This document shows, one piece after another, positions 1 to 64,000 of a stretch of DNA of 64,000 nucleotides. Every line of letters starts with the position of its first letter. Within the stretch, counting starts at the first letter, position 1. Under the pieces are notes generated by a model, which made no database searches, was not told the DNA's origin, and worked only from the letters and a program-made list of their open reading frames with translations. The position numbers and the translations under genes are program-made. Source of the stretch: Acidobacteriota bacterium (GTDB taxonomy: Bacteria > Acidobacteriota > Terriglobia > Bryobacterales > Bryobacteraceae); the NCBI GenBank assembly GCA_029776225.1, contig JAKOTR010000053.1:558001-622000 (forward strand), read 5' to 3'.

Positions 1-1
1 G

Positions 2-592
<591 letters not shown>

Positions 593-607
593 AGCTTTGG
601 AGGTTTT

Positions 608-1846
608 GTGCGCTGGATTAAGTACTCCCGCTATACCGGGCAGGACTTCGGCCTCGAAGCGGAAGACCTGCTGCAAGCGCTCGCGGACTTTTTCCTCGAA
701 AGCGGTTTTCAGTCCCGCTATACGCAATTTCGGGAAATGAACGAGCACACGCTGGAGGATCTGAAGAAAGCGCTCCAGCGCGCGCTCGAAGAGGGACAGC
801 TTTTCGACAGCGAACGGGCCGAGCAGATGGCCCAGCAGCTCCAGAAGATGTCCCCCGAGCAGCTCGACCAGTTGCTCGACCGGCTGGTGGACAAACTCGC
901 CGAGGAGGGCTATCTCAACCTCGAAGAGGAGGCCCAGCCGGCCCACGGCTCGCAGCCCGGCATCGGCTCCGACGAGCGCAGAATCAAGGTGGAGATCACC
1001 GACAAATCGATTGATTTCCTCGGTTTCAAGACGCTCAAAGACCTGCTGGCCTCGCTCGGCAAATCCAGCTTCGGCGCCCACGACACGCGCGATCTTGCCA
1101 CCGGCGTCGAAGCCAGCGGCGCATCGAAGCCGTACGAGTTCGGCGATACCCTGAATCTCGATATCAGCGAGACGCTGTTCTCAGCCGTGCGCCGCAACGG
1201 CCTGAAGGTCCCCATCGACCTCGACTATCCCGATCTCCACGTGCACCAGTCCGAATATCAGAGCTCCTGCGCCACCGTGCTGATGCTCGATTGCAGCCAC
1301 AGCATGATCCTGTACGGCGAAGACCGCTTTACGCCCGCCAAGAAGGTGGCGCTCGCTCTCGCCCATCTCATCCGCACACAGTATCCGGGCGACAGCTTGC
1401 GCTGCGTTCTGTTCCACGATTCGGCCGAGGAACTCCGCTTAGCGGACCTCGCCCGCGTTCAGGTGGGCCCGTACTACACCAATACCCGCGACGGGCTTCT
1501 GCTCGCGCAGCGGCTGCTGGCGCAGGAAAAGAAGGACATGAAGCAGATCATCATGATCACCGACGGCAAACCGTCCGCGCTCACGCTCGAGGACGGGCGC
1601 ATGTACCGCAACGCCTTCGGCCTGGATCCTCTGGTGATCAGCCGCACGCTGGAGGAAGTCAGCCGCTGCAAGCGCCAGGGAATCCTGATCAACACCTTCA
1701 TGCTGGCAAGCGACTACGGCCTTGTCAACTTTGTCCAGAAAGTGACCGAGCTCTGCCGCGGGAAGGCTTATTTCACGACCCCCTATACGCTTGGCCAGTA
1801 CTTGCTGATGGATTACATGAACCGCAAGACGCGGACCATCCACTAA
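608..1846 (+). CDS. VWA-domain protein, partner of the upstream AAA+ ATPase
   Basis: A 412-residue protein. The first ~200 residues are charged and helical. The C-terminal ~200 form a von Willebrand A domain with the metal-binding (MIDAS) motif DCSHS near residue 230, followed by a Rossmann-like pattern including [12 protein letters not shown]. The start is GTG at 608 with GGAGG eight bases upstream. It lies directly behind the AAA+ ATPase, so the two probably form one operon and one complex, as ChlI/ChlD or MoxR/VWA pairs do. No signal peptide or membrane segment is visible, so it is probably cytoplasmic. The substrate cannot be read from sequence. Confidence 0.85.
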
Positions 1847-1853
1847 GGGGCGT

Positions 1854-2621
1854 CTAGAACAGAATCAGCACCAGCCAGTAGACTACCGGCACGGCGAATA
1901 GAGTGCTGTCCACGCGGTCCAGCCAGCCGCCGTGCCCCGGAAGCATCGTCCCACTGTCCTTCACGCCGGCGCCGCGCTTGAGGGCGGATTCCGCCAGATC
2001 GCCGATCTGGCCCGCAATGTTGCCCGCTGCCGCCAGCAGAAAGCTCTGCCACGGCGCTACGGATGGGAGCAGGTACTTCAGGTAGAGGAAGCCAAAGAGC
2101 AACGAACCCACGAGCGAAGCAACGGCGCCCTCCCAGGACTTGCCGGGGCTGACACGCGGCATCAGCTTGTGCCGGCCGAATCTCCGCCCTACGTAGTAAG
2201 CACAGATGTCGCCTACCCAGCTCAGCGCCAGCGCGAACAGCAGCCAGTAAGTGCTGTTCTGCCGCAGATAAATCGCCCAGCGCCAGGCGCCGAAGATGTA
2301 AATCACGCCTGCGAGCAGCGCCCCGGCACGCGGCAGGGTGGTGCGCAAGTCGTCGTGAGCAAGGCCGAGCGCCAGCGCGAGCAGGCCGGTCACGGTGATT
2401 GCCAGCGCCGGATCCACGGGCGTCAGCAGAACGACGAGGCCCGCCGCATATCCTACCGGTCCAGGCTTTTCGATTCCGTATTTCGCGACGATCCCGGAAT
2501 ACTCGTAATGGCACAGCAGGGCGACCGCGACCAGCACGGCAAGGAACACCGGCACCGGGGCCCACAGTGCTACCCACACGATCAGGGGCGCGAGAACGGC
2601 TGCGGTCAGAACGCGTTTCAT
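1854..2621 (-). CDS. cdsA: phosphatidate cytidylyltransferase
   Basis: Makes CDP-diacylglycerol from phosphatidic acid and CTP, the branch point for membrane phospholipids. The 255-residue protein is highly hydrophobic with about seven membrane segments. It carries the family's C-terminal signature: GDLAESALKR, then the aspartate in VKDSG, then PGHGGWLDRVDS. Length is normal. Its ATG overlaps the stop of uppS by four bases, so the two are probably translationally coupled. The uppS-cdsA order is common in bacteria because both feed envelope synthesis. Confidence 0.95.
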   Translation of the reverse strand: MKRVLTAAVLAPLIVWVALWAPVPVFLAVLVAVALLCHYEYSGIVAKYGIEKPGPVGYAAGLVVLLTPVDPALAITVTGLLALALGLAHDDLRTTLPRAGALLAGVIYIFGAWRWAIYLRQNSTYWLLFALALSWVGDICAYYVGRRFGRHKLMPRVSPGKSWEGAVASLVGSLLFGFLYLKYLLPSVAPWQSFLLAAAGNIAGQIGDLAESALKRGAGVKDSGTMLPGHGGWLDRVDSTLFAVPVVYWLVLILF

Positions 2622-3412
2622 CGTGCCTTGGCGCCGGCGGCGGCCAGGCCCCCAAACCGGCGGTCGCGAGATTGGTATTCGAGGATGGCGCGCAGCAGGT
2701 CTGCGCGCGTGAAGTCGGGCCAGAGCGTGTCGGTGACGAACAGCTCGGCGTAGGCAATCTGCCAGAGAAGGAAGTTGCTGATTCGCATTTCGCCGGAGGT
2801 GCGGATCAGCAGGTCGGGGTCGGGCACCCCGGCGGTGTAGAGGCAGCCGGCAATGTCCTGCTCGGTGACCCGCAGGTTTTCCAGGGTCCCGGCCGCGCGC
2901 GCTTTGTCGAGAATCGCGTTGAAGGCGTCGGCCAGTTCGGCCCGGCCGCCGTAGTTGATCGCCAGGTTCACCTGAAGGCCCTGGTTCTGCGCGGTTGCCT
3001 CCACGGCATGCACCAGTTCCCGGCGCGCCGGATCCGGCAGCGCGTCAATCCGCCCGATCGCCTTTACGCGCACGCCGTGCTTCATCAGGTTCGGCAGTTC
3101 GCGGCGGATGTAAACCTGCAAGAGGCGCCAGAGCATGTCTACTTCCGCCCGCGGCCGCTTCCAGTTCTCCAACGAAAAGGCGTAGAGAGTCAGGTAGCGT
3201 ATGCCCAGCCGCGCGCATGTCTCGATGACGGTGCGCGCCGGCTCGACTCCGGCCTCATGGCCTGCCGGTCTCGGAAGGCTTCGGCGGTTTGCCCACCGGC
3301 CATTGCCGTCCATGATGATGGCGATATGGCAGGGGAGCCTGCCGGGATCCAGGGATTGAACGAGCGCTCGTTCCGGGGCGTCCGGTTCGAGGATCTCCAA
3401 TAATGCTTCCAT
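2618..3412 (-). CDS. uppS: isoprenyl transferase (undecaprenyl diphosphate synthase)
   Basis: A cis-prenyltransferase that extends farnesyl diphosphate with isopentenyl diphosphate to make the C55 carrier lipid for peptidoglycan and O-antigen. The signature IIMDGNGRWANRR holds the catalytic aspartate near residue 34. The C-terminal RTSGEMRISNFLLWQ and the following AELF-TDTLWPDF motif complete the active site. At 264 residues the length is typical. ATG at 3412 has no clear ribosome binding site. The gene is followed by cdsA with a four-base overlap. Confidence 0.95.
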   Translation of the reverse strand: MEALLEILEPDAPERALVQSLDPGRLPCHIAIIMDGNGRWANRRSLPRPAGHEAGVEPARTVIETCARLGIRYLTLYAFSLENWKRPRAEVDMLWRLLQVYIRRELPNLMKHGVRVKAIGRIDALPDPARRELVHAVEATAQNQGLQVNLAINYGGRAELADAFNAILDKARAAGTLENLRVTEQDIAGCLYTAGVPDPDLLIRTSGEMRISNFLLWQIAYAELFVTDTLWPDFTRADLLRAILEYQSRDRRFGGLAAAGAKAR

Positions 3413-3472
3413 TAAGCGTTATGCCTTCAATGTTACACGAGTAGACCTTCGAACAGCACGCTAGGGGGTGCT

Positions 3473-4240
3473 TCAGCCACCCTGTATCCAGGCGGCAAGC
3501 TGTTTCCCGAAAGGCCCGCAGACAAGCGCGGCTACTCCGAGAAAGGTCCCGAACGGCAGTTCGTAAGTGGAGGCGTCCTTGCGGGTGAGCAGGATGTAGC
3601 CCAGCCCGAGCACCGATCCGATCACGGAACCGAGAACCACCGTCAGCAGGGCGCCGTGAAGCCCGAGGAATGCGCCGATCATCGCGACCATCTTCACGTC
3701 GCCGAGCCCCAGGCCCTCACGCTTGCGCAGATGCTTGTAAAAGACTCCCACCAGCCAGAGAACGCTGCTGATCACCCCGGCGCCGAGCACTGCCTGTGTG
3801 ATGGATACCCACACCGGCCCCCACCCCTGCGGAAGCACCAGCGCCAGCGCCACTCCGCCCAGCGTAAATTCGTCCGGCAGTATGCGTTGCTCCAGGTCCG
3901 AGAAAATCAGCCCCACGATCAGTGCGGCGAAGACGCATTGCTTCAATGCCGCAAGCGAAGGACCGTGCACGAGGACAATGCCGAAAAAGAGCAGCCCGGT
4001 CAGCATCTCGACCACGGGGTAGCGGATCGGAATCGGCTCCCGGCACTTCCGGCAGCGGCCGCCGAGGGAGATGTAGCTGAGCACCGGGACGTTGTCGTAC
4101 CAGGCGATCGGGTGCTCGCACGACGGGCAGAACGATCGCGGCCTCACCACCGAAATGTCCCGCGGCATCCGGTAGATGCAGACATTCAAAAAACTGCCGA
4201 TCAGAAGCCCGGCAGCAAGCGCCAGTAGTGCTTCCATCAT
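3473..4240 (-). CDS. pilD: prepilin peptidase (type IV leader peptidase, A24)
   Basis: A membrane aspartyl protease that cleaves and N-methylates type IV prepilins and related pseudopilins. The N-terminal methylase domain has both zinc-type CxxC pairs (CPSC near residue 38 and CRKC near residue 63). The protease aspartates are in FSDLEQRILPDEF and in the GxGD motif GLGLGDVKM. About seven to eight hydrophobic segments are present and length (255) is normal. Its ATG overlaps the stop of the upstream glycosyltransferase by four bases. No pilin genes are in the window. Confidence 0.95.
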   Translation of the reverse strand: MMEALLALAAGLLIGSFLNVCIYRMPRDISVVRPRSFCPSCEHPIAWYDNVPVLSYISLGGRCRKCREPIPIRYPVVEMLTGLLFFGIVLVHGPSLAALKQCVFAALIVGLIFSDLEQRILPDEFTLGGVALALVLPQGWGPVWVSITQAVLGAGVISSVLWLVGVFYKHLRKREGLGLGDVKMVAMIGAFLGLHGALLTVVLGSVIGSVLGLGYILLTRKDASTYELPFGTFLGVAALVCGPFGKQLAAWIQGG

Positions 4241-5130
4241 GACAATACCCGATGGTACACCCGGATCGTCCCTTCGACCATCGCCTCGACTCCGAAAAGC
4301 GACTCCGCGCGCCGCCGCGCCGCCTCCGCCATCGCGCGCGCTTCATCGCGGTTTTCCAGAATGCGGCGTACCGCCGCGGCAATCGCGGCAGGCGTGTTTT
4401 CCACCAGCAAACCGGTCTCCCCGTCCACAACCGCTTCGGGAAGGCCGCCTGTGCGGCTCGCAACAACGGGGACACCTGCGGCCATCGCCAGCAGAACCGC
4501 AGAACCCAAGCCTTCCTCGTGCGTGATATAGACGAAAACGGCGGCGTCGCGCGCCAGGTCCTCCGCCAGCGAGTCGGAGAAGTGGACATCAAAGCCTGCC
4601 TGCCGGGCGGCGAGCTTCACCAGCTCCGTCCCTTTCTTGGGATCGTTCGTTGCCGGCGCAATCACACGCGTGCCGCCGGCTGAGCGCTCCCCCAAGGGCA
4701 CGCCGTCATAGACCACGCTGACGCGCCCCCCGGCGATTCCCGCCTCGATGAGCCTCGCCTTCACGAATTCCGAGACGGCAACAAATTGCGACGCGCGGCG
4801 GTACTTCCATCGCGAGGCGAGCCCCGTCCGGACGGGGAAAGCGACACGGCGCGAGACGACGAGCGGCGCCCGCGCGAACATCGCCATCGTGTGTGCCCGC
4901 GCGTCGTGCGCGTGTATCAGGTCCATTCGCGCAGACAACCTTCTCAGCGTTGCGAAGCCGCCGGAGCGGACATCGAAGCCTTTGTTCCGCGCCGCTATAT
5001 AGAGCGGCGCTTCCCGCCGCGCCAGCAGCACCGTTTCGTGCCCCCGCGCGCGCAGCCCCTCCAACAGGTAAAGAACCTGCCACTGCCCGCCCCGCATTTC
5101 GCGCCCGGTGTCAACGTGCAGGATGCGCAT
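4237..5130 (-). CDS. glycosyltransferase family 4 (GT-B)
   Basis: A 297-residue GT-B glycosyltransferase. The N-terminal Rossmann half starts MRILHVDTGREMRGGQWQ, with the glycine-rich loop typical of GT4. The C-terminal half has the nucleotide-sugar motif EEGLGSAVLLAMAAGVPVV with its conserved acidic residue, followed by GGLPEAV. It is shorter than most GT4 enzymes (about 350-400), with a short inter-domain region. It sits between a GT2 gene and prepilin peptidase on the same strand, so a role in lipopolysaccharide core or other surface glycan synthesis is likely. Substrate unknown. Confidence 0.85.
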   Translation of the reverse strand: MRILHVDTGREMRGGQWQVLYLLEGLRARGHETVLLARREAPLYIAARNKGFDVRSGGFATLRRLSARMDLIHAHDARAHTMAMFARAPLVVSRRVAFPVRTGLASRWKYRRASQFVAVSEFVKARLIEAGIAGGRVSVVYDGVPLGERSAGGTRVIAPATNDPKKGTELVKLAARQAGFDVHFSDSLAEDLARDAAVFVYITHEEGLGSAVLLAMAAGVPVVASRTGGLPEAVVDGETGLLVENTPAAIAAAVRRILENRDEARAMAEAARRRAESLFGVEAMVEGTIRVYHRVLS

Positions 5131-5148
5131 TCATCGCCCCCGGAGCCG

Positions 5149-5886
5149 CTAGCTCATGTTCCTCGCCTTGGCGTACTTCAGGAACGTGTAAGTCGCAGCC
5201 ATGTAGGCGATGGTGAGGCCTTCCACGCCGTCCAGGAAACCCAGCTTCAAAAAGTACGTTTGCAGGAAGGTCCAGGTAGGCTCCAGGATCAGATTCGGCC
5301 AGGACGGCTTCTTTCCGCGGGCCACCACTTCCTGCGCCGCGAGCGTCGTATAGCGGTCCAGCGTGCGCAGGTGCTCGGAAAGCGAATCACAGGTGTAATG
5401 GAGCAGGTTGGACTTCAGGTGGCCGATGCTGCCCTCCACCTGCACGCTCTCGTGGACGAAATCGCCCACCCAAGTTGCCTTGTTCCGGTTGTAGAGCCTC
5501 ACCTTGCGGTCTGGATACCAGCCCGAGTGCAGAATCCAGCGCCCGAGGTACTGCGCGAGGCGCGGCATGGTGTAGGCGTCGTGCTCCGGGCCGTTTTTCT
5601 TCAACTGCCAGATTTCGGCCTCAAGCGCCTCGCTGAGCGCCTCGTCGGCGTCAATCGAGAAGATCCAGTCGTAGGAAGCCTGCGAAGCGGCCAGGTTTTT
5701 CTGCTTGGCATAGCCGGGCCAGGGGCTCTCGATCACCCGCGCCCCGAGCCGCGCCGCGATTTCCACGGTGCGATCGGTCGACCCGCTATCCACCACCACG
5801 ATTTCGTCGCAGCAGCGCAGGCTCTCTATGGCCCGGGCAATGTTGCGTTCCTCGTCGCAGGTGATGATGGTGGCGGATATTTTCAT
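5149..5886 (-). CDS. glycosyltransferase family 2, WaaE/KdtX-like
   Basis: A 245-residue GT-A enzyme. It begins MKISATIITCDEERNIARAI and has VVDSGSTDRTVEIA and the acidic metal-binding motif IFSIDADEAL, the arrangement of the lipopolysaccharide core beta-1,4-glucosyltransferase group (WaaE). The tail contains amphipathic or hydrophobic helices that could bind the membrane. It is encoded just upstream of the GT4 gene and twelve bases downstream of an M50 protease gene, all on the minus strand. Role in outer-membrane glycolipid synthesis is an inference from family and neighbours. Confidence 0.87.
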   Translation of the reverse strand: MKISATIITCDEERNIARAIESLRCCDEIVVVDSGSTDRTVEIAARLGARVIESPWPGYAKQKNLAASQASYDWIFSIDADEALSEALEAEIWQLKKNGPEHDAYTMPRLAQYLGRWILHSGWYPDRKVRLYNRNKATWVGDFVHESVQVEGSIGHLKSNLLHYTCDSLSEHLRTLDRYTTLAAQEVVARGKKPSWPNLILEPTWTFLQTYFLKLGFLDGVEGLTIAYMAATYTFLKYAKARNMS

Positions 5887-5898
5887 CTCCGGGCCGGC

Positions 5899-6870
5899 TC
5901 ACAAGGCGGGACTGCCGATGGGCGTCGGCATGAAGCACAACACCAGGATCACCAGGGCCAGCCAGCCCAGGCGCTTCCGGCCAGCGCCCAATTCGCTGGA
6001 ATCGAAAATCGCGGGGTGCCTCAGGCCGAGGATCAGCAGCGCCAGCGCCCAAGCCAGCCAGGATAGCGAAAAGAAGCCCATCGGCACCAGTCCCAGAACG
6101 AAGACGCGGGACAGCGTCTTATGCCGCTCGCCCGCCATCGAGTACAGGATGTGGCCGCCATCCAGTTGTCCGATGGGCAGCAGGTTTAACGCCGTCGAGA
6201 AGATGCCCACCCACGCCGCACGCGCCAGCGGGTGAAGGTAGATGTCCTCGCTGCGCACTCCGGGAAAGATCGCCTGTTCCATCAACCATTGCAACACCGG
6301 CACGCCGAAGACGAAATCGCCCTGCTGGTTGATGCCGGGGAGCACCTTCGAGAACGCCAGCCCGATGGCAAGCGCCGGCAGCAAGACAACGAAGCCGGCC
6401 AGCGGGCCGGCTATCCCAATGTCAAACAACTCCTGTTTCTTGTAAATAGGCGACCGGATGCGGATGAACGCACCGAAAGTTCCGATGAGCGGCGGCCCCG
6501 GAAGGAAATACGGCAGGCTTGCGCTCACTCCGTAGTGGCGGCAAGCGAGGTAATGGCCGAGCTCATGGGCCAGCAGGATAATGATCAGCGTCAGTGAGAA
6601 GGGGAGCCCTTGCGCCAGCGTGGAGGGTTCCACCATCGCCCGGAAAACCGGGGTAATGTCGCTGAGGGAGAACGCCGGGCGGTTCAACCGGAAGTTCTCC
6701 ATCATGCGGGCGCCAACGGCCGTCGTAGTCAGAAGCGTGAACGCCAGGAGCAGAAGATGAAGCCAGTATCGCGAGCGCGGCGGCTGCGCCCAATAGCTCA
6801 GCGATCGGGTTCCGGTTCCGTTTTCCGGCGTGGGAAGGTGCGGGCCGCTGGTGAAACCCTGCGAAGACAC
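5899..6870 (-). CDS. M50-family membrane metalloprotease (site-2-protease-like)
   Basis: A 323-residue multi-spanning membrane protein with the zinc motif HELGH (in LAHELGHYLACRHYGV) in a membrane segment near residue 110 and a second LDGGH motif (QLDGGHILYSMAG) that supplies the third ligand. This is the site-2-protease arrangement without a PDZ domain. The N-terminal ~40 residues are cytoplasmic and variable. Such proteases cut membrane-spanning anti-sigma or signal proteins; the substrate here is unknown. It lies eight bases downstream of the HU-like gene. Confidence 0.88.
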   Translation of the reverse strand: MSSQGFTSGPHLPTPENGTGTRSLSYWAQPPRSRYWLHLLLLAFTLLTTTAVGARMMENFRLNRPAFSLSDITPVFRAMVEPSTLAQGLPFSLTLIIILLAHELGHYLACRHYGVSASLPYFLPGPPLIGTFGAFIRIRSPIYKKQELFDIGIAGPLAGFVVLLPALAIGLAFSKVLPGINQQGDFVFGVPVLQWLMEQAIFPGVRSEDIYLHPLARAAWVGIFSTALNLLPIGQLDGGHILYSMAGERHKTLSRVFVLGLVPMGFFSLSWLAWALALLILGLRHPAIFDSSELGAGRKRLGWLALVILVLCFMPTPIGSPAL

Positions 6871-6878
6871 AATTCAGA

Positions 6879-7148
6879 TTACTGCAATGATTGAAGTTCC
6901 TTACCCGGCTTGAATCGCACCGCCTTGCCCGGCGGAATCGACACCTCTTCACCGGTGCGAGGATTACGGCCAATTCCCGTCTTTCTGGGGCGCACGTTGA
7001 AAATTCCGAAACCCCTGAGTTCGATCCGCTCTCCCTGCCCCAAGGCTTTTTTCATGCTTTCGAAGACGGTCTCGACCGCCATTTCAGCCTTGGTTTTGGT
7101 GATTCCGGTTCGATTGACCACCTCATTGATGATGTCCAGCTTAATCAA
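6879..7148 (-). CDS. HU/IHF-family DNA-binding protein (TTG start)
   Basis: A small nucleoid protein that bends DNA as a dimer. The core has the family pattern: LDIINEVVNRTGITKTKAE, the FGIFNVRPRKTGIGRNPRTGE arm with its proline-tipped beta ribbon, and the C-terminal VRFKPGKEL. I chose the TTG at 7148. AGGAGG lies five to six bases upstream of it, and the 89-residue product matches the usual HU length. An in-frame ATG at 7205 would add 19 residues with no homologous look. The gene leads into the M50 protease gene. Confidence 0.92.
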   Translation of the reverse strand: MIKLDIINEVVNRTGITKTKAEMAVETVFESMKKALGQGERIELRGFGIFNVRPRKTGIGRNPRTGEEVSIPPGKAVRFKPGKELQSLQ

Positions 7149-7266
7149 GCCAGCCTCCTTGGTTTTGGGCGGCGAACCCGGATCCCGAATCGCCGCAAAC
7201 CCCATGTTAGGATTAGGGTTAGACGGATGTCAAGCCGAGCCCGCCGCATCTTCCCGACTCCGAAAC

Positions 7267-7794
7267 TCAGGCGCTCTGCGTCGCGCCGATGAGCGATTTG
7301 GCGGCCGCCAGCGCCGATTCGTAATCCGGATGATTGCTCAGCTCCTTCACATATTCCACGTGGCGCAGCACATTATCCTGATCGAGCACGAAAATCGCGC
7401 GAGTTTCTATCCGCAGCTCCTTGATAAGCGTTCCGTAATTCTGGCCGAAAGAGGTGTCGCGGTGGTCGGAAAGCATTCTTAAATTGTCGATTCCGTAGGT
7501 AGTGCAGTAGCGCTGCTGTGCGAAGGGGAGATCCGCGCTTATCGTGTAGATATCCACGCCCGGCACCCGCGCCGCCTCTTCGTTAAAGCGTTTGGTCTGC
7601 GCATCACACACCGGCGTATCCAGCGACGGCAAGACGCTGAAAATCCGCACCCGCTTTCCCGTATCCGCCAGCGTCACGGTCTTGAGCGTGGTGTCCACGC
7701 AGCAGAAATCCGGGGCCTTGTCGCCAACTTTCAATTCCGGGCCAACCAAGGTTAAAGGAGTGCCTTTCGAGGTCACAACGCCCTTGCGTTCCAT
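7267..7794 (-). CDS. tpx: thiol peroxidase (atypical 2-Cys peroxiredoxin)
   Basis: Reduces hydrogen and alkyl peroxides with electrons from thioredoxin. The peroxidatic cysteine is in SLDTPVCDAQTKRFNEEA and the resolving cysteine in the next helix (QQRYCTTYGIDNLRMLSDH), the Tpx-specific spacing. I start it at the ATG at 7794 because GGAGGG lies five bases upstream and the 175-residue product fits the family. An upstream in-frame start at 7854 would add 20 non-conserved residues. It is followed, after about 120 bases, by the HU-like gene. Confidence 0.95.
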   Translation of the reverse strand: MERKGVVTSKGTPLTLVGPELKVGDKAPDFCCVDTTLKTVTLADTGKRVRIFSVLPSLDTPVCDAQTKRFNEEAARVPGVDIYTISADLPFAQQRYCTTYGIDNLRMLSDHRDTSFGQNYGTLIKELRIETRAIFVLDQDNVLRHVEYVKELSNHPDYESALAAAKSLIGATQSA

Positions 7795-7861
7795 TGTCCC
7801 TCCAAGAGAATTTTGGACCCAATCATTTGAGTCACTGTCATTATCACAAATCACGCGCTGT

Positions 7862-9970
7862 CTATTGTTTCAGAAGCTCGGAAAGCCTCGCGGGACCGGC
7901 GACCGGCAGATCGCAGGTGAAATTCTCGCAGACATAGGCGGTAGCAGCGCCGTTGAGGCGGTGCATGGCCGCGACAGCCGGCTGATAGGCCGCCAGGCTC
8001 TGCCGCGCGTGCTCGCTGTCGACGAGCAGGAGGTTCGTATCCGGAAGAAAGCGCTGGTGCACCTCGCGAACCATGGCGCGCGTATCTCCGGCTTCCTTGT
8101 CGCCCACCACCACGATCTGGCGCCGGCGGCCGTTGTGGTAGGCCAGGCTGACGAGCAACTGCGGAATCGCGACAGGCGCCGCTCTCACGTGCGACGCGAA
8201 GGCGCGCAGCGCGCGGGCGGCAGCCTCGCGATATGAGTCGCGGCCCGTGATCTCCGCCAGCCGCAGCAAGTTCATCGTCGCCACCGAGTTGCCCGAGGGC
8301 TCGGCGCCGTCGTATTCGTCTTTCATCCTCAGCACGAGGCGCGTTTCGCCTTCCGCCGTGCCGTAGAAGCCGCCGTGCTCGCGGTCCTCGAAGCGCTCCA
8401 GCATCGCATCGGTCAGTTTCACCGCGGGGTCGAGGCGGCGAACGTCGAACTCGGCCTCGTAGAGGTCCAAAAGCCCCTGGACAAAGAAGGCGTAATCATC
8501 GAGAAAGCCCGGAATGGCGGCGTCGCCGTCGCGAAACCGCCTGAGCAGCGCCGCCCGCTCGCCGTCATACATGCGGCGGAGCAGAAAGTCCGCGGCGCGC
8601 ACGGCGGCGTCCAGATAGCGGCTGTCATCCAACACCTTGGCTCCCTTGGCGAAGGCCGAGATCATGAGACCGTTCCAAGAGGTGAGGATTTTGTCGTCCA
8701 GGTGGGGCCGCGGCCGCCGCGAGCGCGCTTCGAGCAGCTTGCGCTGCGCGGAATCGAGCGCCTGGCTGAGTTCCTCCTCCGCGATGCCGAGGGCTCGGGC
8801 GGTCTCGGCCACCGTCCGCGGCTCATGGAGAATGTTTTGGCCCGCGAACTCGCCGTGCGGATCCTCGCTCACATTGCCGTGCTCCTCTACGCCGTAGTGC
8901 CGGCAGAACCAACCCGCAACCGGCTCACCCAGAACGTCCTCGATTTCCTTCCGCGTCCAGAGATAAAACGCGCCTTCGCGCTTGATCTCCGGGCGGAGGG
9001 GGTCGGGGGAATCGGCGTCCTCAGCCGAGTAGAAACCGCCCTCCGGGCTCGTCATGTCGCGAAGAACATAGTCGAGGATGCCTCGCGCGACCCGGGCATA
9101 GTAGGCGTCGCCCGAAATCTGGTAGCCCTCCAGATACGAGATTGCGAGCTGGGCCTGGTCGTAAAGCATTTTTTCGAAATGCGGCACGAACCAGCGGTCA
9201 TCGACCGCGTAGCGATGGAAGCCGCCGCCGATGTGATCGTGAATCCCGCCGTGCCCCATGGCGTTCAGAGTCGCAAATACCATCTCCAGGGCATCGAGAT
9301 TGCCCGTGCGCGCCCAGTACCGCAGCAGAAAATTCTGCACCGCGGGACGGGGAAACTTCGGCGCGCCTCCAAAGCCTCCATGCTGCCGGTCGAAGCTCTG
9401 TTTAAACGCCTCGAAAGCGTCCTTGAGCGCCGTTTCGTCGGGAATCTCCGCGCCGGGGGCCTGCTCCACCGCCTTGCTGAGGTGAGCGATCACCTCGCGG
9501 CTGGATTCCAGGATCCTCGCGCGATCGAACTTCCAGGCTTCCGCCACCCGCTCGAGCACCTGCGCAAAACCCGGGCGGCCGTAGCGCGGCTCCGGCGGGA
9601 AGTATGTGCCTCCGAAGAACGGCTTGAGGTCGGGCGTGAGAAAGACGGACATCGGCCAGCCGCCCGCGCCCGTGGTGGCCTGCACGAATGTCATGTAGAT
9701 GCGGTCCACGTCGGGCCGCTCCTCACGGTCCACTTTGACGGAGACGAAGTGCCGGTTGAGCAGGTCGGCAATCCGTTCGTTCTCGAACGACTCCCGCTCC
9801 ATGACATGGCACCAGTGGCAGGTTGAGTAGCCGATGGACAGAAAGATCGGCTTGTCCTCCTCGCGCGCCTTACGGAAGGCCGCTTCGCCCCAGGGAAACC
9901 AGTTCACCGGATTATGTGCGTGCTGGATCAGATACGGGCTTTTCTCTTCGATGAGTGCGTTGGTATGCAT
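7862..9970 (-). CDS. thioredoxin-domain protein of the YyaL/SSP411 (DUF255) family
   Basis: A 702-residue protein of the widespread DUF255 family. The N-terminal ~160 residues are thioredoxin-like, starting [19 protein letters not shown] and with the redox CxxC in STCHWCHVM. The remainder is an (alpha/alpha)6-barrel-like region resembling N-acyl-glucosamine epimerase folds. I chose the ATG at 9970 because GAGGGG precedes it by five bases; a TTG five codons earlier is less likely. Biochemical function of the family is not established. Isolated on its strand, 68 bases upstream of tpx. Confidence 0.92.
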
Positions 9971-10034
9971 CTTGCCCCTCTGCAACCATTACAACACCCT
10001 CACCCGGCGCCCGGCATGAGAGAAAAGGAGCAGT

Positions 10035-10955
10035 TCAGGCAGATCCTTTTTGAGAGACGGCGGGCAGGTAACCTGCCTCCCTGAGCGGGGCCAGAACTTC
10101 GGCCAGCCGGTATCGCGCTTCGGCGGGCATCGGTCCAACCGGCCGCCGGCAGTTCCCCACGCGCATGCCCGACTGGTTCATCGCTTCCTTTACCACCGAG
10201 GGGAACGTCGCCAGGCTGAAGGCGCGCCGCAGCGGTTCGATCAGCGCCTGAAGGCGGGCCGCGGTCTCCAGATCGTTGGCCATGTAGGCGTTGTAGAGAT
10301 CCACGAACGCCCGCGGCACGACGTTCGCGCAGGCCGTCACCGCGCCTGCCGCGCCGCGCTTCAAGCCCTCCAGGATCAGGTGGTCCCGCCCGATGAATAC
10401 CGTCAGGCCGGAGGCGACGTATTCCGGAATCAGGTCGAGGTTCCCGCTCGAATCTTTGAGGCCCACGAAGTTGTCGCATTGCGCGGCGATGCTTCGGAGA
10501 ATATCCGGGGTCAGCTCCACGTCTGTTCGCTCCGGGATGTTGTAAGCAAGCACGGGAATGCGAACGCTGCGGCAGACTTCGACGTAGTGCTCCACGAGTT
10601 CGGCCGCGCTCGGCTTGACGTAGTAAGGAGTGATGACGACGATGTAGTCCACGCCGTCGGCCTCCGCTTTTTGCGCCAGGCGCACTGTCCGGCGCGTGGT
10701 CACGCAGCCCACATTGGCGTACACCGGAACGCGGCCGGCAACGGTCTGGACACAGAACCGGGCGGCCACCTCGCGCTCTTCCTGATCCAGAGAAAAGAAC
10801 TCGCCCTGCCCCCCGATGACGAACAGCCCATGTACACCGCTGGCGATCAGATTCTCAATAACGCTCTGCCATGCCGTGTAGTCGATCAGCTCATCTTTTT
10901 CGCGAAAGGGGGTGACAACCGCGGGGACTATGCCTTTGAGCGGCGCATTCCGCAT
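10035..10955 (-). CDS. dihydrodipicolinate synthase-family aldolase/lyase
   Basis: A 306-residue TIM barrel of the DapA/N-acetylneuraminate lyase family. The Schiff-base lysine is in [10 protein letters not shown] and the active-site tyrosine in [13 protein letters not shown]. The usual GxxGE substrate loop is VIGGQGEF rather than the GTTGE of true DapA, so the substrate is probably a different 2-keto acid and not aspartate semialdehyde. Start is supported by GGAGGA upstream. No lysine-pathway gene is adjacent. Confidence 0.88.
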
Positions 10956-11050
10956 GGCCGGATTCCTCCTTCCTTTTCGGACGCCCTATTGTCCCTCATT
11001 CTAGCCCCCGGCGCACAGCTTCGAAATCGGTCCGCGGCTATGATCGTCTT

Positions 11051-12418
11051 ATGGGGCAATATCGCATCGAACGTGATTCCATGGGCGAGATGCGCGTGCC
11101 TGCGGATGCGCTTTACGGGCCGCAGACGCAGCGGGCCGTTGAGAATTTCCCGATCAGCGGGCTGCGTTTCCCGCGCATTTTCCTCCGTGCCCTGGGCCTG
11201 ATCAAGGAAGCCGCCGCCGCCGTTCACGAGGAGGCCGGCCGGCTCGCGCCCGACGTTGCCGCCGCCATCCGGACCGCCGCGACAGAGATCGCCGAAGGCG
11301 TTCACGATTCGCAATTCGTGGTGGACGTGTTTCAGACCGGCAGCGGCACCTCCACCAACATGAATGCCAACGAGGTGATCGCGACGCTGGCCTCGCGCCG
11401 GATCGGCCGCACGGTTCACCCGAACGACGACGTGAACCGCGGGCAGTCTTCCAACGACGTCATCCCCTCCGCCATCCACATCGCCGCCGCCGAGGCGGTG
11501 CAGCACGTCCTGATTCCGGCCATGAGGGAACTGGCCGAAGCGCTGAACCAAAAGGCGGCCGAGTTTCATGACGTGATCAAGATCGGGCGCACACACCTTC
11601 AGGACGCCGTGCCGATGCGGCTGGGCCAGGAATTCAGCGGCTACGCGCGCCAGGTGGAGGCTTCCCTCGAACGTGTACAGGCCGCGATGGACGGCATCTA
11701 CGAACTCCCGCTGGGTGGCACCGCCGTCGGCACCGGCCTGAACGCGCCCCCGGGATTCGGCGCCGCGGTCATCCAGCGCATCGCGCAGCGCACGGGACTA
11801 CCGTTCCGGGAGGCGCGCAATCACTTCGAGGCGCAGGCGGCCAAGGACGCCGTCGCATTCCTCAGCGGAGCGCTCAAAACTTACGCCATCGCGCTGACCA
11901 AGATCGCAAACGACATTCGCTGGCTCGGTTCCGGACCTCGCTGCGGGCTGGGCGAGCTGCGCCTTCCGGCGGTGCAGCCGGGCTCGAGCATCATGCCGGG
12001 CAAGGTGAACCCCGTCATCGCGGAAAGCCTGCTCATGGTTTGCGCCCAGGTGATCGGTTATGATGCGGCGATCGCCTGGTGCTGCGCCCAGGGCAACTTC
12101 GAGCTGAACGTCATGATGCCGGTCATGGCCTACGACCTGCTTCACTCCATCGAGCTGCTCGCCTGCGCGTCGCGCAATTTCCGTAGCCGCTGCATCGAGG
12201 GTCTGGAGGCGGACCGCGCCCGCGCCGGGGCTTTCGTCGAACAATCGCTCGCCATGGCCACCGCGCTGGTCCCGGAAATCGGATACGATAGGGCTGCTGC
12301 CCTGGCTAAAGAAGCCTACAGGACCGGGAAGACCATCCGCGAAGCGGCGCGGGAGCAGGCCGGCATCCCGGAAGCCAGGCTCAGTGAACTTTTGGACCCC
12401 GCGAGACAAGCGGGCTGA
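11051..12418 (+). CDS. fumC: fumarate hydratase class II
   Basis: Interconverts fumarate and malate in the TCA cycle; iron-free homotetramer. The fumarase/aspartase signature [12 protein letters not shown] is near residue 317, with [13 protein letters not shown] near residue 97 and the catalytic region [10 protein letters not shown] near residue 178. Length (455) is normal. It is followed ten bases later by an M20 peptidase gene on the same strand. Confidence 0.96.
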
Positions 12419-12428
12419 ATGAGGAGCT

Positions 12429-13784
12429 ATGACCTACCACGAACAGAACCGCGAGAACTATCTTGAGACTCTGAAGGCCTTCCTGCGCATCCCCAGCATC
12501 AGCACGCTTCCCGAGCACAAGGACGACGTGCGGCGCGCGGCCGAGTTCGCGGCCAACGAACTCCGCAACGCCGGGCTCGACAACGTGGAGTTGATCGAGG
12601 GCAAGGGGAATCCGCTGGTTTACGGAGAATGGCTTGGCGCGAAGCGCAAACCGACGCTGCTGTTTTACGGCCACTACGACGTGCAGCCGGCCGAACCACT
12701 GGAGGAATGGAAGTCGCCGCCGTTTGAGCCGGAGGTTCGCGACGGCAACATTTACGCCCGGGGCGCCTGCGACGACAAGGGGCAGGTGCTCATCCTCATC
12801 AAAGCGGTCGAAGGGTGGCTGAAGACGGTGGGCAAACTGCCCTGCAACGTGAAGTTTCTGCTCGAGGGCGAGGAGGAAGTCGGCGGCGAGCACATCGAGA
12901 GCTACGTCCAGAGCAAGCCGCCGCGCTTAAAGGCCGACGCCGCCGTGATCAGCGACACCGAGATGTTCGCGCCGGATCTTCCCACCATCTGCGTGGGCCT
13001 GCGCGGCATCGTCTACACCGAATTACACGTGCAGGGGGCGGACCACGATCTGCACTCGGGCGTTTACGGCGGGGTAGCTCCGAACCCGATCCAGGCCATT
13101 GCGGAAATCCTCACGGCGCTGAAGAACCGCGAGGGGCACATCATGATCCCAGGCTTCTATGACCGCGTCCAGCCGCCCAGCGAGAAGGAGAAGGAGGCTT
13201 GGTCGCGCCTGCCCTTCGATGTCGAGGAGTACCGCAAGAAAGAGATCGGGTCGCGCGATCTCACCGGCGAATCCGGCTACACCGTGTTCGAACGAACCTG
13301 GGCGCGGCCCACGCTGGAAGTGCACGGAATCCGCGGCGGTTTCACCGGCGAGGGCGCCAAGACGGTGATTCCGGCTCGGGCGGTTGCCAAGATCAGTATG
13401 CGGCTGGTGGCCGACCAGCGGCCCGAGGAAGCCTTCGAGCAGTTCAAAGCGGCTGTCGCCAAGGCCTGCCCGCTCGGCGTCACCGCCGAAGTGAAGCTAA
13501 TTCACGGCGCGAGGCCTTCGCTGGTGAATCCCGACAACCGTTTTGTCCACGCGGCCGCGGAGGCCCTGCAGCAGGTGTTCGGCAAGAAAACCGTTTACAT
13601 CCGCTCGGGCGGCTCGATTCCGATCGTCGGCGTGTTCGAGCGCAGCCTGGGCATACCGAGCGTCCTCATGGGCTTCGGCCTGCCCGACGACAACCTGCAC
13701 GCGCCCAACGAGAAGTTCAACCTGTCGAATTTCTATCGCGGCATCGAGGCCGTGAGCCAATTTCTGGAGATTGTGGGGCGGTGA
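12429..13784 (+). CDS. M20-family dipeptidase
   Basis: A 451-residue di-zinc metallopeptidase of the carnosinase-like dipeptidase branch of M20. Zinc ligands and catalytic residues are visible: FYGHYDVQPAEP, ARGACDDKGQ, LLEGEEEVGGEH, AVISDTEMF and the C-terminal NLHAPNEKF. The lid (dimerisation) domain lies between about residues 190 and 340. Start ATG at 12429 has GAGGAG upstream. Its stop overlaps the GTG of the following SDR gene. Cytoplasmic; probably hydrolyses short peptides. Confidence 0.93.
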   Translation: MTYHEQNRENYLETLKAFLRIPSISTLPEHKDDVRRAAEFAANELRNAGLDNVELIEGKGNPLVYGEWLGAKRKPTLLFYGHYDVQPAEPLEEWKSPPFEPEVRDGNIYARGACDDKGQVLILIKAVEGWLKTVGKLPCNVKFLLEGEEEVGGEHIESYVQSKPPRLKADAAVISDTEMFAPDLPTICVGLRGIVYTELHVQGADHDLHSGVYGGVAPNPIQAIAEILTALKNREGHIMIPGFYDRVQPPSEKEKEAWSRLPFDVEEYRKKEIGSRDLTGESGYTVFERTWARPTLEVHGIRGGFTGEGAKTVIPARAVAKISMRLVADQRPEEAFEQFKAAVAKACPLGVTAEVKLIHGARPSLVNPDNRFVHAAAEALQQVFGKKTVYIRSGGSIPIVGVFERSLGIPSVLMGFGLPDDNLHAPNEKFNLSNFYRGIEAVSQFLEIVGR

Positions 13785-14578
13785 CGGCGAGAAACCGCCC
13801 GCTGGCCCTGATTACGGGGGCCTCGGCCGGCATCGGGGCAACGTTTGCGCGGGCGCTGGCGTCGCGAGGCTATGACCTCATCCTGGTGGCGCGGCGCCGC
13901 GAGCGGCTGGAAGAACTCGCGCGTGAGCTGGAAGCGAGGCACGGCGCCTGCGTCGAGACGCTCCCAGCCGATCTCGCGGACGACGCCGGACTCAGAAAGG
14001 TCGAGGAGCGCATCGCCTCGCCCGCACCCGACTTACTCGTCAACAACGCCGGTTTCGGCACTCACGGCCGGTTCTGGGAAGCGCCGCTCGAGACCCAGGA
14101 CCGGATGCACCGCGTCCACGTGATCGCCACCATGCGGCTCACGCACGCGGCGCTGGCCGTCATGGTTCCGCGGGGAACGGGCGCGATCATCAACGTCTCA
14201 TCGGTCGCGGGCTTCGCCGCCAGCCCGGGCAACGTCAGCTATTGCGCCACCAAGCACTGGATCAACGCCTTTACCGAAGGCCTATACCTGGAGCTGAAGA
14301 GCGCCGGATCGCAGGTGAAGGTGCAAGCGCTGTGCCCCGGCTTCACTTATTCGGAATTCCACGACGTCATGGGAAGGGACCGGTCATTGATTCCCCAACC
14401 TTGGTGGTTGCAACCGGAGTATGTGGTCAACGCTTCGCTCGAAGGGCTCGAGCGCGGCGAGCTGTTTGTCGTTCCCTCCTTCCGCTACCGCATGGTGGTG
14501 CGCGCGATTCGCATTCTGCCCGACGGATTACGCCGGCGGCTCACCCAGGTCTACGCCAGGAGAAGAAAACTGGAGTAG
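13781..14578 (+). CDS. short-chain dehydrogenase/reductase
   Basis: A 265-residue classical SDR. The cofactor loop is TGASAGIGATFA, the NNAG motif is NNAGFG, and the catalytic serine and YxxxK are NVSSVAG and YCATK. The pattern (LILVARRRERLEELA after beta-2) resembles the YqjQ/DltE group of NADP-dependent SDRs. I start it at the GTG at 13781, which overlaps the dipeptidase stop by four bases; an open frame continues far upstream but it only mirrors the dipeptidase. Substrate unknown. Confidence 0.88.
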   Translation: MTARNRPLALITGASAGIGATFARALASRGYDLILVARRRERLEELARELEARHGACVETLPADLADDAGLRKVEERIASPAPDLLVNNAGFGTHGRFWEAPLETQDRMHRVHVIATMRLTHAALAVMVPRGTGAIINVSSVAGFAASPGNVSYCATKHWINAFTEGLYLELKSAGSQVKVQALCPGFTYSEFHDVMGRDRSLIPQPWWLQPEYVVNASLEGLERGELFVVPSFRYRMVVRAIRILPDGLRRRLTQVYARRRKLE

Positions 14579-14638
14579 GCCCGGGCCGCCCCGCGAACCG
14601 CGGCACGACACCGCCCTCGCAATCGCTAAAATGGCACT

Positions 14639-15466
14639 GTGACGGTCGAAATTGAGGGTGTTACCTTGCACCTTGCCCACCCCGACGAACTCCCTGTGCG
14701 CTGGGTAGGGCAGGAAGAGGTGATGCGCCAGCTACTGGCCGCGTGGCTGGTTGTGGACGCGCAGGACGTGCCGATGACGCCGCGCCTCGTTGGCAAGCCC
14801 GGCGTCGGAAAGACCACCTTGGCCTACGCAGCGGCCAAGCGGCTGGGCCGCGAAGTCTACATCATGCAGGCCACCGTCGATACGCGGCCGGAAGACCTGA
14901 TCGTCCAGCCGGTCATCGAGGGTGCTTCGAAGCTCCGCTACGTCGCTTCTCCCCTGCTCACCGCCATGATCCGCGGCGGAGTGGCCATCCTCGACGAAGG
15001 CAACCGCATGAGCGAGAAGAGCTGGGCGAGCCTGGCGCCGCTGCTCGACTCACGCCGCTATGTGGAATCGGTGGTTGCCGGCATCAAGATCAAGGCGCAC
15101 CCGCAGTTCCGGCTCGTCACCACCATGAATGACGACGCCTCGACCTTCGATCTGCCCGAGTACATCCACTCCCGCCTGCAACCGCAGATCCTGATCGATT
15201 TTCCCGAGCGCGACGAGGAATACCAGATCCTCAAGGAGAACCTGCCCTTCGGCGAGGACCGCATTCTTCAGTACGTCACCGACTTCCTCCAGCAGGCCCA
15301 CGCCGCCGACGAGCGCTACACCGTGCGCGACGGTATCAACATCGCCCGGTTCGCCATCAAGCTTAAGAGCCTGGCAACCCGCGGCGAGCACGAAGCGCGC
15401 GCTCTCGAGCTTGCCATTCTGGAAACTTTGGGCGAAGAGGCGCTGCGCTACTTTCCGCGTATTTAA
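14639..15466 (+). CDS. MoxR-family AAA+ ATPase
   Basis: A 275-residue AAA+ ATPase. Walker A is GKPGVGKTT near residue 59, Walker B is GVAILDEGNRM near residue 118, and sensor 1 is LVTTMNDD near residue 160, with the arginine finger in the YIHSRLQPQ stretch. The start is GTG with no clear ribosome binding site. It is followed twenty bases later by a 603-residue gene I cannot assign, and no VWA gene is next to it. The two probably act together. MoxR proteins generally remodel or activate partner proteins. Confidence 0.9.
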   Translation: MTVEIEGVTLHLAHPDELPVRWVGQEEVMRQLLAAWLVVDAQDVPMTPRLVGKPGVGKTTLAYAAAKRLGREVYIMQATVDTRPEDLIVQPVIEGASKLRYVASPLLTAMIRGGVAILDEGNRMSEKSWASLAPLLDSRRYVESVVAGIKIKAHPQFRLVTTMNDDASTFDLPEYIHSRLQPQILIDFPERDEEYQILKENLPFGEDRILQYVTDFLQQAHAADERYTVRDGINIARFAIKLKSLATRGEHEARALELAILETLGEEALRYFPRI

Positions 15467-15485
15467 GCGCGCATAAAATGTAGGC

Positions 15486-17297
15486 ATGGCAGGCATGGAT
15501 CCGGGGAGCCTGACCCGGGGGCGCTTTTCGTATCTACCCGTTGCTCCGGGACGGCTGGAGTTCGCCGTCGAAGTCCGCCGGGCCATACTGCGCGAGCGCC
15601 CGCAGGTGGTTGCCGTCGAGCTGCCCGTGACCCTGGAGGACGCCTTCCTCAGCGCGATCGCGCGACTGCCGCAGATCACCGTGATCGTCTATCCGGAGGA
15701 CAGCGGCGAGGAGAGGGCGGTGTACGTCCCCATCGAACCGGCCGATCCTTTCATCGAGGCCGTGCGCTCGGGGATCGAAATCGGCGCCAAGGTGCTGTTC
15801 ACCGATCCCGATCTCGGCGAGCGCCCTCATATTCCGGATCTGCTTCCGGACCCCTACTCGCTGCGGCACATCGGTCTGGACAAGTACGTCGAGGCCTATC
15901 GCGTCTACCCGCAGCCCCGTTCCCCCGAAATTGAAGAGCACGCCTCGGGCATCGCCTGGAAGCTCCAGGGAACGAACCCGCTCCACCGTGTGCTGGTGGT
16001 GCTTTCGCTCAACCTTTTGGACCCCGTGCTCGACGCGATGGAGGAGCCGCAGCCCGAACCGCGCCGCCAGCCCCGGCGGTACCCCGAACTGCTGAATCCT
16101 CACCCGGACTGCCTGGCTGAGATCACCACCGAATACCCGTACCTCCAGCATCTTTACGAGGAATCCCGCGACGATATGGAAAAAGCCGGCGCCCTTGACC
16201 GCCGCAAGGTGCAACTCGAAGTCTTTCGCGACGCCGAAGCGGCGCTGTCGGTGAACGCCGGCGAGACGGTGGAATTCTGGCAGCGCCGTCTCATGGCGCG
16301 CTACACGCGGAATCTGGCCCTGTCGAACGGCGAACTCGCCGCAGGGCTCTTCGACCTCACCGTCGCCGCGCGCTCCATCGTCAGCGACAACTACGCCTGG
16401 GAGGTGTGGCAGGCCGCCGGGCGTTACCCGCCGCAAAAGGAACAGAGCGACCTCGAGACCGTCAAGATATCCGGCGAGGAATTCTGGCGCGACACGAAGC
16501 GGATACGCCTGCGCCGCCGTCTTCCCCGCCCCAAGCAGCGCTTGCGCCCCGCCGGCCTCAAGCCGCGCAGGAAGGAGAAATTCGCGGGCGAATGGGCGCG
16601 GGAGTTTCAGGGCGACGCCATCTGCTCCTATCCGCCCGAGGACATCGTCATCGAAAACTACGGCGCCTTCCTGAAGAAGAAGGCCAAGAGCATTCTTTCC
16701 GAGGAGCGGTCGCGCACGGAGCCGTTTTCCACTTCCCTGCTCGACGGCGTGGACCTGCGCGAAACCATCCGCAACTGGTATGAAGGCAAGATTTACGTCC
16801 GGCAGTTAGACAAGGTGTCGGGCGACGTCGGCTCCGTCATCGTCATCTTCGATCCCGATCCGGACAACCGCTACAACTACCTGACCACGTGGATCGGCGA
16901 GCACCAGAACGAATCCGACATGGCGTTTTACTCCACCGATCCGTTCGAGCACATTGTCGGACCCGGAATCGGCCGCGCCGAATACGGCGGCTTCCTCATG
17001 AGCCTTCCTCCGCGGCGCATGATAGACGTCTGGAGCGATCCCGATTACGACTTCGCGGAAACCAAACCGGAACGGCTTCTCCTGGCCGGCCTTGATTACT
17101 CGATCCACAAGAACGTGGTCTACGTGGCCGCCAAACCGCCGCGCTCAATATTCCGCTCCATCGCCGCGCGCTTCAACCGCAACATACTCTACATCCCCAT
17201 CGGACAGCTCTCTCCGCAAAAGCTGCGCAAGATCCGCGTGGTTCACGTGCTCGACAGCCACGCCCGCCGCAGCGAAGCCAAAGAATACATCTGGTGA
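15486..17297 (+). CDS. unrecognised 603-residue protein paired with MoxR ATPase
   Basis: I do not recognise this protein with certainty. The first ~110 residues (VEVRRAILRERPQVVAVELP, then QITVIVYPED, then a run ending AKVLFTDPDLG) follow the strand-helix pattern of the TraB/DUF5682 superfamily, in which a protein 'hides' an acidic active site behind a P-x-V-ELP turn. This is a weak resemblance, not a match. A charged middle (about 180-400) contains proline-rich and lysine/arginine-rich linkers. The last ~170 residues look like a separate alpha/beta domain (VIVIFDPDPDN, YSTDPFEHIVGPGIG, VVHVLDSH). No signal peptide or membrane segment is visible. Its tight link to the MoxR gene is the best clue to function. 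Confidence 0.75.
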   Translation: MAGMDPGSLTRGRFSYLPVAPGRLEFAVEVRRAILRERPQVVAVELPVTLEDAFLSAIARLPQITVIVYPEDSGEERAVYVPIEPADPFIEAVRSGIEIGAKVLFTDPDLGERPHIPDLLPDPYSLRHIGLDKYVEAYRVYPQPRSPEIEEHASGIAWKLQGTNPLHRVLVVLSLNLLDPVLDAMEEPQPEPRRQPRRYPELLNPHPDCLAEITTEYPYLQHLYEESRDDMEKAGALDRRKVQLEVFRDAEAALSVNAGETVEFWQRRLMARYTRNLALSNGELAAGLFDLTVAARSIVSDNYAWEVWQAAGRYPPQKEQSDLETVKISGEEFWRDTKRIRLRRRLPRPKQRLRPAGLKPRRKEKFAGEWAREFQGDAICSYPPEDIVIENYGAFLKKKAKSILSEERSRTEPFSTSLLDGVDLRETIRNWYEGKIYVRQLDKVSGDVGSVIVIFDPDPDNRYNYLTTWIGEHQNESDMAFYSTDPFEHIVGPGIGRAEYGGFLMSLPPRRMIDVWSDPDYDFAETKPERLLLAGLDYSIHKNVVYVAAKPPRSIFRSIAARFNRNILYIPIGQLSPQKLRKIRVVHVLDSHARRSEAKEYIW

Positions 17298-17339
17298 GTT
17301 TTGGCGTATACTGGAATCGACAAAGGGGGGCAGATACCC

Positions 17340-17660
17340 GTGAAACTTTCCAGCTTACTGGTGATCCCGGCTGCTTTGCTTTTGTTTTCCGCAGAGGGCG
17401 GAGCACAGGACGTCGCCAGCGTTTACAAGCAGCGATGCGCCATGTGCCACGGCGCCGACGGATCCGGGAACACCGCGATGGGCCGTAGCATGAAGCTCAA
17501 AGACCTGCGCGCCGCCGAGGTCCAGGCCATGACAGACGACCAGCTTTACGAGGTCATCGCCAAGGGAAAGGGCAAGATGCCCGGATACGAAAAGAGCCTC
17601 GGCGCGGACACGTGCCGCCAGCTTGTCGCCTACGTCCGCGAGATGGGGAAGAAGAAGTAG
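17340..17660 (+). CDS. small periplasmic cytochrome c
   Basis: A 106-residue class I c-type cytochrome. The start is GTG at 17340 with a G-rich ribosome binding site nine bases upstream. It opens with a signal peptide (VKLSSLLVIPAALLLFSAEGGA). Heme attaches at CAMCH, and the sixth ligand is the methionine in KMPGYEK. It is probably a periplasmic electron carrier. It is alone between the MoxR cassette and a minus-strand locus, so its partner is unknown. Confidence 0.92.
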   Translation: MKLSSLLVIPAALLLFSAEGGAQDVASVYKQRCAMCHGADGSGNTAMGRSMKLKDLRAAEVQAMTDDQLYEVIAKGKGKMPGYEKSLGADTCRQLVAYVREMGKKK

Positions 17661-17670
17661 CGAGCCGTCT

Positions 17671-18858
17671 TCACTTCGGGCGCGCGGCCTCGATGCCCGG
17701 CGGCGCTTGCGCCAGCGCATCGGCCAGCGCTTTCTTCAGAATTTCATTGCGGGGATCGCGCCGGAGGGCTTCCCGCAACTCGGCGATCCCCTCGGCCCAA
17801 TAACCCAGCCGGAGAAGCGCCACCGCGAAGTTGGTGCGGATGCCCACATGCGCCGGATCGAGCTTGACCGCTTCGCGGTACTTCTCCAGCGCCGCCGGCA
17901 GCTTGCCTTCCTTCTCCAGCGCCGCACCTTCGTTGTTCAACCGCAGCGCGGTGAAAGCAGCCTGGCTTTCGCGGTCGATCTCCCGCAACACTTCCGCGAG
18001 CTGCTCTCTGATCAGCCGCGCCCGCTCCAACTGCCCGTCCCGGCGCAGCGCCATTTGCAAGCTGTAAAGGGTTGACTGGTCCTTCGGATTGCGGCGATAC
18101 GCCTCTTCGAGGTGCCGCACCGCCTCGCGCACGTTGTCCCGCCGCAGATACTCGGCGCCAAGCCGGTACCGCGCAACCGGGTCCTCCGGATTCAGGGCCA
18201 CCGCTTTCTGAAACGCTGCGAATGCGCCGTCGTCGTCCAGCAGCGCCTTGCGCGCCTGCCCGAGATCCGACCACGCCTCGAAAAAATCGGGCTGCATGGC
18301 CACCGCGTCCGCCAGATAGGCCGCCGCCTTCTCGATTTCCTCGTTTTCGGTGTAGATTTTTGCGCGCAGGTACTTGGCGAAAGCCAAGTCCGGGCCCCGT
18401 TTCAGCAGCTTGATGGCCCGGTCCAGGTGCTCCGCCGCGGCGCCGGATTCGCCCGCCTCCGCCAGAATCAAACCCAGGCTGACCCGCGCCGGCGCAAAGT
18501 TCGGGTTGAGCGCGATAGTTGCCTCGAACTCGCGGCGCGCGCCGTCCACATCGCCCGCGCCGCTGAGGGCCTCGCCCAGGGCGTTGTGCGCATCCGCCGA
18601 ACGCGGCATCAGCCTGACGGCTTCGGACAGGTGCGCGATCGCCTCCGCGTGCTTGCGGTCCTCCGCCAGAATGCTCCCCAGCATCAACCGCGCCTCGGCG
18701 TCGCGCGGGTTCGTCTTCACGATTTTTTGCAACAGGCGGAGGGCGCTTTCGCGCTCGCCCCTGGCCAGCAGGTCCCAGGCGTCTTCCACCGGCGCTCTTT
18801 GCGCGAGCATCAGCCCGGCGCAGCAGAGCGCGGCCAGCCATCGCAGGAGCCCGGGCAC
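17671..18858 (-). CDS. exported tetratricopeptide-repeat protein
   Basis: A TPR protein of about 395 residues, with at least eight 34-residue repeats after an N-terminal hydrophobic signal (PGLLRWLAALCCAGLML). I start it at GTG 18858, ten bases after the stop of the CRTAC1-like gene; an ATG at 18915 is possible but would overlap that gene by 47 bases. Transcribed behind the TonB-dependent receptor and the CRTAC1-like gene, it probably acts in the periplasm with them as a scaffold or binding protein. The specific role is unknown. Confidence 0.85.
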   Translation of the reverse strand: MPGLLRWLAALCCAGLMLAQRAPVEDAWDLLARGERESALRLLQKIVKTNPRDAEARLMLGSILAEDRKHAEAIAHLSEAVRLMPRSADAHNALGEALSGAGDVDGARREFEATIALNPNFAPARVSLGLILAEAGESGAAAEHLDRAIKLLKRGPDLAFAKYLRAKIYTENEEIEKAAAYLADAVAMQPDFFEAWSDLGQARKALLDDDGAFAAFQKAVALNPEDPVARYRLGAEYLRRDNVREAVRHLEEAYRRNPKDQSTLYSLQMALRRDGQLERARLIREQLAEVLREIDRESQAAFTALRLNNEGAALEKEGKLPAALEKYREAVKLDPAHVGIRTNFAVALLRLGYWAEGIAELREALRRDPRNEILKKALADALAQAPPGIEAARPK

Positions 18859-18868
18859 GGCGAACCCG

Positions 18869-20623
18869 CTACCCGAACCTCTGCGTTCGCGTGATGCCCG
18901 CACCCTCGGTGACATAAATCAACTGGTCGGCCGCCACGCGCTCGAGTTTCTCAACCAGGCCGAGCGGCCATCTGATCTCGATATCTACCGTTTCCGCGGC
19001 GCCCAGGCCGAAGTGCAGCCGGCTGTCGTTCACCGACAGGTAAGATGACTGGCTCATCACCTCCTGCGCCTGCACCTTGCCACCGTACCGCACCGTCACC
19101 CGCGCGCCGATCGCGCTGCGGTTGGACTTGACCCCTTGCAGCTTCACCTTGATCCAGTGGCCCCCGCCTTGAAGGTCGTTTCGCAGCAGCGACGGCGGCT
19201 CGTTCTGGTTCACGATCAGGATGTCCACATCGCCGTCGTTGTCGAAATCGCCGAAGGCGCACCCCCGGCTCGAGTGCATCGCCTCGACACCCGGTCCGGC
19301 CTGCCCCAGCAACTCTTCAAACCGGCCTCCGCCAAGATTGCGGAAGACGATGCGCGGAGTCTTGTGCGCGACGTGTGGGAATTTCTTTTCGACCTCAGGA
19401 TAAATGTTCCCCGTCACCCAGAAAATGTCTGGATAGCCGTCGTTGTCGAGGTCCGTGATGCCCGCGCCCCAGCTTACGAAACGCGTCTCAACGGCCAGCC
19501 CGGAGCGGATCGTCACGTCGCGAAAATTGCCCTTGCCGTCGTTCTGGTAGAGGACCGGCGTGTCCTCGCGAAAATGCGTTTTGAAAATGTCGAGACTGCC
19601 GTCGAGGTTGACGTCGCCGATGCCCAGGCCCATGCCGGCCTGCTCCATGCCGTCCTCGCTCAGCGCCACGCCGCGCTCCAGGCCCTCCTCGGTGAACGTC
19701 CCGTCGTGGTTATTGCGAAACAGCAGGCTCGGCGTGGAATCGCAGGCGACGTAGATGTCGGGCCAGCCGTCTCCGTCGAAATCGGCCGCCGCCACGGTGA
19801 GGCCGAAACCGCCCTCGACTTTGGCGATACCCGCGGCCTCCGTGACATCGGTAAACGTTCCATCCCCGTTGTTGTGATACAGCAGATGATGCCCGTAAGG
19901 CAGGCCTCGCGGCCCGCAATTCACCGGCACGCCGAGGTAGTTGCACGCGCCCGCCTGGCTGGGGCGTGGGATCAGCTTCTCGTCGAACTGAATGTAGTTG
20001 GAGACGAACAGGTCGAGCCGCCCGTCGCGGTCGTAATCGACAAAGGCGCACCCGGAGCCGAACCGCGGCGCGGCGTTCAGCAGCCCGGCCTCTTTGGTGA
20101 CGTCGGTGAAGGTGCCGTCCCCATTGTTGCGATACAGGACGTTCTGGCCCCAGCCGGTGACGAAGAGGTCTTCATAGCCGTCGTTGTTGTAGTCGCCAAC
20201 GGTCACGCCGTAAAAGTAGCCCGTTCGGAACAGGCCGGCCTTTTCGGTCACGTCGGTAAAAGTGCCGTCGCGGTTGTTCTTGTAAAGGCGATTGGAGGCG
20301 TCCGCCGGCGGATCGCCGTAGCGTGAGCCCGAGAGAATGAAAATGTCGAGCCAGCCGTCGTTGTCGAAGTCGAAAAACGCGACCCCGCAACTCATCACCT
20401 CGGTGATGTAGTCCGCGCGGTCGGTGTGCCCGGCCACCACGATCTTGTCGAGCCCGGCCTGGCGGCCGACATCGACGAAGCGGGCGTGAAAAGGAAAACC
20501 TGAAGGTTTGCCGCGGGGCGCAGGTTTCACTCCGCGGGAAGCCATCCCCTGCATCTGGCCGAAAAGACGAGCGGCCGGCAGCGCGAGGAAACTCAGGACA
20601 TTGCGGCGGCTGAGATGCGGCAT
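18869..20623 (-). CDS. CRTAC1-type FG-GAP/VCBS repeat protein with ASPIC/UnbV domain
   Basis: A 584-residue exported protein. The N-terminus SRRNVLSFLALPA looks like a Tat-type signal. Residues ~60-460 hold six or more FG-GAP/VCBS calcium-binding repeats with DxDxDG-type loops (DFDNDGWLDIF, DYNNDGYEDLF, DYDRDGRLDLF). This is a beta-propeller. The C-terminal ~90 residues form the ASPIC/UnbV domain (NRSAIGARVTVRYGGK and VNDSRLHFGLG). Such proteins are abundant beside Oar-like receptors in Acidobacteria and are thought to bind or handle extracellular glycan or polymer, but the function is not proven. Confidence 0.92.
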   Translation of the reverse strand: MPHLSRRNVLSFLALPAARLFGQMQGMASRGVKPAPRGKPSGFPFHARFVDVGRQAGLDKIVVAGHTDRADYITEVMSCGVAFFDFDNDGWLDIFILSGSRYGDPPADASNRLYKNNRDGTFTDVTEKAGLFRTGYFYGVTVGDYNNDGYEDLFVTGWGQNVLYRNNGDGTFTDVTKEAGLLNAAPRFGSGCAFVDYDRDGRLDLFVSNYIQFDEKLIPRPSQAGACNYLGVPVNCGPRGLPYGHHLLYHNNGDGTFTDVTEAAGIAKVEGGFGLTVAAADFDGDGWPDIYVACDSTPSLLFRNNHDGTFTEEGLERGVALSEDGMEQAGMGLGIGDVNLDGSLDIFKTHFREDTPVLYQNDGKGNFRDVTIRSGLAVETRFVSWGAGITDLDNDGYPDIFWVTGNIYPEVEKKFPHVAHKTPRIVFRNLGGGRFEELLGQAGPGVEAMHSSRGCAFGDFDNDGDVDILIVNQNEPPSLLRNDLQGGGHWIKVKLQGVKSNRSAIGARVTVRYGGKVQAQEVMSQSSYLSVNDSRLHFGLGAAETVDIEIRWPLGLVEKLERVAADQLIYVTEGAGITRTQRFG

Positions 20624-20663
20624 GTCGGACGCAAGCTCAATCGCTCCAGTATACGGAAAAGGA

Positions 20664-20689
20664 GGGGCCGGGCCGGGCTGCCCGGCCCC
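20664..20689 (-). terminator. hairpin between receptor and CRTAC1-like genes
   Basis: Perfect 10-bp stem (GGGGCCGGGC / GCCCGGCCCC) with a 6-base loop. Read on the minus strand it is followed by TCCTTTTCC. It could end or attenuate transcription after the TonB-dependent receptor, so less message continues into the CRTAC1-like and TPR genes. Confidence 0.55.
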
Positions 20690-20722
20690 GAGCTGGAAGC
20701 GATCGTGTTTGCAGCGGTGAAG

Positions 20723-23700
20723 CTAGAAAGTGATCTTCATGCCGAGCTCGATCTGGCGCCCGCTGACGTTGCCTAGCTCCATGGTCTGCGGGCCGAACGT
20801 AGCCGACGGCGTGCCCTGGTACAGCGCCTGCCCGAACTGAGAGCTTGTGACGCTCATGTTGGGATTGCCGCGGTTCAGGCGGTTGATGGCGTTGTAAGCC
20901 TTCATGGTGAACTCGGTCTGAACTCGCTCCGTGATCGAGAACACCTTGGAAAGCGTGCCGTCCAGCATCCAGTAACTCGGACCCGTGAGATCGTCAAACT
21001 GCCTCGGGTTTGACCGGATGACGTAGGTGTTCGCCGGTATGGGAGAGAAAGCCGAGGTGTTGAACCACCGCTCCGGCCTGGGATTATCGACGGTAACCCT
21101 GCTGCCGTCGTAGTTCATCTTCCCAAACCGCAGGATGGCGCCGGACATGTAGGTCGACAAGCCGGTAATTTTCCAGCCTCCTATGATGGCTTCCGCCACC
21201 CTGGGCATCGTGTTCAGCAATGGCCGGTTCTTGCCGAACGGGAGGTTGTACGTGCCCGCCACGGTCATGCGGTGGCGCGGCTGGTTGCTGTTCAGGTACT
21301 CGAGCCTGTTCAGGTAAGTGTCAAGCTCGTTGAGGTCGTTCACCTGCGTCTTTTCCCGGATGTAGACGTAGGAAGCCACGAAGTTCCAGCCCTGGGTGAA
21401 GGGTCTTTGCGCCTTTAATTCGATCGAGTGATACCGTTCCTTGGCGCCGAGGGTCCCGACCTCGTACAGCCCCCCGTAGTGCGGGTATCGCTTCAGCAGC
21501 GAAGAGAGAGTTACAACCCTCTGGTTCCGCAAAGGTCCGGGGAACACGGTCGGGTCCAGGTACTCGTAGAACGGGTTCTCGATTTCCACATTGACCGCAC
21601 TCTGCTGCGCTTCCAGGATGCGCGGGTCGGTATTGTTCAGCGCCTTTGTGTAGTGCTGGTTGCCGATGTTCATCAACCAGGTCACCGAACCGACGATCTC
21701 CAACGGAAACTGGTGCTGGAGGTTGACATTGATGCGGTCGTTGCGCGCCTTCTTGAGTTTCTGGGGATACCACAGCAGAGGTGCGCCGCCGCGGCCCACG
21801 TTCGATCCCGCCTGCTTGCCGTCGATCGGCAGCAGCGGGTTCTTGGATGCCGGGTAAGGGTCGGAGAAGGTCTGCTGCGGAATGCCTTCCAGCAGTCCGA
21901 TCGTATTCTGATAGCCTTTCACGCCGAAATACGGAGGCTCGAGGAAGCTCACCGTCTCGAAACCGGAAACCGGCGCCTGGTTCACCATCAGCTCGTACGG
22001 CACCAGAAAACGGCCGTAGCCCACTCGCAGCGCCGTTCGATCAGTGATCCTGAACGCGGCGCCGAGCCGGGGCGACAAGGCCAGCTTTTGAGCATCCCAC
22101 ATACCCGGATGCTCGTCGCTGGTCCATTTCCACATCCCGTTCCACTTGTAGTAATCGTTTCCGACCAGCGCCAGGGCCGCTTGAGGCATATTCGGCGGGT
22201 TGGCCATCATTTCGGGGACGGGAGCCGAAAGGTCCAGCCCCTGCGACATGTTGTGCCCCGGATCGTACCATGGCGTCTCGTACTCGTTCCTCAGGCCGAT
22301 GTTCAGCGTAAGCCAGCGGTTCACTTTCCAGTCGTCCTGAATGAACATGCCATAAAACTCCATGTGCGGATCGGGAGCCGGGCCGCCGATCATCTGCGTC
22401 TGGCCGTCCAACGCCCCGAGAAGGAACGTGGCGAACCCGAAGCCGTTGTGCTTGACGTCAGGACTGATGAACGTCTCGGCGGTCAGTTCCGTGGGGAAGA
22501 AGAACTGCGAGGTGTTGCCCACGAACGTGACGCCGTAGCCGCGGCGGTGTTCGATGCCGGCCTTCAGGTAGTGCGAGCCGCGCTGCTGGGAAATCTTCGC
22601 CGAGTACGCCTGCCCCTGCGGCTTCTGGTCCCAGTAGAAACCACGGCCGCCGAATGAGGTGCCGCCGATGTTCAACAGGGGGAAGTAGACCGGCACGCCG
22701 CGGGAAGCTTCCTGGTAGTCCTTGTACCAGGGATTGTTCGGCCACAACTTCGCCCAGCCTTCGTCACCCATGCTCTCCGACACGTAAGCGTCGATCACCT
22801 TGTGCCAGGCCCCATGGATGTTTACCACCGTCCGGGGATTTACCGTCCAGATCACGTCGCCGGAGACCTGGTGTGCCGCCCTCAGCGTCCCGGTGGGCAC
22901 AAAGAGCTGGGACTTGTTGGGCGTCATGTTCGGCTGGAGGTTGTCGGTGTGATACCGGCCGAAGCGCCCGTTCACCTTCCATTTCTCGTTCACGTTGTAG
23001 TCGACTCGATCCAGAAAGTTGTAATAGATGTAACTTTCGGAGTAGCCCTGTTTGTAGTTGTTGACGCCGGTGATGTTGTCTCCCGGGTTGTTCGGGTCCC
23101 AGAAATCCTTAACAAGAGCAGCCGAAAGCGGGTCGAAGCGGCTTTTCGGAATCACGTTTCCCGGAAAAGGCTGTCGGGATACGGTGTTGGTCGTGGGATC
23201 GAATTCCGTAGTGTAGGGGTCGTAAATGGTCTTGAGGCCGCCGTCGATATGGAAGGTCTTGGAAAAATCGCCCTCTCGTTCCAGCGCGGTCGGGACCGTA
23301 GTCGTGTAGCTTCCCGGCTGCCCTACCTTCCAGTACTCCAGGGAGAAGAAGTTGAACAGTTTGTTTTTGATGATCGCGTTGCCGAGCGTGCCGCCGCCCA
23401 TGTGCTGCCGCGTGGCCACTTGGGTGAACCGGGTCCGGTCAGACTCTGCATTCGCCCAGGGATAGCGGCCGAGATAGAAAGCGGAGCCGTGCCAATCGTT
23501 GGTGCCGGATTTCAGCGTCAGGCTGATCAGCCCGCCGGCGCTGTGCCCGGATTCCGCATCCACCGGGTTCTGCGAAACCACCACCTCCTGAACAGCGTCG
23601 GTGTTCGGCGGATAGCTGTTCTTATGGCCCAGACCCACAGGGCTGCCGTCCACCTGGAGGTCGTTCTTCAGGTTTGTGCCGCCGCCCAGGTCCACGCTGT

Positions 23701-24244
23701 TGGCGGCCCAGGAATGGTACGGCATCATTTCGCTGCGCGTGTTAATGGCCGAAGGAGCGATCAGCGTCAGCTTGAACGGGTTCCGGTCCAGCCGGGGGAT
23801 TTCCTGGGCCATCGTCGAGTCGAGTGTGAAGTCCTTATTCGCGGAGTTGAACTGGACTGCAACGGGGGATTCGACCACGGTGATGCTGTCCTGAATGGCG
23901 CCGGGTCTCAGCATGGCATTCACGGTGATGTCGCCCCGAGCCTGGACCACAATGTTTTCCTGGACAAACCTCGAAAAACCGCTCGCCTCCACGGTAATTG
24001 TGTATGTTCCGGGATCCACTAAGTCGAAAAGATAGAGTCCCGTGTCGCTGGTTTGCCGGACCACCCTTATGCCCGTGTTGACGTTTAATAACGTCACCGT
24101 GGCATTGGCGATAACGGCCTCCGTCTGGTCGGTGACGATGCCCGTGATCCTTGCCCGGTAGCTCTGGGCGGATGCAAGGGGCGCCAAGAGCATGAACAAG
24201 AAAGCGGCAAGAAGGTACACCACCAGAAATCTAAGTTGCTTCAT
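20723..24244 (-). CDS. TonB-dependent receptor, Oar-like with N-terminal carboxypeptidase-regulatory domain
   Basis: An 1173-residue outer-membrane receptor. It has a clear signal peptide ending ASAQ, then a carboxypeptidase-regulatory-like beta domain (~27-115: ARITGIVTDQTEAVIANATV). A plug domain follows (~120-260), then a long beta-barrel ending GRQIELGMKITF, whose terminal phenylalanine suits BAM insertion. This architecture is the Oar/acidobacterial family. AGGAGGT lies five bases upstream of the ATG. It imports a large or scarce substrate using TonB energy; the ligand is unknown. It lies opposite a membrane-bound regulator gene, with the CRTAC1-like and TPR genes behind it. Confidence 0.93.
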   Translation of the reverse strand: MKQLRFLVVYLLAAFLFMLLAPLASAQSYRARITGIVTDQTEAVIANATVTLLNVNTGIRVVRQTSDTGLYLFDLVDPGTYTITVEASGFSRFVQENIVVQARGDITVNAMLRPGAIQDSITVVESPVAVQFNSANKDFTLDSTMAQEIPRLDRNPFKLTLIAPSAINTRSEMMPYHSWAANSVDLGGGTNLKNDLQVDGSPVGLGHKNSYPPNTDAVQEVVVSQNPVDAESGHSAGGLISLTLKSGTNDWHGSAFYLGRYPWANAESDRTRFTQVATRQHMGGGTLGNAIIKNKLFNFFSLEYWKVGQPGSYTTTVPTALEREGDFSKTFHIDGGLKTIYDPYTTEFDPTTNTVSRQPFPGNVIPKSRFDPLSAALVKDFWDPNNPGDNITGVNNYKQGYSESYIYYNFLDRVDYNVNEKWKVNGRFGRYHTDNLQPNMTPNKSQLFVPTGTLRAAHQVSGDVIWTVNPRTVVNIHGAWHKVIDAYVSESMGDEGWAKLWPNNPWYKDYQEASRGVPVYFPLLNIGGTSFGGRGFYWDQKPQGQAYSAKISQQRGSHYLKAGIEHRRGYGVTFVGNTSQFFFPTELTAETFISPDVKHNGFGFATFLLGALDGQTQMIGGPAPDPHMEFYGMFIQDDWKVNRWLTLNIGLRNEYETPWYDPGHNMSQGLDLSAPVPEMMANPPNMPQAALALVGNDYYKWNGMWKWTSDEHPGMWDAQKLALSPRLGAAFRITDRTALRVGYGRFLVPYELMVNQAPVSGFETVSFLEPPYFGVKGYQNTIGLLEGIPQQTFSDPYPASKNPLLPIDGKQAGSNVGRGGAPLLWYPQKLKKARNDRINVNLQHQFPLEIVGSVTWLMNIGNQHYTKALNNTDPRILEAQQSAVNVEIENPFYEYLDPTVFPGPLRNQRVVTLSSLLKRYPHYGGLYEVGTLGAKERYHSIELKAQRPFTQGWNFVASYVYIREKTQVNDLNELDTYLNRLEYLNSNQPRHRMTVAGTYNLPFGKNRPLLNTMPRVAEAIIGGWKITGLSTYMSGAILRFGKMNYDGSRVTVDNPRPERWFNTSAFSPIPANTYVIRSNPRQFDDLTGPSYWMLDGTLSKVFSITERVQTEFTMKAYNAINRLNRGNPNMSVTSSQFGQALYQGTPSATFGPQTMELGNVSGRQIELGMKITF

Positions 24245-24818
24245 GTTACCTCCTGACTACACTTTCAACTGCAACTGCGCACAATGATGTTGGAGCGGCG
24301 CCAGTACAGCAATGCCTCACCCCACCGTGCATAAAACGCCTTCCGGCATGCTCTATCGAAATCTTTGCAAAATCAAGACAATTTACGGGGAACTTACGGT
24401 GCGTAGTCTCTATGCTCCCGGCAACAACTGTTGGCCGGGTTTTCCGGATTTGGAAGCACCGGGCTATTTCATTGAAGGTGCGTGCCGGCGCACGCCCTGG
24501 CCGTTTACCCCCGATGCTCTGCCTTACCGTTCTTGGAAGCCGCTTTCTTCGTGCTTGCGAAGCCGCGAGTAGTGTGCCGCGCCCCGCGGGCCAGTCTCCG
24601 GGACCGTAAACAGGACACCAATTACGGTGAGTTTACGGGGAGGCGATTTTGGGCCCGGCTTGTCCCTTTTGTCCGGTTCGCCCTGCCAGACGGGCACACC
24701 CACGCCGGAGTGGGGCTATTGTGTTAGTCCTTCAAACTACAGACTTTGTACTTCCACAATTTGAAACTCTTGCCCTTTGTAACGTTAACCTGTATCATCT
24801 ACTCGAATCGGAGGTTGG
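24245..24818. promoter_or_regulatory. 574-base divergent control region with TTACGG repeats
   Basis: This gap separates the receptor (minus) from the regulator (plus) and holds no convincing gene. It is less GC-rich than its surroundings. TTACGG occurs as two pairs, each with an 11-base start-to-start spacing: at 24383 and 24394 (about 140 bases from the receptor start), and at 24622 and 24633 (about 190 bases from the regulator start). An inverted copy, CCGTAA at 24604, faces the second pair. One cluster sits near each gene, as expected for operators of a shared transcription factor. Confidence 0.5.
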
Positions 24819-26084
24819 GTGCGGGTCGAGGAGATCAGTCTCCAGAAAAAGCGCGAGCTGGTTGCCAGGGTCGCTAATAGTTCTTATTTCCAGAAATCGC
24901 CGCGCCTGCGCTCGTTTTTCCTGTACGTCGCCGAATGCACTCTCGAAAACCGCCTCGAAGATGTCCGCGAGGTGCAGATCGCGCAGCACGTCTTCCATCG
25001 CAAAGCCGACTACAACCCCGGCCAGGACAACATCGTCCGGGTCGAGGCTCGCAGTCTGCGAAAGCGGCTGGAACTCTTTTTCGCCAACGAGGGCAAGGAC
25101 GAGACGATGATCATCTCGATGCCCAAGGGCAGCTACGCCCTCACCTTCGAGCCCCGGTCGCAACAGCAGCAGCTCGAAGCGCCGCCCGAGGAAGTTCCCG
25201 CGGCCACCCAGGCCGGCTCCTCCCCGTGGCGGGTGCGCGTTCTCTGGCTTGCCGTCGCGGTGCTGGCGTGCGCCCTGGTGCTGCAAGGGTACCTGTACCG
25301 GCAAGGGGGCGCTTCGGAACCGGGGGCGCGCCGCACCCTGCCGTTTTCGGCGCTGCTGGACAACACAAGGGATACCTACATCGTCACCAGCGACACCGCC
25401 CTGATCGTGATCCAGGAACTCGCCGGCCAGCAGCTTACGCTCGACGAATACATCAACCGGCGCTACCCGGAGCCAACCGATCGGGCCCGGCTCGAACTGG
25501 CGCGGAGAATGCAAACGCGGCAATACACCAACGCCGCCGAGGTGCGCATCGCCACCAGGATCATGTCCTTCCAAGGCGATCCTTCCCGCCCTGTACTTCT
25601 CCGCTACGCCCGCGAGATGCAGCTTTCGGATTTCAAGGACCACAATGTGATCCTGCTGGGCAGCCCGATCGCCAACCCTTGGGCCAGCCTGCTCGGAAAG
25701 TCCCTGAGCTTCCAGTTCGGCATCGACGGCCAGTGGCGGGGCATGATCCGGAACCTGAAACCGCGCGCGGGCGAACAGCCCCTGTATGCCATGACCACGC
25801 GTTCCGGTGAAAGCGGCGAGGCTTACGCGGTTGTGGCGCTGATCCCAAACGTCACCGGCCAGGGCTCCGTTCTGCTCGTCGCCGGGACAACGGGCGAAGG
25901 AACGCAGGCCGCCGGCGAATTTATCTGCGATGAGGCCCTCGCCTCCAAGGCATTGCGGGAAATCGGCATCGATCCCGAAGGCCCGCTGCGCTATTTCGAA
26001 ATCCTTCTGAAAGTGCAGACTGTGGCCGGGAGCCCGAGCCAGTCGGCGGTTCTGGCCGCCCGCACCATTCCCGAGTCGAGCTAG
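24819..26084 (+). CDS. membrane-anchored putative transcriptional regulator
   Basis: A 421-residue protein in three parts. Residues ~1-105 (SPRLRSFFLYVAECTLENRL, DNIVRVEARSLRKRLELFF, ISMPKGSYALTF) match the N-terminal domain found on many acidobacterial TolB/TPR/adenylate-cyclase-like proteins and look like a winged-helix DNA-binding module. One membrane segment follows at ~132-152. The C-terminal ~260 residues are probably periplasmic and of unknown fold. GTG start with GGAGG upstream. Divergent from the TonB-dependent receptor, so a one-component, CadC-like sensor of the imported substrate is likely. Both the DNA-binding role and the signal are inferences. Confidence 0.75.
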   Translation: MRVEEISLQKKRELVARVANSSYFQKSPRLRSFFLYVAECTLENRLEDVREVQIAQHVFHRKADYNPGQDNIVRVEARSLRKRLELFFANEGKDETMIISMPKGSYALTFEPRSQQQQLEAPPEEVPAATQAGSSPWRVRVLWLAVAVLACALVLQGYLYRQGGASEPGARRTLPFSALLDNTRDTYIVTSDTALIVIQELAGQQLTLDEYINRRYPEPTDRARLELARRMQTRQYTNAAEVRIATRIMSFQGDPSRPVLLRYAREMQLSDFKDHNVILLGSPIANPWASLLGKSLSFQFGIDGQWRGMIRNLKPRAGEQPLYAMTTRSGESGEAYAVVALIPNVTGQGSVLLVAGTTGEGTQAAGEFICDEALASKALREIGIDPEGPLRYFEILLKVQTVAGSPSQSAVLAARTIPESS

Positions 26085-26130
26085 CCCCTCCTGATGCGGA
26101 GAACGCAGCAGGTCTGCTACAGTGGCACGG

Positions 26131-27420
26131 ATGTCTACTGCTGCAAGCCCTGCCCTGAAAGATTCTTCAAGGACACTCTGGCTGCTGCTCACGCTCCTGG
26201 TTATCTCAATTTTTGTCAATTACATAGATCGGAGCAATCTGTCCGTTGCCGCCACCGACCTCAGCCGTGAGCTTTCCCTCAGCAGTACGGACCTCGGGCT
26301 TCTGCTCGGCGCATTTTTCTGGACTTATGCCGCCTTTCAACTCGTGGCCGGCTGGGTGGTGGACCGTTATAACGTTTATGTCGCCTACGGCATCGCCTTC
26401 TTTCTGTGGTCTGCCGCTACCGCCCTCACAGGGTTCGCCGGCAGCCTGGCCACGCTCTTCGTGCTGCGCCTCGTGCTTGGCTTCGGTGAGTCCATTGCCT
26501 ATCCCGCCTACTCGAAAATCATCGCGCGCGACTTCCCCGCCCGGCATCGCGGCCTTGCCAATGCTCTCATCGACGCGGGTTCGAAGGCCGGTCCCGCGCT
26601 CGGCACGCTGGTCGGGGGTCTGATCGTCGCCGGCTTTGGCTGGCGGGCGCTGTTTTTCATCCTCGGATTCGGCGCGATGATCTGGCTGCTGCCGTGGTTC
26701 GCCCTCATCCCGCGCGGGGAAAAGAACGTGTCCCAGCAGGCCGCCGCTCAGGCCGCCGGCCCGGGCTTCCTGGAGATCGCGAGCAAGCGCGACGCCTGGG
26801 GCACCTTCATTGTCCTCTTCTGCGGAAACTATGCCTGGTATTTTTTCCTGACCTGGCTGCCTCCCTACCTCGAAATGGAGCGCGGCTTCTCGAAAACGAT
26901 GATGGCCATCTACGGCTCGATTCCCTTCACCGGCATAGCGCTCGCCTCCGTTTTCGGAGGCTGGCTGTCGGACCGCCTGATTGAACGCGGCGGTAGCCCG
27001 ACGCTGGTACGCAAGGGTTTCGCCATCACCGGGCTCCTCATGATGACGCTGGTGCTCCCCGCCTCGATGCTTCCCAACCAGGTCGCTTCCATGGCGCTGC
27101 TCACCGGCGGCTGCATCTGCTACGGCCTGTACTCCTCGAACGTGTGGGCCATCACGCAGACTCTGGCCGGGCCGTCGGCCGCCGGCAAGTGGACCGGCAT
27201 GCAGAACTGCATCGGCAACATTTCGGGCGTGGTGGCGCCCTGGCTGACCGGCTTTCTGGTTCAGCGAACGGGCCAGTTTTTCCTGGCGTTTGTAGCGGTC
27301 GCGATCGCCCTGCTGATCGCCGCGTGCTCGTACATTTTCCTGGTCGGCAAAGTGGAGCCGATCAAGTGGCGCTCGTCAGCCGCGGCCGGGTCAACTGGAA
27401 CAGCAGGCGCCCGGGAATGA
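26131..27420 (+). CDS. MFS transporter, anion:cation symporter type
   Basis: About 429 residues with 12 membrane segments. It has the MFS motif between segments 2 and 3 (GWVVDRYNVYVAYG) and NYIDRSNLSVA in segment 1, the mark of the ACS family (hexuronate, galactonate, phthalate and similar organic anions). ATG 26131 is chosen; GTG 26122 is an alternative and neither has a clear ribosome binding site. It follows the regulator gene on the same strand, so it may move the breakdown product of whatever the TonB-dependent receptor takes in. Its 3' end overlaps the convergent FAD oxidoreductase gene by 59 bases. Confidence 0.9.
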   Translation: MSTAASPALKDSSRTLWLLLTLLVISIFVNYIDRSNLSVAATDLSRELSLSSTDLGLLLGAFFWTYAAFQLVAGWVVDRYNVYVAYGIAFFLWSAATALTGFAGSLATLFVLRLVLGFGESIAYPAYSKIIARDFPARHRGLANALIDAGSKAGPALGTLVGGLIVAGFGWRALFFILGFGAMIWLLPWFALIPRGEKNVSQQAAAQAAGPGFLEIASKRDAWGTFIVLFCGNYAWYFFLTWLPPYLEMERGFSKTMMAIYGSIPFTGIALASVFGGWLSDRLIERGGSPTLVRKGFAITGLLMMTLVLPASMLPNQVASMALLTGGCICYGLYSSNVWAITQTLAGPSAAGKWTGMQNCIGNISGVVAPWLTGFLVQRTGQFFLAFVAVAIALLIAACSYIFLVGKVEPIKWRSSAAAGSTGTAGARE

Positions 27421-28351
27421 GCCAGGCCAGATAGTCCGCCCACCCCGCCCGCAAGGCGGCGCGAAACAGGCCGGCCACCTCGTATTGCCGCGCGAGCCGG
27501 CGCCGGCATTCGCGCAGATGGTCCCCAGGCGGCGTCCCGCGCGCCGCCGCGAGTCCCGCCAGCCGCCCGGTCATGAGCGCGCTGAGAATGCCCGAGCCGG
27601 TGAACGGGTCGATGAAGCCCAGCGCGTCTCCGGCGCGATACAGCGTCTCCCCCGCCGGGTCAAACCTCCCGCCGAGCATGACCGGGCCCGTCGCTATCCA
27701 CCTCGTCGCGCGCGCCAGCGGCGCAACGCGCTCGGCCAGCGCCTCGTACAGCCGCAGCACTGCATCAAAATCGAATCCGCACGCGCGCAGCATGCTCTCG
27801 GCCGCCAGCGCGCACACGTTGGTCTTGCCGTTTTCGACTGCGCTCACTCCGGCGTAGCAACCGTTGAAGAAGAACAGCTCCACCGCGTCGTCCGCCGGGC
27901 CGGTGAAATGCGCCTTGAACCCGAACAGGCGGTTGCCGCGCGCCCCGGCCGCGCTCCTGCCCGTCGCCAGAACGCACCCAGCGGCGGGGACGGCCGCCTC
28001 CCTGCGCACGCGCGCGCCTCGCAGCGCGGCCTCTTCCATCAGAATGGCGTCGAGAGCGTACCTGCTCAGTCCGAACGCGGGCTCAGCCAGCCGCGCGCGT
28101 TTTACTTTCCGCCCGAAGTGAAGCGCGATTCGCCCGATGCGCGCCGGCCCGGCGGTCAGAAATGCGGAAAAAACGCCCAGACGCTCGAGTACCGCGCCCG
28201 CTTCCGGAGAAATGAACTCCCCGCAGACCTTGTGACGCGGAAGAACGCTCTTTTCAAACAACTCGACGGCGCGGCCTTCTCCCAGCGCCGCGAGCGCCGC
28301 CGCCGATCCCGCCGGTCCCCCGCCCACGACGCGTAGCGCTGGCTGGCTCAC
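27362..28351 (-). CDS. FAD-dependent oxidoreductase, geranylgeranyl-reductase-like
   Basis: A 329-residue flavoprotein. The dinucleotide motif is VVGGGPAGSAAALAAL at the N-terminus, followed by LPRHKVCGEFISPEA, the form seen in geranylgeranyl-reductase-like and type III polyketide-associated oxidoreductases. The second FAD motif is RAGDALGFIDPFTGSGI. In other bacteria such genes sit with a class I methyltransferase and a chalcone-synthase-like polyketide synthase. Here the methyltransferase is two genes away at 30244, and no synthase is in the window. The 3' end overlaps the MFS gene. Confidence 0.85.
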   Translation of the reverse strand: MSQPALRVVGGGPAGSAAALAALGEGRAVELFEKSVLPRHKVCGEFISPEAGAVLERLGVFSAFLTAGPARIGRIALHFGRKVKRARLAEPAFGLSRYALDAILMEEAALRGARVRREAAVPAAGCVLATGRSAAGARGNRLFGFKAHFTGPADDAVELFFFNGCYAGVSAVENGKTNVCALAAESMLRACGFDFDAVLRLYEALAERVAPLARATRWIATGPVMLGGRFDPAGETLYRAGDALGFIDPFTGSGILSALMTGRLAGLAAARGTPPGDHLRECRRRLARQYEVAGLFRAALRAGWADYLAWLIPGRLLFQLTRPRLTSAT

Positions 28352-28353
28352 GG

Positions 28354-29262
28354 CTATTTGAGGAAAAACAGCACGTCAGGCCGCACGAAGGTGCCCGCGT
28401 CCGCACACGGACCGCACTCCATCCGGTAGCCGCTCCAGGCGCGGAACACGGCTTCGGGGATTTTTTCAGGGTCGTCCGGGAGGTGGTAGGCCGAGATAGC
28501 CAGCCGCGGACGGAATCGCGCGATCGTGTTGCGCGCGCCGGCCAGCGCGCGTTGCTCCGCCCCCTCTATGTCCATCTTGATGTAGTCCACGCGCTCCAGC
28601 TTCAGCTCCTCGACCAGCTTGTCGATGGTGGTGAGCGGCGCCTGCGGGCCCGGCGTCGCGTTTTCCGGATGCATCACAAAACTGTCCGCCGCCGGGTTCG
28701 TGGGATCGACGTTCAGCGTGAGCACGTCGTCCTTGTCCCACACCCCTTTCGGGTAAACGATCACGGTCCCCGCCCGGATCTCCTCGGCGAAGTTGCGCCG
28801 CAGGCACTCGATGTTTTCCGGCGCCGGCTCGATCGCCACAACGAGTTTCGCTCCCGCCGCCAGCGCCTCGCGCGTGTACACCCCAACGTTCGCTCCACAA
28901 TCGAGCACCACGTCGCCCGGCTGCACCGCGCGCTCGCCCGTGCCGTAGATCTTGCGCTCCTGCTCCGCGAGGTTGAACGGCAGGACATAGTCGGCGCCCG
29001 GCGGGACCCAATAGCGCCCCTTCGGCGTCTCCCACAGCCGGTAGCCCGCAGGGTCTTCTCCAATCAGCTTGCTCGCCGCCAGGATGCGGTCTTTGATTTC
29101 GATTTGCAGGCGCAGGTTGTCCGCGCTCCTGATGGTTTCCTCGAACGGGCAGCCTTTCGTCCGGCCCAAAAGCGCGAGGGTGGACAGCCGTAAGGGAGTG
29201 ATGAAACACAAGGCGGCAACAGGGACAACGGCAGCCGCCAGCGCCACTTTCAGGGTTTTCAT
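28354..29262 (-). CDS. FkbM-family methyltransferase, membrane-anchored (copy 1)
   Basis: About 302 residues. It starts at ATG 29262, giving MKTLKVALAAAVV and an N-terminal hydrophobic anchor. The catalytic part has the SAM-binding motif VVLDCGANVGVYTREAL, then VAIEPAPENIECLRRNF and the FkbM hallmark DYIKMDIEGAEQRAL. FkbM enzymes O-methylate sugars or polyketides. Copy 2 (29306-30211) is closely similar along its whole length, so the pair arose by tandem duplication. The stop is two bases from the FAD oxidoreductase start, pointing to co-transcription. Confidence 0.87.
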   Translation of the reverse strand: MKTLKVALAAAVVPVAALCFITPLRLSTLALLGRTKGCPFEETIRSADNLRLQIEIKDRILAASKLIGEDPAGYRLWETPKGRYWVPPGADYVLPFNLAEQERKIYGTGERAVQPGDVVLDCGANVGVYTREALAAGAKLVVAIEPAPENIECLRRNFAEEIRAGTVIVYPKGVWDKDDVLTLNVDPTNPAADSFVMHPENATPGPQAPLTTIDKLVEELKLERVDYIKMDIEGAEQRALAGARNTIARFRPRLAISAYHLPDDPEKIPEAVFRAWSGYRMECGPCADAGTFVRPDVLFFLK

Positions 29263-29305
29263 CGGGAGCCCAGCCCAGGCCCACAATATAGCACGTGCCA
29301 GCGCC

Positions 29306-30211
29306 CTAATAGGCGAAGATCACTTCCGGCCGCACTTCCGTCCCCACCACCGCGCAGGAGCCGCATTCAAAGCGGTAGCCGCTCCAGGCCGCGCGAACCA
29401 GTTCCGGAATTTTCAGTGGGTCGTCCGGGCGGTGGTACGCGGAAAGCGCCATCCGCGGGCGGAACCGCGCGATCGTCTCCCGCCCGCCCCTTAGCGCGTT
29501 CTGCTCGGCGCCCTCTATGTCCATCTTGATGTAGTCCACCCGCTCCAGCTTGAGCTCGGCGACAATCTTGTCGATGGTCGTGAGCGGCACGCGCGGACCT
29601 TCGACGGCGTTCTTCAGATCCATTACCACCGTATTCGCGGCCGAGTTCTGCGGGTCCACCGAGAGCGTCAGGACGTCGTCTCTATCCCAAACTCCCTTGG
29701 GGTAGATGATCACCCGCCCCGCCTTCACTTCTTCCGCGAAGTTGCGCCGGAGGCACTCCAGGTTCTCGGGAGCGATCTCAATCGCCACGACCAGCTTTGC
29801 GCCCGCTTTCAGCGCCACCCTCGTGTAGACGCCGATGTTGGCCCCGCAGTCCAGTACGATATCGCCGGGTTGAACGGCGCGCTCTCCGGTTCCGTAAATT
29901 TTGCGCTCCTGCTCGGCGAGGTCCCACGGAAGCGCGTAATCGCTTCCCTTCGGCAGCCAGAACGGCCCCGACGGGGTCTCCCAGAGGTGGAAACCGGCGG
30001 GATCCTTTTGCACGAGACGGCTTGCCGCCAGGATGCGGTCCTTCAGCGCCACCTGGTGCTTCCTGTTCGCCACGCCGCGCGCCGCGTCCGCTGCCGCGCA
30101 GGGCACACCCCTTCCGCTCCACACGAGCAGCCGCACACGCGAAGGCTCGTAGAACCACGCCGCGGCCGCGATCGCCGCAATTCCGCCCGCCACAATCAGG
30201 ATACGCTTCAT
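29306..30211 (-). CDS. FkbM-family methyltransferase, membrane-anchored (copy 2)
   Basis: About 301 residues, starting at ATG 30211 with the anchor MKRILIVAGGIAAIAAAAW. The SAM motif is IVLDCGANIGVYTRVAL and the FkbM motif is DYIKMDIEGAEQNAL. It parallels copy 1 block by block (KIYGTGERAVQPGD, RVDYIKMDIEGAEQ, GYR-ECG near the C-terminus). A longer start at 30277 would run into the upstream methyltransferase and add non-conserved residues. Substrate unknown; the anchor suggests action at the inner membrane or in the periplasm, which is unusual for a SAM enzyme and favours a cytoplasmic-facing catalytic domain. Confidence 0.87.
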   Translation of the reverse strand: MKRILIVAGGIAAIAAAAWFYEPSRVRLLVWSGRGVPCAAADAARGVANRKHQVALKDRILAASRLVQKDPAGFHLWETPSGPFWLPKGSDYALPWDLAEQERKIYGTGERAVQPGDIVLDCGANIGVYTRVALKAGAKLVVAIEIAPENLECLRRNFAEEVKAGRVIIYPKGVWDRDDVLTLSVDPQNSAANTVVMDLKNAVEGPRVPLTTIDKIVAELKLERVDYIKMDIEGAEQNALRGGRETIARFRPRMALSAYHRPDDPLKIPELVRAAWSGYRFECGSCAVVGTEVRPEVIFAY

Positions 30212-30243
30212 GAACCCAACGACTATAGCAGAGCACCCGCGGA

Positions 30244-30903
30244 CTACGCGGGCATGACGAGGGAAAGACGGAACCACGGCCTGTGGCGGCGCACCTGGAA
30301 TTTTTCCGCCCCGGCCGCTTTTGCCAGCGCCGCCAGTTCATCCGGGCGAAACGCCGCTTCCACCGAAATGCAGCCGTCGCTCACCGTGATCTCCTGCCAC
30401 CGGAACAAGGGCCGCGTGGCGGGAAGAAAGTAGTAGGCGAGGAAATGCCGCTCGAGGTCCACCGCCACCACCGCGCGCCGCGCCGCCAACCTCATCTCGG
30501 CCAGCAGCGCCGTGATTTGGGCGTCCTCGAAATGGTGCAGAAACAAGGAACAGACGACGAAATCGAAGCTCCGGGGCCGGAACGGCAAATGAAACGCATC
30601 GGCGGCGACGCGCGGCCCGGTCCCCAATCTCAAATGCAGTTCCCTCCGGTCGAGCGACGTCACCACAGCGTTTTTGAAGCGCTTTTGCAGCGCCACGCCC
30701 ACATCGCCGGATGCCGCGCCGACGTCCAGAACGCTGAACCGCTCCCCGGGCGAGACCAGGCGCCGCATCACGCCGACCACAACTCTATAGCCGCCCAGCA
30801 GGCGGTTGATCCGCCTCAGGTCTTTTAGGCAGCGGCGCGTGGTTTCGGCATCCGAGGAATCCATGCGCTCGGGACGCAGTACTCGCCCGTTGTTGCAAAC
30901 CAA
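30244..30903 (-). CDS. class I SAM methyltransferase (type III PKS-cluster type)
   Basis: A 219-residue methyltransferase. The N-terminal VLRPERMDSSDAETTRR-LKDLRRINRLLGG is the hallmark of the small methyltransferases usually encoded beside chalcone-synthase-like enzymes and FAD oxidoreductases. SAM motif I is VLDVGAASGDVGVAL; the post-motif region is FDFVVCSLFLHHFED. Start is probably TTG at 30903 because the conserved N-terminus begins before the ATG at 30864. It heads a minus-strand run with the two FkbM genes and the FAD oxidoreductase, 32 bases upstream of copy 2. Confidence 0.85.
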   Translation of the reverse strand: MVCNNGRVLRPERMDSSDAETTRRCLKDLRRINRLLGGYRVVVGVMRRLVSPGERFSVLDVGAASGDVGVALQKRFKNAVVTSLDRRELHLRLGTGPRVAADAFHLPFRPRSFDFVVCSLFLHHFEDAQITALLAEMRLAARRAVVAVDLERHFLAYYFLPATRPLFRWQEITVSDGCISVEAAFRPDELAALAKAAGAEKFQVRRHRPWFRLSLVMPA

Positions 30904-30966
30904 AGGAAGTCTCCCAGCTTATTACCTGACTTGATTGTCCCACGATCGCACACCCCACTCCGCCGC

Positions 30967-31065
30967 GTGAAAGTTCAGCCTGGGCGGCCTGAGTATGTCA
31001 AAGCTCGCAAGATCGTGATCGCCGGCCCGGACGTCGTGCGAGCCCTGGAGGCCGAAGAGGAGTAA
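30967..31065 (+). CDS. possible 32-residue peptide gene
   Basis: GTG start, product beginning VKVQPGRPEYVKARKIV and ending RALEAEEE. Codon use looks coding but there is no clear ribosome binding site. It is followed three bases later by another 32-codon reading frame. I do not recognise it; it could be a remnant of a longer gene. It lies in the 375-base gap between the methyltransferase and rpsU. Confidence 0.2.
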   Translation: MKVQPGRPEYVKARKIVIAGPDVVRALEAEEE

Positions 31066-31068
31066 CGT

Positions 31069-31167
31069 ATGCGGCTGCCGGCTGCTATAGATGCTGAGGC
31101 TCTGGTCCGCAGTCTCGACGGCCGCGCCGCGGATGTCCACCGAATTTTGAAGAGGGCTAATCGCTAG
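31069..31167 (+). CDS. possible 32-residue peptide gene
   Basis: ATG start three bases after the stop of the previous small frame. The product begins MRLPAAIDAEALVRSLDGRA and ends RILKRANR. It is amphipathic and helical in appearance. No family is recognised. A single-base frame change would join the two frames, so a decayed gene is as likely as two peptides. Confidence 0.2.
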   Translation: MRLPAAIDAEALVRSLDGRAADVHRILKRANR

Positions 31168-31225
31168 AATTGCGAGCGGCGGTTGGCTTGGGATGATCGC
31201 TTTTGTGGGGTGGGAAGGAAGCAGG

Positions 31226-31260
31226 CTGTGGGCCGCGATTCATCAACATCGCGTCCCACA
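31226..31260 (-). terminator. hairpin downstream of rpsU
   Basis: TGTGGG and CGCGAT pair with ATCGCG and CCCACA around an 8-base loop, with one mismatch, giving a 12-bp stem. It starts 19 bases past the rpsU stop on the minus strand. No uridine tract follows, so it may protect the 3' end rather than terminate by itself. Confidence 0.4.
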
Positions 31261-31278
31261 ACCAGCGAAGAGGTGAGA

Positions 31279-31476
31279 CTAATCGAGCATCTTCGATTGC
31301 TTCTTGCGATTCCGCTTGCGGGCGAGGGCCTGCTTGGCGCGCCTCTTCTCGCCGGGCTTCAGGTAGTAGGAGTGACGCTTGATCTCCTTGATAATGTCCT
31401 CCTGTTGTACCTTCCGCTTGAAGCGTCGCAAGGCGCTCTCAACAGTCTCGCCGTCATTGACGACTACTTCGGCCAA
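31279..31476 (-). CDS. rpsU: 30S ribosomal protein S21 (TTG start)
   Basis: A 65-residue basic protein of the small ribosomal subunit that takes part in initiation at Shine-Dalgarno sites. The pattern LAEVVVNDGETVESALRRF-RKVQQEDI-KEIKRHSYYLKPGEKRR and a lysine/arginine-rich tail are diagnostic. I choose TTG at 31476 because GGAGGTG sits eight bases upstream and the resulting length is normal; the in-frame ATG at 31533 would add 19 unrelated residues. It is encoded alone. Confidence 0.95.
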   Translation of the reverse strand: MAEVVVNDGETVESALRRFKRKVQQEDIIKEIKRHSYYLKPGEKRRAKQALARKRNRKKQSKMLD

Positions 31477-31592
31477 GTCTGATTCACCTCCTTCGCTGTC
31501 AGCTTGTACGCGCCTGCCCCCCGTTGCGCGCACAATTCATCATACCCCGATCCGCCCTGCGGGTGTGTGAATACCTCTCCGCCGTGAGCGGC

Positions 31593-32558
31593 TTACTTCC
31601 GCCCAAGCACAGGCGCTGTTCGGCGGAAATACTTGCGGGCCCGGGCAACATCCCGCATGATCTGCTCCTTCAGGGCTTCGGCGCTCGGGAACTTGCGTTC
31701 TTCCCGCAGGCGCCGCAGGAACTGGACCCGGATCGCGCGCGGCGCCGGGCCTTCGAGCGGATCGAGCAGATAGGTCTCAACCGTGAGCTCCCCGCCTCCG
31801 AACGTCGGGCGGCGCCCGCAGTTGGTAATCGAGTCCCACACGCGCGGAGAGTCCAGATCGCGCGTTCGCGTGACGTACACGCCGGTGGCGGGCACGAGTC
31901 CGTCTCCCGGCACTAGGTTGAGCGTCGGCACGGTCTGCTTCGAGCCGATGCCGCGGCCGGGCGCCACCTCGCCCTCTATCGCGAACGGCGTTTCGAGCAG
32001 GCGGCATGCCAGCGATACGTTCCCTGCCTCGACCAGCCGGCGCACCTCGCTGCTTGAAACTATGCGGCCTCGCATCCGGATGGCCGGGATCACTTCCGTG
32101 GAGAATCCGAGCCGCCTGCCAAGTTCGGCAAGCGTCCGCGTGTCGCCGGCGTGCTCGTGTCCGAAGCGGAAATTATCTCCCACAAGAACGGCGCGCGCGT
32201 CGAGTGCCTCCACCAGAACTTGCCGGGCGAATTCCTCGGGAGTGAGTCGCGAAAACTCGGGCGTGAACGGCAGCACGAGTAGTTGCTCGATGCCTTCCTC
32301 GCCCATGAGGGACGCGCGGCGGGCCGGCGTGGTCATCAGCCGCGGGGCGCGCTCGGTCGCAACGATCCGCGTCGGATGAGGATCAAACGAGAGCGCCGAT
32401 GGCTTCCACCCGCGTTCGCGCGCCACCGCCACAACGCGGCGCAGAATGCGGCGATGGCCGGCGTGAACTCCGTCAAAATTGCCGATGGTGAGGGCGCACG
32501 GCCCGAAGCGGCCTGCCGCCTCTTCCAGACTCCAGAAGACGCGAATCCCACCGCTCAT
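31593..32558 (-). CDS. ribF: bifunctional riboflavin kinase/FAD synthetase
   Basis: Converts riboflavin to FMN and then FAD. The N-terminal adenylyltransferase half has the HxGH-like motif IGNFDGVHAGHRRIL near residue 25 and RFGHEHAGD. The C-terminal kinase half has ARGIGS-like GRGIGSKQTVPTLNL and GVYVTRT. Length (321) is normal. Its ATG overlaps the stop of the upstream MBL hydrolase gene, giving a DUF1844-MBL-ribF operon. Confidence 0.96.
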   Translation of the reverse strand: MSGGIRVFWSLEEAAGRFGPCALTIGNFDGVHAGHRRILRRVVAVARERGWKPSALSFDPHPTRIVATERAPRLMTTPARRASLMGEEGIEQLLVLPFTPEFSRLTPEEFARQVLVEALDARAVLVGDNFRFGHEHAGDTRTLAELGRRLGFSTEVIPAIRMRGRIVSSSEVRRLVEAGNVSLACRLLETPFAIEGEVAPGRGIGSKQTVPTLNLVPGDGLVPATGVYVTRTRDLDSPRVWDSITNCGRRPTFGGGELTVETYLLDPLEGPAPRAIRVQFLRRLREERKFPSAEALKEQIMRDVARARKYFRRTAPVLGRK

Positions 32559-33346
32559 TCATCACCCCCGACCGAAATTTGGAGGCCGTCATAAGCCAGG
32601 CGGACGTGTGGCGGCAGCCGCTTTTCGGTCTCGGCGTGGGGCAGATCGTGACAGATGTGGGTGAAGTAGGCCCGCCGCGGCGCGATCTCGGCTACATACT
32701 CCAGCGCCCGCTCCACGGTGGTGTGAGTGGGGTGCGGCCGGTACCTGAGTGCGTCCAGAAACAGCACGTCGAGGCCGCGCAGTTTCTCCACCGATTCCGG
32801 CGGAATCTCGCTGTGGTCGGTCAGATAGGCGGCTTTGCCGAACCGGTAGCCGAAGACCTCGGTACGCCCGTGGCGCAGCGGAATGGGTACTAACTCGATT
32901 CCAAGAATCTCGAACGGCTCGCCGTCGAGTACATGGGGCTCCAGCCGGGGAATAGAGGACTCGCTTTTGCGGTCCTCAAAAACATAGTCGAAAACGCGGC
33001 GGAGCGTGGCGATGGTTTCGCGGGAGCCGTAAATCGGTATGCTCGAATGCTGGCGGAAGTTGAAGGGGCGTACATCGTCCAGGCCCATGATATGGTCCGC
33101 GTGGGCGTGGGTGAACAGGATCGCGTCCACCCGCTCGATGCGGGCGCGCAGGGCCTGCGTGCGGAAATCGGGCGTGGTGTCGATCAGCACGTTGTGCCCG
33201 TTGAATCCAATCAGCACGGAGGGCCGGAGCCGGTTATCGCGAGGGTCGGTTGATGTACAGACCGCGCAGCGGCACCCGATCGTCGGGACGCCAACGCTGG
33301 TCCCCGAGCCCAGCACCGTGATTGTCAGGCAGCCCGCGGACGGCAT
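32555..33346 (-). CDS. MBL-fold metallohydrolase (PhnP-like)
   Basis: A 263-residue metallo-beta-lactamase-fold enzyme. The metal motif is FTHAHADHIMGLDD, followed by later ligands in YLTDHSEIP and YFTHICHDLPH. The N-terminal VLGSGTSVGVPTIGC(R)CAVC is the PhnP/phosphodiesterase subgroup pattern, with a cysteine cluster. PhnP relatives hydrolyse cyclic phosphodiesters. The ATG follows immediately after the DUF1844 stop and the end overlaps ribF. Confidence 0.9.
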   Translation of the reverse strand: MPSAGCLTITVLGSGTSVGVPTIGCRCAVCTSTDPRDNRLRPSVLIGFNGHNVLIDTTPDFRTQALRARIERVDAILFTHAHADHIMGLDDVRPFNFRQHSSIPIYGSRETIATLRRVFDYVFEDRKSESSIPRLEPHVLDGEPFEILGIELVPIPLRHGRTEVFGYRFGKAAYLTDHSEIPPESVEKLRGLDVLFLDALRYRPHPTHTTVERALEYVAEIAPRRAYFTHICHDLPHAETEKRLPPHVRLAYDGLQISVGGDE

Positions 33347-33691
33347 CTACTTCGGCTGCTTCTCCTCAGCCGCCTGCACGTAGCGAAAGCGCAATTCGGT
33401 CAGAGAATTTTCAAGATACCGCTGTTCTTCCAGCGTCAGATTTCCGCGGGTCTTCTCCTGCAAGACGCCCAGCAGGTCGATATAGTGCCGGGCCAGCGGC
33501 AGGTTAGGCTTGGGGCGGTCCTTTTCCTCGCCCAAGTGCAGGAGACCAAGCTGGAGTTCGGCCTGCGCGCGAAGGGAAAAGATCAGATAGTCCAGAGTCG
33601 CGGGCGGAACAAAAACCTCCTGCTCGCTTCCAGCGGCTTCCGCCTTTTCCGTTTGCTGCTGTTCGGTTTTGGGCGTTTCGGCGTCACTCAT
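33347..33691 (-). CDS. DUF1844-family protein
   Basis: A 114-residue protein. After a glutamate/glutamine-rich N-terminus it has the conserved block PATLDYLIFSLRAQAELQLG and ARHYIDLLGVLQEKTRGNLT, the DUF1844 domain, which is widespread in Acidobacteria and Deltaproteobacteria and has no known function. Start at ATG 33691; a TTG one codon earlier is possible. First gene of a three-gene run with MBL and ribF. Confidence 0.9.
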   Translation of the reverse strand: MSDAETPKTEQQQTEKAEAAGSEQEVFVPPATLDYLIFSLRAQAELQLGLLHLGEEKDRPKPNLPLARHYIDLLGVLQEKTRGNLTLEEQRYLENSLTELRFRYVQAAEEKQPK

Positions 33692-33808
33692 CAAGCATTT
33701 ATTTTACTTCGACAGGCAATCAAAAGCCCCGCGCCCGCCGCATCCCTCCGGGGCTGTTAGCCTTACCCGGTATTCCTGTAAGCTGATAAAGAGAGGAGCT
33801 GAACATAA

Positions 33809-34426
33809 ATGGGAAAGCTATTGTTGTCGTGTTGCCTGTTTTCTGCCATCGCCTTCAGCCAGTACAAAATGGAGCCCGCGGGAGCGCCGCCTTCGGAACT
33901 CGCTCCCGAGATCCGCAATGCGCTCCAGAAAGACGGCGCGAAGATCAGCGGTCCGAACGGCGTCGTATGCGAGGTCTGGTTCCGCACCAGCGTGCCGGCC
34001 GAAGGCAACTCGGAGCAGAACGTCAGCTTTACGCAAATCAAGCACGGAACGCTGCTGGGAGCGATCCGTTTTCCCACTAAGGGACTCGACCGCCGCGGCA
34101 ATCCCATCAAGCCTGGCGTCTACACCATGCGGCTGAGCTTTTACCCCGTGGACGGCGCGCACCAGGGCATCGCGCCCACACGCGATTTCGTGCTCCTGTC
34201 GCCCGCCGAATCCGACACCGACCTCAACGCGACCCCGTCCTATAAGGAACTCGTGGCCATGAGCCAGAAGGCCAGCGGCATCACGCACCCCGCCACTCTT
34301 AACGTCTGGAAGCCCGATAGCGCCGAACCCGCGGCTCTGAAACAGGAGGGAGAGGACTGGGTTCTATACAGCTCCCTCGGCGATATGCCTATCGCCATCA
34401 TTCTTATCGGCACCTTCGCCGGCTGA
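33809..34426 (+). CDS. exported DUF2911-like protein
   Basis: A 205-residue protein with a short signal peptide (LLLSCCLFSAIAFSQ). The pattern GVVCEVWFRTSVPAEG, then LGAIRFPTKGLDRRGNPIKPGVYTMRLSFYP, resembles the DUF2911 fold, a small secreted beta-sandwich. GAGGAG lies about eleven bases upstream of the ATG. It is alone, 121 bases ahead of trpEG. Function unknown. Confidence 0.75.
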   Translation: MGKLLLSCCLFSAIAFSQYKMEPAGAPPSELAPEIRNALQKDGAKISGPNGVVCEVWFRTSVPAEGNSEQNVSFTQIKHGTLLGAIRFPTKGLDRRGNPIKPGVYTMRLSFYPVDGAHQGIAPTRDFVLLSPAESDTDLNATPSYKELVAMSQKASGITHPATLNVWKPDSAEPAALKQEGEDWVLYSSLGDMPIAIILIGTFAG

Positions 34427-34547
34427 GGTAAATTCGCCGGCCTTACGTAAGCTGCGGGCCGCAAGCACGCCGCTCGCGCTCGCTCACACGCCCGATTCGT
34501 CAATTCGCCGCAACCCTGCGTGTTATCCTAGCGGGTATCCCACTGGC

Positions 34548-36734
34548 ATGCGTCAAATTCGTTACATCACTCCGAACGGCATCGCCGTTACACGCACCCT
34601 TACCCGGGTGCCTTACCGGAAGGGCCTGAAGCACCTGCTGCGCGAACTCGACACCACGCGCGGCTTTTATCTTTCCTCCGGCTATGAGTACCCTGGCCGG
34701 TATTCGCGGTGGGATATCGCATCGGTGCGGCCTCCGCTCGAAATCGCGGCCGCCGGACGGCAGATGGAGTTCCGCCCGCTCAATGCGCGCGGCGAGCTGC
34801 TGAACCGCATGCTTTATCCCGTGCTGGCCGCACATCCTCACTGGGAATCCTTCAAAGAGGAAAACGGCGCTCTCGTAGGACGCCTGCGCCCGCTGCCGGA
34901 ACTCTTCCCCGAGGAGGAGCGCAGCAGGCAGCCCTCGGCCTTCTCCATCCTGCGCGCGCTCACCACGGAGTTCCGCAATTCCAAAGACAACCGGCTCGCG
35001 CTTGTGGGCGCTTTCGGATACGACCTGCTGTTCCAGTTCGATCCCATCCGGATGCGGCTGCCGCGCACCGGCGCCAAAGATCTCCGCCTGTTCCTCTGCG
35101 ACGACATCTACTTTGTCGACCGCATGAAGGAGCAGATCTCGCGCTACCAGTACGAGTTCGAGCGCGAGGGACTTTCTACCGCCGGACTTCCGCGCACCGG
35201 CGAACCCGTCCCGCAGCCCGCGCCGCAGGCGACGGTAACCGAGCCCGTGAGCGACCACACCGACGAAGAGTACATGGCCAAAGTCGAGGCGGTGCGCCAG
35301 GGCATGCGCCGCGGAGATTATTACGAAGTCGTGCTGCGCCGCACCTTCCGCGCCCCGTTCAGCGGCAGCCCGTCCGAGCTGTTCCGCAGCATGCAACTGC
35401 ACAGCCCGAGCCCCTACGAATTCTTCCTCCAGTTCGGCGACGAGCAACTCGTGGGCTGCTCTCCCGAAATGTTCGTCCGGATCGAGGGCAACCGCGTCGA
35501 GACCTGCCCGATCTCCGGAACTGCCCGCCGCACCGGCGATCCGCTGCGCGATGCCGAAAACATCCGCGAGCTGCTGAACTCCCGCAAGGAAGAATCCGAG
35601 CTCACGATGTGCACCGACGTCGACCGCAACGACAAGTCGCGCATCGCGGTCCCGGGCTCCGTTAAGGTGCTTGGACGGCGGCTGATCGAAGCCTACGCCG
35701 GCCTCTTTCACACCGTGGATCACGTCGCAGCAACCATCAAGCCGGGATTCGACGCCCTCGACGCCTTCCTCAGCCAGATGTGGGCCGTCACCATGATCGG
35801 CGCCCCGAAGCGCGCCGCCGCCCAGGCGATCGAAGACCTCGAGAAAGACCCGCGCGGCTGGTACGGCGGCGCCATCGGCATGCTCTCGCTCAACGGCGAC
35901 ATGAACACCGGGATCACCATCCGGACGATTCACATTCGCGATGGCGTGGCTTCCTACAGCGCCGGCGCCACCATCCTTTACGATTCGGTGCCGGAACTCG
36001 AAGCCGAAGAGACCCGCCTGAAGGCCACCGCCTTCTTCCGCGCCCTGAAAGGCAGACCGCAAACGACGGAAGCTGCCGTCGAGGTGCAGCCGCGGGTCGG
36101 AGAGGGCGTGCGGCTGCTGCTGGTGGATAACGACGACTGCTTCATCCACACGCTGGCCAACTACGCGCGGCAGACAGGTGCCGAGGTCGTCACCTACCGC
36201 TCCGGTTTCCCCATGGACCTCATCGGGCGCATAGACCCCGCCATTATCCTGATCTCGCCCGGACCGGGGCGGCCGGAAGATTTCGGCGTTCCGCAACTGG
36301 TGCGCTACGCCGCGCAGGCCGGCATCCCGGTTTTCGGCGTATGTCTCGGCCTTCAGGGCATGGTCGAGGCGTTCGGCGGCGAACTGGGAGTCCTCGACTA
36401 CCCCATGCACGGCAAGCCGAGCATCGTCATCCACAAGGGCGTCGGCGTTTTTGAAGGCCTGCCGGAACGGTTCAAAGTAGGCCGCTACCACTCGCTGTAC
36501 GCCAGGAAAGACAAGATGCCGGACTGCCTGGAGGTCACGGCGGAATCCGAGGACGGCGTCATCATGGGCGTGCGCCACCGCGAGCTTCCGCTCGAGGCGG
36601 TTCAGTTCCATCCCGAGTCGATTCTCACCCTGGAGGGCGACTGCGGGCTGAAGCTGATGCGGAACGTGGTGAGGATCTACGGGCGCCTGCGGCAGGCCTC
36701 CTCGGCTGCCACTGCGCCGCACCGGGAGCCGTGA
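34548..36734 (+). CDS. trpE(G): anthranilate synthase, fused components I and II
   Basis: A 728-residue fusion that makes anthranilate from chorismate and glutamine, the first committed step of tryptophan synthesis. Residues ~1-510 are TrpE-like with the chorismate-binding motifs GCSPEMFVRIEGNRVET, PISGTARRTGDPLRDAENI and TDVDRNDKSR. Residues ~520-715 are the glutamine amidotransferase with the nucleophile in FGVCLGLQGM and the catalytic histidine in VQFHPESIL. The fused form is known from Alphaproteobacteria and some Acidobacteria. No other trp gene is nearby. Its TGA overlaps the GTG of hpnE. Confidence 0.95.
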   Translation: MRQIRYITPNGIAVTRTLTRVPYRKGLKHLLRELDTTRGFYLSSGYEYPGRYSRWDIASVRPPLEIAAAGRQMEFRPLNARGELLNRMLYPVLAAHPHWESFKEENGALVGRLRPLPELFPEEERSRQPSAFSILRALTTEFRNSKDNRLALVGAFGYDLLFQFDPIRMRLPRTGAKDLRLFLCDDIYFVDRMKEQISRYQYEFEREGLSTAGLPRTGEPVPQPAPQATVTEPVSDHTDEEYMAKVEAVRQGMRRGDYYEVVLRRTFRAPFSGSPSELFRSMQLHSPSPYEFFLQFGDEQLVGCSPEMFVRIEGNRVETCPISGTARRTGDPLRDAENIRELLNSRKEESELTMCTDVDRNDKSRIAVPGSVKVLGRRLIEAYAGLFHTVDHVAATIKPGFDALDAFLSQMWAVTMIGAPKRAAAQAIEDLEKDPRGWYGGAIGMLSLNGDMNTGITIRTIHIRDGVASYSAGATILYDSVPELEAEETRLKATAFFRALKGRPQTTEAAVEVQPRVGEGVRLLLVDNDDCFIHTLANYARQTGAEVVTYRSGFPMDLIGRIDPAIILISPGPGRPEDFGVPQLVRYAAQAGIPVFGVCLGLQGMVEAFGGELGVLDYPMHGKPSIVIHKGVGVFEGLPERFKVGRYHSLYARKDKMPDCLEVTAESEDGVIMGVRHRELPLEAVQFHPESILTLEGDCGLKLMRNVVRIYGRLRQASSAATAPHREP

Positions 36735-38023
36735 AGGAAACCCAACCGAGCGTTCTCATAGCGGGCGGTGGACTGGCCGGGCTGGCGGCGGCGGCTGCGC
36801 TCGGCGGCGCCGGGTTCCGCGTCGATTTGTACGAATCCCGCGGGTTCCTGGGCGGCCGCGCCGCTTCGTTTCCCCTCGCGCCAAACGATCCTGAACTGAT
36901 CGACAACTGCCAGCACGTGCTGCTGGCCTGTTTTACGAACCTGCTCGATCTCTATGGCCGGCTCGGCGTCGCGGATTGCATCCGTTTTCACCGCGAGTAT
37001 TACTTCGTCGAGCCGGGCGGCCGCGTCTCGGTCCTTCGCCGCGGCGCCCTCCCCGCCCCGCTGCACCTCTCGCGCTCTTTCCTTGGCCTCAAGTTTCTGA
37101 GCGCGGCGGACAAGCTGGCCATTGCCCGCGGGCTGGCCGCGCTTCTCCGCGAGGACTCCCGCCAGGACCTTGACCGGATCACCATGCTCGACTGGCTCAA
37201 GGAAAAGCGGCAGCCTCAGCGCGCCATCGAGCGCTTCTGGCGGCAGGTGCTCGTCAGCGCCATCAACGAAGAACTGGACCGCATGGCCGCGCGCCATGCA
37301 TTTCAGGTGTTCCGGCTCGGCTTCCTCTCGGAAGCGAACGCCTGCCAGATGGGTCTTTCCACCGTTCCGCTCTCCCGGCTCTATGCGGCGGCAAACCTGC
37401 GCGGCGTTTCCGTTCACCTTCGCTCACCCGTGGAGCGCATCACCCCGGAGGGCGCGGTGATCGGCGGCGAAACGCGCCAAGCCGATTACTACATCTGCGC
37501 GGTGCCCTTCGAAAAACTCGCTTCTCTGGTTCCCGACCTCGCGCTGGATTTGCATCATTTCGAGCACTCCCCGATCACCGGCATCCATCTCTGGTTCGAC
37601 CGCCCGGTGCTCGATCTGCCCTACGCCGCGTTGCTCGACCGCACCATTCAGTGGGTTTTCAACAAGTCTGCGGGCAGATACGTTCAGGTGGTGGTGAGCG
37701 CCTCCAGAAACCTGTTGACCGCGTCCCGTGTGGACGTGATCGCGCTCGCGGTCCGCGAGCTTGCCGAGTTCTTCCCGCGCGTTGCGCAGGCGCGCCTCGA
37801 AAAAGCGCACGTGATTAAGGAAGCGCGCGCGACGTTCTCCGCCGTTCCGGGCCTCGAAGAGCGGAGGCCCGCCGCGAGCACCGCAATTCCCAACATCTTC
37901 CTCGCAGGCGACTGGACCCGCACCGGCTGGCCCGCCACCATGGAAGGCGCGGTCCGCAGCGGGTATCTCGCGGCCGAAGCCGTCGCCGAGGCCGCGGGGC
38001 GTCCAGAGAAGTTCGTGAGATAA
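36731..38023 (+). CDS. hpnE: hydroxysqualene dehydroxylase
   Basis: A 430-residue FAD amine-oxidase-fold enzyme. The dinucleotide motif is VLIAGGGLAGLAAAAALGGAG, followed by ESRGFLGGRAASF. The block NCQHVLLACFTNLLDLYGRLG is diagnostic for HpnE, which reduces hydroxysqualene to squalene for hopanoids. The C-terminal FAD motif is NIFLAGDWTRTGWPATMEGAV. GTG start overlapping trpEG. hpnC, hpnD and shc are not in the window, so the pathway must be completed elsewhere. Confidence 0.9.
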   Translation: MKETQPSVLIAGGGLAGLAAAAALGGAGFRVDLYESRGFLGGRAASFPLAPNDPELIDNCQHVLLACFTNLLDLYGRLGVADCIRFHREYYFVEPGGRVSVLRRGALPAPLHLSRSFLGLKFLSAADKLAIARGLAALLREDSRQDLDRITMLDWLKEKRQPQRAIERFWRQVLVSAINEELDRMAARHAFQVFRLGFLSEANACQMGLSTVPLSRLYAAANLRGVSVHLRSPVERITPEGAVIGGETRQADYYICAVPFEKLASLVPDLALDLHHFEHSPITGIHLWFDRPVLDLPYAALLDRTIQWVFNKSAGRYVQVVVSASRNLLTASRVDVIALAVRELAEFFPRVAQARLEKAHVIKEARATFSAVPGLEERRPAASTAIPNIFLAGDWTRTGWPATMEGAVRSGYLAAEAVAEAAGRPEKFVR

Positions 38024-38412
38024 TGTTCGTTGCCATGCGAAGTCTTGCATTGCTAGCCGGCTTGTTCTGCCTTCTGGCATTGCCCGCAGTCGCCGATACT
38101 CCGATGACCCGCCTGCGCGTTGAGGTGAAGAACCACAACGGGAAGCCTATCGAACGCGCCAGCGTGGTGGTGCGGTTTGTCCAGGGCCGGTCGATCGCCA
38201 AGTTCGGAAAGAATGTCATCACCAATTGGGAGATGCGGACGAACCAGGAAGGCGTCGCTCGAATCCCGAGTATCCCCCAGGGCCAGATTCGGATTCAGGT
38301 GATTGCCAAAGGCTACCAGACCTTCGGGAAGACCTTTGATGTAGACGAGGAGGAGAAAACCATCGAAATCAGGCTGAACCCTCCGCAGCCGCAGTACTCC
38401 TCGCACCAGTAG
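38023..38412 (+). CDS. exported carboxypeptidase-regulatory-like protein
   Basis: A 129-residue secreted protein. The signal peptide (SLALLAGLFCLLALPAVA) is followed by one immunoglobulin-like beta-sandwich of the carboxypeptidase-regulatory type (RLRVEVKNHNGKPIERASVVV, QEGVARIPSIPQGQIRIQVIAKGY). Start ATG at 38023 overlaps hpnE's stop; an ATG four codons on is also possible. Such single domains usually bind peptide or carbohydrate; function unknown. Confidence 0.75.
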   Translation: MFVAMRSLALLAGLFCLLALPAVADTPMTRLRVEVKNHNGKPIERASVVVRFVQGRSIAKFGKNVITNWEMRTNQEGVARIPSIPQGQIRIQVIAKGYQTFGKTFDVDEEEKTIEIRLNPPQPQYSSHQ

Positions 38413-38418
38413 GAGAGC

Positions 38419-38709
38419 TCAGCCCACGATTTCCCAAGTGTGCCGCTCTGGCGCTGCCGGGCGATAGCCCGCGGGCAGGACGGCAAGATTCGCAAGCTGT
38501 GCCGCAGCGGCGGCCCGGGCTGCAAGCGTGACTCGTCGCGCCCATTCGATGAGATCGGCGGCCTCTTGAAGCGCCGTTTCGCGCTCTGCGCTCCCCGCGG
38601 GCAGAGAATCCAGGTGACGCCGCAGCTCCGCCAACAACCCCTCCGCCTTTCGATAGAGCCCGGCCGACACCGCGCGCCGCAGCTCATCCGCTATGCGCGT
38701 CCCGCTCAT
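38419..38709 (-). CDS. small FliT-like protein downstream of fliD
   Basis: A 96-residue, largely helical protein rich in alanine and arginine (AVSAGLYRKAEGLLAELRRHL, then ADLIEWARRVTLAARAAAAAQLANL). Its ATG overlaps the fliD stop by four bases, so it is translated with fliD. FliT, FliS and FlgN chaperones are encoded in this position in many bacteria and are short helical proteins like this one. I see no motif that proves it, so the assignment rests on position and helicity. Confidence 0.55.
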   Translation of the reverse strand: MSGTRIADELRRAVSAGLYRKAEGLLAELRRHLDSLPAGSAERETALQEAADLIEWARRVTLAARAAAAAQLANLAVLPAGYRPAAPERHTWEIVG

Positions 38710-40040
38710 CGGTACTTCTGCGCAGTGATCCGCATCGCCTCAAACATGGAGTTGAGGTAGATGGCCTGCTGCTCGAGCGTCGCGATCAGCGCATCGGCCG
38801 CCGCCATTTGCTCGGTGAGCGCCCGGCGTAGGTTTTCGATCCGATCCTCCGTTTCCGATATGTGCTTGCCTTCGGCGACGATGCTGGCGTTGATGGAGTT
38901 CGCGGCGGTCGTGAGAATGCCGTTGGTGTCGTTCTCCAGACTATCCATAATTCCGGTGGCGGCATTGAGGAAACCTCCTTCGCCGGCCTTTCCGAGAAAC
39001 GCAATCAGTTCGTCGTAATTCTCGGCGGCTTTCTGGAACGCCGACACGTCGAATGACAATCTGCCCTCCTGGTCGAATGCCAGCCCCAGATCCGTCATCG
39101 AACTGAATTTGCCCGTGCCGCCTGTGTACTGGATGATCGACCGGAGCGAGTCCCAAACCGTGAGAATCAGTCCCTGGCCCGCCAGCGCGCCGGCGTTCGG
39201 CCCGCGGTGCTTTTCGAGTTCGTCCACCGCGGCGTTATAGGAATTGACAAGCGAAGAGATCGCGTTCTGGATGGCCGTTGTCGAACGGCTCACGGTCACC
39301 GTGGCGGTGCCTTCCGAAAGCAGGGTGGCCGTAAGACCCGGCGCCAGCGTGATGGTGCGTGAATCGCTCGGCAGCGCATCCACGCCGTTGACCTTGTAAG
39401 TTGCGTAAAACCCGTTCGGGGGATCGTCCGGGAACAGGTCCGTGGTCCCGTCGTTCAACTGCATGGCTACGGGGCCCAGCTTCGTGCTCTGCAGCGCCAG
39501 CCGGTAGTCGGGCTCGGTCCCCGACCCTATGTTGACGACGGTGGCCTGTATGTCGAGCCCCGCGCTGTTGATGGCCGCCGCCAGGCCGTTCAACGTGTTC
39601 GAAGCGGGTCTGATTTCAACGCCGTTCAGAGTGTAGACGGGATTCGGGTTCGCGCTGATGGTCTGCGTGGAGGGATCGGTGGCCCGCTCCAGCCCGTCCT
39701 TGCTCATGACGGTGCTGTACGCGCCCAGGCTCGTCACTTCGATCGTATAGGTTCCGCTGAAAGCCCCCGTTCCCACGGTGGCGTTCAGCACCGCACCGTT
39801 GGAAATCGATGTCGAGAAAGAACTGAGGCCAGCGGCATTGTTCAAGCTCGAAATCGCGTTCTGCACGGCCATAACCTTCGCGTTCAAGGAGCCGATGGCG
39901 CTCGATTCCGCTTCGAGCCTCTGCTTCGCCAACTGCATCTGCATCAGAGGAAGGGACGCAATGGCGACCGCCCGTTCGATAATCGCCGTGAAGTCCGACG
40001 AGTACCGGCTGGTCCCCGAAAAAAGTGTGCTTCCGCTCAT
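38706..40040 (-). CDS. fliD: flagellar hook-associated protein 2 (filament cap)
   Basis: The filament cap that folds arriving flagellin. This 444-residue protein has the paired N- and C-terminal helical D0/D1 regions typical of FliD: an N-terminal block (FTAIIERAVAIASLPLMQMQLAKQR) and a C-terminal coiled coil (RIENLRRALTEQMAAADALIATLEQQ). The middle is threonine/serine-rich and beta-structured. It is transcribed after fliC, separated by 107 bases with a strong hairpin. No clear ribosome binding site is seen. Confidence 0.93.
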   Translation of the reverse strand: MSGSTLFSGTSRYSSDFTAIIERAVAIASLPLMQMQLAKQRLEAESSAIGSLNAKVMAVQNAISSLNNAAGLSSFSTSISNGAVLNATVGTGAFSGTYTIEVTSLGAYSTVMSKDGLERATDPSTQTISANPNPVYTLNGVEIRPASNTLNGLAAAINSAGLDIQATVVNIGSGTEPDYRLALQSTKLGPVAMQLNDGTTDLFPDDPPNGFYATYKVNGVDALPSDSRTITLAPGLTATLLSEGTATVTVSRSTTAIQNAISSLVNSYNAAVDELEKHRGPNAGALAGQGLILTVWDSLRSIIQYTGGTGKFSSMTDLGLAFDQEGRLSFDVSAFQKAAENYDELIAFLGKAGEGGFLNAATGIMDSLENDTNGILTTAANSINASIVAEGKHISETEDRIENLRRALTEQMAAADALIATLEQQAIYLNSMFEAMRITAQKYR

Positions 40041-40079
40041 GTTCTTGACTGCGTTCCCGCTTTCCCTGTTAAACGCTTA

Positions 40080-40113
40080 CGGCCGGCAGGCGCCCGGAGA
40101 CGCCTGCCGGCCG
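40080..40113 (-). terminator. hairpin between fliC and fliD
   Basis: A 13-bp perfect stem (CGGCCGGCAGGCG / CGCCTGCCGGCCG) with an 8-base loop. On the minus strand it begins 35 bases past the fliC stop and is followed by TAAGCGTTTAAC. It probably ends or stabilises the abundant flagellin message and lowers read-through into fliD. Confidence 0.6.
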
Positions 40114-40147
40114 GTTGCCCGCAGCGCTTACGCTACGGAGAATCGGT

Positions 40148-41647
40148 TTAGCGCCTGAGAAGGCTTAACACCCCCTGCGGAGCCTCGTTGGCCTGGGCCA
40201 AGGCCGCCACCGAGGCCTGCTGCATCACCAGTGCCCTGGTGAGGTTCGCCGCTTCAGACGCAATGTCGGCATCGCGGATGCGCGATTCGGCGGCCGAGAA
40301 GTTGCTGATCTGCGACTGGGCCAGATTGATCGCGTACTGCAACTTGTTCTGGCCGGTTCCGACCCTGCCCTGCACCAGGCCGAGAGTAGCGACGGCGTTG
40401 GTCAGAGCTGTGATCGCCGCCATGGCGTTTCCGATTGGGCTCGCTCCGGCATCCGGATCGGAGACCTCAACCGACTGCAACCCGCTGGCAGCAACCAGAC
40501 CGGTGCCGGCAACGGCGCTGTACGAGCTCACAGAGAATTCGTTCGAGCTCTGGATCGTGATTGTGTTCGCCCCCGTGTACGATGCCAGGGCATAGATGCC
40601 CAGCGAAGCGGTCGCAGCATTGATCGCCGCGATTGCGGAGTCGATGTCAGCGCCCGTGACGTCGTCCAGAACGACCGTGACCGAACCGCTCGCGTTCTGG
40701 AAGGTCAAGGTTTCGGCTGCGGACGCGGCAGTAATCGCAGTGAACGCCGCGGCCGCTACACGGTAGACGCCCGCGTTGTCTGTCGTAGCGGCATCGGTTC
40801 CCCTGATGCCGGTGCCCGCCGTCGGGGCGGCTATACTCACCGAGAACGCCCGCGTTCCGCCGAAGGCCAAATGGCCGTTGTTGTCCGTCACCGCGGTGAT
40901 GCCGTAGGTGCCCAAAGCCGTGTTGAGCTGTTTAAGCACTTCCGCCCCGGAGATTCCCGAAGCACCGCCAGTGACCGTGACCGCCACCGAGGTGGTTGCC
41001 TGCGCAACCGGATCGTACAGCGCGAACGTGAAGACCTGGTTTCCGTTCGCCAGAAATACGTTAGCGCTGTTGTTCAGATCGACGTTGCCTACCGTCGTGC
41101 CTCCGCCCGCGATGGTCGTTCCGGCGATCCCCAGGCCTGCCGAATCCACGCGGTTCGCGGCTCCGCTCAGGTCAATTTGCACCTTCGCGTTTTCCGTCGA
41201 GCTGCCCCCGCCGATGTATACCTCGATCAGCGCGTTGTTCGCCCCGCCGGCGACCAGACCGATGTTAGCCGCCTGCCGGTCGATTTCTTTCAGCAGCGCC
41301 TGGTACTCATCGTTCAGAGTGTCGCGGCTGCCGCTGAAAGTCGAAGAGGCGGACTGCGTGGCCAGCGTCTTCAGCCGGTCGATGATTTTCGAAATGTTGG
41401 TCAACCCGCCATCGACGATTTGCAGCACACTGATGCCGTCGTTGGCGTTCCGCACGCCCTGCGTCAACTCGGCGATGTCGCTGCGGTACTTGTTGGCCAC
41501 CGCCAAACCAGCCGCGTCATCGCCCGACGCGTTGATGCGGTAGCCGGACGTCACCCGGGTGATGGTCCTGTGTTGAAAATCGTTGTTCACTCGAAGGTTT
41601 TCTTGCGCAACCATCGAGGTTACGTTGGTAACGATTGAATACGACAT
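40148..41647 (-). CDS. fliC: flagellin
   Basis: The filament subunit, 499 residues. The conserved ends are clear: SIVTNVTSMVAQENLRVNN and TRVTSGYRINASGDDAAGLA at the N-terminus, and RIRDADIASEAANLTRALV with VLSLLRR at the C-terminus. The middle (~150-390) is a serine/threonine/alanine-rich variable region, a likely glycosylation surface. The start follows the methyltransferase stop by four bases. A sigma-28-like promoter and two GGA sites lie just upstream. It is the last-but-two gene of the fliW-csrA-glycosyltransferase cluster and is probably the substrate of the glycosyltransferases. Confidence 0.97.
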   Translation of the reverse strand: MSYSIVTNVTSMVAQENLRVNNDFQHRTITRVTSGYRINASGDDAAGLAVANKYRSDIAELTQGVRNANDGISVLQIVDGGLTNISKIIDRLKTLATQSASSTFSGSRDTLNDEYQALLKEIDRQAANIGLVAGGANNALIEVYIGGGSSTENAKVQIDLSGAANRVDSAGLGIAGTTIAGGGTTVGNVDLNNSANVFLANGNQVFTFALYDPVAQATTSVAVTVTGGASGISGAEVLKQLNTALGTYGITAVTDNNGHLAFGGTRAFSVSIAAPTAGTGIRGTDAATTDNAGVYRVAAAAFTAITAASAAETLTFQNASGSVTVVLDDVTGADIDSAIAAINAATASLGIYALASYTGANTITIQSSNEFSVSSYSAVAGTGLVAASGLQSVEVSDPDAGASPIGNAMAAITALTNAVATLGLVQGRVGTGQNKLQYAINLAQSQISNFSAAESRIRDADIASEAANLTRALVMQQASVAALAQANEAPQGVLSLLRR

Positions 41648-41651
41648 GGGT

Positions 41652-42527
41652 TCACATCCTGTTTATTGAGTTGTCCCGGCATCCTGCCGGCCTATCCTCC
41701 GTATCGGCGGCTTCGGCTGCGGCTTGAATTCTTTTCTGTGCACCCCCGCCGGCTTCGCCAACGCTCTTCGTCTTCACGCCCCGTGCGAAACCGCGGCAGA
41801 AAGCCAGGTGCCCCGGGTTGTCCGTCAGCTTCCAGGCTTCCACGGCATCGAAGCCCGCGGCGCGCACCATGTGCGCCAGGCAATGCAGGGTGGGCACCCA
41901 CCAGTTCGTCGGATTGCCTCCGTACTGGTTGTCGGGATAGAACTCCGCCACCATCTGTCCTCCTGCGTAGCCCCGGCCCAGGCCGCCGCGGTAGGGACTG
42001 TAATCGTCCAAAATGGCCGATTCCACGTAGATCTCGCCGTCGCAGACCGCGCTCAACCGGTCGAGCGCCAGCAGCGGATATCGCAAGTGGTACAGCGTGC
42101 CGAAACAGAACACCACGTCGAAACGGCCCGCGTTCTCCTCGGCAATGTCATAGACGGACATCTCCCGCCGCTGGCAGCGCTCCTCGCTGTAGCCCAGGGC
42201 CGCGCGGCAGAAATCGAATGTTTCCCAGGCGCGGCGGTCGCTCTGCTTTAGCGTGCCGAGGTAATCCGAAAAATCGTCCACCGCCAGCACGCGCGCCGCT
42301 CCGCGCCGGAGCGCCTCGAAGCTCCAGTAGCCGTCCCAGGCGCCCACATCGAGCACGGTCTTCCCGCTGAGGTCCGCCGGGATGCGGTAAGCGTCGCGAT
42401 TGATCGGCGCCCAGCCCGGCGTTACGACTCCGCCCGGCAGCTCGATCCGGTGATACCAGTAAGGGAATCGCGCGACGCCTTCCTTCAATGCCGCAATATC
42501 AGGTTCGCGAACAGACAAGTCCGCCAC
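41652..42527 (-). CDS. SAM methyltransferase, CmoB/DUF1698-like
   Basis: About 291 residues. The fold follows CmoB-like enzymes: FPYWYHRIELPGGVVTPGW, SAM motif VLDVGAWDGYWSFEAL, and FCFGTLYHLRYPLLALDRLS. I start it at GTG 42527, which has GGAGG nine bases upstream; this still overlaps the preceding TPR gene by 29 bases. CmoB itself modifies wobble uridine in tRNA. In this setting, wedged between flagellar glycosyltransferase genes and fliC, methylation of the flagellin glycan or protein is an equally good guess. Its 3' end contains the candidate fliC promoter. Confidence 0.83.
   Translation of the reverse strand: MADLSVREPDIAALKEGVARFPYWYHRIELPGGVVTPGWAPINRDAYRIPADLSGKTVLDVGAWDGYWSFEALRRGAARVLAVDDFSDYLGTLKQSDRRAWETFDFCRAALGYSEERCQRREMSVYDIAEENAGRFDVVFCFGTLYHLRYPLLALDRLSAVCDGEIYVESAILDDYSPYRGGLGRGYAGGQMVAEFYPDNQYGGNPTNWWVPTLHCLAHMVRAAGFDAVEAWKLTDNPGHLAFCRGFARGVKTKSVGEAGGGAQKRIQAAAEAADTEDRPAGCRDNSINRM
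41654..41690 (-). promoter_or_regulatory. two GGA sites in the fliC leader (candidate CsrA targets)
   Basis: Site 1 (41676-41690) is CCGGC-AGGAT-GCCGG, a 5-bp perfect stem that displays GGA in a 5-base loop. Site 2 (41654-41662) is ACAGGATGT, which overlaps the probable ribosome binding site seven bases from the fliC start and keeps the GGAUGU half of the CsrA consensus. The GGA cores are 25 bases apart, within the range CsrA dimers bridge. CsrA binding here would block translation. fliW and csrA are at the other end of the same cluster. Confidence 0.6.
41701..41727 (-). promoter_or_regulatory. sigma-28 (FliA)-like promoter for fliC
   Basis: TCAAG (41727-41723), then 14 bases, then GCCGATAC (41708-41701) on the minus strand. 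The flagellar sigma-28 consensus is TAAAG or TCAAG, 14 bases, GCCGATAA, so this differs at the last base and fits the spacing. A start about seven bases past GCCGATAC would give a leader of about 48 bases before fliC. The promoter lies in the 3' end of the methyltransferase gene, so fliC could be transcribed independently of the upstream genes. Confidence 0.6.
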
Positions 42528-45009
42528 TTGGCCTTTCCTCCGGTTGTTTGCTTCCCAGCCACTCGCGCCACATGCGGCGGTAGGCATTTTCTACACGCCG
42601 GGCGAACAAGGGGCCGTCGGTTAACGCTGAGTTCGCGAGCCGGTTGCGAAGCCCGGCGCGCAGACTTTCGAGCAGGTCCGGCCGGGACGCCTTCGCCGCA
42701 GCCAGTTCCACGTACTCTTCCAGCGACGCCGCGACCCAGTCCCCAAGCCCCGCGTTCTCGAGCAGACTCACGCCCACGCGGGAGGCGTGCGTCGCGCCGG
42801 CCAGCGTCACCACCGGCACGCCCATCCACAAAGCCTCGCAAGTCGTAGTGGTGCCGTGATACGGGAACGTGTCGAGCGCAATATCGATGCGGTGATACGT
42901 CCTCAGATGCTGCTCCGGACTAACCGGACCGAGCAGCTCGATGCGCGCCGGATCCGCGCCGCACGCGCGGAAGCGCTCCCATACCAGGCGGCGCGTCGAT
43001 TCATCCACCAGCGGGGCGGACTTGAGCACGAGCCGGGCGCCGGGCACCGCGGCCAGCAGCGCCGACCACGCTTCGATCATCCTGGGCGTCACCTTGGCCA
43101 GAATGTTGAAGCAGCCGAATGTGATGTGGCCGTTGGCGCGCGCGGGGAGATCCGAAACCGGCGGAGCGCCGGCCGGCGGTTTGTAACACAGGAACGCCCC
43201 GGGTAATCGCACGAGCCGTTCCGTGTAGAGATGGTCGGTGAGCCCCGGAGGGTCGGCGAGCGCGTCCGTTATGCGGTAATCGACCGCCGCCAAACCCGTG
43301 GTCGCCGGATACCCGCACCAGGTGACCTGCACCGGCGCGGGCTTGCGCGCAAAAACGAGCAGCCGGCTTCCCGCGGTGTGCCCGGCCAGGTCCACCAGGA
43401 TATCGATCTCATCCTCGCGGATCACTTCGGCCGCCCTCGCGTCGGGCATACCTCGGATGTCGCGCCAGTGGTCGGCCAGAACCCGGAAGCGCTCCGTTAC
43501 GGCATCCGGACGCGCGACGTTGGAATAGCAGAAAACTTCCACCGCGCTGCGGTTGTGCGCCGCCAGAAGGGGCTCGGCGAAATACGCCACCGAATGGGTG
43601 CGGAAATCCGGGGACACGTAGCCCACACGCAGGCGGCGCTCCGGATCCCGGTCGTTCCGGTGCTCGGGCGCGCCCTCCGCAAGCTTCCGGTGCCGCTCCC
43701 CCCAGCGGCGATGTTCCTCGAAAACCACCTCCGGCGGACACAGATCGTCGTAATGCAGATAAAAGAAAAAATTCGAAAACGGGCTGGAGCTTTTCGGGTC
43801 CAGTTCGAGTGCCTTGCGGCTCTCCGCCAGCGCCTCTTTGAGCCGCCCCTGGTCTCTGAGGGTTCCGGCCAGATTGACGTAAGGTTCGGGCAAATCCGGC
43901 CGCAGGCGGATCGCCTCGCGGAAACAGGCCTGCGCCTCCTCGATACGCCCCTCGCCGCGCAGCAGGTCTCCCAAATTGTTGTGCGCTTCGGCCGATTCCG
44001 GCCTGAGCTGCACGGCGCGCCGGCCAGCCTCCACCGCCTCTTCGCGCAGGCCGAACTCTTTCAGCAAGGCGCTGAGGTTCAGCCAGGCTTCAAAGTAATT
44101 GGGGTCGGCCGTCAGCGCCCGCTCGTAGCACTCCCGCGCCCTGGCCCCCCTCCCTAGCGCGTTCCCCAAATTGTTCAGCGCCTCGGGTGAATCCGGCCGG
44201 AGCCGCACGGCTTGCTCACAGCAGGCAAGCGCCTCTTCGGTCCGCTCTTTCTTCAGCAGAATCGCCCCGAGATTGCAGTACGCCTCCCCGAAATCGGGCT
44301 TGAGCCGCAGCGCTTCCCGGCACGCCGCTTCCGCTTCATCCAGCCGGCCCAGGCAGAGCAGCGCCGCCCCCAGGTTCGCGTGCGCCGCGGCGGATTCCGG
44401 AGAAATCGCGACCGCGCGCCGGCAGGAATGAAGGGCTTCCTCGAAACGGCCCAACCGCTTCAGCGCCCCGCCCAGGTTGACATTCGCTTCGAGGTGATCC
44501 GGGTTGCGGCGCAAGACCTCCTCAAACGCCCGCACCGCCTCGGGCAGTTCTCCGGAAGCCAGCAGCGCGCAACCCAGCCGGTACTGCGCCTCGATGAATC
44601 CGGGCTTGAGCCGCACAGCTTCGCGGAGCGACCGTATGGCCTCCGGGTAGCGCCGCTCCCGTTCGAGCGCGCGGCCCAGGTTGGCATGCGCCTCCGCATA
44701 GCCGGGCGACAACCGCACCGCCTCGCGGAAACGCGCTATGGCCTCCTCGCGCCGCCCCGCCGACTCCAGCACCAGCCCCAAATTGTTGTGAAACGGAGCG
44801 ATGCCCGGGGCGAGCGCCACGGCTTTGCGGATCCGCTCTGCCGCACCCTTGGTATCCCCCCGCTGCCACAGCACCATCCCGAGCAGGTGGTGCGCGTCGG
44901 CGCAGCGCGGGTCGCGGGAGAGGATTTTTCGATACCCCGCCTCGGCCGCGTCGAGCCGCCCGGCCCGATGGTGCTCAAACGCCGCCGCCAGGGCCGCTGC
45001 TTCAGACAC
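42499..45009 (-). CDS. TPR protein with GT41 (SPINDLY/OGT-type) glycosyltransferase domain, copy A
   Basis: An 836-residue protein. Residues ~1-430 are about a dozen tetratricopeptide repeats. Residues ~455-815 are a GT41 O-GlcNAc transferase-like domain. The catalytic histidine region is VGYVSPDFRTHSVAYF, the UDP-binding lysine region FGCFNILAKVTPRMIEAW, and the conserved DTFPYHGTTTTCEALWMGVP loop is present. GT41 enzymes put N-acetylglucosamine (or fucose) on serine/threonine of proteins held by the TPR superhelix. GTG start with GGAGGAG upstream, overlapping the previous gene. Flagellin is the likely substrate from location. Confidence 0.93.
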   Translation of the reverse strand: MSEAAALAAAFEHHRAGRLDAAEAGYRKILSRDPRCADAHHLLGMVLWQRGDTKGAAERIRKAVALAPGIAPFHNNLGLVLESAGRREEAIARFREAVRLSPGYAEAHANLGRALERERRYPEAIRSLREAVRLKPGFIEAQYRLGCALLASGELPEAVRAFEEVLRRNPDHLEANVNLGGALKRLGRFEEALHSCRRAVAISPESAAAHANLGAALLCLGRLDEAEAACREALRLKPDFGEAYCNLGAILLKKERTEEALACCEQAVRLRPDSPEALNNLGNALGRGARARECYERALTADPNYFEAWLNLSALLKEFGLREEAVEAGRRAVQLRPESAEAHNNLGDLLRGEGRIEEAQACFREAIRLRPDLPEPYVNLAGTLRDQGRLKEALAESRKALELDPKSSSPFSNFFFYLHYDDLCPPEVVFEEHRRWGERHRKLAEGAPEHRNDRDPERRLRVGYVSPDFRTHSVAYFAEPLLAAHNRSAVEVFCYSNVARPDAVTERFRVLADHWRDIRGMPDARAAEVIREDEIDILVDLAGHTAGSRLLVFARKPAPVQVTWCGYPATTGLAAVDYRITDALADPPGLTDHLYTERLVRLPGAFLCYKPPAGAPPVSDLPARANGHITFGCFNILAKVTPRMIEAWSALLAAVPGARLVLKSAPLVDESTRRLVWERFRACGADPARIELLGPVSPEQHLRTYHRIDIALDTFPYHGTTTTCEALWMGVPVVTLAGATHASRVGVSLLENAGLGDWVAASLEEYVELAAAKASRPDLLESLRAGLRNRLANSALTDGPLFARRVENAYRRMWREWLGSKQPEERPSGGLVCSRT

Positions 45010-47458
45010 TCCGCTCCTCCCACATCCGCCGGTAGGCGGCTTCCAGATCGCGCGTGAATCCCGCCGCATCGGTCAGCGGCGAAGCGGCCATTCGGCCGCG
45101 CAACCCCGCTCGTATCTCCTTCAGCTTCGAAATATTTCCCGCCAGAGCTGCCGCACGCTCTACGTAGGCCGCCTCATTGCCCGCCGCCAACTCCCCCAGT
45201 CCGACCTGCTCCAGCAGGCTCACGCCCACCCGCGAAACATGGGTCGCCCCGGCGAGCACCACCACCGGAACCCCCATCCAGAGCGCCTCGCAGGTTGTCG
45301 TGGTGCCGTGATACGGGAAGGTGTCCAGGGCGATATCGACGCGGCTGTAGAACGCCAGATGTCGGGCATGGGAAGACGTCGTGCCCACAATTTCGATCCG
45401 CGCCTCCTCGATCCCCTGCCCGGCAAACATTTCCAACAAGCGCCGGCGCGTTTCTTCGTCCGCCAGCGCGCGCGACTTCAGCAACAACCGCGACCCGGGA
45501 ACCCGGCGAAGAATGGCGGCCCACGCAGCCACCACCGCCGGCCGTACTTTCGGCAGCGCATTGAACAACCCGAAGGTGATGTGCCCGGTCTCCAGAACAG
45601 GCGGCGGCCCCGGTTCCGGGGCGTTCGCCGGAGGCTGGTAGCACAAAAACCCGCGCGGCAAGCGCACCAGTGTTTCTGTGTGCAGGTGCTCCGTGGTCCC
45701 CGGCGGGTCGCACCAGGCGTCCGTCAGGCGGTAATCGATGGCTTCGAGTCCCGTAGTGTTCGGATAGCCGATCCAGGTGACGGCCACCGGCGCGGGCCGC
45801 CGCGCGAACATCGGCAGCCGGTTGCCCGACGTGTGCCCCGCCAGATCCACCAGGATGTCGATCTGTGCGCGGCGCACGAGCTCGGCAGCCTCGTCGTCTG
45901 TGAGCCCCCGTATGTCGTGCCAGCGGCAAGCCAGCGCCTGAAAGCGGGGCGTGGCCGCATCCGGCCGGCCGGAGGAAAACAGGTGGATCTCAAACGCCTC
46001 CCGGTCGTGCGCCCGCAGCACCGGCTCGATGAACCAGGCGCAGGAATGCTTGCGGAAGTCCGGCGAAACATAACCGATGCGACGAAGCGCGCGCCCGCCC
46101 GTGCCCGGCCGCGGCGCCGGCCGCCCGTGGATTGCCGCCCACGCCCGGTGCTCCTCGAAAATCTCGGCCGGTGTCCAGCGTGCGTCGTAATTCAGGCAGT
46201 AAAGCAGGTTCGAGTGCGCGGGAGCGAAATCCGGCCGCAGCGCCAGCGCCTGCCGGAACGCCTGAACCGCCTCTTCCACCCGCCCCTGCTGGTACAGCGC
46301 CGCCCCCAGGTTGCTGAATGCCGGGAAAAACTTTGGATCGGCCGCGGCGGCCTCTCGTGCCGCCTGAACAGCCTGTTCGAGGCGGTTTGTCTCGATTAGC
46401 GCGCTTGCCAGATTGCTCAGCGCCTCGGGCCAACCTGGTTTGAGCGCCAGCGCCAGGCGGTAGCTCGCGATGGCGTCTCCCGTCCAGCCCGCGCGCACCA
46501 GAGCGTGGCCCAGCGTGTTATGCGCTTCCGCGTAGCGGGGGTGAATCCGCAGCGCCTCCTTCGCGCACGCGATCGCTTCCTCCAGGCGGTTCCGTGACAG
46601 ATAGCATGTGGCCAGGTTGTGATGCGCCTCGGCGTATTCCGGGCGCCTCTTCAGCGCCTCGCGGTAAGATGCGATGGCCTCGGCGAAACGCCCCTGCATC
46701 TGAAGGGCGATACCCAGAAAGTTCGCCGCCTCTGCATCGTCGGGCTGGCGACCGAGGTTTTTCCGGCACAGCGCCTCCGCCTCCGCGAACCGCTCCTGGC
46801 GGATGATCGTGACGATCAGCGCGCGGCGTATATCCGGAAGCTCCGGCCTTAGTCGAAGCGCCTCGCGGAATGCGCGCTCCGCTTCCGCAAACTCTCCCTG
46901 AGCAAACAGCAGCGCGCCGAGGTTTATGTGCGCATCCGCATAATCCGGGTTCAGCCGCAAAGCTTCGCGGAAGCATTCCACCGCCCGCTCCTTCCGGCCG
47001 AGCGCGCGCAGCGCCACCCCCAGGTTGTTGCGCGCTTCCGCCAGGTCCGGCCGTGCCGCGACGGCGCGCTCGTAATGCTCGACCGCTTCCTCTAAACGCC
47101 CCTTGCGCAGCAGCACGTTCCCCATGTTGAGTTCGGCCTCGGCATAGCCGGGCTGGATCCGCAGAGCGCTCTCGTAAGACCGGATCGCCTCATCCAGCCT
47201 TTCGAGCGACTCCAGCACGGCGCCCAGATTGTTGTGCAGCAGGGCGGCGTTTGGCTGCCGCTTGACGGCTTGCTTGATCAGCTCGTAGGCGCGGGGGTGA
47301 TCGCCCGCCTCCTTGGCCAGCAATCCCAGCAGGTGCAGGGCGTCGGCGTTACCCGGATCCTTCTGGAGCGCGGCGCGGTAGAGACGTTCGGCTTGCTCGC
47401 GCTCTCCGGCCCGGTGATGCTTGAGGCCGCGCTCGATAAGGTCACCGGCTCCCGGCAT
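45002..47458 (-). CDS. TPR protein with GT41 (SPINDLY/OGT-type) glycosyltransferase domain, copy B
   Basis: An 818-residue protein with about twelve TPRs (~1-420) and a GT41 domain (~450-805). Key blocks match copy A: IGYVSPDFRKHSCAWF, FGLFNALPKVRPAVVAAW and DTFPYHGTTTTCEALWMGVP. Catalytic histidine and lysine are present. It overlaps the 945-residue gene by 17 bases upstream and copy A by eight bases downstream. The two copies are similar throughout but clearly diverged, so they may modify different residues or act in sequence. Confidence 0.93.
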   Translation of the reverse strand: MPGAGDLIERGLKHHRAGEREQAERLYRAALQKDPGNADALHLLGLLAKEAGDHPRAYELIKQAVKRQPNAALLHNNLGAVLESLERLDEAIRSYESALRIQPGYAEAELNMGNVLLRKGRLEEAVEHYERAVAARPDLAEARNNLGVALRALGRKERAVECFREALRLNPDYADAHINLGALLFAQGEFAEAERAFREALRLRPELPDIRRALIVTIIRQERFAEAEALCRKNLGRQPDDAEAANFLGIALQMQGRFAEAIASYREALKRRPEYAEAHHNLATCYLSRNRLEEAIACAKEALRIHPRYAEAHNTLGHALVRAGWTGDAIASYRLALALKPGWPEALSNLASALIETNRLEQAVQAAREAAAADPKFFPAFSNLGAALYQQGRVEEAVQAFRQALALRPDFAPAHSNLLYCLNYDARWTPAEIFEEHRAWAAIHGRPAPRPGTGGRALRRIGYVSPDFRKHSCAWFIEPVLRAHDREAFEIHLFSSGRPDAATPRFQALACRWHDIRGLTDDEAAELVRRAQIDILVDLAGHTSGNRLPMFARRPAPVAVTWIGYPNTTGLEAIDYRLTDAWCDPPGTTEHLHTETLVRLPRGFLCYQPPANAPEPGPPPVLETGHITFGLFNALPKVRPAVVAAWAAILRRVPGSRLLLKSRALADEETRRRLLEMFAGQGIEEARIEIVGTTSSHARHLAFYSRVDIALDTFPYHGTTTTCEALWMGVPVVVLAGATHVSRVGVSLLEQVGLGELAAGNEAAYVERAAALAGNISKLKEIRAGLRGRMAASPLTDAAGFTRDLEAAYRRMWEERSV

Positions 47459-50279
47459 TGCGCAGCGCCTCCGCCACTCTTTCCATCACTTCCGCCCAGC
47501 CGCCCGGCTGCGTTTGCCGGAACAGCCGCATCCCCGGATACCACGGCGTATCGCCGCGCCCCGGGGGATAGCACCAGTCCGCCGCTTCGGAAAGCAGAAC
47601 CCAGACTGGCTTTCCGAGCGCCCCGGCCAGGTGGGCGATCATCGTATCCACCGAGATCACCAGGTCCAGATTGGCGATGGCGGCGGCTGTGTCGGCGACA
47701 TCGCGGAATTGCCCGCCCAAATGCCTCACCGGGATGCCACTCAACTCCCACGACTTCGGCCCGTATTGCAGACTGAACAGCTCCACGCCCGGAACGTCCG
47801 CCAGCCGGTTGAATTCCGAAGCCGGCATCGACCGGCTCCGGTCGTTCGCCTGCTTCGGGTTGTCCGCCCAGCACAGCCCTACCCGGAGTTTTCCGCTATT
47901 GCCCAGGCGCTCCCGCCAGCGCTCAACCAGCGCCGGATCCGGCTGCAAATAGGGAGTTCTTGAGGGAATCGTTTCAGGCGTTGTCTTCAACACTCTGGGC
48001 AGGCTCTGAAGGGGAAGCTGAACGTCAAAACCGGGCAGTGGGGCGCCGTAGGGAATCACACCGTCCACGCCCGGCGCCGAGGCCAGCAAACCGGCCAGCT
48101 CCGGCTGGCACTCGAGGAACACCTTCCCACCGGCCGCTTTCACTTGCGGCGCGAACCGCACGAACTGAATCGTGTCTCCTAAGCTCTGCTCGGCCCACAG
48201 CAGGATGCGTTTCCCCTGCAACGGCGAGCCGTCCCACTGCGGCTGCGGGAACTGATCGGGAGAAACGCCGCCGGCCTTCCACCGCCATTCGTATTCTTTC
48301 CAACCCGCCTCGAATTGCCCCCGCGCGAGCAGGTGATGCGCTACCGCCAGGTGCAGTTGCGCGGCGGCGCGCTCGACGACATCGTCCCAATCGCCCCGGC
48401 GCGTCTGCCGGAAGAGGCGTGCCGTGGGATACCACTCGCTGTGATCCGTGCCAAGCCGCCAGCGCCAGTCCGGAGAGGTCTCCAGCAGGATACACACCGG
48501 CTTGCCGAGCGCTCCCGCAAGGTGGCCGATCAGGCTGTCCACCGTGATCACCAGATCCAGGTTGAGGATCGCGGCGGCCGTGTCCAGAATGTCGCCGGAC
48601 TCCCGCTCGAGTGCAGTCACCTCAAAACCCGGCGGCAGGTCCTCCAGTTGCTCCGACCCAGGACCGCGCTGCAGACTGTAAAACGCCGTGTAGGGAACCT
48701 CCGCGAGCCGCGCCAGCGCGGACAGCCGGATCGAGCGCGCCCGGTCGTGCCTGTGCTTCGGGTTCCCCGCCCAGGCCAGCCCGACCCGGAACCGGTCCCC
48801 GGCATCCAGGCGCGCCCGCTCGATGCGCTCCGGAGGCACGCGCAGGTACGGCACGCGCGCCGGCCGCACACCCAGGATCCCCGGCAGGCTCAGCAGGGGC
48901 GCGTGGACATCGTAGTCCGGCAGCGGCGATCCCGCCGGGACGATTTCATCCACTCCCTCGATCGTTTCCAGCAGCGGAACCAGCCGGGGTTGGCATTCCA
49001 GCACCACCCTGGCTTGCGAAACCGCCTTCACCAGCGGAACATAGCGGACGAACTGCACCGTATCGCCCAGTCCCTGCTCCGCGTGCAGCAAAATGGTCCG
49101 GCCCGGTATGGCGGAGCCGTCCCACCGCGGCCTCGGCAGCACGCGCCTGGAAAACTCCCGGCTCCTCCAGCGCCATTCGTACTCCGCCCAGCCGCGTTCA
49201 AAATCCCCGGCCTGGAGCCATGCCATCGCGCGGTTGACATGGGCGTCCACCAATTTCGGCGCGAGGCGCACCGCCTCCTCGAACCGCTCCAGCGCCTCTC
49301 TGAATTGCCCCAACCGCTGAAGAGCGTAACCCACCTTGTTGTGCTGTTCCGCGCCGTGCGGTTTCAGCTCAAGCGCCCGGCGATAGCAGGCCAGCGCCTC
49401 CTCGGCCCTCTCCTCCGCGATGAAAACGTCCCCGAGCGTCATGTGCGCCTCGGACATCTCCGGTTTCAGTTCGATTGCCCGGCGCGCGCACGCCGCCGCT
49501 TCCTCCAGCCGCCTCTGTTGGAGCCGCACAGCCGCCAGATTGACATTTGCTTCGGCCAGCAGCGGCTTCAACTCCAGCGCCCGGAGGGCCTCCGCCTCAG
49601 CCTCTTCAAACCGGTCCATCGCCACCAGAACAGCCGCGAGGTTCGAGTGCGCCTCGGCCAGATCCTGACGGCACTCGATCGCCCGGCGGCCGCAGGATGC
49701 CGCCTCCTCCAGCCGGCCTTGCTCCTTGAGCACCGCGCCCAGGTTCACCCAGGCTTCAGCGTAGCCCGGTTTCAACCGCACCGCCTCGTAATAGCAGGCG
49801 ATTGCCTCCGGCGCCTGCCCCAGCGCCGCCAGCGCGTTGCCCAGGTTGTTGTGCGCTTCGGCAAAGCCGGGCTTCAACCGGAGCGCCTCCCGGTAATGCG
49901 CCACCGCCTGATCCAAGAGCTTCAGGGATTGAAAACAATTGGCCAGGTTGATATGCGCTTCGGCGTACGCCGGATCGAGATCCAGCGCGCGCCGGAACGA
50001 ACGCACCGCTTCCTCGATGCGGCCTTCGGCCTGCAACACCGTCCCGAGATTGTTATGAAACGCCGGAATGGCGGGGTTTGCCGCGATCGCCCGCCCGATC
50101 AGATCGATTGCTGGATCACGCCGCCCGGTTTGCGCCAGAGCCATCCCCAGCAGGTGCAGCGCGTCCACGTTGGTAGGGTCGGATGCCAATATCCTGCGGT
50201 AAATGGCCTCCGCCTCCTCGAACCGCCCCGCCTGATGGTGTTCAAGCGCGCCGGTGAGCGCTTCCAGCACGGCGTTCAT
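47442..50279 (-). CDS. TPR protein with two tandem GT9-like glycosyltransferase domains
   Basis: A 945-residue protein. Residues ~1-335 are about nine TPRs. Two copies of a heptosyltransferase-like (GT9) domain follow, at ~340-635 and ~640-945. Each has the same ordered motifs: EQGLGDTVQF / EQSLGDTIQF, WAGNPKHRHDRARSI / WADNPKQANDRSRSM, and VDSLIGHLAGALGKPV / VDTMIAHLAGALGKPV, and each opens with a short helix pair ending YEWRWR/K. Both copies look active. Start is ATG 50279, in an ATGA overlap with the previous gene; a much longer open frame upstream only mirrors that gene. Confidence 0.9.
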   Translation of the reverse strand: MNAVLEALTGALEHHQAGRFEEAEAIYRRILASDPTNVDALHLLGMALAQTGRRDPAIDLIGRAIAANPAIPAFHNNLGTVLQAEGRIEEAVRSFRRALDLDPAYAEAHINLANCFQSLKLLDQAVAHYREALRLKPGFAEAHNNLGNALAALGQAPEAIACYYEAVRLKPGYAEAWVNLGAVLKEQGRLEEAASCGRRAIECRQDLAEAHSNLAAVLVAMDRFEEAEAEALRALELKPLLAEANVNLAAVRLQQRRLEEAAACARRAIELKPEMSEAHMTLGDVFIAEERAEEALACYRRALELKPHGAEQHNKVGYALQRLGQFREALERFEEAVRLAPKLVDAHVNRAMAWLQAGDFERGWAEYEWRWRSREFSRRVLPRPRWDGSAIPGRTILLHAEQGLGDTVQFVRYVPLVKAVSQARVVLECQPRLVPLLETIEGVDEIVPAGSPLPDYDVHAPLLSLPGILGVRPARVPYLRVPPERIERARLDAGDRFRVGLAWAGNPKHRHDRARSIRLSALARLAEVPYTAFYSLQRGPGSEQLEDLPPGFEVTALERESGDILDTAAAILNLDLVITVDSLIGHLAGALGKPVCILLETSPDWRWRLGTDHSEWYPTARLFRQTRRGDWDDVVERAAAQLHLAVAHHLLARGQFEAGWKEYEWRWKAGGVSPDQFPQPQWDGSPLQGKRILLWAEQSLGDTIQFVRFAPQVKAAGGKVFLECQPELAGLLASAPGVDGVIPYGAPLPGFDVQLPLQSLPRVLKTTPETIPSRTPYLQPDPALVERWRERLGNSGKLRVGLCWADNPKQANDRSRSMPASEFNRLADVPGVELFSLQYGPKSWELSGIPVRHLGGQFRDVADTAAAIANLDLVISVDTMIAHLAGALGKPVWVLLSEAADWCYPPGRGDTPWYPGMRLFRQTQPGGWAEVMERVAEALRNAGSR

Positions 50280-51595
50280 GACATCAGAACCTCGCGCACC
50301 TTGGAGATGACTTCGGACCAGTCGCCCGGCCGCGTCTGGCGGAACAGCCGCATGGTCGGATACCAGGGACTGTTGTCGCGCCCCAGCATCCAGGGCCAGT
50401 CCGGCGCGTAAGGCGTCAGATTCCAGACCGGCATTGCCAGCGCTCCGGCTAAATGCGTCAGCGTATCGTCCCCCGAGATGACCAGATCCAGTTCCGCCAT
50501 GGCTTCCGCCGTTTCGGCCAGGTTTTCGGTCTTCTCCAAAGTCACGAAGCGGATTCCGGGCACGTCGAGCAGCGGCTCGAGCACGGCCCGGTCGCCGGTC
50601 CAGGCCAGTCCCACCATGCCGGTTTCGCCGCCGCGCTTTGCTTTTCGCGTGGGCACGTTCAGATACGGCACGGCTGCGGGGACTCTGTCCGGGGTGGTGC
50701 CGAAGATTAAAGGCAGGCTTCCCAGCGGGGCTTGCACGTCGAAAGCGGGCAACGGGTCTCCCGCCTCCACCACTTCCGCAATTTCTGGCCTGCCGCGGAA
50801 CAACGGCGCCAGTTGCGGCCGGCATTCGAAGATGACCCTTCCCCCGCGCTGGGCCGCCAGCGGCAGATAGCGCGCGAATTGGAGCGTCTGGTTCAGGTCC
50901 GGCTCGGCGTGAATCAGAACCGTGCGGCCGTCGAGCGCCGACCCGTCCCATAGCGGCGCCGCAAAAGTGCGCACCGGATAGCGCCCCGTCTTCCAGCGCC
51001 ACTCGTATTCCCGCCAGCCCGCCGTGAGGTCGCCCACCAGCAACAGCGCAAACGCCCGGCGAAGGTGCGTTTCGGCATCCTCCGGGGCCAGGGCAAGCGC
51101 ATGGTCAAAACAGGCCAGCGCCTCGCCAATCATGCCCTGCGCGCGAAGCGCGTCGCCCAGCTCGGCATACGAGCCCGAACGCTCAGGGCGCAGCCGGACA
51201 ACCTCCAGGCGGTGCGCAAGCTCATCCTCGAAGAGCCCCAACCGGCGGCAGGTGTTTGCCAGGTTGCCATGGGCTTCGGCATAGTCGGGGTCCAGCCGCA
51301 GCGCTTCTTCATAGCACAGCCTGGCATCGGCGAACCGCCCGGCCTGGAACAGCACGTTGCCCAAATTGTTGTGATAAAAAGGCGCTGCGGGATTGATCCG
51401 GATGGCGCGCCCGAGCAGGCTGAGGGCCTGCTGCTGGTCGCCGCGCTGAGAAGCCAGCACGCCGAGCATGTGCAGGGCGTCGGCGTTCCTCGGATCGGCG
51501 GCCAGCACGTCCCGGTAAATTGCCTCGGCGGCAGCCAGGTTGCCGGCTTTGTGGTGTTCTATGGCGTCGCGCAGGCGCTCCGCAGTCATCGGCAT
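50276..51595 (-). CDS. TPR protein with degenerate GT9-like domain
   Basis: A 439-residue protein with about five TPRs (~1-160) and one GT9-like domain (~165-435). Compared with the same domain in the next gene, the EQGLGDT loop reads EPDLNQT, so the acidic residue expected to be catalytic is lost. The basic NPKHR-DR-RS loop is also missing, while the HLAGAL motif remains. It may be a pseudoenzyme that binds flagellin or a partner transferase. ATG 51595 has AGGAGA inside the end of csrA. The csrA gene stops five bases before it. Confidence 0.85.
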   Translation of the reverse strand: MPMTAERLRDAIEHHKAGNLAAAEAIYRDVLAADPRNADALHMLGVLASQRGDQQQALSLLGRAIRINPAAPFYHNNLGNVLFQAGRFADARLCYEEALRLDPDYAEAHGNLANTCRRLGLFEDELAHRLEVVRLRPERSGSYAELGDALRAQGMIGEALACFDHALALAPEDAETHLRRAFALLLVGDLTAGWREYEWRWKTGRYPVRTFAAPLWDGSALDGRTVLIHAEPDLNQTLQFARYLPLAAQRGGRVIFECRPQLAPLFRGRPEIAEVVEAGDPLPAFDVQAPLGSLPLIFGTTPDRVPAAVPYLNVPTRKAKRGGETGMVGLAWTGDRAVLEPLLDVPGIRFVTLEKTENLAETAEAMAELDLVISGDDTLTHLAGALAMPVWNLTPYAPDWPWMLGRDNSPWYPTMRLFRQTRPGDWSEVISKVREVLMS

Positions 51596-51599
51596 CGAT

Positions 51600-51836
51600 T
51601 TATCTCTCCTGTTTCGCCCGGAACCGGGCCGCAAGCCCGGTCAGATCGGCCGGCGCCTCCCGCGCCGCGGCCACGTTCGCCTCGCGCGTCAGTTTCACCT
51701 CTTTGCGCAAAACAACCACGTCTTTAGGCGCCAAAATGCACAACTTGACGCGCGTAGAGCCGATTTCGGTGACGCGGACCTCGACCTCGTCCCCGATCAG
51801 CACCGATTCCCCGGCCCGGCGGCGGATCACGAGCAT
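51600..51836 (-). CDS. csrA: carbon storage regulator, RNA-binding translational repressor
   Basis: A 78-residue CsrA. It begins MLVIRRRAGESVLIGDEVEV and contains VKLCILAPKDVVVLRKEV, covering both RNA-binding edges. The tail is longer than in E. coli, which is common where FliW is present, because FliW binds the C-terminal extension. It overlaps fliW by ten bases. The candidate target in this window is the fliC leader. Confidence 0.95.
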   Translation of the reverse strand: MLVIRRRAGESVLIGDEVEVRVTEIGSTRVKLCILAPKDVVVLRKEVKLTREANVAAAREAPADLTGLAARFRAKQER

Positions 51837-52291
51837 TCGGCCTCCGGGCGCGAGTCCAGCAGAGGATACTGGTGCGAGTAAGCGGACTCTTCCTGGATGG
51901 CCTGAAGCGCTACGCGCGTTTTCAGGTTCACCACCACCGGCGCGAGCAGGTTCGCCGTGGGCAGCCTGCCTTCCGCCACGGAGATGATCGCCAGGCACAG
52001 CACGTCGGTTCCTATCTCCGGCTGGCGGTCGCAGGGTAGAGCCAGCGACTTCAAATCCGCAGGCGAAATGGCAAGACGATAATCCCGCTTGACAACCAGC
52101 ACCGGGAGCGTGATGAAGCACAGGTCCGGCCGGGTCAGGCTTTGTAAGAACACGATCGGCCTGCTGGCCGTGTGCTCGATGGCGACGAACTGCCGCTCCT
52201 CTTCAAACCCGGGAAGCCCGAAAGGGAATTGGATGACCGAATCGTCTTGGTACTCAATCGTCCCGAAACGGCTGGTTGAAAACGTCGGCAT
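51827..52291 (-). CDS. fliW: flagellar assembly factor FliW (CsrA antagonist)
   Basis: A 154-residue FliW. The N-terminal FGTIEYQDDSVIQFPFGLPGFEE and the following ITLPVLVVKRDYRLAI match the family. FliW binds CsrA allosterically, or flagellin, so when flagellin is exported FliW is freed to release fliC translation from CsrA. First gene of the minus-strand run; an 88-base gap separates it from the divergent transaldolase gene and holds both promoters. Confidence 0.95.
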   Translation of the reverse strand: MPTFSTSRFGTIEYQDDSVIQFPFGLPGFEEERQFVAIEHTASRPIVFLQSLTRPDLCFITLPVLVVKRDYRLAISPADLKSLALPCDRQPEIGTDVLCLAIISVAEGRLPTANLLAPVVVNLKTRVALQAIQEESAYSHQYPLLDSRPEAECS

Positions 52292-52379
52292 AGTTCACTG
52301 GCCCTGTGTATATATCGTGAGGTGGGACCCAGATCTGTAGGGTGTTGGCGGAGCGTGCGATCGGTTGTAGTGTAGAAGT

Positions 52380-53042
52380 ATGAAAATCTTCCTGGATACC
52401 GCCAATCTCGAGGAGATTCGGAAAGGCGTGGACTGGGGAGTGGTCGACGGAGTCACAACGAACCCGACTCTGATTGCCAAAGAGCGCCGGCCCTTCGAGG
52501 AGCAGATCCGGCAGATTTGCGAAATCGTGCACGGCGATATCAGCGCCGAAGTGGTGAGCACCGAGGCCGGGCAGATGATCGACGAGGGGCGGAAGCTATC
52601 CCGGATTCATCCTAACGTGGTGGTGAAGTGCCCGCTGACCCGCGACGGGCTGAAGGCGACGGCGGCACTTACGCGCGAAGGCGTCCGTGTGAACGTGACG
52701 CTGTGTTTCTCTCCCGCGCAGGCCTTGCTTGCGGCCAAGGCAGGCGCCTATATCGTCAGCCCGTTTGTCGGCAGGCTCGACGATATCGGGCACACGGGCA
52801 TGGACCTGGTGGCCGACATCGTCGAAATCTACCGGAACTATGGGTTTAGGACCCAGGTTCTGGCGGCTTCCATCCGCTCGCCGCTTCACGTTGTTGAAGC
52901 CGCGCGCGCCGGCGCACACATCGCAACGATGCCATTCGCCGTGCTGGACAAGCTGTTCGATCACCCCTTGACGGACAAGGGGCTCGCGCAATTCCTGAAG
53001 GACTACAAGAAGGCCTTTCAGGAGACTCCGGTGTCTGGCTGA
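52380..53042 (+). CDS. fsa: transaldolase / fructose-6-phosphate aldolase family
   Basis: A 220-residue TIM barrel of the small transaldolase family (TalC/FSA). The Schiff-base lysine is in NVVVKCPLT near residue 85, with [13 protein letters not shown] at the N-terminus and [12 protein letters not shown]. The family includes true transaldolases and fructose-6-phosphate aldolases that sequence alone cannot separate. It is divergent from fliW and its stop overlaps the next gene's ATG. Confidence 0.93.
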
Positions 53043-53446
53043 TGTCGAGGCGCAAGAAGATTCTGGCGCTGCTGGCCGGCACGCTTACCGGTGTGGCGGC
53101 GCTGGCGGCAGGGTGGAGACGGAAACGGGCAAATCCCGAAGAGCAGGAACGGAAGCGGCGCGCGCTGGTCAGCGCCTCCGGGAAGATGGTCAGCGGCACC
53201 ACGACCGATTTCGCCGACGGCGTCATCTCCTACACGTACACGGTCGGGGGTGTGGAGTACTTCGCCACGCAGAACGTTTCCTCACTCGCCAGCTTGCTTC
53301 CGCCCAATCCGGAGACGCTGATCGAACGCCCTCTCACCGTCAAGTACCTCCCGGCGAATCCGGCCAATTCGATCGTTCTGGCGGAAGACTGGTCGGGGCT
53401 GCTCTTCAGCCCGCAAACCGAGCAAACTGCCGGGCGGACGAAATAA
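53042..53446 (+). CDS. small membrane-anchored DUF3592-like protein
   Basis: A 134-residue protein with an N-terminal membrane segment (LALLAGTLTGVAALAAG) and a beta-rich soluble domain (GVISYTYTVGGVEYFATQNVSS, RPLTVKYLPANPANSIV), the pattern of DUF3592. Its ATG overlaps the transaldolase stop, so co-expression is likely. Function unknown. Confidence 0.7.
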   Translation: MSRRKKILALLAGTLTGVAALAAGWRRKRANPEEQERKRRALVSASGKMVSGTTTDFADGVISYTYTVGGVEYFATQNVSSLASLLPPNPETLIERPLTVKYLPANPANSIVLAEDWSGLLFSPQTEQTAGRTK

Positions 53447-53528
53447 CGGCTGCCCCCGCCGGCACCCCTCCTTTGCCTTTTGCCATCGGAGTTTGCTAAC
53501 TTTAACGATTCGAATTAGCCTCGCCGCT

Positions 53529-53969
53529 ATGCCGGAGAACACGAGCAGCGACCACAAGATTATCGAGCGCACACTGGATTCGGTCCTGGAAAGCGCTGAC
53601 GAAGCCGAGCAACTGGCGGTCGAAGCGGCCGGGCGAATCGGTTTCCCCGAGGAAGAGCTTCACAAGATCGGGATGGCAGTCCGGGAATCGGTCGTAAATG
53701 CGGTAGTGCACGGCAACAGGTACAACGCCAGGAAGAAGGTGCAACTCTCCGTCTGCGAGAGCGAGGGCTGTCTGACAGTGACCGTGAGCGACGAGGGGGA
53801 AGGGTTCGACGTCGGCTCGCTGCCCGATCCGCTGGCCGAGCACAATCTTCTTCAACAGTCCGGGCGCGGCATATTCCTCATGCGCACCTTCATGGACAAA
53901 TTCGAAGTCCGGCGGCTGGCTCGCGGCACCGAGGTAAAGCTGATCAAGTGTTTAGAAGGCAAGCGGTAA
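53529..53969 (+). CDS. RsbW-like anti-sigma / serine kinase ATPase
   Basis: About 146 residues with a GHKL ATPase fold: MAVRESVVNAVVHGNRYNAR (N-box) and VSDEGEGFDV (G1), then SGRGIFLMRTFMD. This is the RsbW/SpoIIAB type that phosphorylates an STAS antagonist and/or holds a sigma factor. I use ATG 53529; a start 12 codons earlier is possible. It is followed 25 bases later by the STAS gene, giving a partner-switching pair. No sigma factor or phosphatase gene is adjacent. Confidence 0.88.
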   Translation: MPENTSSDHKIIERTLDSVLESADEAEQLAVEAAGRIGFPEEELHKIGMAVRESVVNAVVHGNRYNARKKVQLSVCESEGCLTVTVSDEGEGFDVGSLPDPLAEHNLLQQSGRGIFLMRTFMDKFEVRRLARGTEVKLIKCLEGKR

Positions 53970-53994
53970 AGGAGAAGGTTCAGGAGGGTATATC

Positions 53995-54339
53995 GTGAGT
54001 GCGAAAATCACCTTACGGCAGGTGGGGGACGTTACGGTTCTGGACGTAGCCGGGCGGATCACGCTTGGCGAGGGGTCGAGCCACCTTCGCGAGAGCATCC
54101 GCGAGCTGCTCGGCAACGGAAAGAAGAAAATTCTGCTGAATCTGAGCGAGGTCTCCTACATCGACAGCTCGGGGATCGGCGAACTGGTTTCCGGCTTTAC
54201 TTCGGTGACCAATCAGGGCGGCCAGTTGAAGCTCCTCAACCTGACCAAGCGCGTACGCGACCTGTTGCAGATCACCAAGCTTTACACGGTTTTCGAGGTT
54301 TTTGATGACGAAGCTGCGGCGGTACGCAGCTTTTCCTGA
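53995..54339 (+). CDS. STAS-domain anti-sigma factor antagonist
   Basis: A 114-residue STAS protein. The phosphorylatable serine is in SYIDSSGIGELV near residue 60, and ITLGEGSSHLRE precedes it. In the RsbV/SpoIIAA scheme it is released by dephosphorylation to bind the RsbW-like kinase. GTG start with AGGAGGG seven bases upstream. It is co-oriented with the RsbW-like gene. Confidence 0.92.
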   Translation: MSAKITLRQVGDVTVLDVAGRITLGEGSSHLRESIRELLGNGKKKILLNLSEVSYIDSSGIGELVSGFTSVTNQGGQLKLLNLTKRVRDLLQITKLYTVFEVFDDEAAAVRSFS

Positions 54340-54362
54340 GAAGGCAAGCGCATATCGCGCCG

Positions 54363-54398
54363 GCCGGGGATCCGGGCCCGATGCCTCCGGATCCCGGC
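54363..54398 (+). terminator. hairpin after STAS gene
   Basis: GCCGGGGATCCGG pairs with CCGGATCCCGGC, leaving one bulged G and an 11-base loop. No uridine tract follows, so a terminator is likely but not proven. It lies in the 116-base gap between the STAS gene and the next gene. Confidence 0.4.
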
Positions 54399-54455
54399 GA
54401 CCGGCGGAAGGGGGCTGGCCAAGTATGCTAAAATCAAGCTGCCCCAGAGGTTTCC

Positions 54456-55160
54456 GTGGATAGACTCACCCGAAAAGAACTGAAGCAAGACAGGTTTGCG
54501 CTCGAAGTCGAGCGCACCATGGAGTACGTGTCCGAACACCGGAAGTCGATAGTTCGCTACGCCGCTATCGGGGTGGCGGTTGTCGTCCTCGTGCTCGGAT
54601 TTCTCGCCTACCGCCGGCACCAGCAAACGGCGCGGCAGGCGGCCCTGACCGCGGCGCTCGAGATCCAGAACGCCGCCATCGGCACGCCTCCGAACGAATT
54701 CGTCCGCGCTTATCCCACCGAGCAGGAACGAAACGAGGCTGCAAAGAAGGCATTCTCCGAAGTCGCCGCAAAGTACTCCGGCAGCGATGAGGCAATCATC
54801 TCAGAGTATTACCTGGGGACAATCGCAGCGTCGGAAGGCAAGAACGACGAAGCGGAGAAGTGGCTCAAGAGCGTAGTGGATTCAGGGAACGCCAATTACG
54901 CCTCTCTGGCCAAGCTGACGCTCGCACAGATCTACAAAGCCCAAGGGAAACTCGGCGAAGGCGAGGCGCTTCTCCGGTCGCTGATCGACAAACCGACGGA
55001 GTTTGTCTCCAAGGAGCAGGCCACCATCGAGCTCGCGGATCTGATTGCGTCCAGCAAACCCGACGAAGCGCGGAAGCTTCTCGAGCCGCTGCGGACTGAA
55101 AGGTCCGCCATCAGCCGCGTAGCGATCGCCAAACTGGGCGAATTATCGGCCGCCCAATAA
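54456..55160 (+). CDS. YfgM-like membrane-anchored TPR protein
   Basis: A 234-residue protein. It has a short cytoplasmic N-terminus, one membrane segment (YAAIGVAVVVLVLGFLAY near residue 35) and a periplasmic TPR-like region (LGTIAASEGKNDEAEKWLKS, SLAKLTLAQIYKAQGKLGEG). The layout is that of YfgM/ancillary SecYEG-translocon proteins. GTG start with AGAGG upstream. It is ten bases upstream of the dGTPase gene. Confidence 0.78.
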   Translation: MDRLTRKELKQDRFALEVERTMEYVSEHRKSIVRYAAIGVAVVVLVLGFLAYRRHQQTARQAALTAALEIQNAAIGTPPNEFVRAYPTEQERNEAAKKAFSEVAAKYSGSDEAIISEYYLGTIAASEGKNDEAEKWLKSVVDSGNANYASLAKLTLAQIYKAQGKLGEGEALLRSLIDKPTEFVSKEQATIELADLIASSKPDEARKLLEPLRTERSAISRVAIAKLGELSAAQ

Positions 55161-55170
55161 GACCTGAGTC

Positions 55171-56307
55171 GTGTCACTTGCCGCCGAGGGCCTGTGCCGC
55201 CAACTGCGGTTCTCCGCCGGCGCCACTCTGGGCCGCAGGTATCCCGAGCCGCCGCACCCGTATCGGAACGACTTCCAGCGGGACCGCGACCGCATCGTTC
55301 ACGCCCGCGCCTTTCGCCGCCTGGAAGACAAAACGCAGGTGTTCACGGCGGGGCTGTCGGACCATTTCCGGAACCGCCTGACTCACACCATCGAGGTGGC
55401 GCAGATCGCCCGCACCGTTGCGGGCGTGCTCGGGTTGAACGAGGACCTCACCGAAGCGCTGGCGCTGGCGCACGATATCGGCCATCCTCCCTTCGCGCAC
55501 TCGGGCGAGGAGGAACTCAACCGCCAGATGAGCCGTTTCGGGGAACGGTTCGACCACAACCTGCACGCGCTGCGCATCGTTGAGAGTTTCGAGCAGCGGT
55601 ATGCGCGCTTTCCGGGGCTCAACCTGACGTTTGAGGTCCGGGAGGGCATCGTGAAGCACTCCCGCGATTTCGCGCCCGGGGAGTATCCCGAGCTGGAGGA
55701 ATACCTGCCTGGCATGCGGCCGCCCCTCGAAGCCCAACTGATCGATCTGGCGGATGAGATCGCCTACAATACAGCCGACCTCGACGACGCCTTCTCGGCG
55801 CGGTTCTTCGACATGGACGACGTCGCGGAAAGCGTCCCTGAGTACGCCGAGATTCGAGCCGCGGTGGAGACGCAATTTCCCGGAGCGCCGGCGCGCATAC
55901 GGTTCAATGAGGCACTGCGCCGGTTGATCGATCTGCTGGTGTCGGGGCTGATCGAAGGTACCTTGCAGGCGGTTCAGGAATCCGGCGTCAAGAGCGTGGA
56001 GGATGTGCGCCTGCATCCCGTGCGGCTGGCGCGGTTCACGCCCGCGGCGGTCGCCACCACGGCCGCGCTGAAGCAGTTCCTGCGGCGCCGGGTGTACTTT
56101 ACCGAGGCGTTGATTGAGGAGCGCCGCCGTTCAGCCGCCATGATCGCCGGCCTCTTTCAGTTCTTCCTGGAAAACCCGGACCGCCTGCCCGAAAGCTACC
56201 GGGAGGAATCCAAAGGCCAGCCCCTGCACCGTGTGGTTTGCGATTACATCGCGGGGATGACCGACGGCTACCTGCGCCGCATGCACGACACATTCTGCTC
56301 GCGCTGA
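55171..56307 (+). CDS. dgt: dNTP triphosphohydrolase (dGTPase-like)
   Basis: A 378-residue HD-domain enzyme that splits dNTPs into nucleoside and triphosphate. The metal ligands are H in RLTHTIEVAQIA, HD in ALAHDIGHPPFAHSGEE and D in LADEIAYNTADLDD. Length is that of the shorter dGTPase group. GTG start without a clear ribosome binding site. The end is convergent with an ABC permease gene. Confidence 0.9.
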   Translation: MSLAAEGLCRQLRFSAGATLGRRYPEPPHPYRNDFQRDRDRIVHARAFRRLEDKTQVFTAGLSDHFRNRLTHTIEVAQIARTVAGVLGLNEDLTEALALAHDIGHPPFAHSGEEELNRQMSRFGERFDHNLHALRIVESFEQRYARFPGLNLTFEVREGIVKHSRDFAPGEYPELEEYLPGMRPPLEAQLIDLADEIAYNTADLDDAFSARFFDMDDVAESVPEYAEIRAAVETQFPGAPARIRFNEALRRLIDLLVSGLIEGTLQAVQESGVKSVEDVRLHPVRLARFTPAAVATTAALKQFLRRRVYFTEALIEERRRSAAMIAGLFQFFLENPDRLPESYREESKGQPLHRVVCDYIAGMTDGYLRRMHDTFCSR

Positions 56308-56331
56308 GCCGGGCGGCTTTCGCCGGTTCTC

Positions 56332-57150
56332 TTACAGCACGTCCGCAAATCCCCGTTTCAGGTGCCTGAAAAACAGCCCCCCAATCACAAAGACCGTTAC
56401 GCCGCACGCCGCGATCACCCCCAACTCCCGCATCTGTGGCGGCCGCGCCGAGAGGAGCCGTTCCCGGTACGCGTTCACCAGGTAAGCCAGCGGATTCGCC
56501 CACAAGATGAACCGGAGCCTTTCCGGAATCATGCTCTCGGTAATGAAAATGGGAGTGAACCAAAACCAGAACGTCAGCACCACCGAGACCACCTGCGCCG
56601 TGTCCCTCAGATACACGTGCAGGCTCGAGACGATCCAGCCGATTCCGATCGCGAGCAGTCCCAGCAAAAACATGTACACCGGCAGCCACAGCGTCATTAC
56701 GCTGAATTTCCTCTCCCAGAAGCCCACAGCCACCAGCGCCAGCGCCAGCGCGATCAGATGATTCACCAGCGAGGAAAGAAAAATTGATACCGGCACAATT
56801 TCGGCCGGAAAAATTGTTTTCGTGATCAAATTCTGATGGTCGAGCAGGCAGGATGCCGACCGCTGCACGGTTTCCTGGAACAACATCCAGGGCAGAAACC
56901 CAGTGAACAAAAAAAGTGCATAATTTTGAGTAGGGGCACTCTCCGGCAACGCGATTTTGAAGCAGATTTTAAATACAAAAACCCAGCTCACCAGAAGCAC
57001 AAGCGGGTGGATTACTCCCCAGAGCCACCCTGCCGCGGAACCTACAAAGCGCTGGGTAAAGTCTCGTCGCACTAATTGAAACAGCAGGTCCCTACGCTCC
57101 ACCAGGTTACGCAGAAAGTGGAAGCCCGGAATGTTGTTCATCAAAGGCAT
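56332..57150 (-). CDS. ABC-2 type permease (Wzm/TagG-like polysaccharide exporter)
   Basis: A 272-residue protein with six membrane segments, starting with the amphipathic N-terminus RRDFTQRFVGSAAGWLWGVI typical of Wzm/TagG polysaccharide exporters. The partner ATPase (Wzt/TagH) is not encoded next to it on either side. The partner could be elsewhere on the chromosome, or this may be a cluster fragment. ATG at 57150 or 57141; neither has a clear ribosome binding site. Confidence 0.85.
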   Translation of the reverse strand: MPLMNNIPGFHFLRNLVERRDLLFQLVRRDFTQRFVGSAAGWLWGVIHPLVLLVSWVFVFKICFKIALPESAPTQNYALFLFTGFLPWMLFQETVQRSASCLLDHQNLITKTIFPAEIVPVSIFLSSLVNHLIALALALVAVGFWERKFSVMTLWLPVYMFLLGLLAIGIGWIVSSLHVYLRDTAQVVSVVLTFWFWFTPIFITESMIPERLRFILWANPLAYLVNAYRERLLSARPPQMRELGVIAACGVTVFVIGGLFFRHLKRGFADVL

Positions 57151-57670
57151 TGTAGCGAAGGGGAAAACCGCCGCGCCCCGGCGTGGGCCGATCTGTTCGG
57201 CGGGCTATTCACAAAGTCGTGGGTGTGCCCGGGACAGAGGTAGAATGGAGAGGTTCGATTAAGCCGGTTTCATACGCCCGGCTGTTCCTTTTGGCTTGCA
57301 TGGGGCTTCGGAGGAGGGGCGTGGGGAACGACAAGTCATTGGGAATCCGGAAGCTTCATGGGGATAGCGAAGCCCGCCGGATTCTTCTGCCCCTGCACAC
57401 AAATCAGCCCTCATTTTTGAAGATCTCCGGGGCTTCCGGTTCATCAATAAAGACGAGGGTAAACATTCGCCGGTCATACGTGACTTTTTCCCGATCCACC
57501 GTGAAGTGCATCGGAACGAGCTTGCGGCGTCTCTGTCCGGTTGGCCCCGGAACAGAGAACCTCGGCGCTCGCGATTTCCGGCACGGCAACAAGCTCTCTT
57601 CACCAGGGCTTGACAGCCGCCCTGTGCAAGACCGCCCCGTTCCAGGCGGAGCTTCAGGGGAAGGCCTTTC
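57151..57670. other. 520-base gap, possible decayed PAS fragment on minus strand
   Basis: No convincing intact gene is present. On the minus strand a reading frame ending at 57404 finishes with RKLVPMHFTVDREKV-YDRRMFTLVFID, which resembles the last strands of a PAS domain. It has no start or catalytic region here and is probably a remnant. Promoters for the divergent permease and kinase genes must also lie here, but no clear motif was identified. Confidence 0.3.
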
Positions 57671-59986
57671 ATGTCTGAAGCAAAGCAAGTCATCCTGAAC
57701 ATAGATAGCGATCAAGGCGGCAGAGAGGAGTTCACACGCATTCTGCGCCAAGCGGGCTTCGATGTGATCGAAGCCGGAAGCGGGAAGGAAGGGCTGCTTC
57801 TGGCCCGTCAGAAGCCAGACCTTATCCTGCTCGATGTGAATCTGTCCGATATGCACGGCCTGGAAGTCTGCCGCCGCATCAAGACCGATCCCGAGACCCG
57901 CTGGATTCCGGTGCTCCAGATCTCGGCGATTTCCACTTCCAGCAAGGATCGGGCTGCCGGTCTGGACGGCGGCGCCGACGCCTACCTGACGGCTCCGGTC
58001 ACTCCCGATCTACTGGTCGCCACCATACGCGCGCTGCTGCGCACCAGCCGCGCGGAAGCCGAGGCGCGCAAAGCCGCCCAGCTCTGGGAGGTCACCTTCA
58101 ACTCGATCAGCCACGGCGTTTTCCTGGTCAACGCTGAAGGCCGGGTGACGCAGATCAACCGGGCCATGACCGAAATGCTGGGCCGGCCTGCCCAAGAACT
58201 CATGGGGCTGACAACCGAGGAAGTGTTCGCCGGCGTGCCGCCGCCCGCTGAAGGCTGGCCCCTGGAACGCGCCCGGCAGACCCGGCACCGCGAGAGTGCC
58301 GAGTTCGCCATGAACGGCCGCTGGTACATTCTCACGGCCGATCCGATTCTCGATGCCCAAGGCCGCTTCACCGGCGCGGTGCGCACGTTGATCGACATAA
58401 CGGAACAGAAGCTCATTGCGGAAGAGCGGAAGCGCTTGATGGGGCAATTAGAAGGCGAGCGCGCTCGTTTGCAGGAAATGTTGCGGCAATTGCCGTTGGG
58501 TGTCCTCATCGCCTCGGCGCCCTCGGGCGAGATCGTGCTGAGCAACGAACAGGCGGATCGCATCCTCCGGGGAACGGCCCAGGAAAGCCCCACGCGCCGG
58601 TTCCATCACCCGGGCGGCCGTCCGTACACGGTGGACGAACTGCCGCTGGTGCGTTCCCTGACCACGGGAGAGGTCGTGAGCGGAGAGGAGGTCGAACTGG
58701 TCCACGGCGACGGCAGCCGGGCCACCCTGCTGATCAGCTCCGCTCCGGTTCGCGACAGCCAGGGTTCTATCGTCGCCGCGGTCGCGACGCTGCACGACGT
58801 GACCGAGCGCATGCAGCTCGAACAGCAACTCCGCCAGGCGCAGAAAATGGAGGCGATCGGCCGTCTGGCCGGAGGAGTAGCGCACGATTTCAATAACCTG
58901 CTCACCATCATCAGCGGATATGCGCAGATGCTGTTCGACAGCCTCAGCCCGCAGGACGCCACGCGCCGTGACGTGGAACCGATCATCGAGGCCGCAAACC
59001 GCGCCGCCGTCCTCACCCGCCAGTTGCTTACCTTCAGCCGCCGCCAGATCGTTCAGCCCAAATTGCTCGATATCAACCGCCAGGTCTCCCGGATGAACCG
59101 CATGCTGCGCCGCGTGATCGGCGAGGACATCGAACTGGTCACCTCGCTCAAGTCCGGGCAGAGCGCGATCAAGGCCGACCCCGGCCAACTGGAGCAGGTG
59201 ATCCTCAACCTCGCCATCAATGCCCGCGACGCCATGCCGCACGGCGGCAAGCTCATTATCGAAACCGCCGAGATCGAGATTGGCAACAACTCCGCGGGCG
59301 CCCCGCAGGAACTCGCTCCCGGACGCTACGTCGTTCTCGCGATGAGCGACACCGGAATCGGCATGGATGCCGAGATCAAAAGCCACCTCTTCGAGCCTTT
59401 TTTCACCACCAAGGGAAAGGGAAAGGGCACCGGACTGGGGTTGTCCACGGTGTACGGCATCGTTAAGCAGAGCCACGGGGAAATTGTCATCGACAGCGAA
59501 GTGGGGCGCGGCACCACCGTTCGAATCTACTTCCCTGCCGCCGAGGCCGCCGACAGGCGCCAACCCGAGGCGGCATCGCCGTCAGGGGTTACCGGCAAGG
59601 GCACGGAAACCATTCTCCTGGTAGAGGATGAGGAAGAAGTCCGCCGGCTGGCCCGCGAAATGCTTTCCCGCCAGGGCTACAAGGTGATCGAAGCCGGTTC
59701 TGGAGCCGAAGCGATGCGCATCTGGCAAAAGCGCCGTGGCTCCATCGACATGCTGCTCACCGACGTTGTGATGCCCAAGATGAGCGGGCGCGAACTGGCC
59801 GACAAAATGCGGGAGTCGCGGCCCGATCTGAAGGTGATGTACATGTCCGGGTATACCGACGACGTCATTGCGCGTCACGGGGTCCTCGATTCCAGCACCG
59901 CTTTCCTCTCAAAACCATTTACTTCAGAAGCGCTTTCGCGTAAAGTACGATCTGTACTGGACGAAAAGTCCAAAAAGGCCAACTGA
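57671..59986 (+). CDS. hybrid histidine kinase: REC-PAS-PAS-HisKA-HATPase-REC
   Basis: A 771-residue soluble sensor kinase without a membrane segment. Order: N-terminal receiver (~1-125, phosphorylated Asp in LILLDVNLSDMHG), two PAS domains (~135-385), HisKA with the phospho-histidine in GGVAHDFNNLLTII, HATPase (N-box NARDAMPHGGK, G-boxes DTGIGMD and GKGKGTGLGLSTVYG), and C-terminal receiver (~645-765, LLTDVVMPKMSG). In the N-terminal receiver the conserved lysine is replaced (YLTAPV). GAAGG precedes the start. It is followed by a related kinase. Confidence 0.93.
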   Translation: MSEAKQVILNIDSDQGGREEFTRILRQAGFDVIEAGSGKEGLLLARQKPDLILLDVNLSDMHGLEVCRRIKTDPETRWIPVLQISAISTSSKDRAAGLDGGADAYLTAPVTPDLLVATIRALLRTSRAEAEARKAAQLWEVTFNSISHGVFLVNAEGRVTQINRAMTEMLGRPAQELMGLTTEEVFAGVPPPAEGWPLERARQTRHRESAEFAMNGRWYILTADPILDAQGRFTGAVRTLIDITEQKLIAEERKRLMGQLEGERARLQEMLRQLPLGVLIASAPSGEIVLSNEQADRILRGTAQESPTRRFHHPGGRPYTVDELPLVRSLTTGEVVSGEEVELVHGDGSRATLLISSAPVRDSQGSIVAAVATLHDVTERMQLEQQLRQAQKMEAIGRLAGGVAHDFNNLLTIISGYAQMLFDSLSPQDATRRDVEPIIEAANRAAVLTRQLLTFSRRQIVQPKLLDINRQVSRMNRMLRRVIGEDIELVTSLKSGQSAIKADPGQLEQVILNLAINARDAMPHGGKLIIETAEIEIGNNSAGAPQELAPGRYVVLAMSDTGIGMDAEIKSHLFEPFFTTKGKGKGTGLGLSTVYGIVKQSHGEIVIDSEVGRGTTVRIYFPAAEAADRRQPEAASPSGVTGKGTETILLVEDEEEVRRLAREMLSRQGYKVIEAGSGAEAMRIWQKRRGSIDMLLTDVVMPKMSGRELADKMRESRPDLKVMYMSGYTDDVIARHGVLDSSTAFLSKPFTSEALSRKVRSVLDEKSKKAN

Positions 59987-60008
59987 AATCCAAGAAGGCC
60001 AGCTGAAC
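59969..60008 (+). repeat. 20-base tandem duplication across a stop codon
   Basis: Two 20-base units (59969-59988 and 59989-60008) match at 17 of 20 bases. The first carries the TGA stop of the upstream kinase. The second follows immediately and encodes the same KAS-like ending out of use. It looks like a recent slippage duplication in the gap between the two kinase genes. Confidence 0.65.
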
Positions 60009-60043
60009 TTTCGAGGCCCCCGAAGGCCCCGCCGGATCCGTAC

Positions 60044-62800
60044 ATGCGTAAATGGTGCCATGCCCTGGTGGACCGCTGCGTCGCCGCAGTGTTCCTTGTC
60101 GGCATGGACAGCCGGATCCGGGAGTGCAACCCCGCCCTAGCCCGGATTCTGGGTTATTCGTCACCGCGGGAAGTTGTCGATCAGCCCCCGTGGGAGTGCG
60201 ATGCCGGCAGCGGAGCGGAGGACCTCGCGGCCTGCCTGCTGCGCCACGCGGGCGCCGGGGCGTTCGACCTCCGCCTGAAATCCGCGTCGGGCGCCAGCGT
60301 GTGGCTGCTGGCCACGGCCGCCACCGTCGAGGACAACGGTTCCGTACTGGCGACCGCCGTCGACGTCACCGAAGTCCGGCTGGCCCGCTCGACGCTGGCC
60401 CGGCTCCGCCGCGTCCGCGCGATGACGGCTGAGTTGCATCGCTCGCTTGTCGCTTCCATGGACAGGCCCCGCCTGATGCAGCAGGCTTGCCGCGCGGCTG
60501 TTCGCAACGGCGGTTTTCAGAAGGCGTGCATCGAACTTTTCGGCGGCGCAAATGGCATCTTCGAGCCGGCTTCCTATGTGGAAACCGAGGAAGGCTTTTC
60601 GGCCTCTACGCCCGGAACCGAATGCCCGGAGGCGCTCTTGCTGCGCGAGGGCCGGCCCTATATTTGCCAGGACATTGCCCGCGGGCCCGCCAGCGAGCCG
60701 TTCCGCAGCGATGCCCTGCGAACCGGCCTCCGCTCCGCCGCCGCATTTCCTCTCCACGTTGGCGGCAAGGTGGCCGGCGGGTTCTGGGTGTTTTCCTCCG
60801 AGGCGGAAATTTTCGACTCCGACCTCACGGACGCTTTGAAGGAGTTTGCCAGCCACGTAGGATGCTGCCTGGAAGTTCGCGACAATATTCAACATGCTGT
60901 TGACCGCGCGGAGGCCCGGTTCTGGGAACTGATCGAGGCGGTGCCGGACGCCATTCTCGAGACGGACGCCCACGGGAACATTCTTCTCGCCAACGCCGCC
61001 GCGGAAGCCATGTTCGGCTACACCCGTGACGAACTGCGCGGCCGGAACACGGAAATGCTCGTTGCAGAGCACCAGCGTGCCGAACGGGCAAAGTTTCGCG
61101 CCGAATTCGCCACCAGTCCGGCGAAGCGGGTTTTTGGGCCGGAGGAAGGAGTCATCGCGCGGCGGAAGGATGGGACCGAGTTTCCCTGCGAGGTCAGCCT
61201 CACTCCGGTGGAATCCCGGCAAGGCAACCTGGTCACCTGCATCGTCCGCGATATCACCCATCGCCTGGAGGCCGAGCGCGCCCTCCGCGAGTCCAGCAGC
61301 CAGGTCACCAGCATCCTGGAGAGCATCACCGACGGATTTTTCGCCCTCGACCGCGAGTGGCGGTTCACTTACGTGAATGGCAAAGCGGAACAAATCCTGG
61401 GGAGGGCGCGGTCGGACCTGATCGGCCGCGTCATTTGGGAGGAATTCCCCGAGCAGTCCAAATCTGTCTTTTTCGAGGAGTACCGCAGGGCCATGACGGA
61501 GAAAACGCCGGTCAGGTTCTCGGCGATTTTTCCGCCCGCGGGCATCTGGGCCGAATGCCACGCTTACCCTTCGGAGAACGGCCTTTCGGTTTATTTCCAG
61601 GACATTACCGAGCGAAAACAGTTGGAAAGCCGCATCCAGCAGTCCGCGAAACTGGAAGCGCTGGGAAGGCTGGCCGGCGGCGTCGCTCACGATTTCAACA
61701 ACCTGCTGACGATTATCGGCGGCTACGCCAATATGATTCTGGAATCCCCCACCTGCTGCGGTTCCATCCGCGAGGATGTGGCCACGATCCTTGACGCCGC
61801 CAACCGCGCCTCCACCCTCACCAGGCAGTTGCTGGCGTTCAGCCGGCGCCAGATGGTGCGGCCCATGCTGCTGAATCTGAACCGCGCCGTGCAGCGGATG
61901 GAAAAGATGCTCCGCCGCCTGATCCGGGAGGATATTGAACTGGTTCTGGCGCTGGAACCGGGTTTGGATCCGGTCAAGATCGATCCCGGCCAGCTCGAGC
62001 AGGTGATCATGAACCTGGTGGTGAACGCACGGGATGCAATGCCGCATGGCGGGCGGCTCACAATCCGCACTGCGAAGGCCGAACTGACGGGCTCCGGCCA
62101 TGGGGCCGGTCCTGAACTCCCCCCGGGGCGTTACGTCGTCCTGTCGGTGGCGGACATGGGAGTCGGGATGGACCCGGCGGTTCTCAGCCACATTTTCGAA
62201 CCATTTTTTACGACCAAGACCAAGGGCAAAGGCACGGGCTTGGGGCTGGCCACGGTGTACGGCATTGTTAAGCAGAACGGCGGCGATATCCTGGTCGATA
62301 CGGAACCGGGCAAAGGGAGCACCTTCCGGATCTACTTTCCGTGCGCAAAGCGAACGAAAAACGCAGGCCACGCGGAGAGGAAAACCCGCCGGTCCTGTCC
62401 CAGCAACGAGACCATACTGCTGGTGGAGGATGAGCCGGCTGTCCGAAAACTGGCCTCCGAGATGCTCCGCTCCCAGGGATACAGAATTCTGGAGGCGGGC
62501 GGCGCCGGCGAGGCTCTCCGCATCTGGCAGGAATCGGCCGCCTCGGTGGACCTGCTGCTGACCGACGTGATTATGCCGCAGATGAACGGTCCCCAGTTGG
62601 CCAGGAAGCTGACCGCCGAGCGTCCGGAACTGCCGGTTCTGTACATGTCCGGGTACACCGACGACGTGCTTGCGAGGCACGGCATCGCCGGCAACGATGA
62701 AACCCTGCTCCAGAAGCCGTTCACGCTCAAGACTCTGACCGCCAAGGTCCGCAGACTTCTCGATAACCGCCCCGAGCCGGACGAGCATTCAGACCGCTAA
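60044..62800 (+). CDS. hybrid histidine kinase: PAS-GAF-PAS-PAS-HisKA-HATPase-REC
   Basis: A 918-residue soluble kinase. Order: PAS (~1-115), GAF (~130-285), two PAS domains (~295-540), HisKA with GGVAHDFNNLLTIIGGY, HATPase (NARDAMPHGGR, DMGVGMD, GKGTGLGLATVYG) and receiver (~795-910, LLTDVIMPQMNG with a C-terminal KPF). The catalytic half is closely similar to the upstream kinase and both end MSGYTDDV-ARHG-like, so the pair arose by duplication with different sensor parts. No output regulator is adjacent, so each receiver must pass its signal elsewhere. Confidence 0.93.
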   Translation: MRKWCHALVDRCVAAVFLVGMDSRIRECNPALARILGYSSPREVVDQPPWECDAGSGAEDLAACLLRHAGAGAFDLRLKSASGASVWLLATAATVEDNGSVLATAVDVTEVRLARSTLARLRRVRAMTAELHRSLVASMDRPRLMQQACRAAVRNGGFQKACIELFGGANGIFEPASYVETEEGFSASTPGTECPEALLLREGRPYICQDIARGPASEPFRSDALRTGLRSAAAFPLHVGGKVAGGFWVFSSEAEIFDSDLTDALKEFASHVGCCLEVRDNIQHAVDRAEARFWELIEAVPDAILETDAHGNILLANAAAEAMFGYTRDELRGRNTEMLVAEHQRAERAKFRAEFATSPAKRVFGPEEGVIARRKDGTEFPCEVSLTPVESRQGNLVTCIVRDITHRLEAERALRESSSQVTSILESITDGFFALDREWRFTYVNGKAEQILGRARSDLIGRVIWEEFPEQSKSVFFEEYRRAMTEKTPVRFSAIFPPAGIWAECHAYPSENGLSVYFQDITERKQLESRIQQSAKLEALGRLAGGVAHDFNNLLTIIGGYANMILESPTCCGSIREDVATILDAANRASTLTRQLLAFSRRQMVRPMLLNLNRAVQRMEKMLRRLIREDIELVLALEPGLDPVKIDPGQLEQVIMNLVVNARDAMPHGGRLTIRTAKAELTGSGHGAGPELPPGRYVVLSVADMGVGMDPAVLSHIFEPFFTTKTKGKGTGLGLATVYGIVKQNGGDILVDTEPGKGSTFRIYFPCAKRTKNAGHAERKTRRSCPSNETILLVEDEPAVRKLASEMLRSQGYRILEAGGAGEALRIWQESAASVDLLLTDVIMPQMNGPQLARKLTAERPELPVLYMSGYTDDVLARHGIAGNDETLLQKPFTLKTLTAKVRRLLDNRPEPDEHSDR

Positions 62801-62902
62801 GGCATCGCGCCCATCGCGAAATTTACTTGCGCAGCCGTCCAACTCACCCCCATAATTGAATTAACACTTGCGAAAATTGGGGTCTTTTTCCAGGAGGTAC
62901 TT

Positions 62903-63061
62903 GTGAGGGAGCTATGGAATCGACTGGCCGTCCTGTGGTGTAACTTCGCGCACCCTGCTCCGAGCTGGCCCACAAACGGGCACTATCATTGCCCGCGTTG
63001 CCGGCGCGTATATCCGGTTCCGTGGGCGGTGCCGCGCACCAGGCGCTCATATCAACGCTGA
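62903..63061 (+). CDS. 52-residue zinc-ribbon-like small protein
   Basis: GTG start with AGGAGGT five bases upstream, a strong ribosome binding site. The product holds cysteine/histidine pairs (CNFAHPAP, then YHCPRCRRVYPVPW) that could coordinate one zinc ion, and a basic C-terminus. Similar tiny CxxC proteins with a PVPW end occur in Acidobacteria and Planctomycetes, as far as I recall; I cannot confirm this here. Function unknown. Too short for a standard gene search. Confidence 0.6.
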   Translation: MRELWNRLAVLWCNFAHPAPSWPTNGHYHCPRCRRVYPVPWAVPRTRRSYQR

Positions 63062-63096
63062 GACCGCCCCTGTCGAACGGCATCCAGAAGCCGTTT

Positions 63097-63113
63097 AACC
63101 CGGGAAAAGGGTT
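63097..63113 (+). terminator. weak hairpin after the small protein gene
   Basis: AACCC and GGGTT pair around a 7-base loop and TTAT follows. It lies 36 bases past the small gene's stop. The stem is only five base pairs, so it is a weak candidate. Confidence 0.25.
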
Positions 63114-63133
63114 TATCTGCCCGAAAAGAGTAC

Positions 63134-63161
63134 TTTACTATCCGCGAAATTAAGCTATAAT
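63134..63161 (+). promoter_or_regulatory. sigma-70-like promoter of candidate small RNA
   Basis: TTTACT at 63134-63139 and a perfect TATAAT at 63156-63161, with a 16-base spacer. Transcription would start near 63168. No gene starts within the next 100 bases, so the product is probably a non-coding RNA or a leader. Confidence 0.5.
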
Positions 63162-63167
63162 ACAACA

Positions 63168-63255
63168 CAAACTCATAGCATCCCCGGCGGCGAGCCCCTA
63201 CTCGCCGCCAACCCCTGTGAGTCAAGCCCCGAGCCCCAGACTCGGGGCTTTCCAC
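63168..63255 (+). ncRNA. candidate small RNA with two hairpins
   Basis: Two hairpins follow the promoter: a perfect 9-bp stem at 63186-63209 (GGCGGCGAG / CTCGCCGCC) and a perfect 10-bp stem at 63224-63250 (AAGCCCCGAG / CTCGGGGCTT) followed by UCC. The second could end transcription. The 61 bases after it lead to the Dabb-domain gene, so the RNA may instead be a leader that controls that gene. No known RNA family is recognised. Confidence 0.4.
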
Positions 63256-63315
63256 TTATTCCACCTATCCGGTCCAGTAACCTGATAAAATTGTCTGCAA
63301 CCTCGGAGGTACTCA

Positions 63316-63765
63316 ATGCGAAGACTCATTGCTCGTTGCACAATCGGCCTTGCCGCCGCGTTCCTGCTTGCCGGCAGCGGCCTGGCCGGAGAAAAAAAGC
63401 TGATGCACTGCTTCTACTTCACGCCCGTTAAGACCGCGACCGAAGCCGACTGGCAGGCGTTTTTCAAAGCTACCGACGATCTTCCCAACCAGATTCCCGG
63501 GTTGAGCCGCGTGTGGTACGGCAAGCTCCGCCGCAATCTGGTTGTGTTCAACCCCGATGGCGAAACCAGGAAGAAAGCGGCCGCCGGTGGGACCGTCACC
63601 GGTCAGGTTACGCAGGTGGTCCGTGAGTTCGGCGTCTGCATGGAACTGGCGGACGAGGCGGCGCTGAACGCATACGCGAAGCATCCGGCCCACACTAAGT
63701 GGAATGAAATCTACTCGAAAGTCCGGGAGCCCGGCACAACCACCATGGACATCCTGGGGCAGTAA
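63316..63765 (+). CDS. exported Dabb-domain (stress-responsive A/B barrel) protein
   Basis: A 149-residue protein. The signal peptide (RLIARCTIGLAAAFLLAGSGLAG) is followed by one Dabb-like alpha/beta barrel: LMHCFYFTPVKTATEADWQA, IPGLSRVWYGK, EFGVCMELADEAALNAYAKHPAHTKW. Dabb proteins form dimeric barrels; secreted forms are uncharacterised. GGAGG precedes ATG 63316. A strong terminator follows the stop. Confidence 0.82.
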   Translation: MRRLIARCTIGLAAAFLLAGSGLAGEKKLMHCFYFTPVKTATEADWQAFFKATDDLPNQIPGLSRVWYGKLRRNLVVFNPDGETRKKAAAGGTVTGQVTQVVREFGVCMELADEAALNAYAKHPAHTKWNEIYSKVREPGTTTMDILGQ

Positions 63766-63780
63766 GTTTTGACGCCAAAG

Positions 63781-63806
63781 AGGCGCCGCCTGTGGCTGCG
63801 GCGCCT
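63781..63806 (+). terminator. rho-independent terminator of the Dabb gene
   Basis: Perfect 9-bp stem AGGCGCCGC / GCGGCGCCT with an 8-base loop, followed by AATTTTGTTTT. It begins 15 bases after the Dabb gene stop. Confidence 0.85.
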
Positions 63807-63940
63807 AATTTTGTTTTCGCACATTCGGGTATAAGAATCTTCTTTGTCGAATCCACGAAATCGGGATTCGCAACCAGGCTGCCTCCCGGGAGGCATTCCC
63901 GTCTAAGCCGATATAATTGTATTTGTTCCAGACTATAAAC

Positions 63941-63967
63941 CCGCCCGGGGTGAGGAGAGCCGGGCGG
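63941..63967 (+). terminator. rho-independent terminator near the window end
   Basis: Perfect 8-bp stem CCGCCCGG / CCGGGCGG with an 11-base loop, followed by TTCAGCC and a run of six T. A TATAAT occurs 24 bases upstream (63912-63917) but without a good -35. It could therefore end a short transcript, or it could serve a gene beyond the window. Confidence 0.6.
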
Positions 63968-64000
63968 TTCAGCCTTTTTTCTCTCATCCTGCTTTCGGCC

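Follow-up and report, generated by a model that had tools for sequence, protein, structure and literature searches.

GmaR of Listeria adds GlcNAc to flagellin. FlmG of Caulobacter crescentus is an experimentally established flagellin glycosyltransferase with TPR and GT-B domains (PMC7591256), and the flagellin glycosylation islands of enterobacteria contain SPINDLY-domain GT41 genes beside fliC, together with methyltransferases, DegT aminotransferases and formylation genes (PMC4875605). Both GT41-SPINDLY enzymes beside fliC and flagellin glycosylation by a TPR-glycosyltransferase (FlmG) are already known. In Clostridium, a flagellar glycosylation locus is bounded by fliW (PMC13317340), and in Bacillus subtilis CsrA occludes the Shine-Dalgarno sequence of hag (PMC6529632).

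The locus analysed here lies in a stretch of 64,000 nucleotides from a member of the Bryobacteraceae, Acidobacteriota (the window), in which TPR-glycosyltransferase (TPR-GT) genes of the GT9 and GT41 types are found between csrA and fliC. In the open-access literature (subscription journals were outside the scope), no relevant paper was found on flagellin glycosylation in Acidobacteria, nor any in which fliW or csrA was joined with TPR-GT clusters. As far as this literature shows, the new elements are the placement of TPR-GTs inside a FliW-CsrA operon, the combination of a double GT9, a probable pseudo-GT9 and two SPINDLY-type GT41, and the family-wide association statistics with the leader evidence.

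When compared by architecture and domain size, FlmG and the TPR-GT9 proteins of the window are alike in having an N-terminal TPR region, which binds flagellin in FlmG, and a C-terminal GT-B domain (about 288 residues), but FlmG is a single, cell-cycle-controlled enzyme that uses pseudaminic acid, whereas the window encodes four TPR-GT proteins of two families within a fliW-csrA-fliC cluster. The enterobacterial islands share a SPINDLY-domain GT41 adjoining fliC, but with one GT family per island, a GlcNAc-type reading, no double GT9 or pseudo-GT and no mention of fliW (PMC4875605). Arabidopsis SPINDLY, a protein O-fucosyltransferase, has the same TPR plus GT41 catalytic domain organization and donor-binding residues as the GT41 proteins of the window (PMC9715652, PMC10027727), although it is a plant nucleocytoplasmic regulator, and the donor of the bacterial proteins is predicted from residues. 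The B. subtilis switch is similar in the fliW-csrA overlap, the CsrA sites of the leader and the occlusion of the Shine-Dalgarno (PMC6529632), the sites of the window being predicted by sequence and covariation; unlike in B. subtilis, csrA and fliC are separated by glycosyltransferase genes, and an upstream coding frame encloses the leader. Finally, Geobacteraceae fliC loci (L103, L106, L111, L117, L123 and L140) have TPR-GT41 and multi-domain TPR-GT9 genes directly 5' of fliC, in TPR-GT arrays even larger than that of the window; they differ in having up to six GT9 domains per frame and no fliW beside fliC in the flanks examined.

Organization of the cluster

The genes of the cluster are the following:

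51827..52291, minus strand: fliW, flagellin-binding CsrA antagonist (PF02623, 88.4 bits; sole match in the genome)
51600..51836, minus strand: csrA (PF02599, 58.1 bits); its start overlaps the fliW stop
50276..51595, minus strand: TPR protein whose GT9-like domain is degenerate (the first TPR-GT9), probable pseudo-glycosyltransferase with intact TPRs
47442..50279, minus strand: TPR protein carrying a pair of intact GT9-like domains of heptosyltransferase fold (the double TPR-GT9), at about 48354-49208 and about 47463-48320
45002..47458, minus strand: TPR-GT41 with SPINDLY-type donor residues (PF13844, 162.6 bits)
about 42499..45009, minus strand: TPR-GT41 with SPINDLY-type donor residues (PF13844, 197.3 bits); GTG start at 45009 with a Shine-Dalgarno, an ATG at 45069 being possible
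41652..42530, minus strand: SAM-dependent methyltransferase, MTase (PF08003/PF13489); GTG start at 42530 with a Shine-Dalgarno, or ATG at 42587
40148..41647, minus strand: fliC, single flagellin (PF00669/PF00700)
38706..40040, minus strand: fliD, filament cap (PF02465/PF07195)
38419..38709, minus strand: small protein of three helices, located where FliT is usually encoded (model pLDDT 85)

Each of the genes in the original prediction was found at its place on the minus strand, in the order fliW, csrA, TPR-GT9, double TPR-GT9, two TPR-GT41, MTase, fliC, fliD and small ORF. The tight junctions claimed were also borne out, with overlaps or near-contact between neighbours, such as the ATGA overlap that joins the first to the double TPR-GT9. 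The near-contact between the MTase gene and fliC is due to the MTase frame running through the regulatory leader of fliC. As the flanking genes, a transaldolase (52380-53042) and a carboxypeptidase-regulatory-like ORF (38023-38412), are on the other strand, the cluster has clear ends. By genome-wide profile match fliW is single-copy, as is the flagellin, the other Flagellin_N match (contig C31) being weak and probably FlgL. The central region of fliC encodes about 20% Ser plus Thr and no Cys. Nucleotide-sugar genes were not found in the cluster.

Matches of the MTase to CmoB and to TIGR04290 (104.8 bits, cut-off 300) were far below the cut-offs, and its identification as the tRNA enzyme CmoB seems unlikely; its position would favour a role on the glycan, as a candidate O-methylase. 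In the related stretch L044, the place between the GT41 genes and fliC, taken by the MTase in the window, holds genes for a GT4, a formyltransferase and a sugar aminotransferase of the DegT family, and all of these look like lineage-specific decorations of the glycan. The small ORF after fliD had been described as FliT-like, which could not be confirmed, as neither a FliT family profile match nor a significant fold match (with a model of pLDDT 85) was obtained for 38419-38709, although homologues are kept 3' of fliD in relatives. FliS is located elsewhere.

Association of the enzymes with flagellin in relatives

Of 200 genomes searched in the order, 138 had a FliW match, and profiles made from the window's proteins were run over about 80 stretches surrounding fliW. 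In 61 stretches fliC follows fliW-csrA. A TPR-GT gene, of the GT9 or GT41 type, adjoins fliC on the same strand in 26 of them; in the other 35 no TPR-GT was in reach, meaning that the module is optional. Location of a TPR-GT between csrA and fliC was detected in 5/61 stretches (the window, L044 and L079 from one genus, L035 and L089), and four enzymes in that interval in 2/61. Two further genera are represented by L025, whose contig ends in the GT, and by L078, with a GT9 directly 5' of fliC and fliW elsewhere. Conservation of the gene order, proposed originally as a check, was confirmed in a second genus, in which L044 shows the same csrA-GT9-GT9-GT41-GT41-...-fliC order. In the two remaining genomes from the genus of the window, 88% and 77% complete, the cluster was not found. 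The claim that the cluster is unusual holds for the presence of four enzymes between csrA and fliC, but not for one or more TPR-GT genes beside fliC, which are common in the family (26/61 stretches) and occur also in Geobacteraceae.

Among the FliW-bearing genomes of the order, 40 of the 50 high-scoring TPR-type GT9 genes lie at most 25 kb from fliW, compared to 1 of the 19 lower-scoring GT9 genes. As 25 kb on either side represents about 1% of these genomes, around one or fewer would be expected by chance. In the case of GT41, 12 of 62 genes in the 200 genomes searched were at most 25 kb from fliW and 50 were not, so GT41 enzymes are not flagellin-only. Homologous clusters with TPR-GTs beside unrelated substrates instead of fliC would, according to the original prediction, refute it, and the many GT41 genes not near fliW go part of the way towards this. 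In the genome of the window there are exactly two GT41 genes, both inside this cluster. Considered together with the GT9 counts and the order in L044, this genomic association provides good support for flagellin as the predicted substrate to which these enzymes are dedicated.

Catalytic state and predicted donor of the glycosyltransferases

The double TPR-GT9 matched PF01075 with 37.3 bits (cut-off 22). The AF2 model of its domain 1 (pLDDT 87) has a GT-B heptosyltransferase fold, with Z scores of 19.5 to 3tov (GT9), 18.1 to WaaF, 18.0 to WaaC and 16.6 to TibC; this last is a protein heptosyltransferase. A phmmer search with the C-terminus of the double GT9 gave no match among PDB sequences. 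The GLGD/SLGD, NPKxxxDRxRS and VDS/VDTxxxHLAGAL motifs are kept in both domains. The first TPR-GT9 was correctly described as degenerate, as it has lost its catalytic motifs: EQGLGDTIQF is changed to EPDLNQTLQF, the donor loop with NPxHxxDRxRS is deleted and VDT is replaced by GDD. From motif comparison with WaaC, we take the lost Asp to be the catalytic base, and the protein is thus probably a pseudo-enzyme.

The GT41 protein encoded at 42499-45009 has Arabidopsis SPINDLY (7y4i, E 3.3e-118) as its nearest solved structure, with the T. terrenum OGT and human OGT behind, and that encoded at 45002-47458 was placed as a SPINDLY-type GT41 by Pfam and alignment. In SPINDLY, GDP-fucose is contacted by K689 (guanine), K665 (pyrophosphate), Y744, T747 and S496 (sugar), and T748 and E752 (ribose) (PMC10027727; PMC9715652), and human OGT differs at L866, R904 and C917 (PMC10027727). 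By alignment, both GT41 proteins of the window have the SPINDLY-equivalent residues at 7/7 positions (S496, K665, K689, Y744, T747, T748 and E752), and the OGT-type L866, R904 and C917 are replaced by K, by T or F, and by Y, respectively. Thus, the original analogy with OGT and GmaR is misleading regarding the sugar, and a GDP-6-deoxyhexose, not UDP-GlcNAc, is most likely the donor of both enzymes. A homologue of GDP-mannose 4,6-dehydratase is encoded in another region of the genome (396 bits, cut-off 415); this enzyme is the entry point to GDP-6-deoxyhexoses.

Use of UDP-GlcNAc by GT41 proteins of an OGT/GmaR type seems unlikely, despite the GT41 fold, the TPR architecture and the precedent of Listeria GmaR, which puts GlcNAc on flagellin. 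The enterobacterial GT41 islands have also been interpreted as GlcNAc-type (PMC4875605), but SPINDLY is the best solved match, in both proteins its guanine-contacting Lys689 and its Tyr744 take the places of Leu866 and Cys917 of human OGT, and an arginine equivalent to OGT Arg904 is absent from both. For the first TPR-GT9, simple decay of a gene without a role is quite conceivable, if not the reading that we prefer: all three catalytic motifs are damaged and the likely orthologue in L044 has them intact, but the frame of 440 codons is still open, the deletions are in frame, and neither the TPRs nor the remainder of the domain show damage. That the enzymes modify another protein or a surface polymer, with an accidental adjacency to fliC, is in turn very improbable. 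TPR-GT9 domains exist in many phyla, mostly with no flagellin within the flanks examined, and the 50 GT41 places not near fliW point in the same direction; against this, the 40 high-scoring TPR-GT9 genes near fliW belong to many genera and lie either 5' or 3' of fliC, differing positions that argue for a shared function rather than for one inherited accident, and no gene for another candidate substrate is present in the cluster. Dedication to flagellin, with SPINDLY-type donors for the GT41 enzymes, is thus the preferred reading.

Control of fliC and a model for the locus

Three putative regulatory elements are located at the end of the MTase gene:

41701..41727, minus strand: sigma28-like promoter TCAAGCCG-N11-GCCGATAC for fliC, inside the MTase gene and just 5' of the leader
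41676..41690, minus strand: predicted CsrA site 1, hairpin CCGGC-AGGAT-GCCGG (covariation; model match E 1.6e-5)
41654..41663, minus strand: predicted CsrA site 2, AACAGGATGT, over the fliC ribosome-binding site (comparison of leaders)

The putative promoter had the top sigma28-like score across the 14.7 kb of the cluster, and in 37 of 53 fliC leaders of the family such a site scored at or above the 95th percentile of its own shuffles. FliA-family sigma factors are encoded in the genome. Similar sites were detected 5' of fliW in L044, L079, L023 and L060, and a weak one in the window. Contrary to the original claim, flagellin does not have to be produced together with the enzymes, given this separate sigma28-like promoter for fliC. 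Rather, the enzymes with the sensor and the flagellin probably form two transcription units that depend on the same sigma factor, with the CsrA brake acting on the flagellin unit only.

The fliC leader is embedded in the last codons of the MTase frame, whose TGA stop begins on the last base of AACAGGATGT, and the hairpin of site 1 ends 28 nt 5' of the fliC start codon. A GGA-loop hairpin of at least 5 bp was present in 44 of 72 fliC leaders of the family (the window sequence being counted twice in this set, without changing the picture), compared to 11% of shuffles and 4/72 upstream control stretches, and by the same criterion it was missing from 28. The 30 leaders that were aligned had been selected by eye because the element was visible in them, a choice that favours pairing but not compensatory change; in this alignment, compensatory changes affect 6/6 pairs of the hairpin, pairing is seen in 86% of cells, and the covariation score (0.549) is above those of all 500 shuffles (mean 0.245) and every slid control, as is the percentage paired. 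A covariance model matched at fliC of the window with an E value of 1.6e-5, with nothing comparable at any GT gene, and its confident matches in relatives were likewise at fliC and not at GT genes. These data support, at the RNA level, the predicted control of fliC by FliW-CsrA, but not the proposal that the switch also meters the enzymes.

For FliW-CsrA to gate translation of the GTs as well, so that the levels of enzymes and flagellin change in parallel, as originally proposed, one could invoke the overlapping junctions that link the enzyme genes to csrA, the ACAGGAGAG sequence at the ribosome-binding site of the first TPR-GT9 and a weak model match (E 0.1) at 51652-51597, just 5' of its start. 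The hairpin at 51652-51597 is nevertheless inside csrA and has a UUGCG loop without GGA, the relatives have no confident match at GT genes, and fliC has a promoter of its own, making such gating rather improbable. CsrA control of the GT genes was thus discarded as unsupported, with this single weak site, no GGA in its loop and no counterpart in relatives.

We consider it likely that, as a whole, the locus is a flagellin O-glycosylation module placed between the FliW-CsrA flagellin sensor and fliC. From the gene content and order, the association, the leader hairpin and the motifs we infer the activities, binding, sugar, sites, order of action and timing as follows. FliW, CsrA and the enzymes would be made together, upstream of the CsrA block, whereas fliC would be transcribed from its own sigma28-type promoter within the MTase gene. 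CsrA bound to the hairpin and the ribosome-binding site would block fliC translation until FliW lifts the block during flagellin export, and the flagellin made on release would meet enzymes already present, because these are made with the sensor. The TPR domains would hold the unfolded flagellin in the cytoplasm, the two SPINDLY-type GT41 domains would glycosylate Ser/Thr residues in the central part of FliC, a GDP-linked 6-deoxyhexose being the most likely donor, and the two heptosyltransferase-fold domains of the double TPR-GT9 would extend this sugar or modify other sites. The first TPR-GT9, no longer catalytic, is probably a flagellin-binding adaptor, or is decaying, and the MTase would cap the glycan, with addition and capping completed before export. 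The most specific version of this model, in which SPINDLY-type enzymes and a dead TPR-GT adaptor O-fucosylate flagellin (or add another GDP-6-deoxyhexose) and stand ready at CsrA release, is put forward tentatively.

The model predicts a sugar-coated flagellum, the sugar being fucose-like and not of the GlcNAc type, so that the predicted donor differs from the GlcNAc reading given so far to SPINDLY-domain flagellin enzymes. The locus also supplies a FliW-CsrA leader from Acidobacteria with covariation support. Control of translation through FliW-CsrA and glycosylation in the cytoplasm by TPR enzymes, known separately, would be tied here in one conserved locus of a little-studied phylum, which makes it a well-defined case in which to study substrate recognition by TPR-glycosyltransferases.

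The fliC leader and its predicted CsrA sites

The putative fliC promoter and the predicted CsrA leader (41652-41710, minus strand) double as the final codons of the methyltransferase gene, the protein reading PAGCRDNSINRM, and, as judged from sequence, the predicted leader is a regulatory RNA nested within the methyltransferase coding frame. The same fliC leader lies outside the upstream gene, within ~130 nt of DNA, in L044 and L079, two loci from one genus of Bryobacteraceae.

In the fliC leaders of relatives L027, L078, L085 and others, the covarying hairpin of the first predicted CsrA site was retained, but with AAGAT or ATGAT instead of AGGAT in its loop, and GGA was therefore missing from this site while still present at the SD site. 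It is possible that CsrA binding is weakened or altered in these leaders.

Flagellin copy number and length in relatives

Three or four tandem flagellin genes were detected downstream of fliW-csrA in L008, L009, L057 and L090, the leader of the first gene being unlike those of the later ones. Flagellins of Bryobacteraceae L015, L039, L059, L028, L036 and L055 were unusually long (>1100 residues, with a frame of 2197 in L055), and in part of this set the C-terminal domain was matched twice.

Putative glycosylation genes next to flagellin

In L044, genes for a formyltransferase, a DegT/LegC-like aminotransferase and a GT4 lie between GT41 and fliC (9651-13214, fliW-oriented coordinates), suggesting that the flagellin of this genus carries an N-formyl amino-deoxy sugar.

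In the Geobacteraceae loci L103, L106, L111, L117, L123 and L140, a short flagellin gene is immediately preceded by TPR-GT41 and TPR-GT9 genes, and their TPR proteins contain up to six GT9 domains within one frame. These loci are apparently a parallel, larger counterpart of the window cluster.
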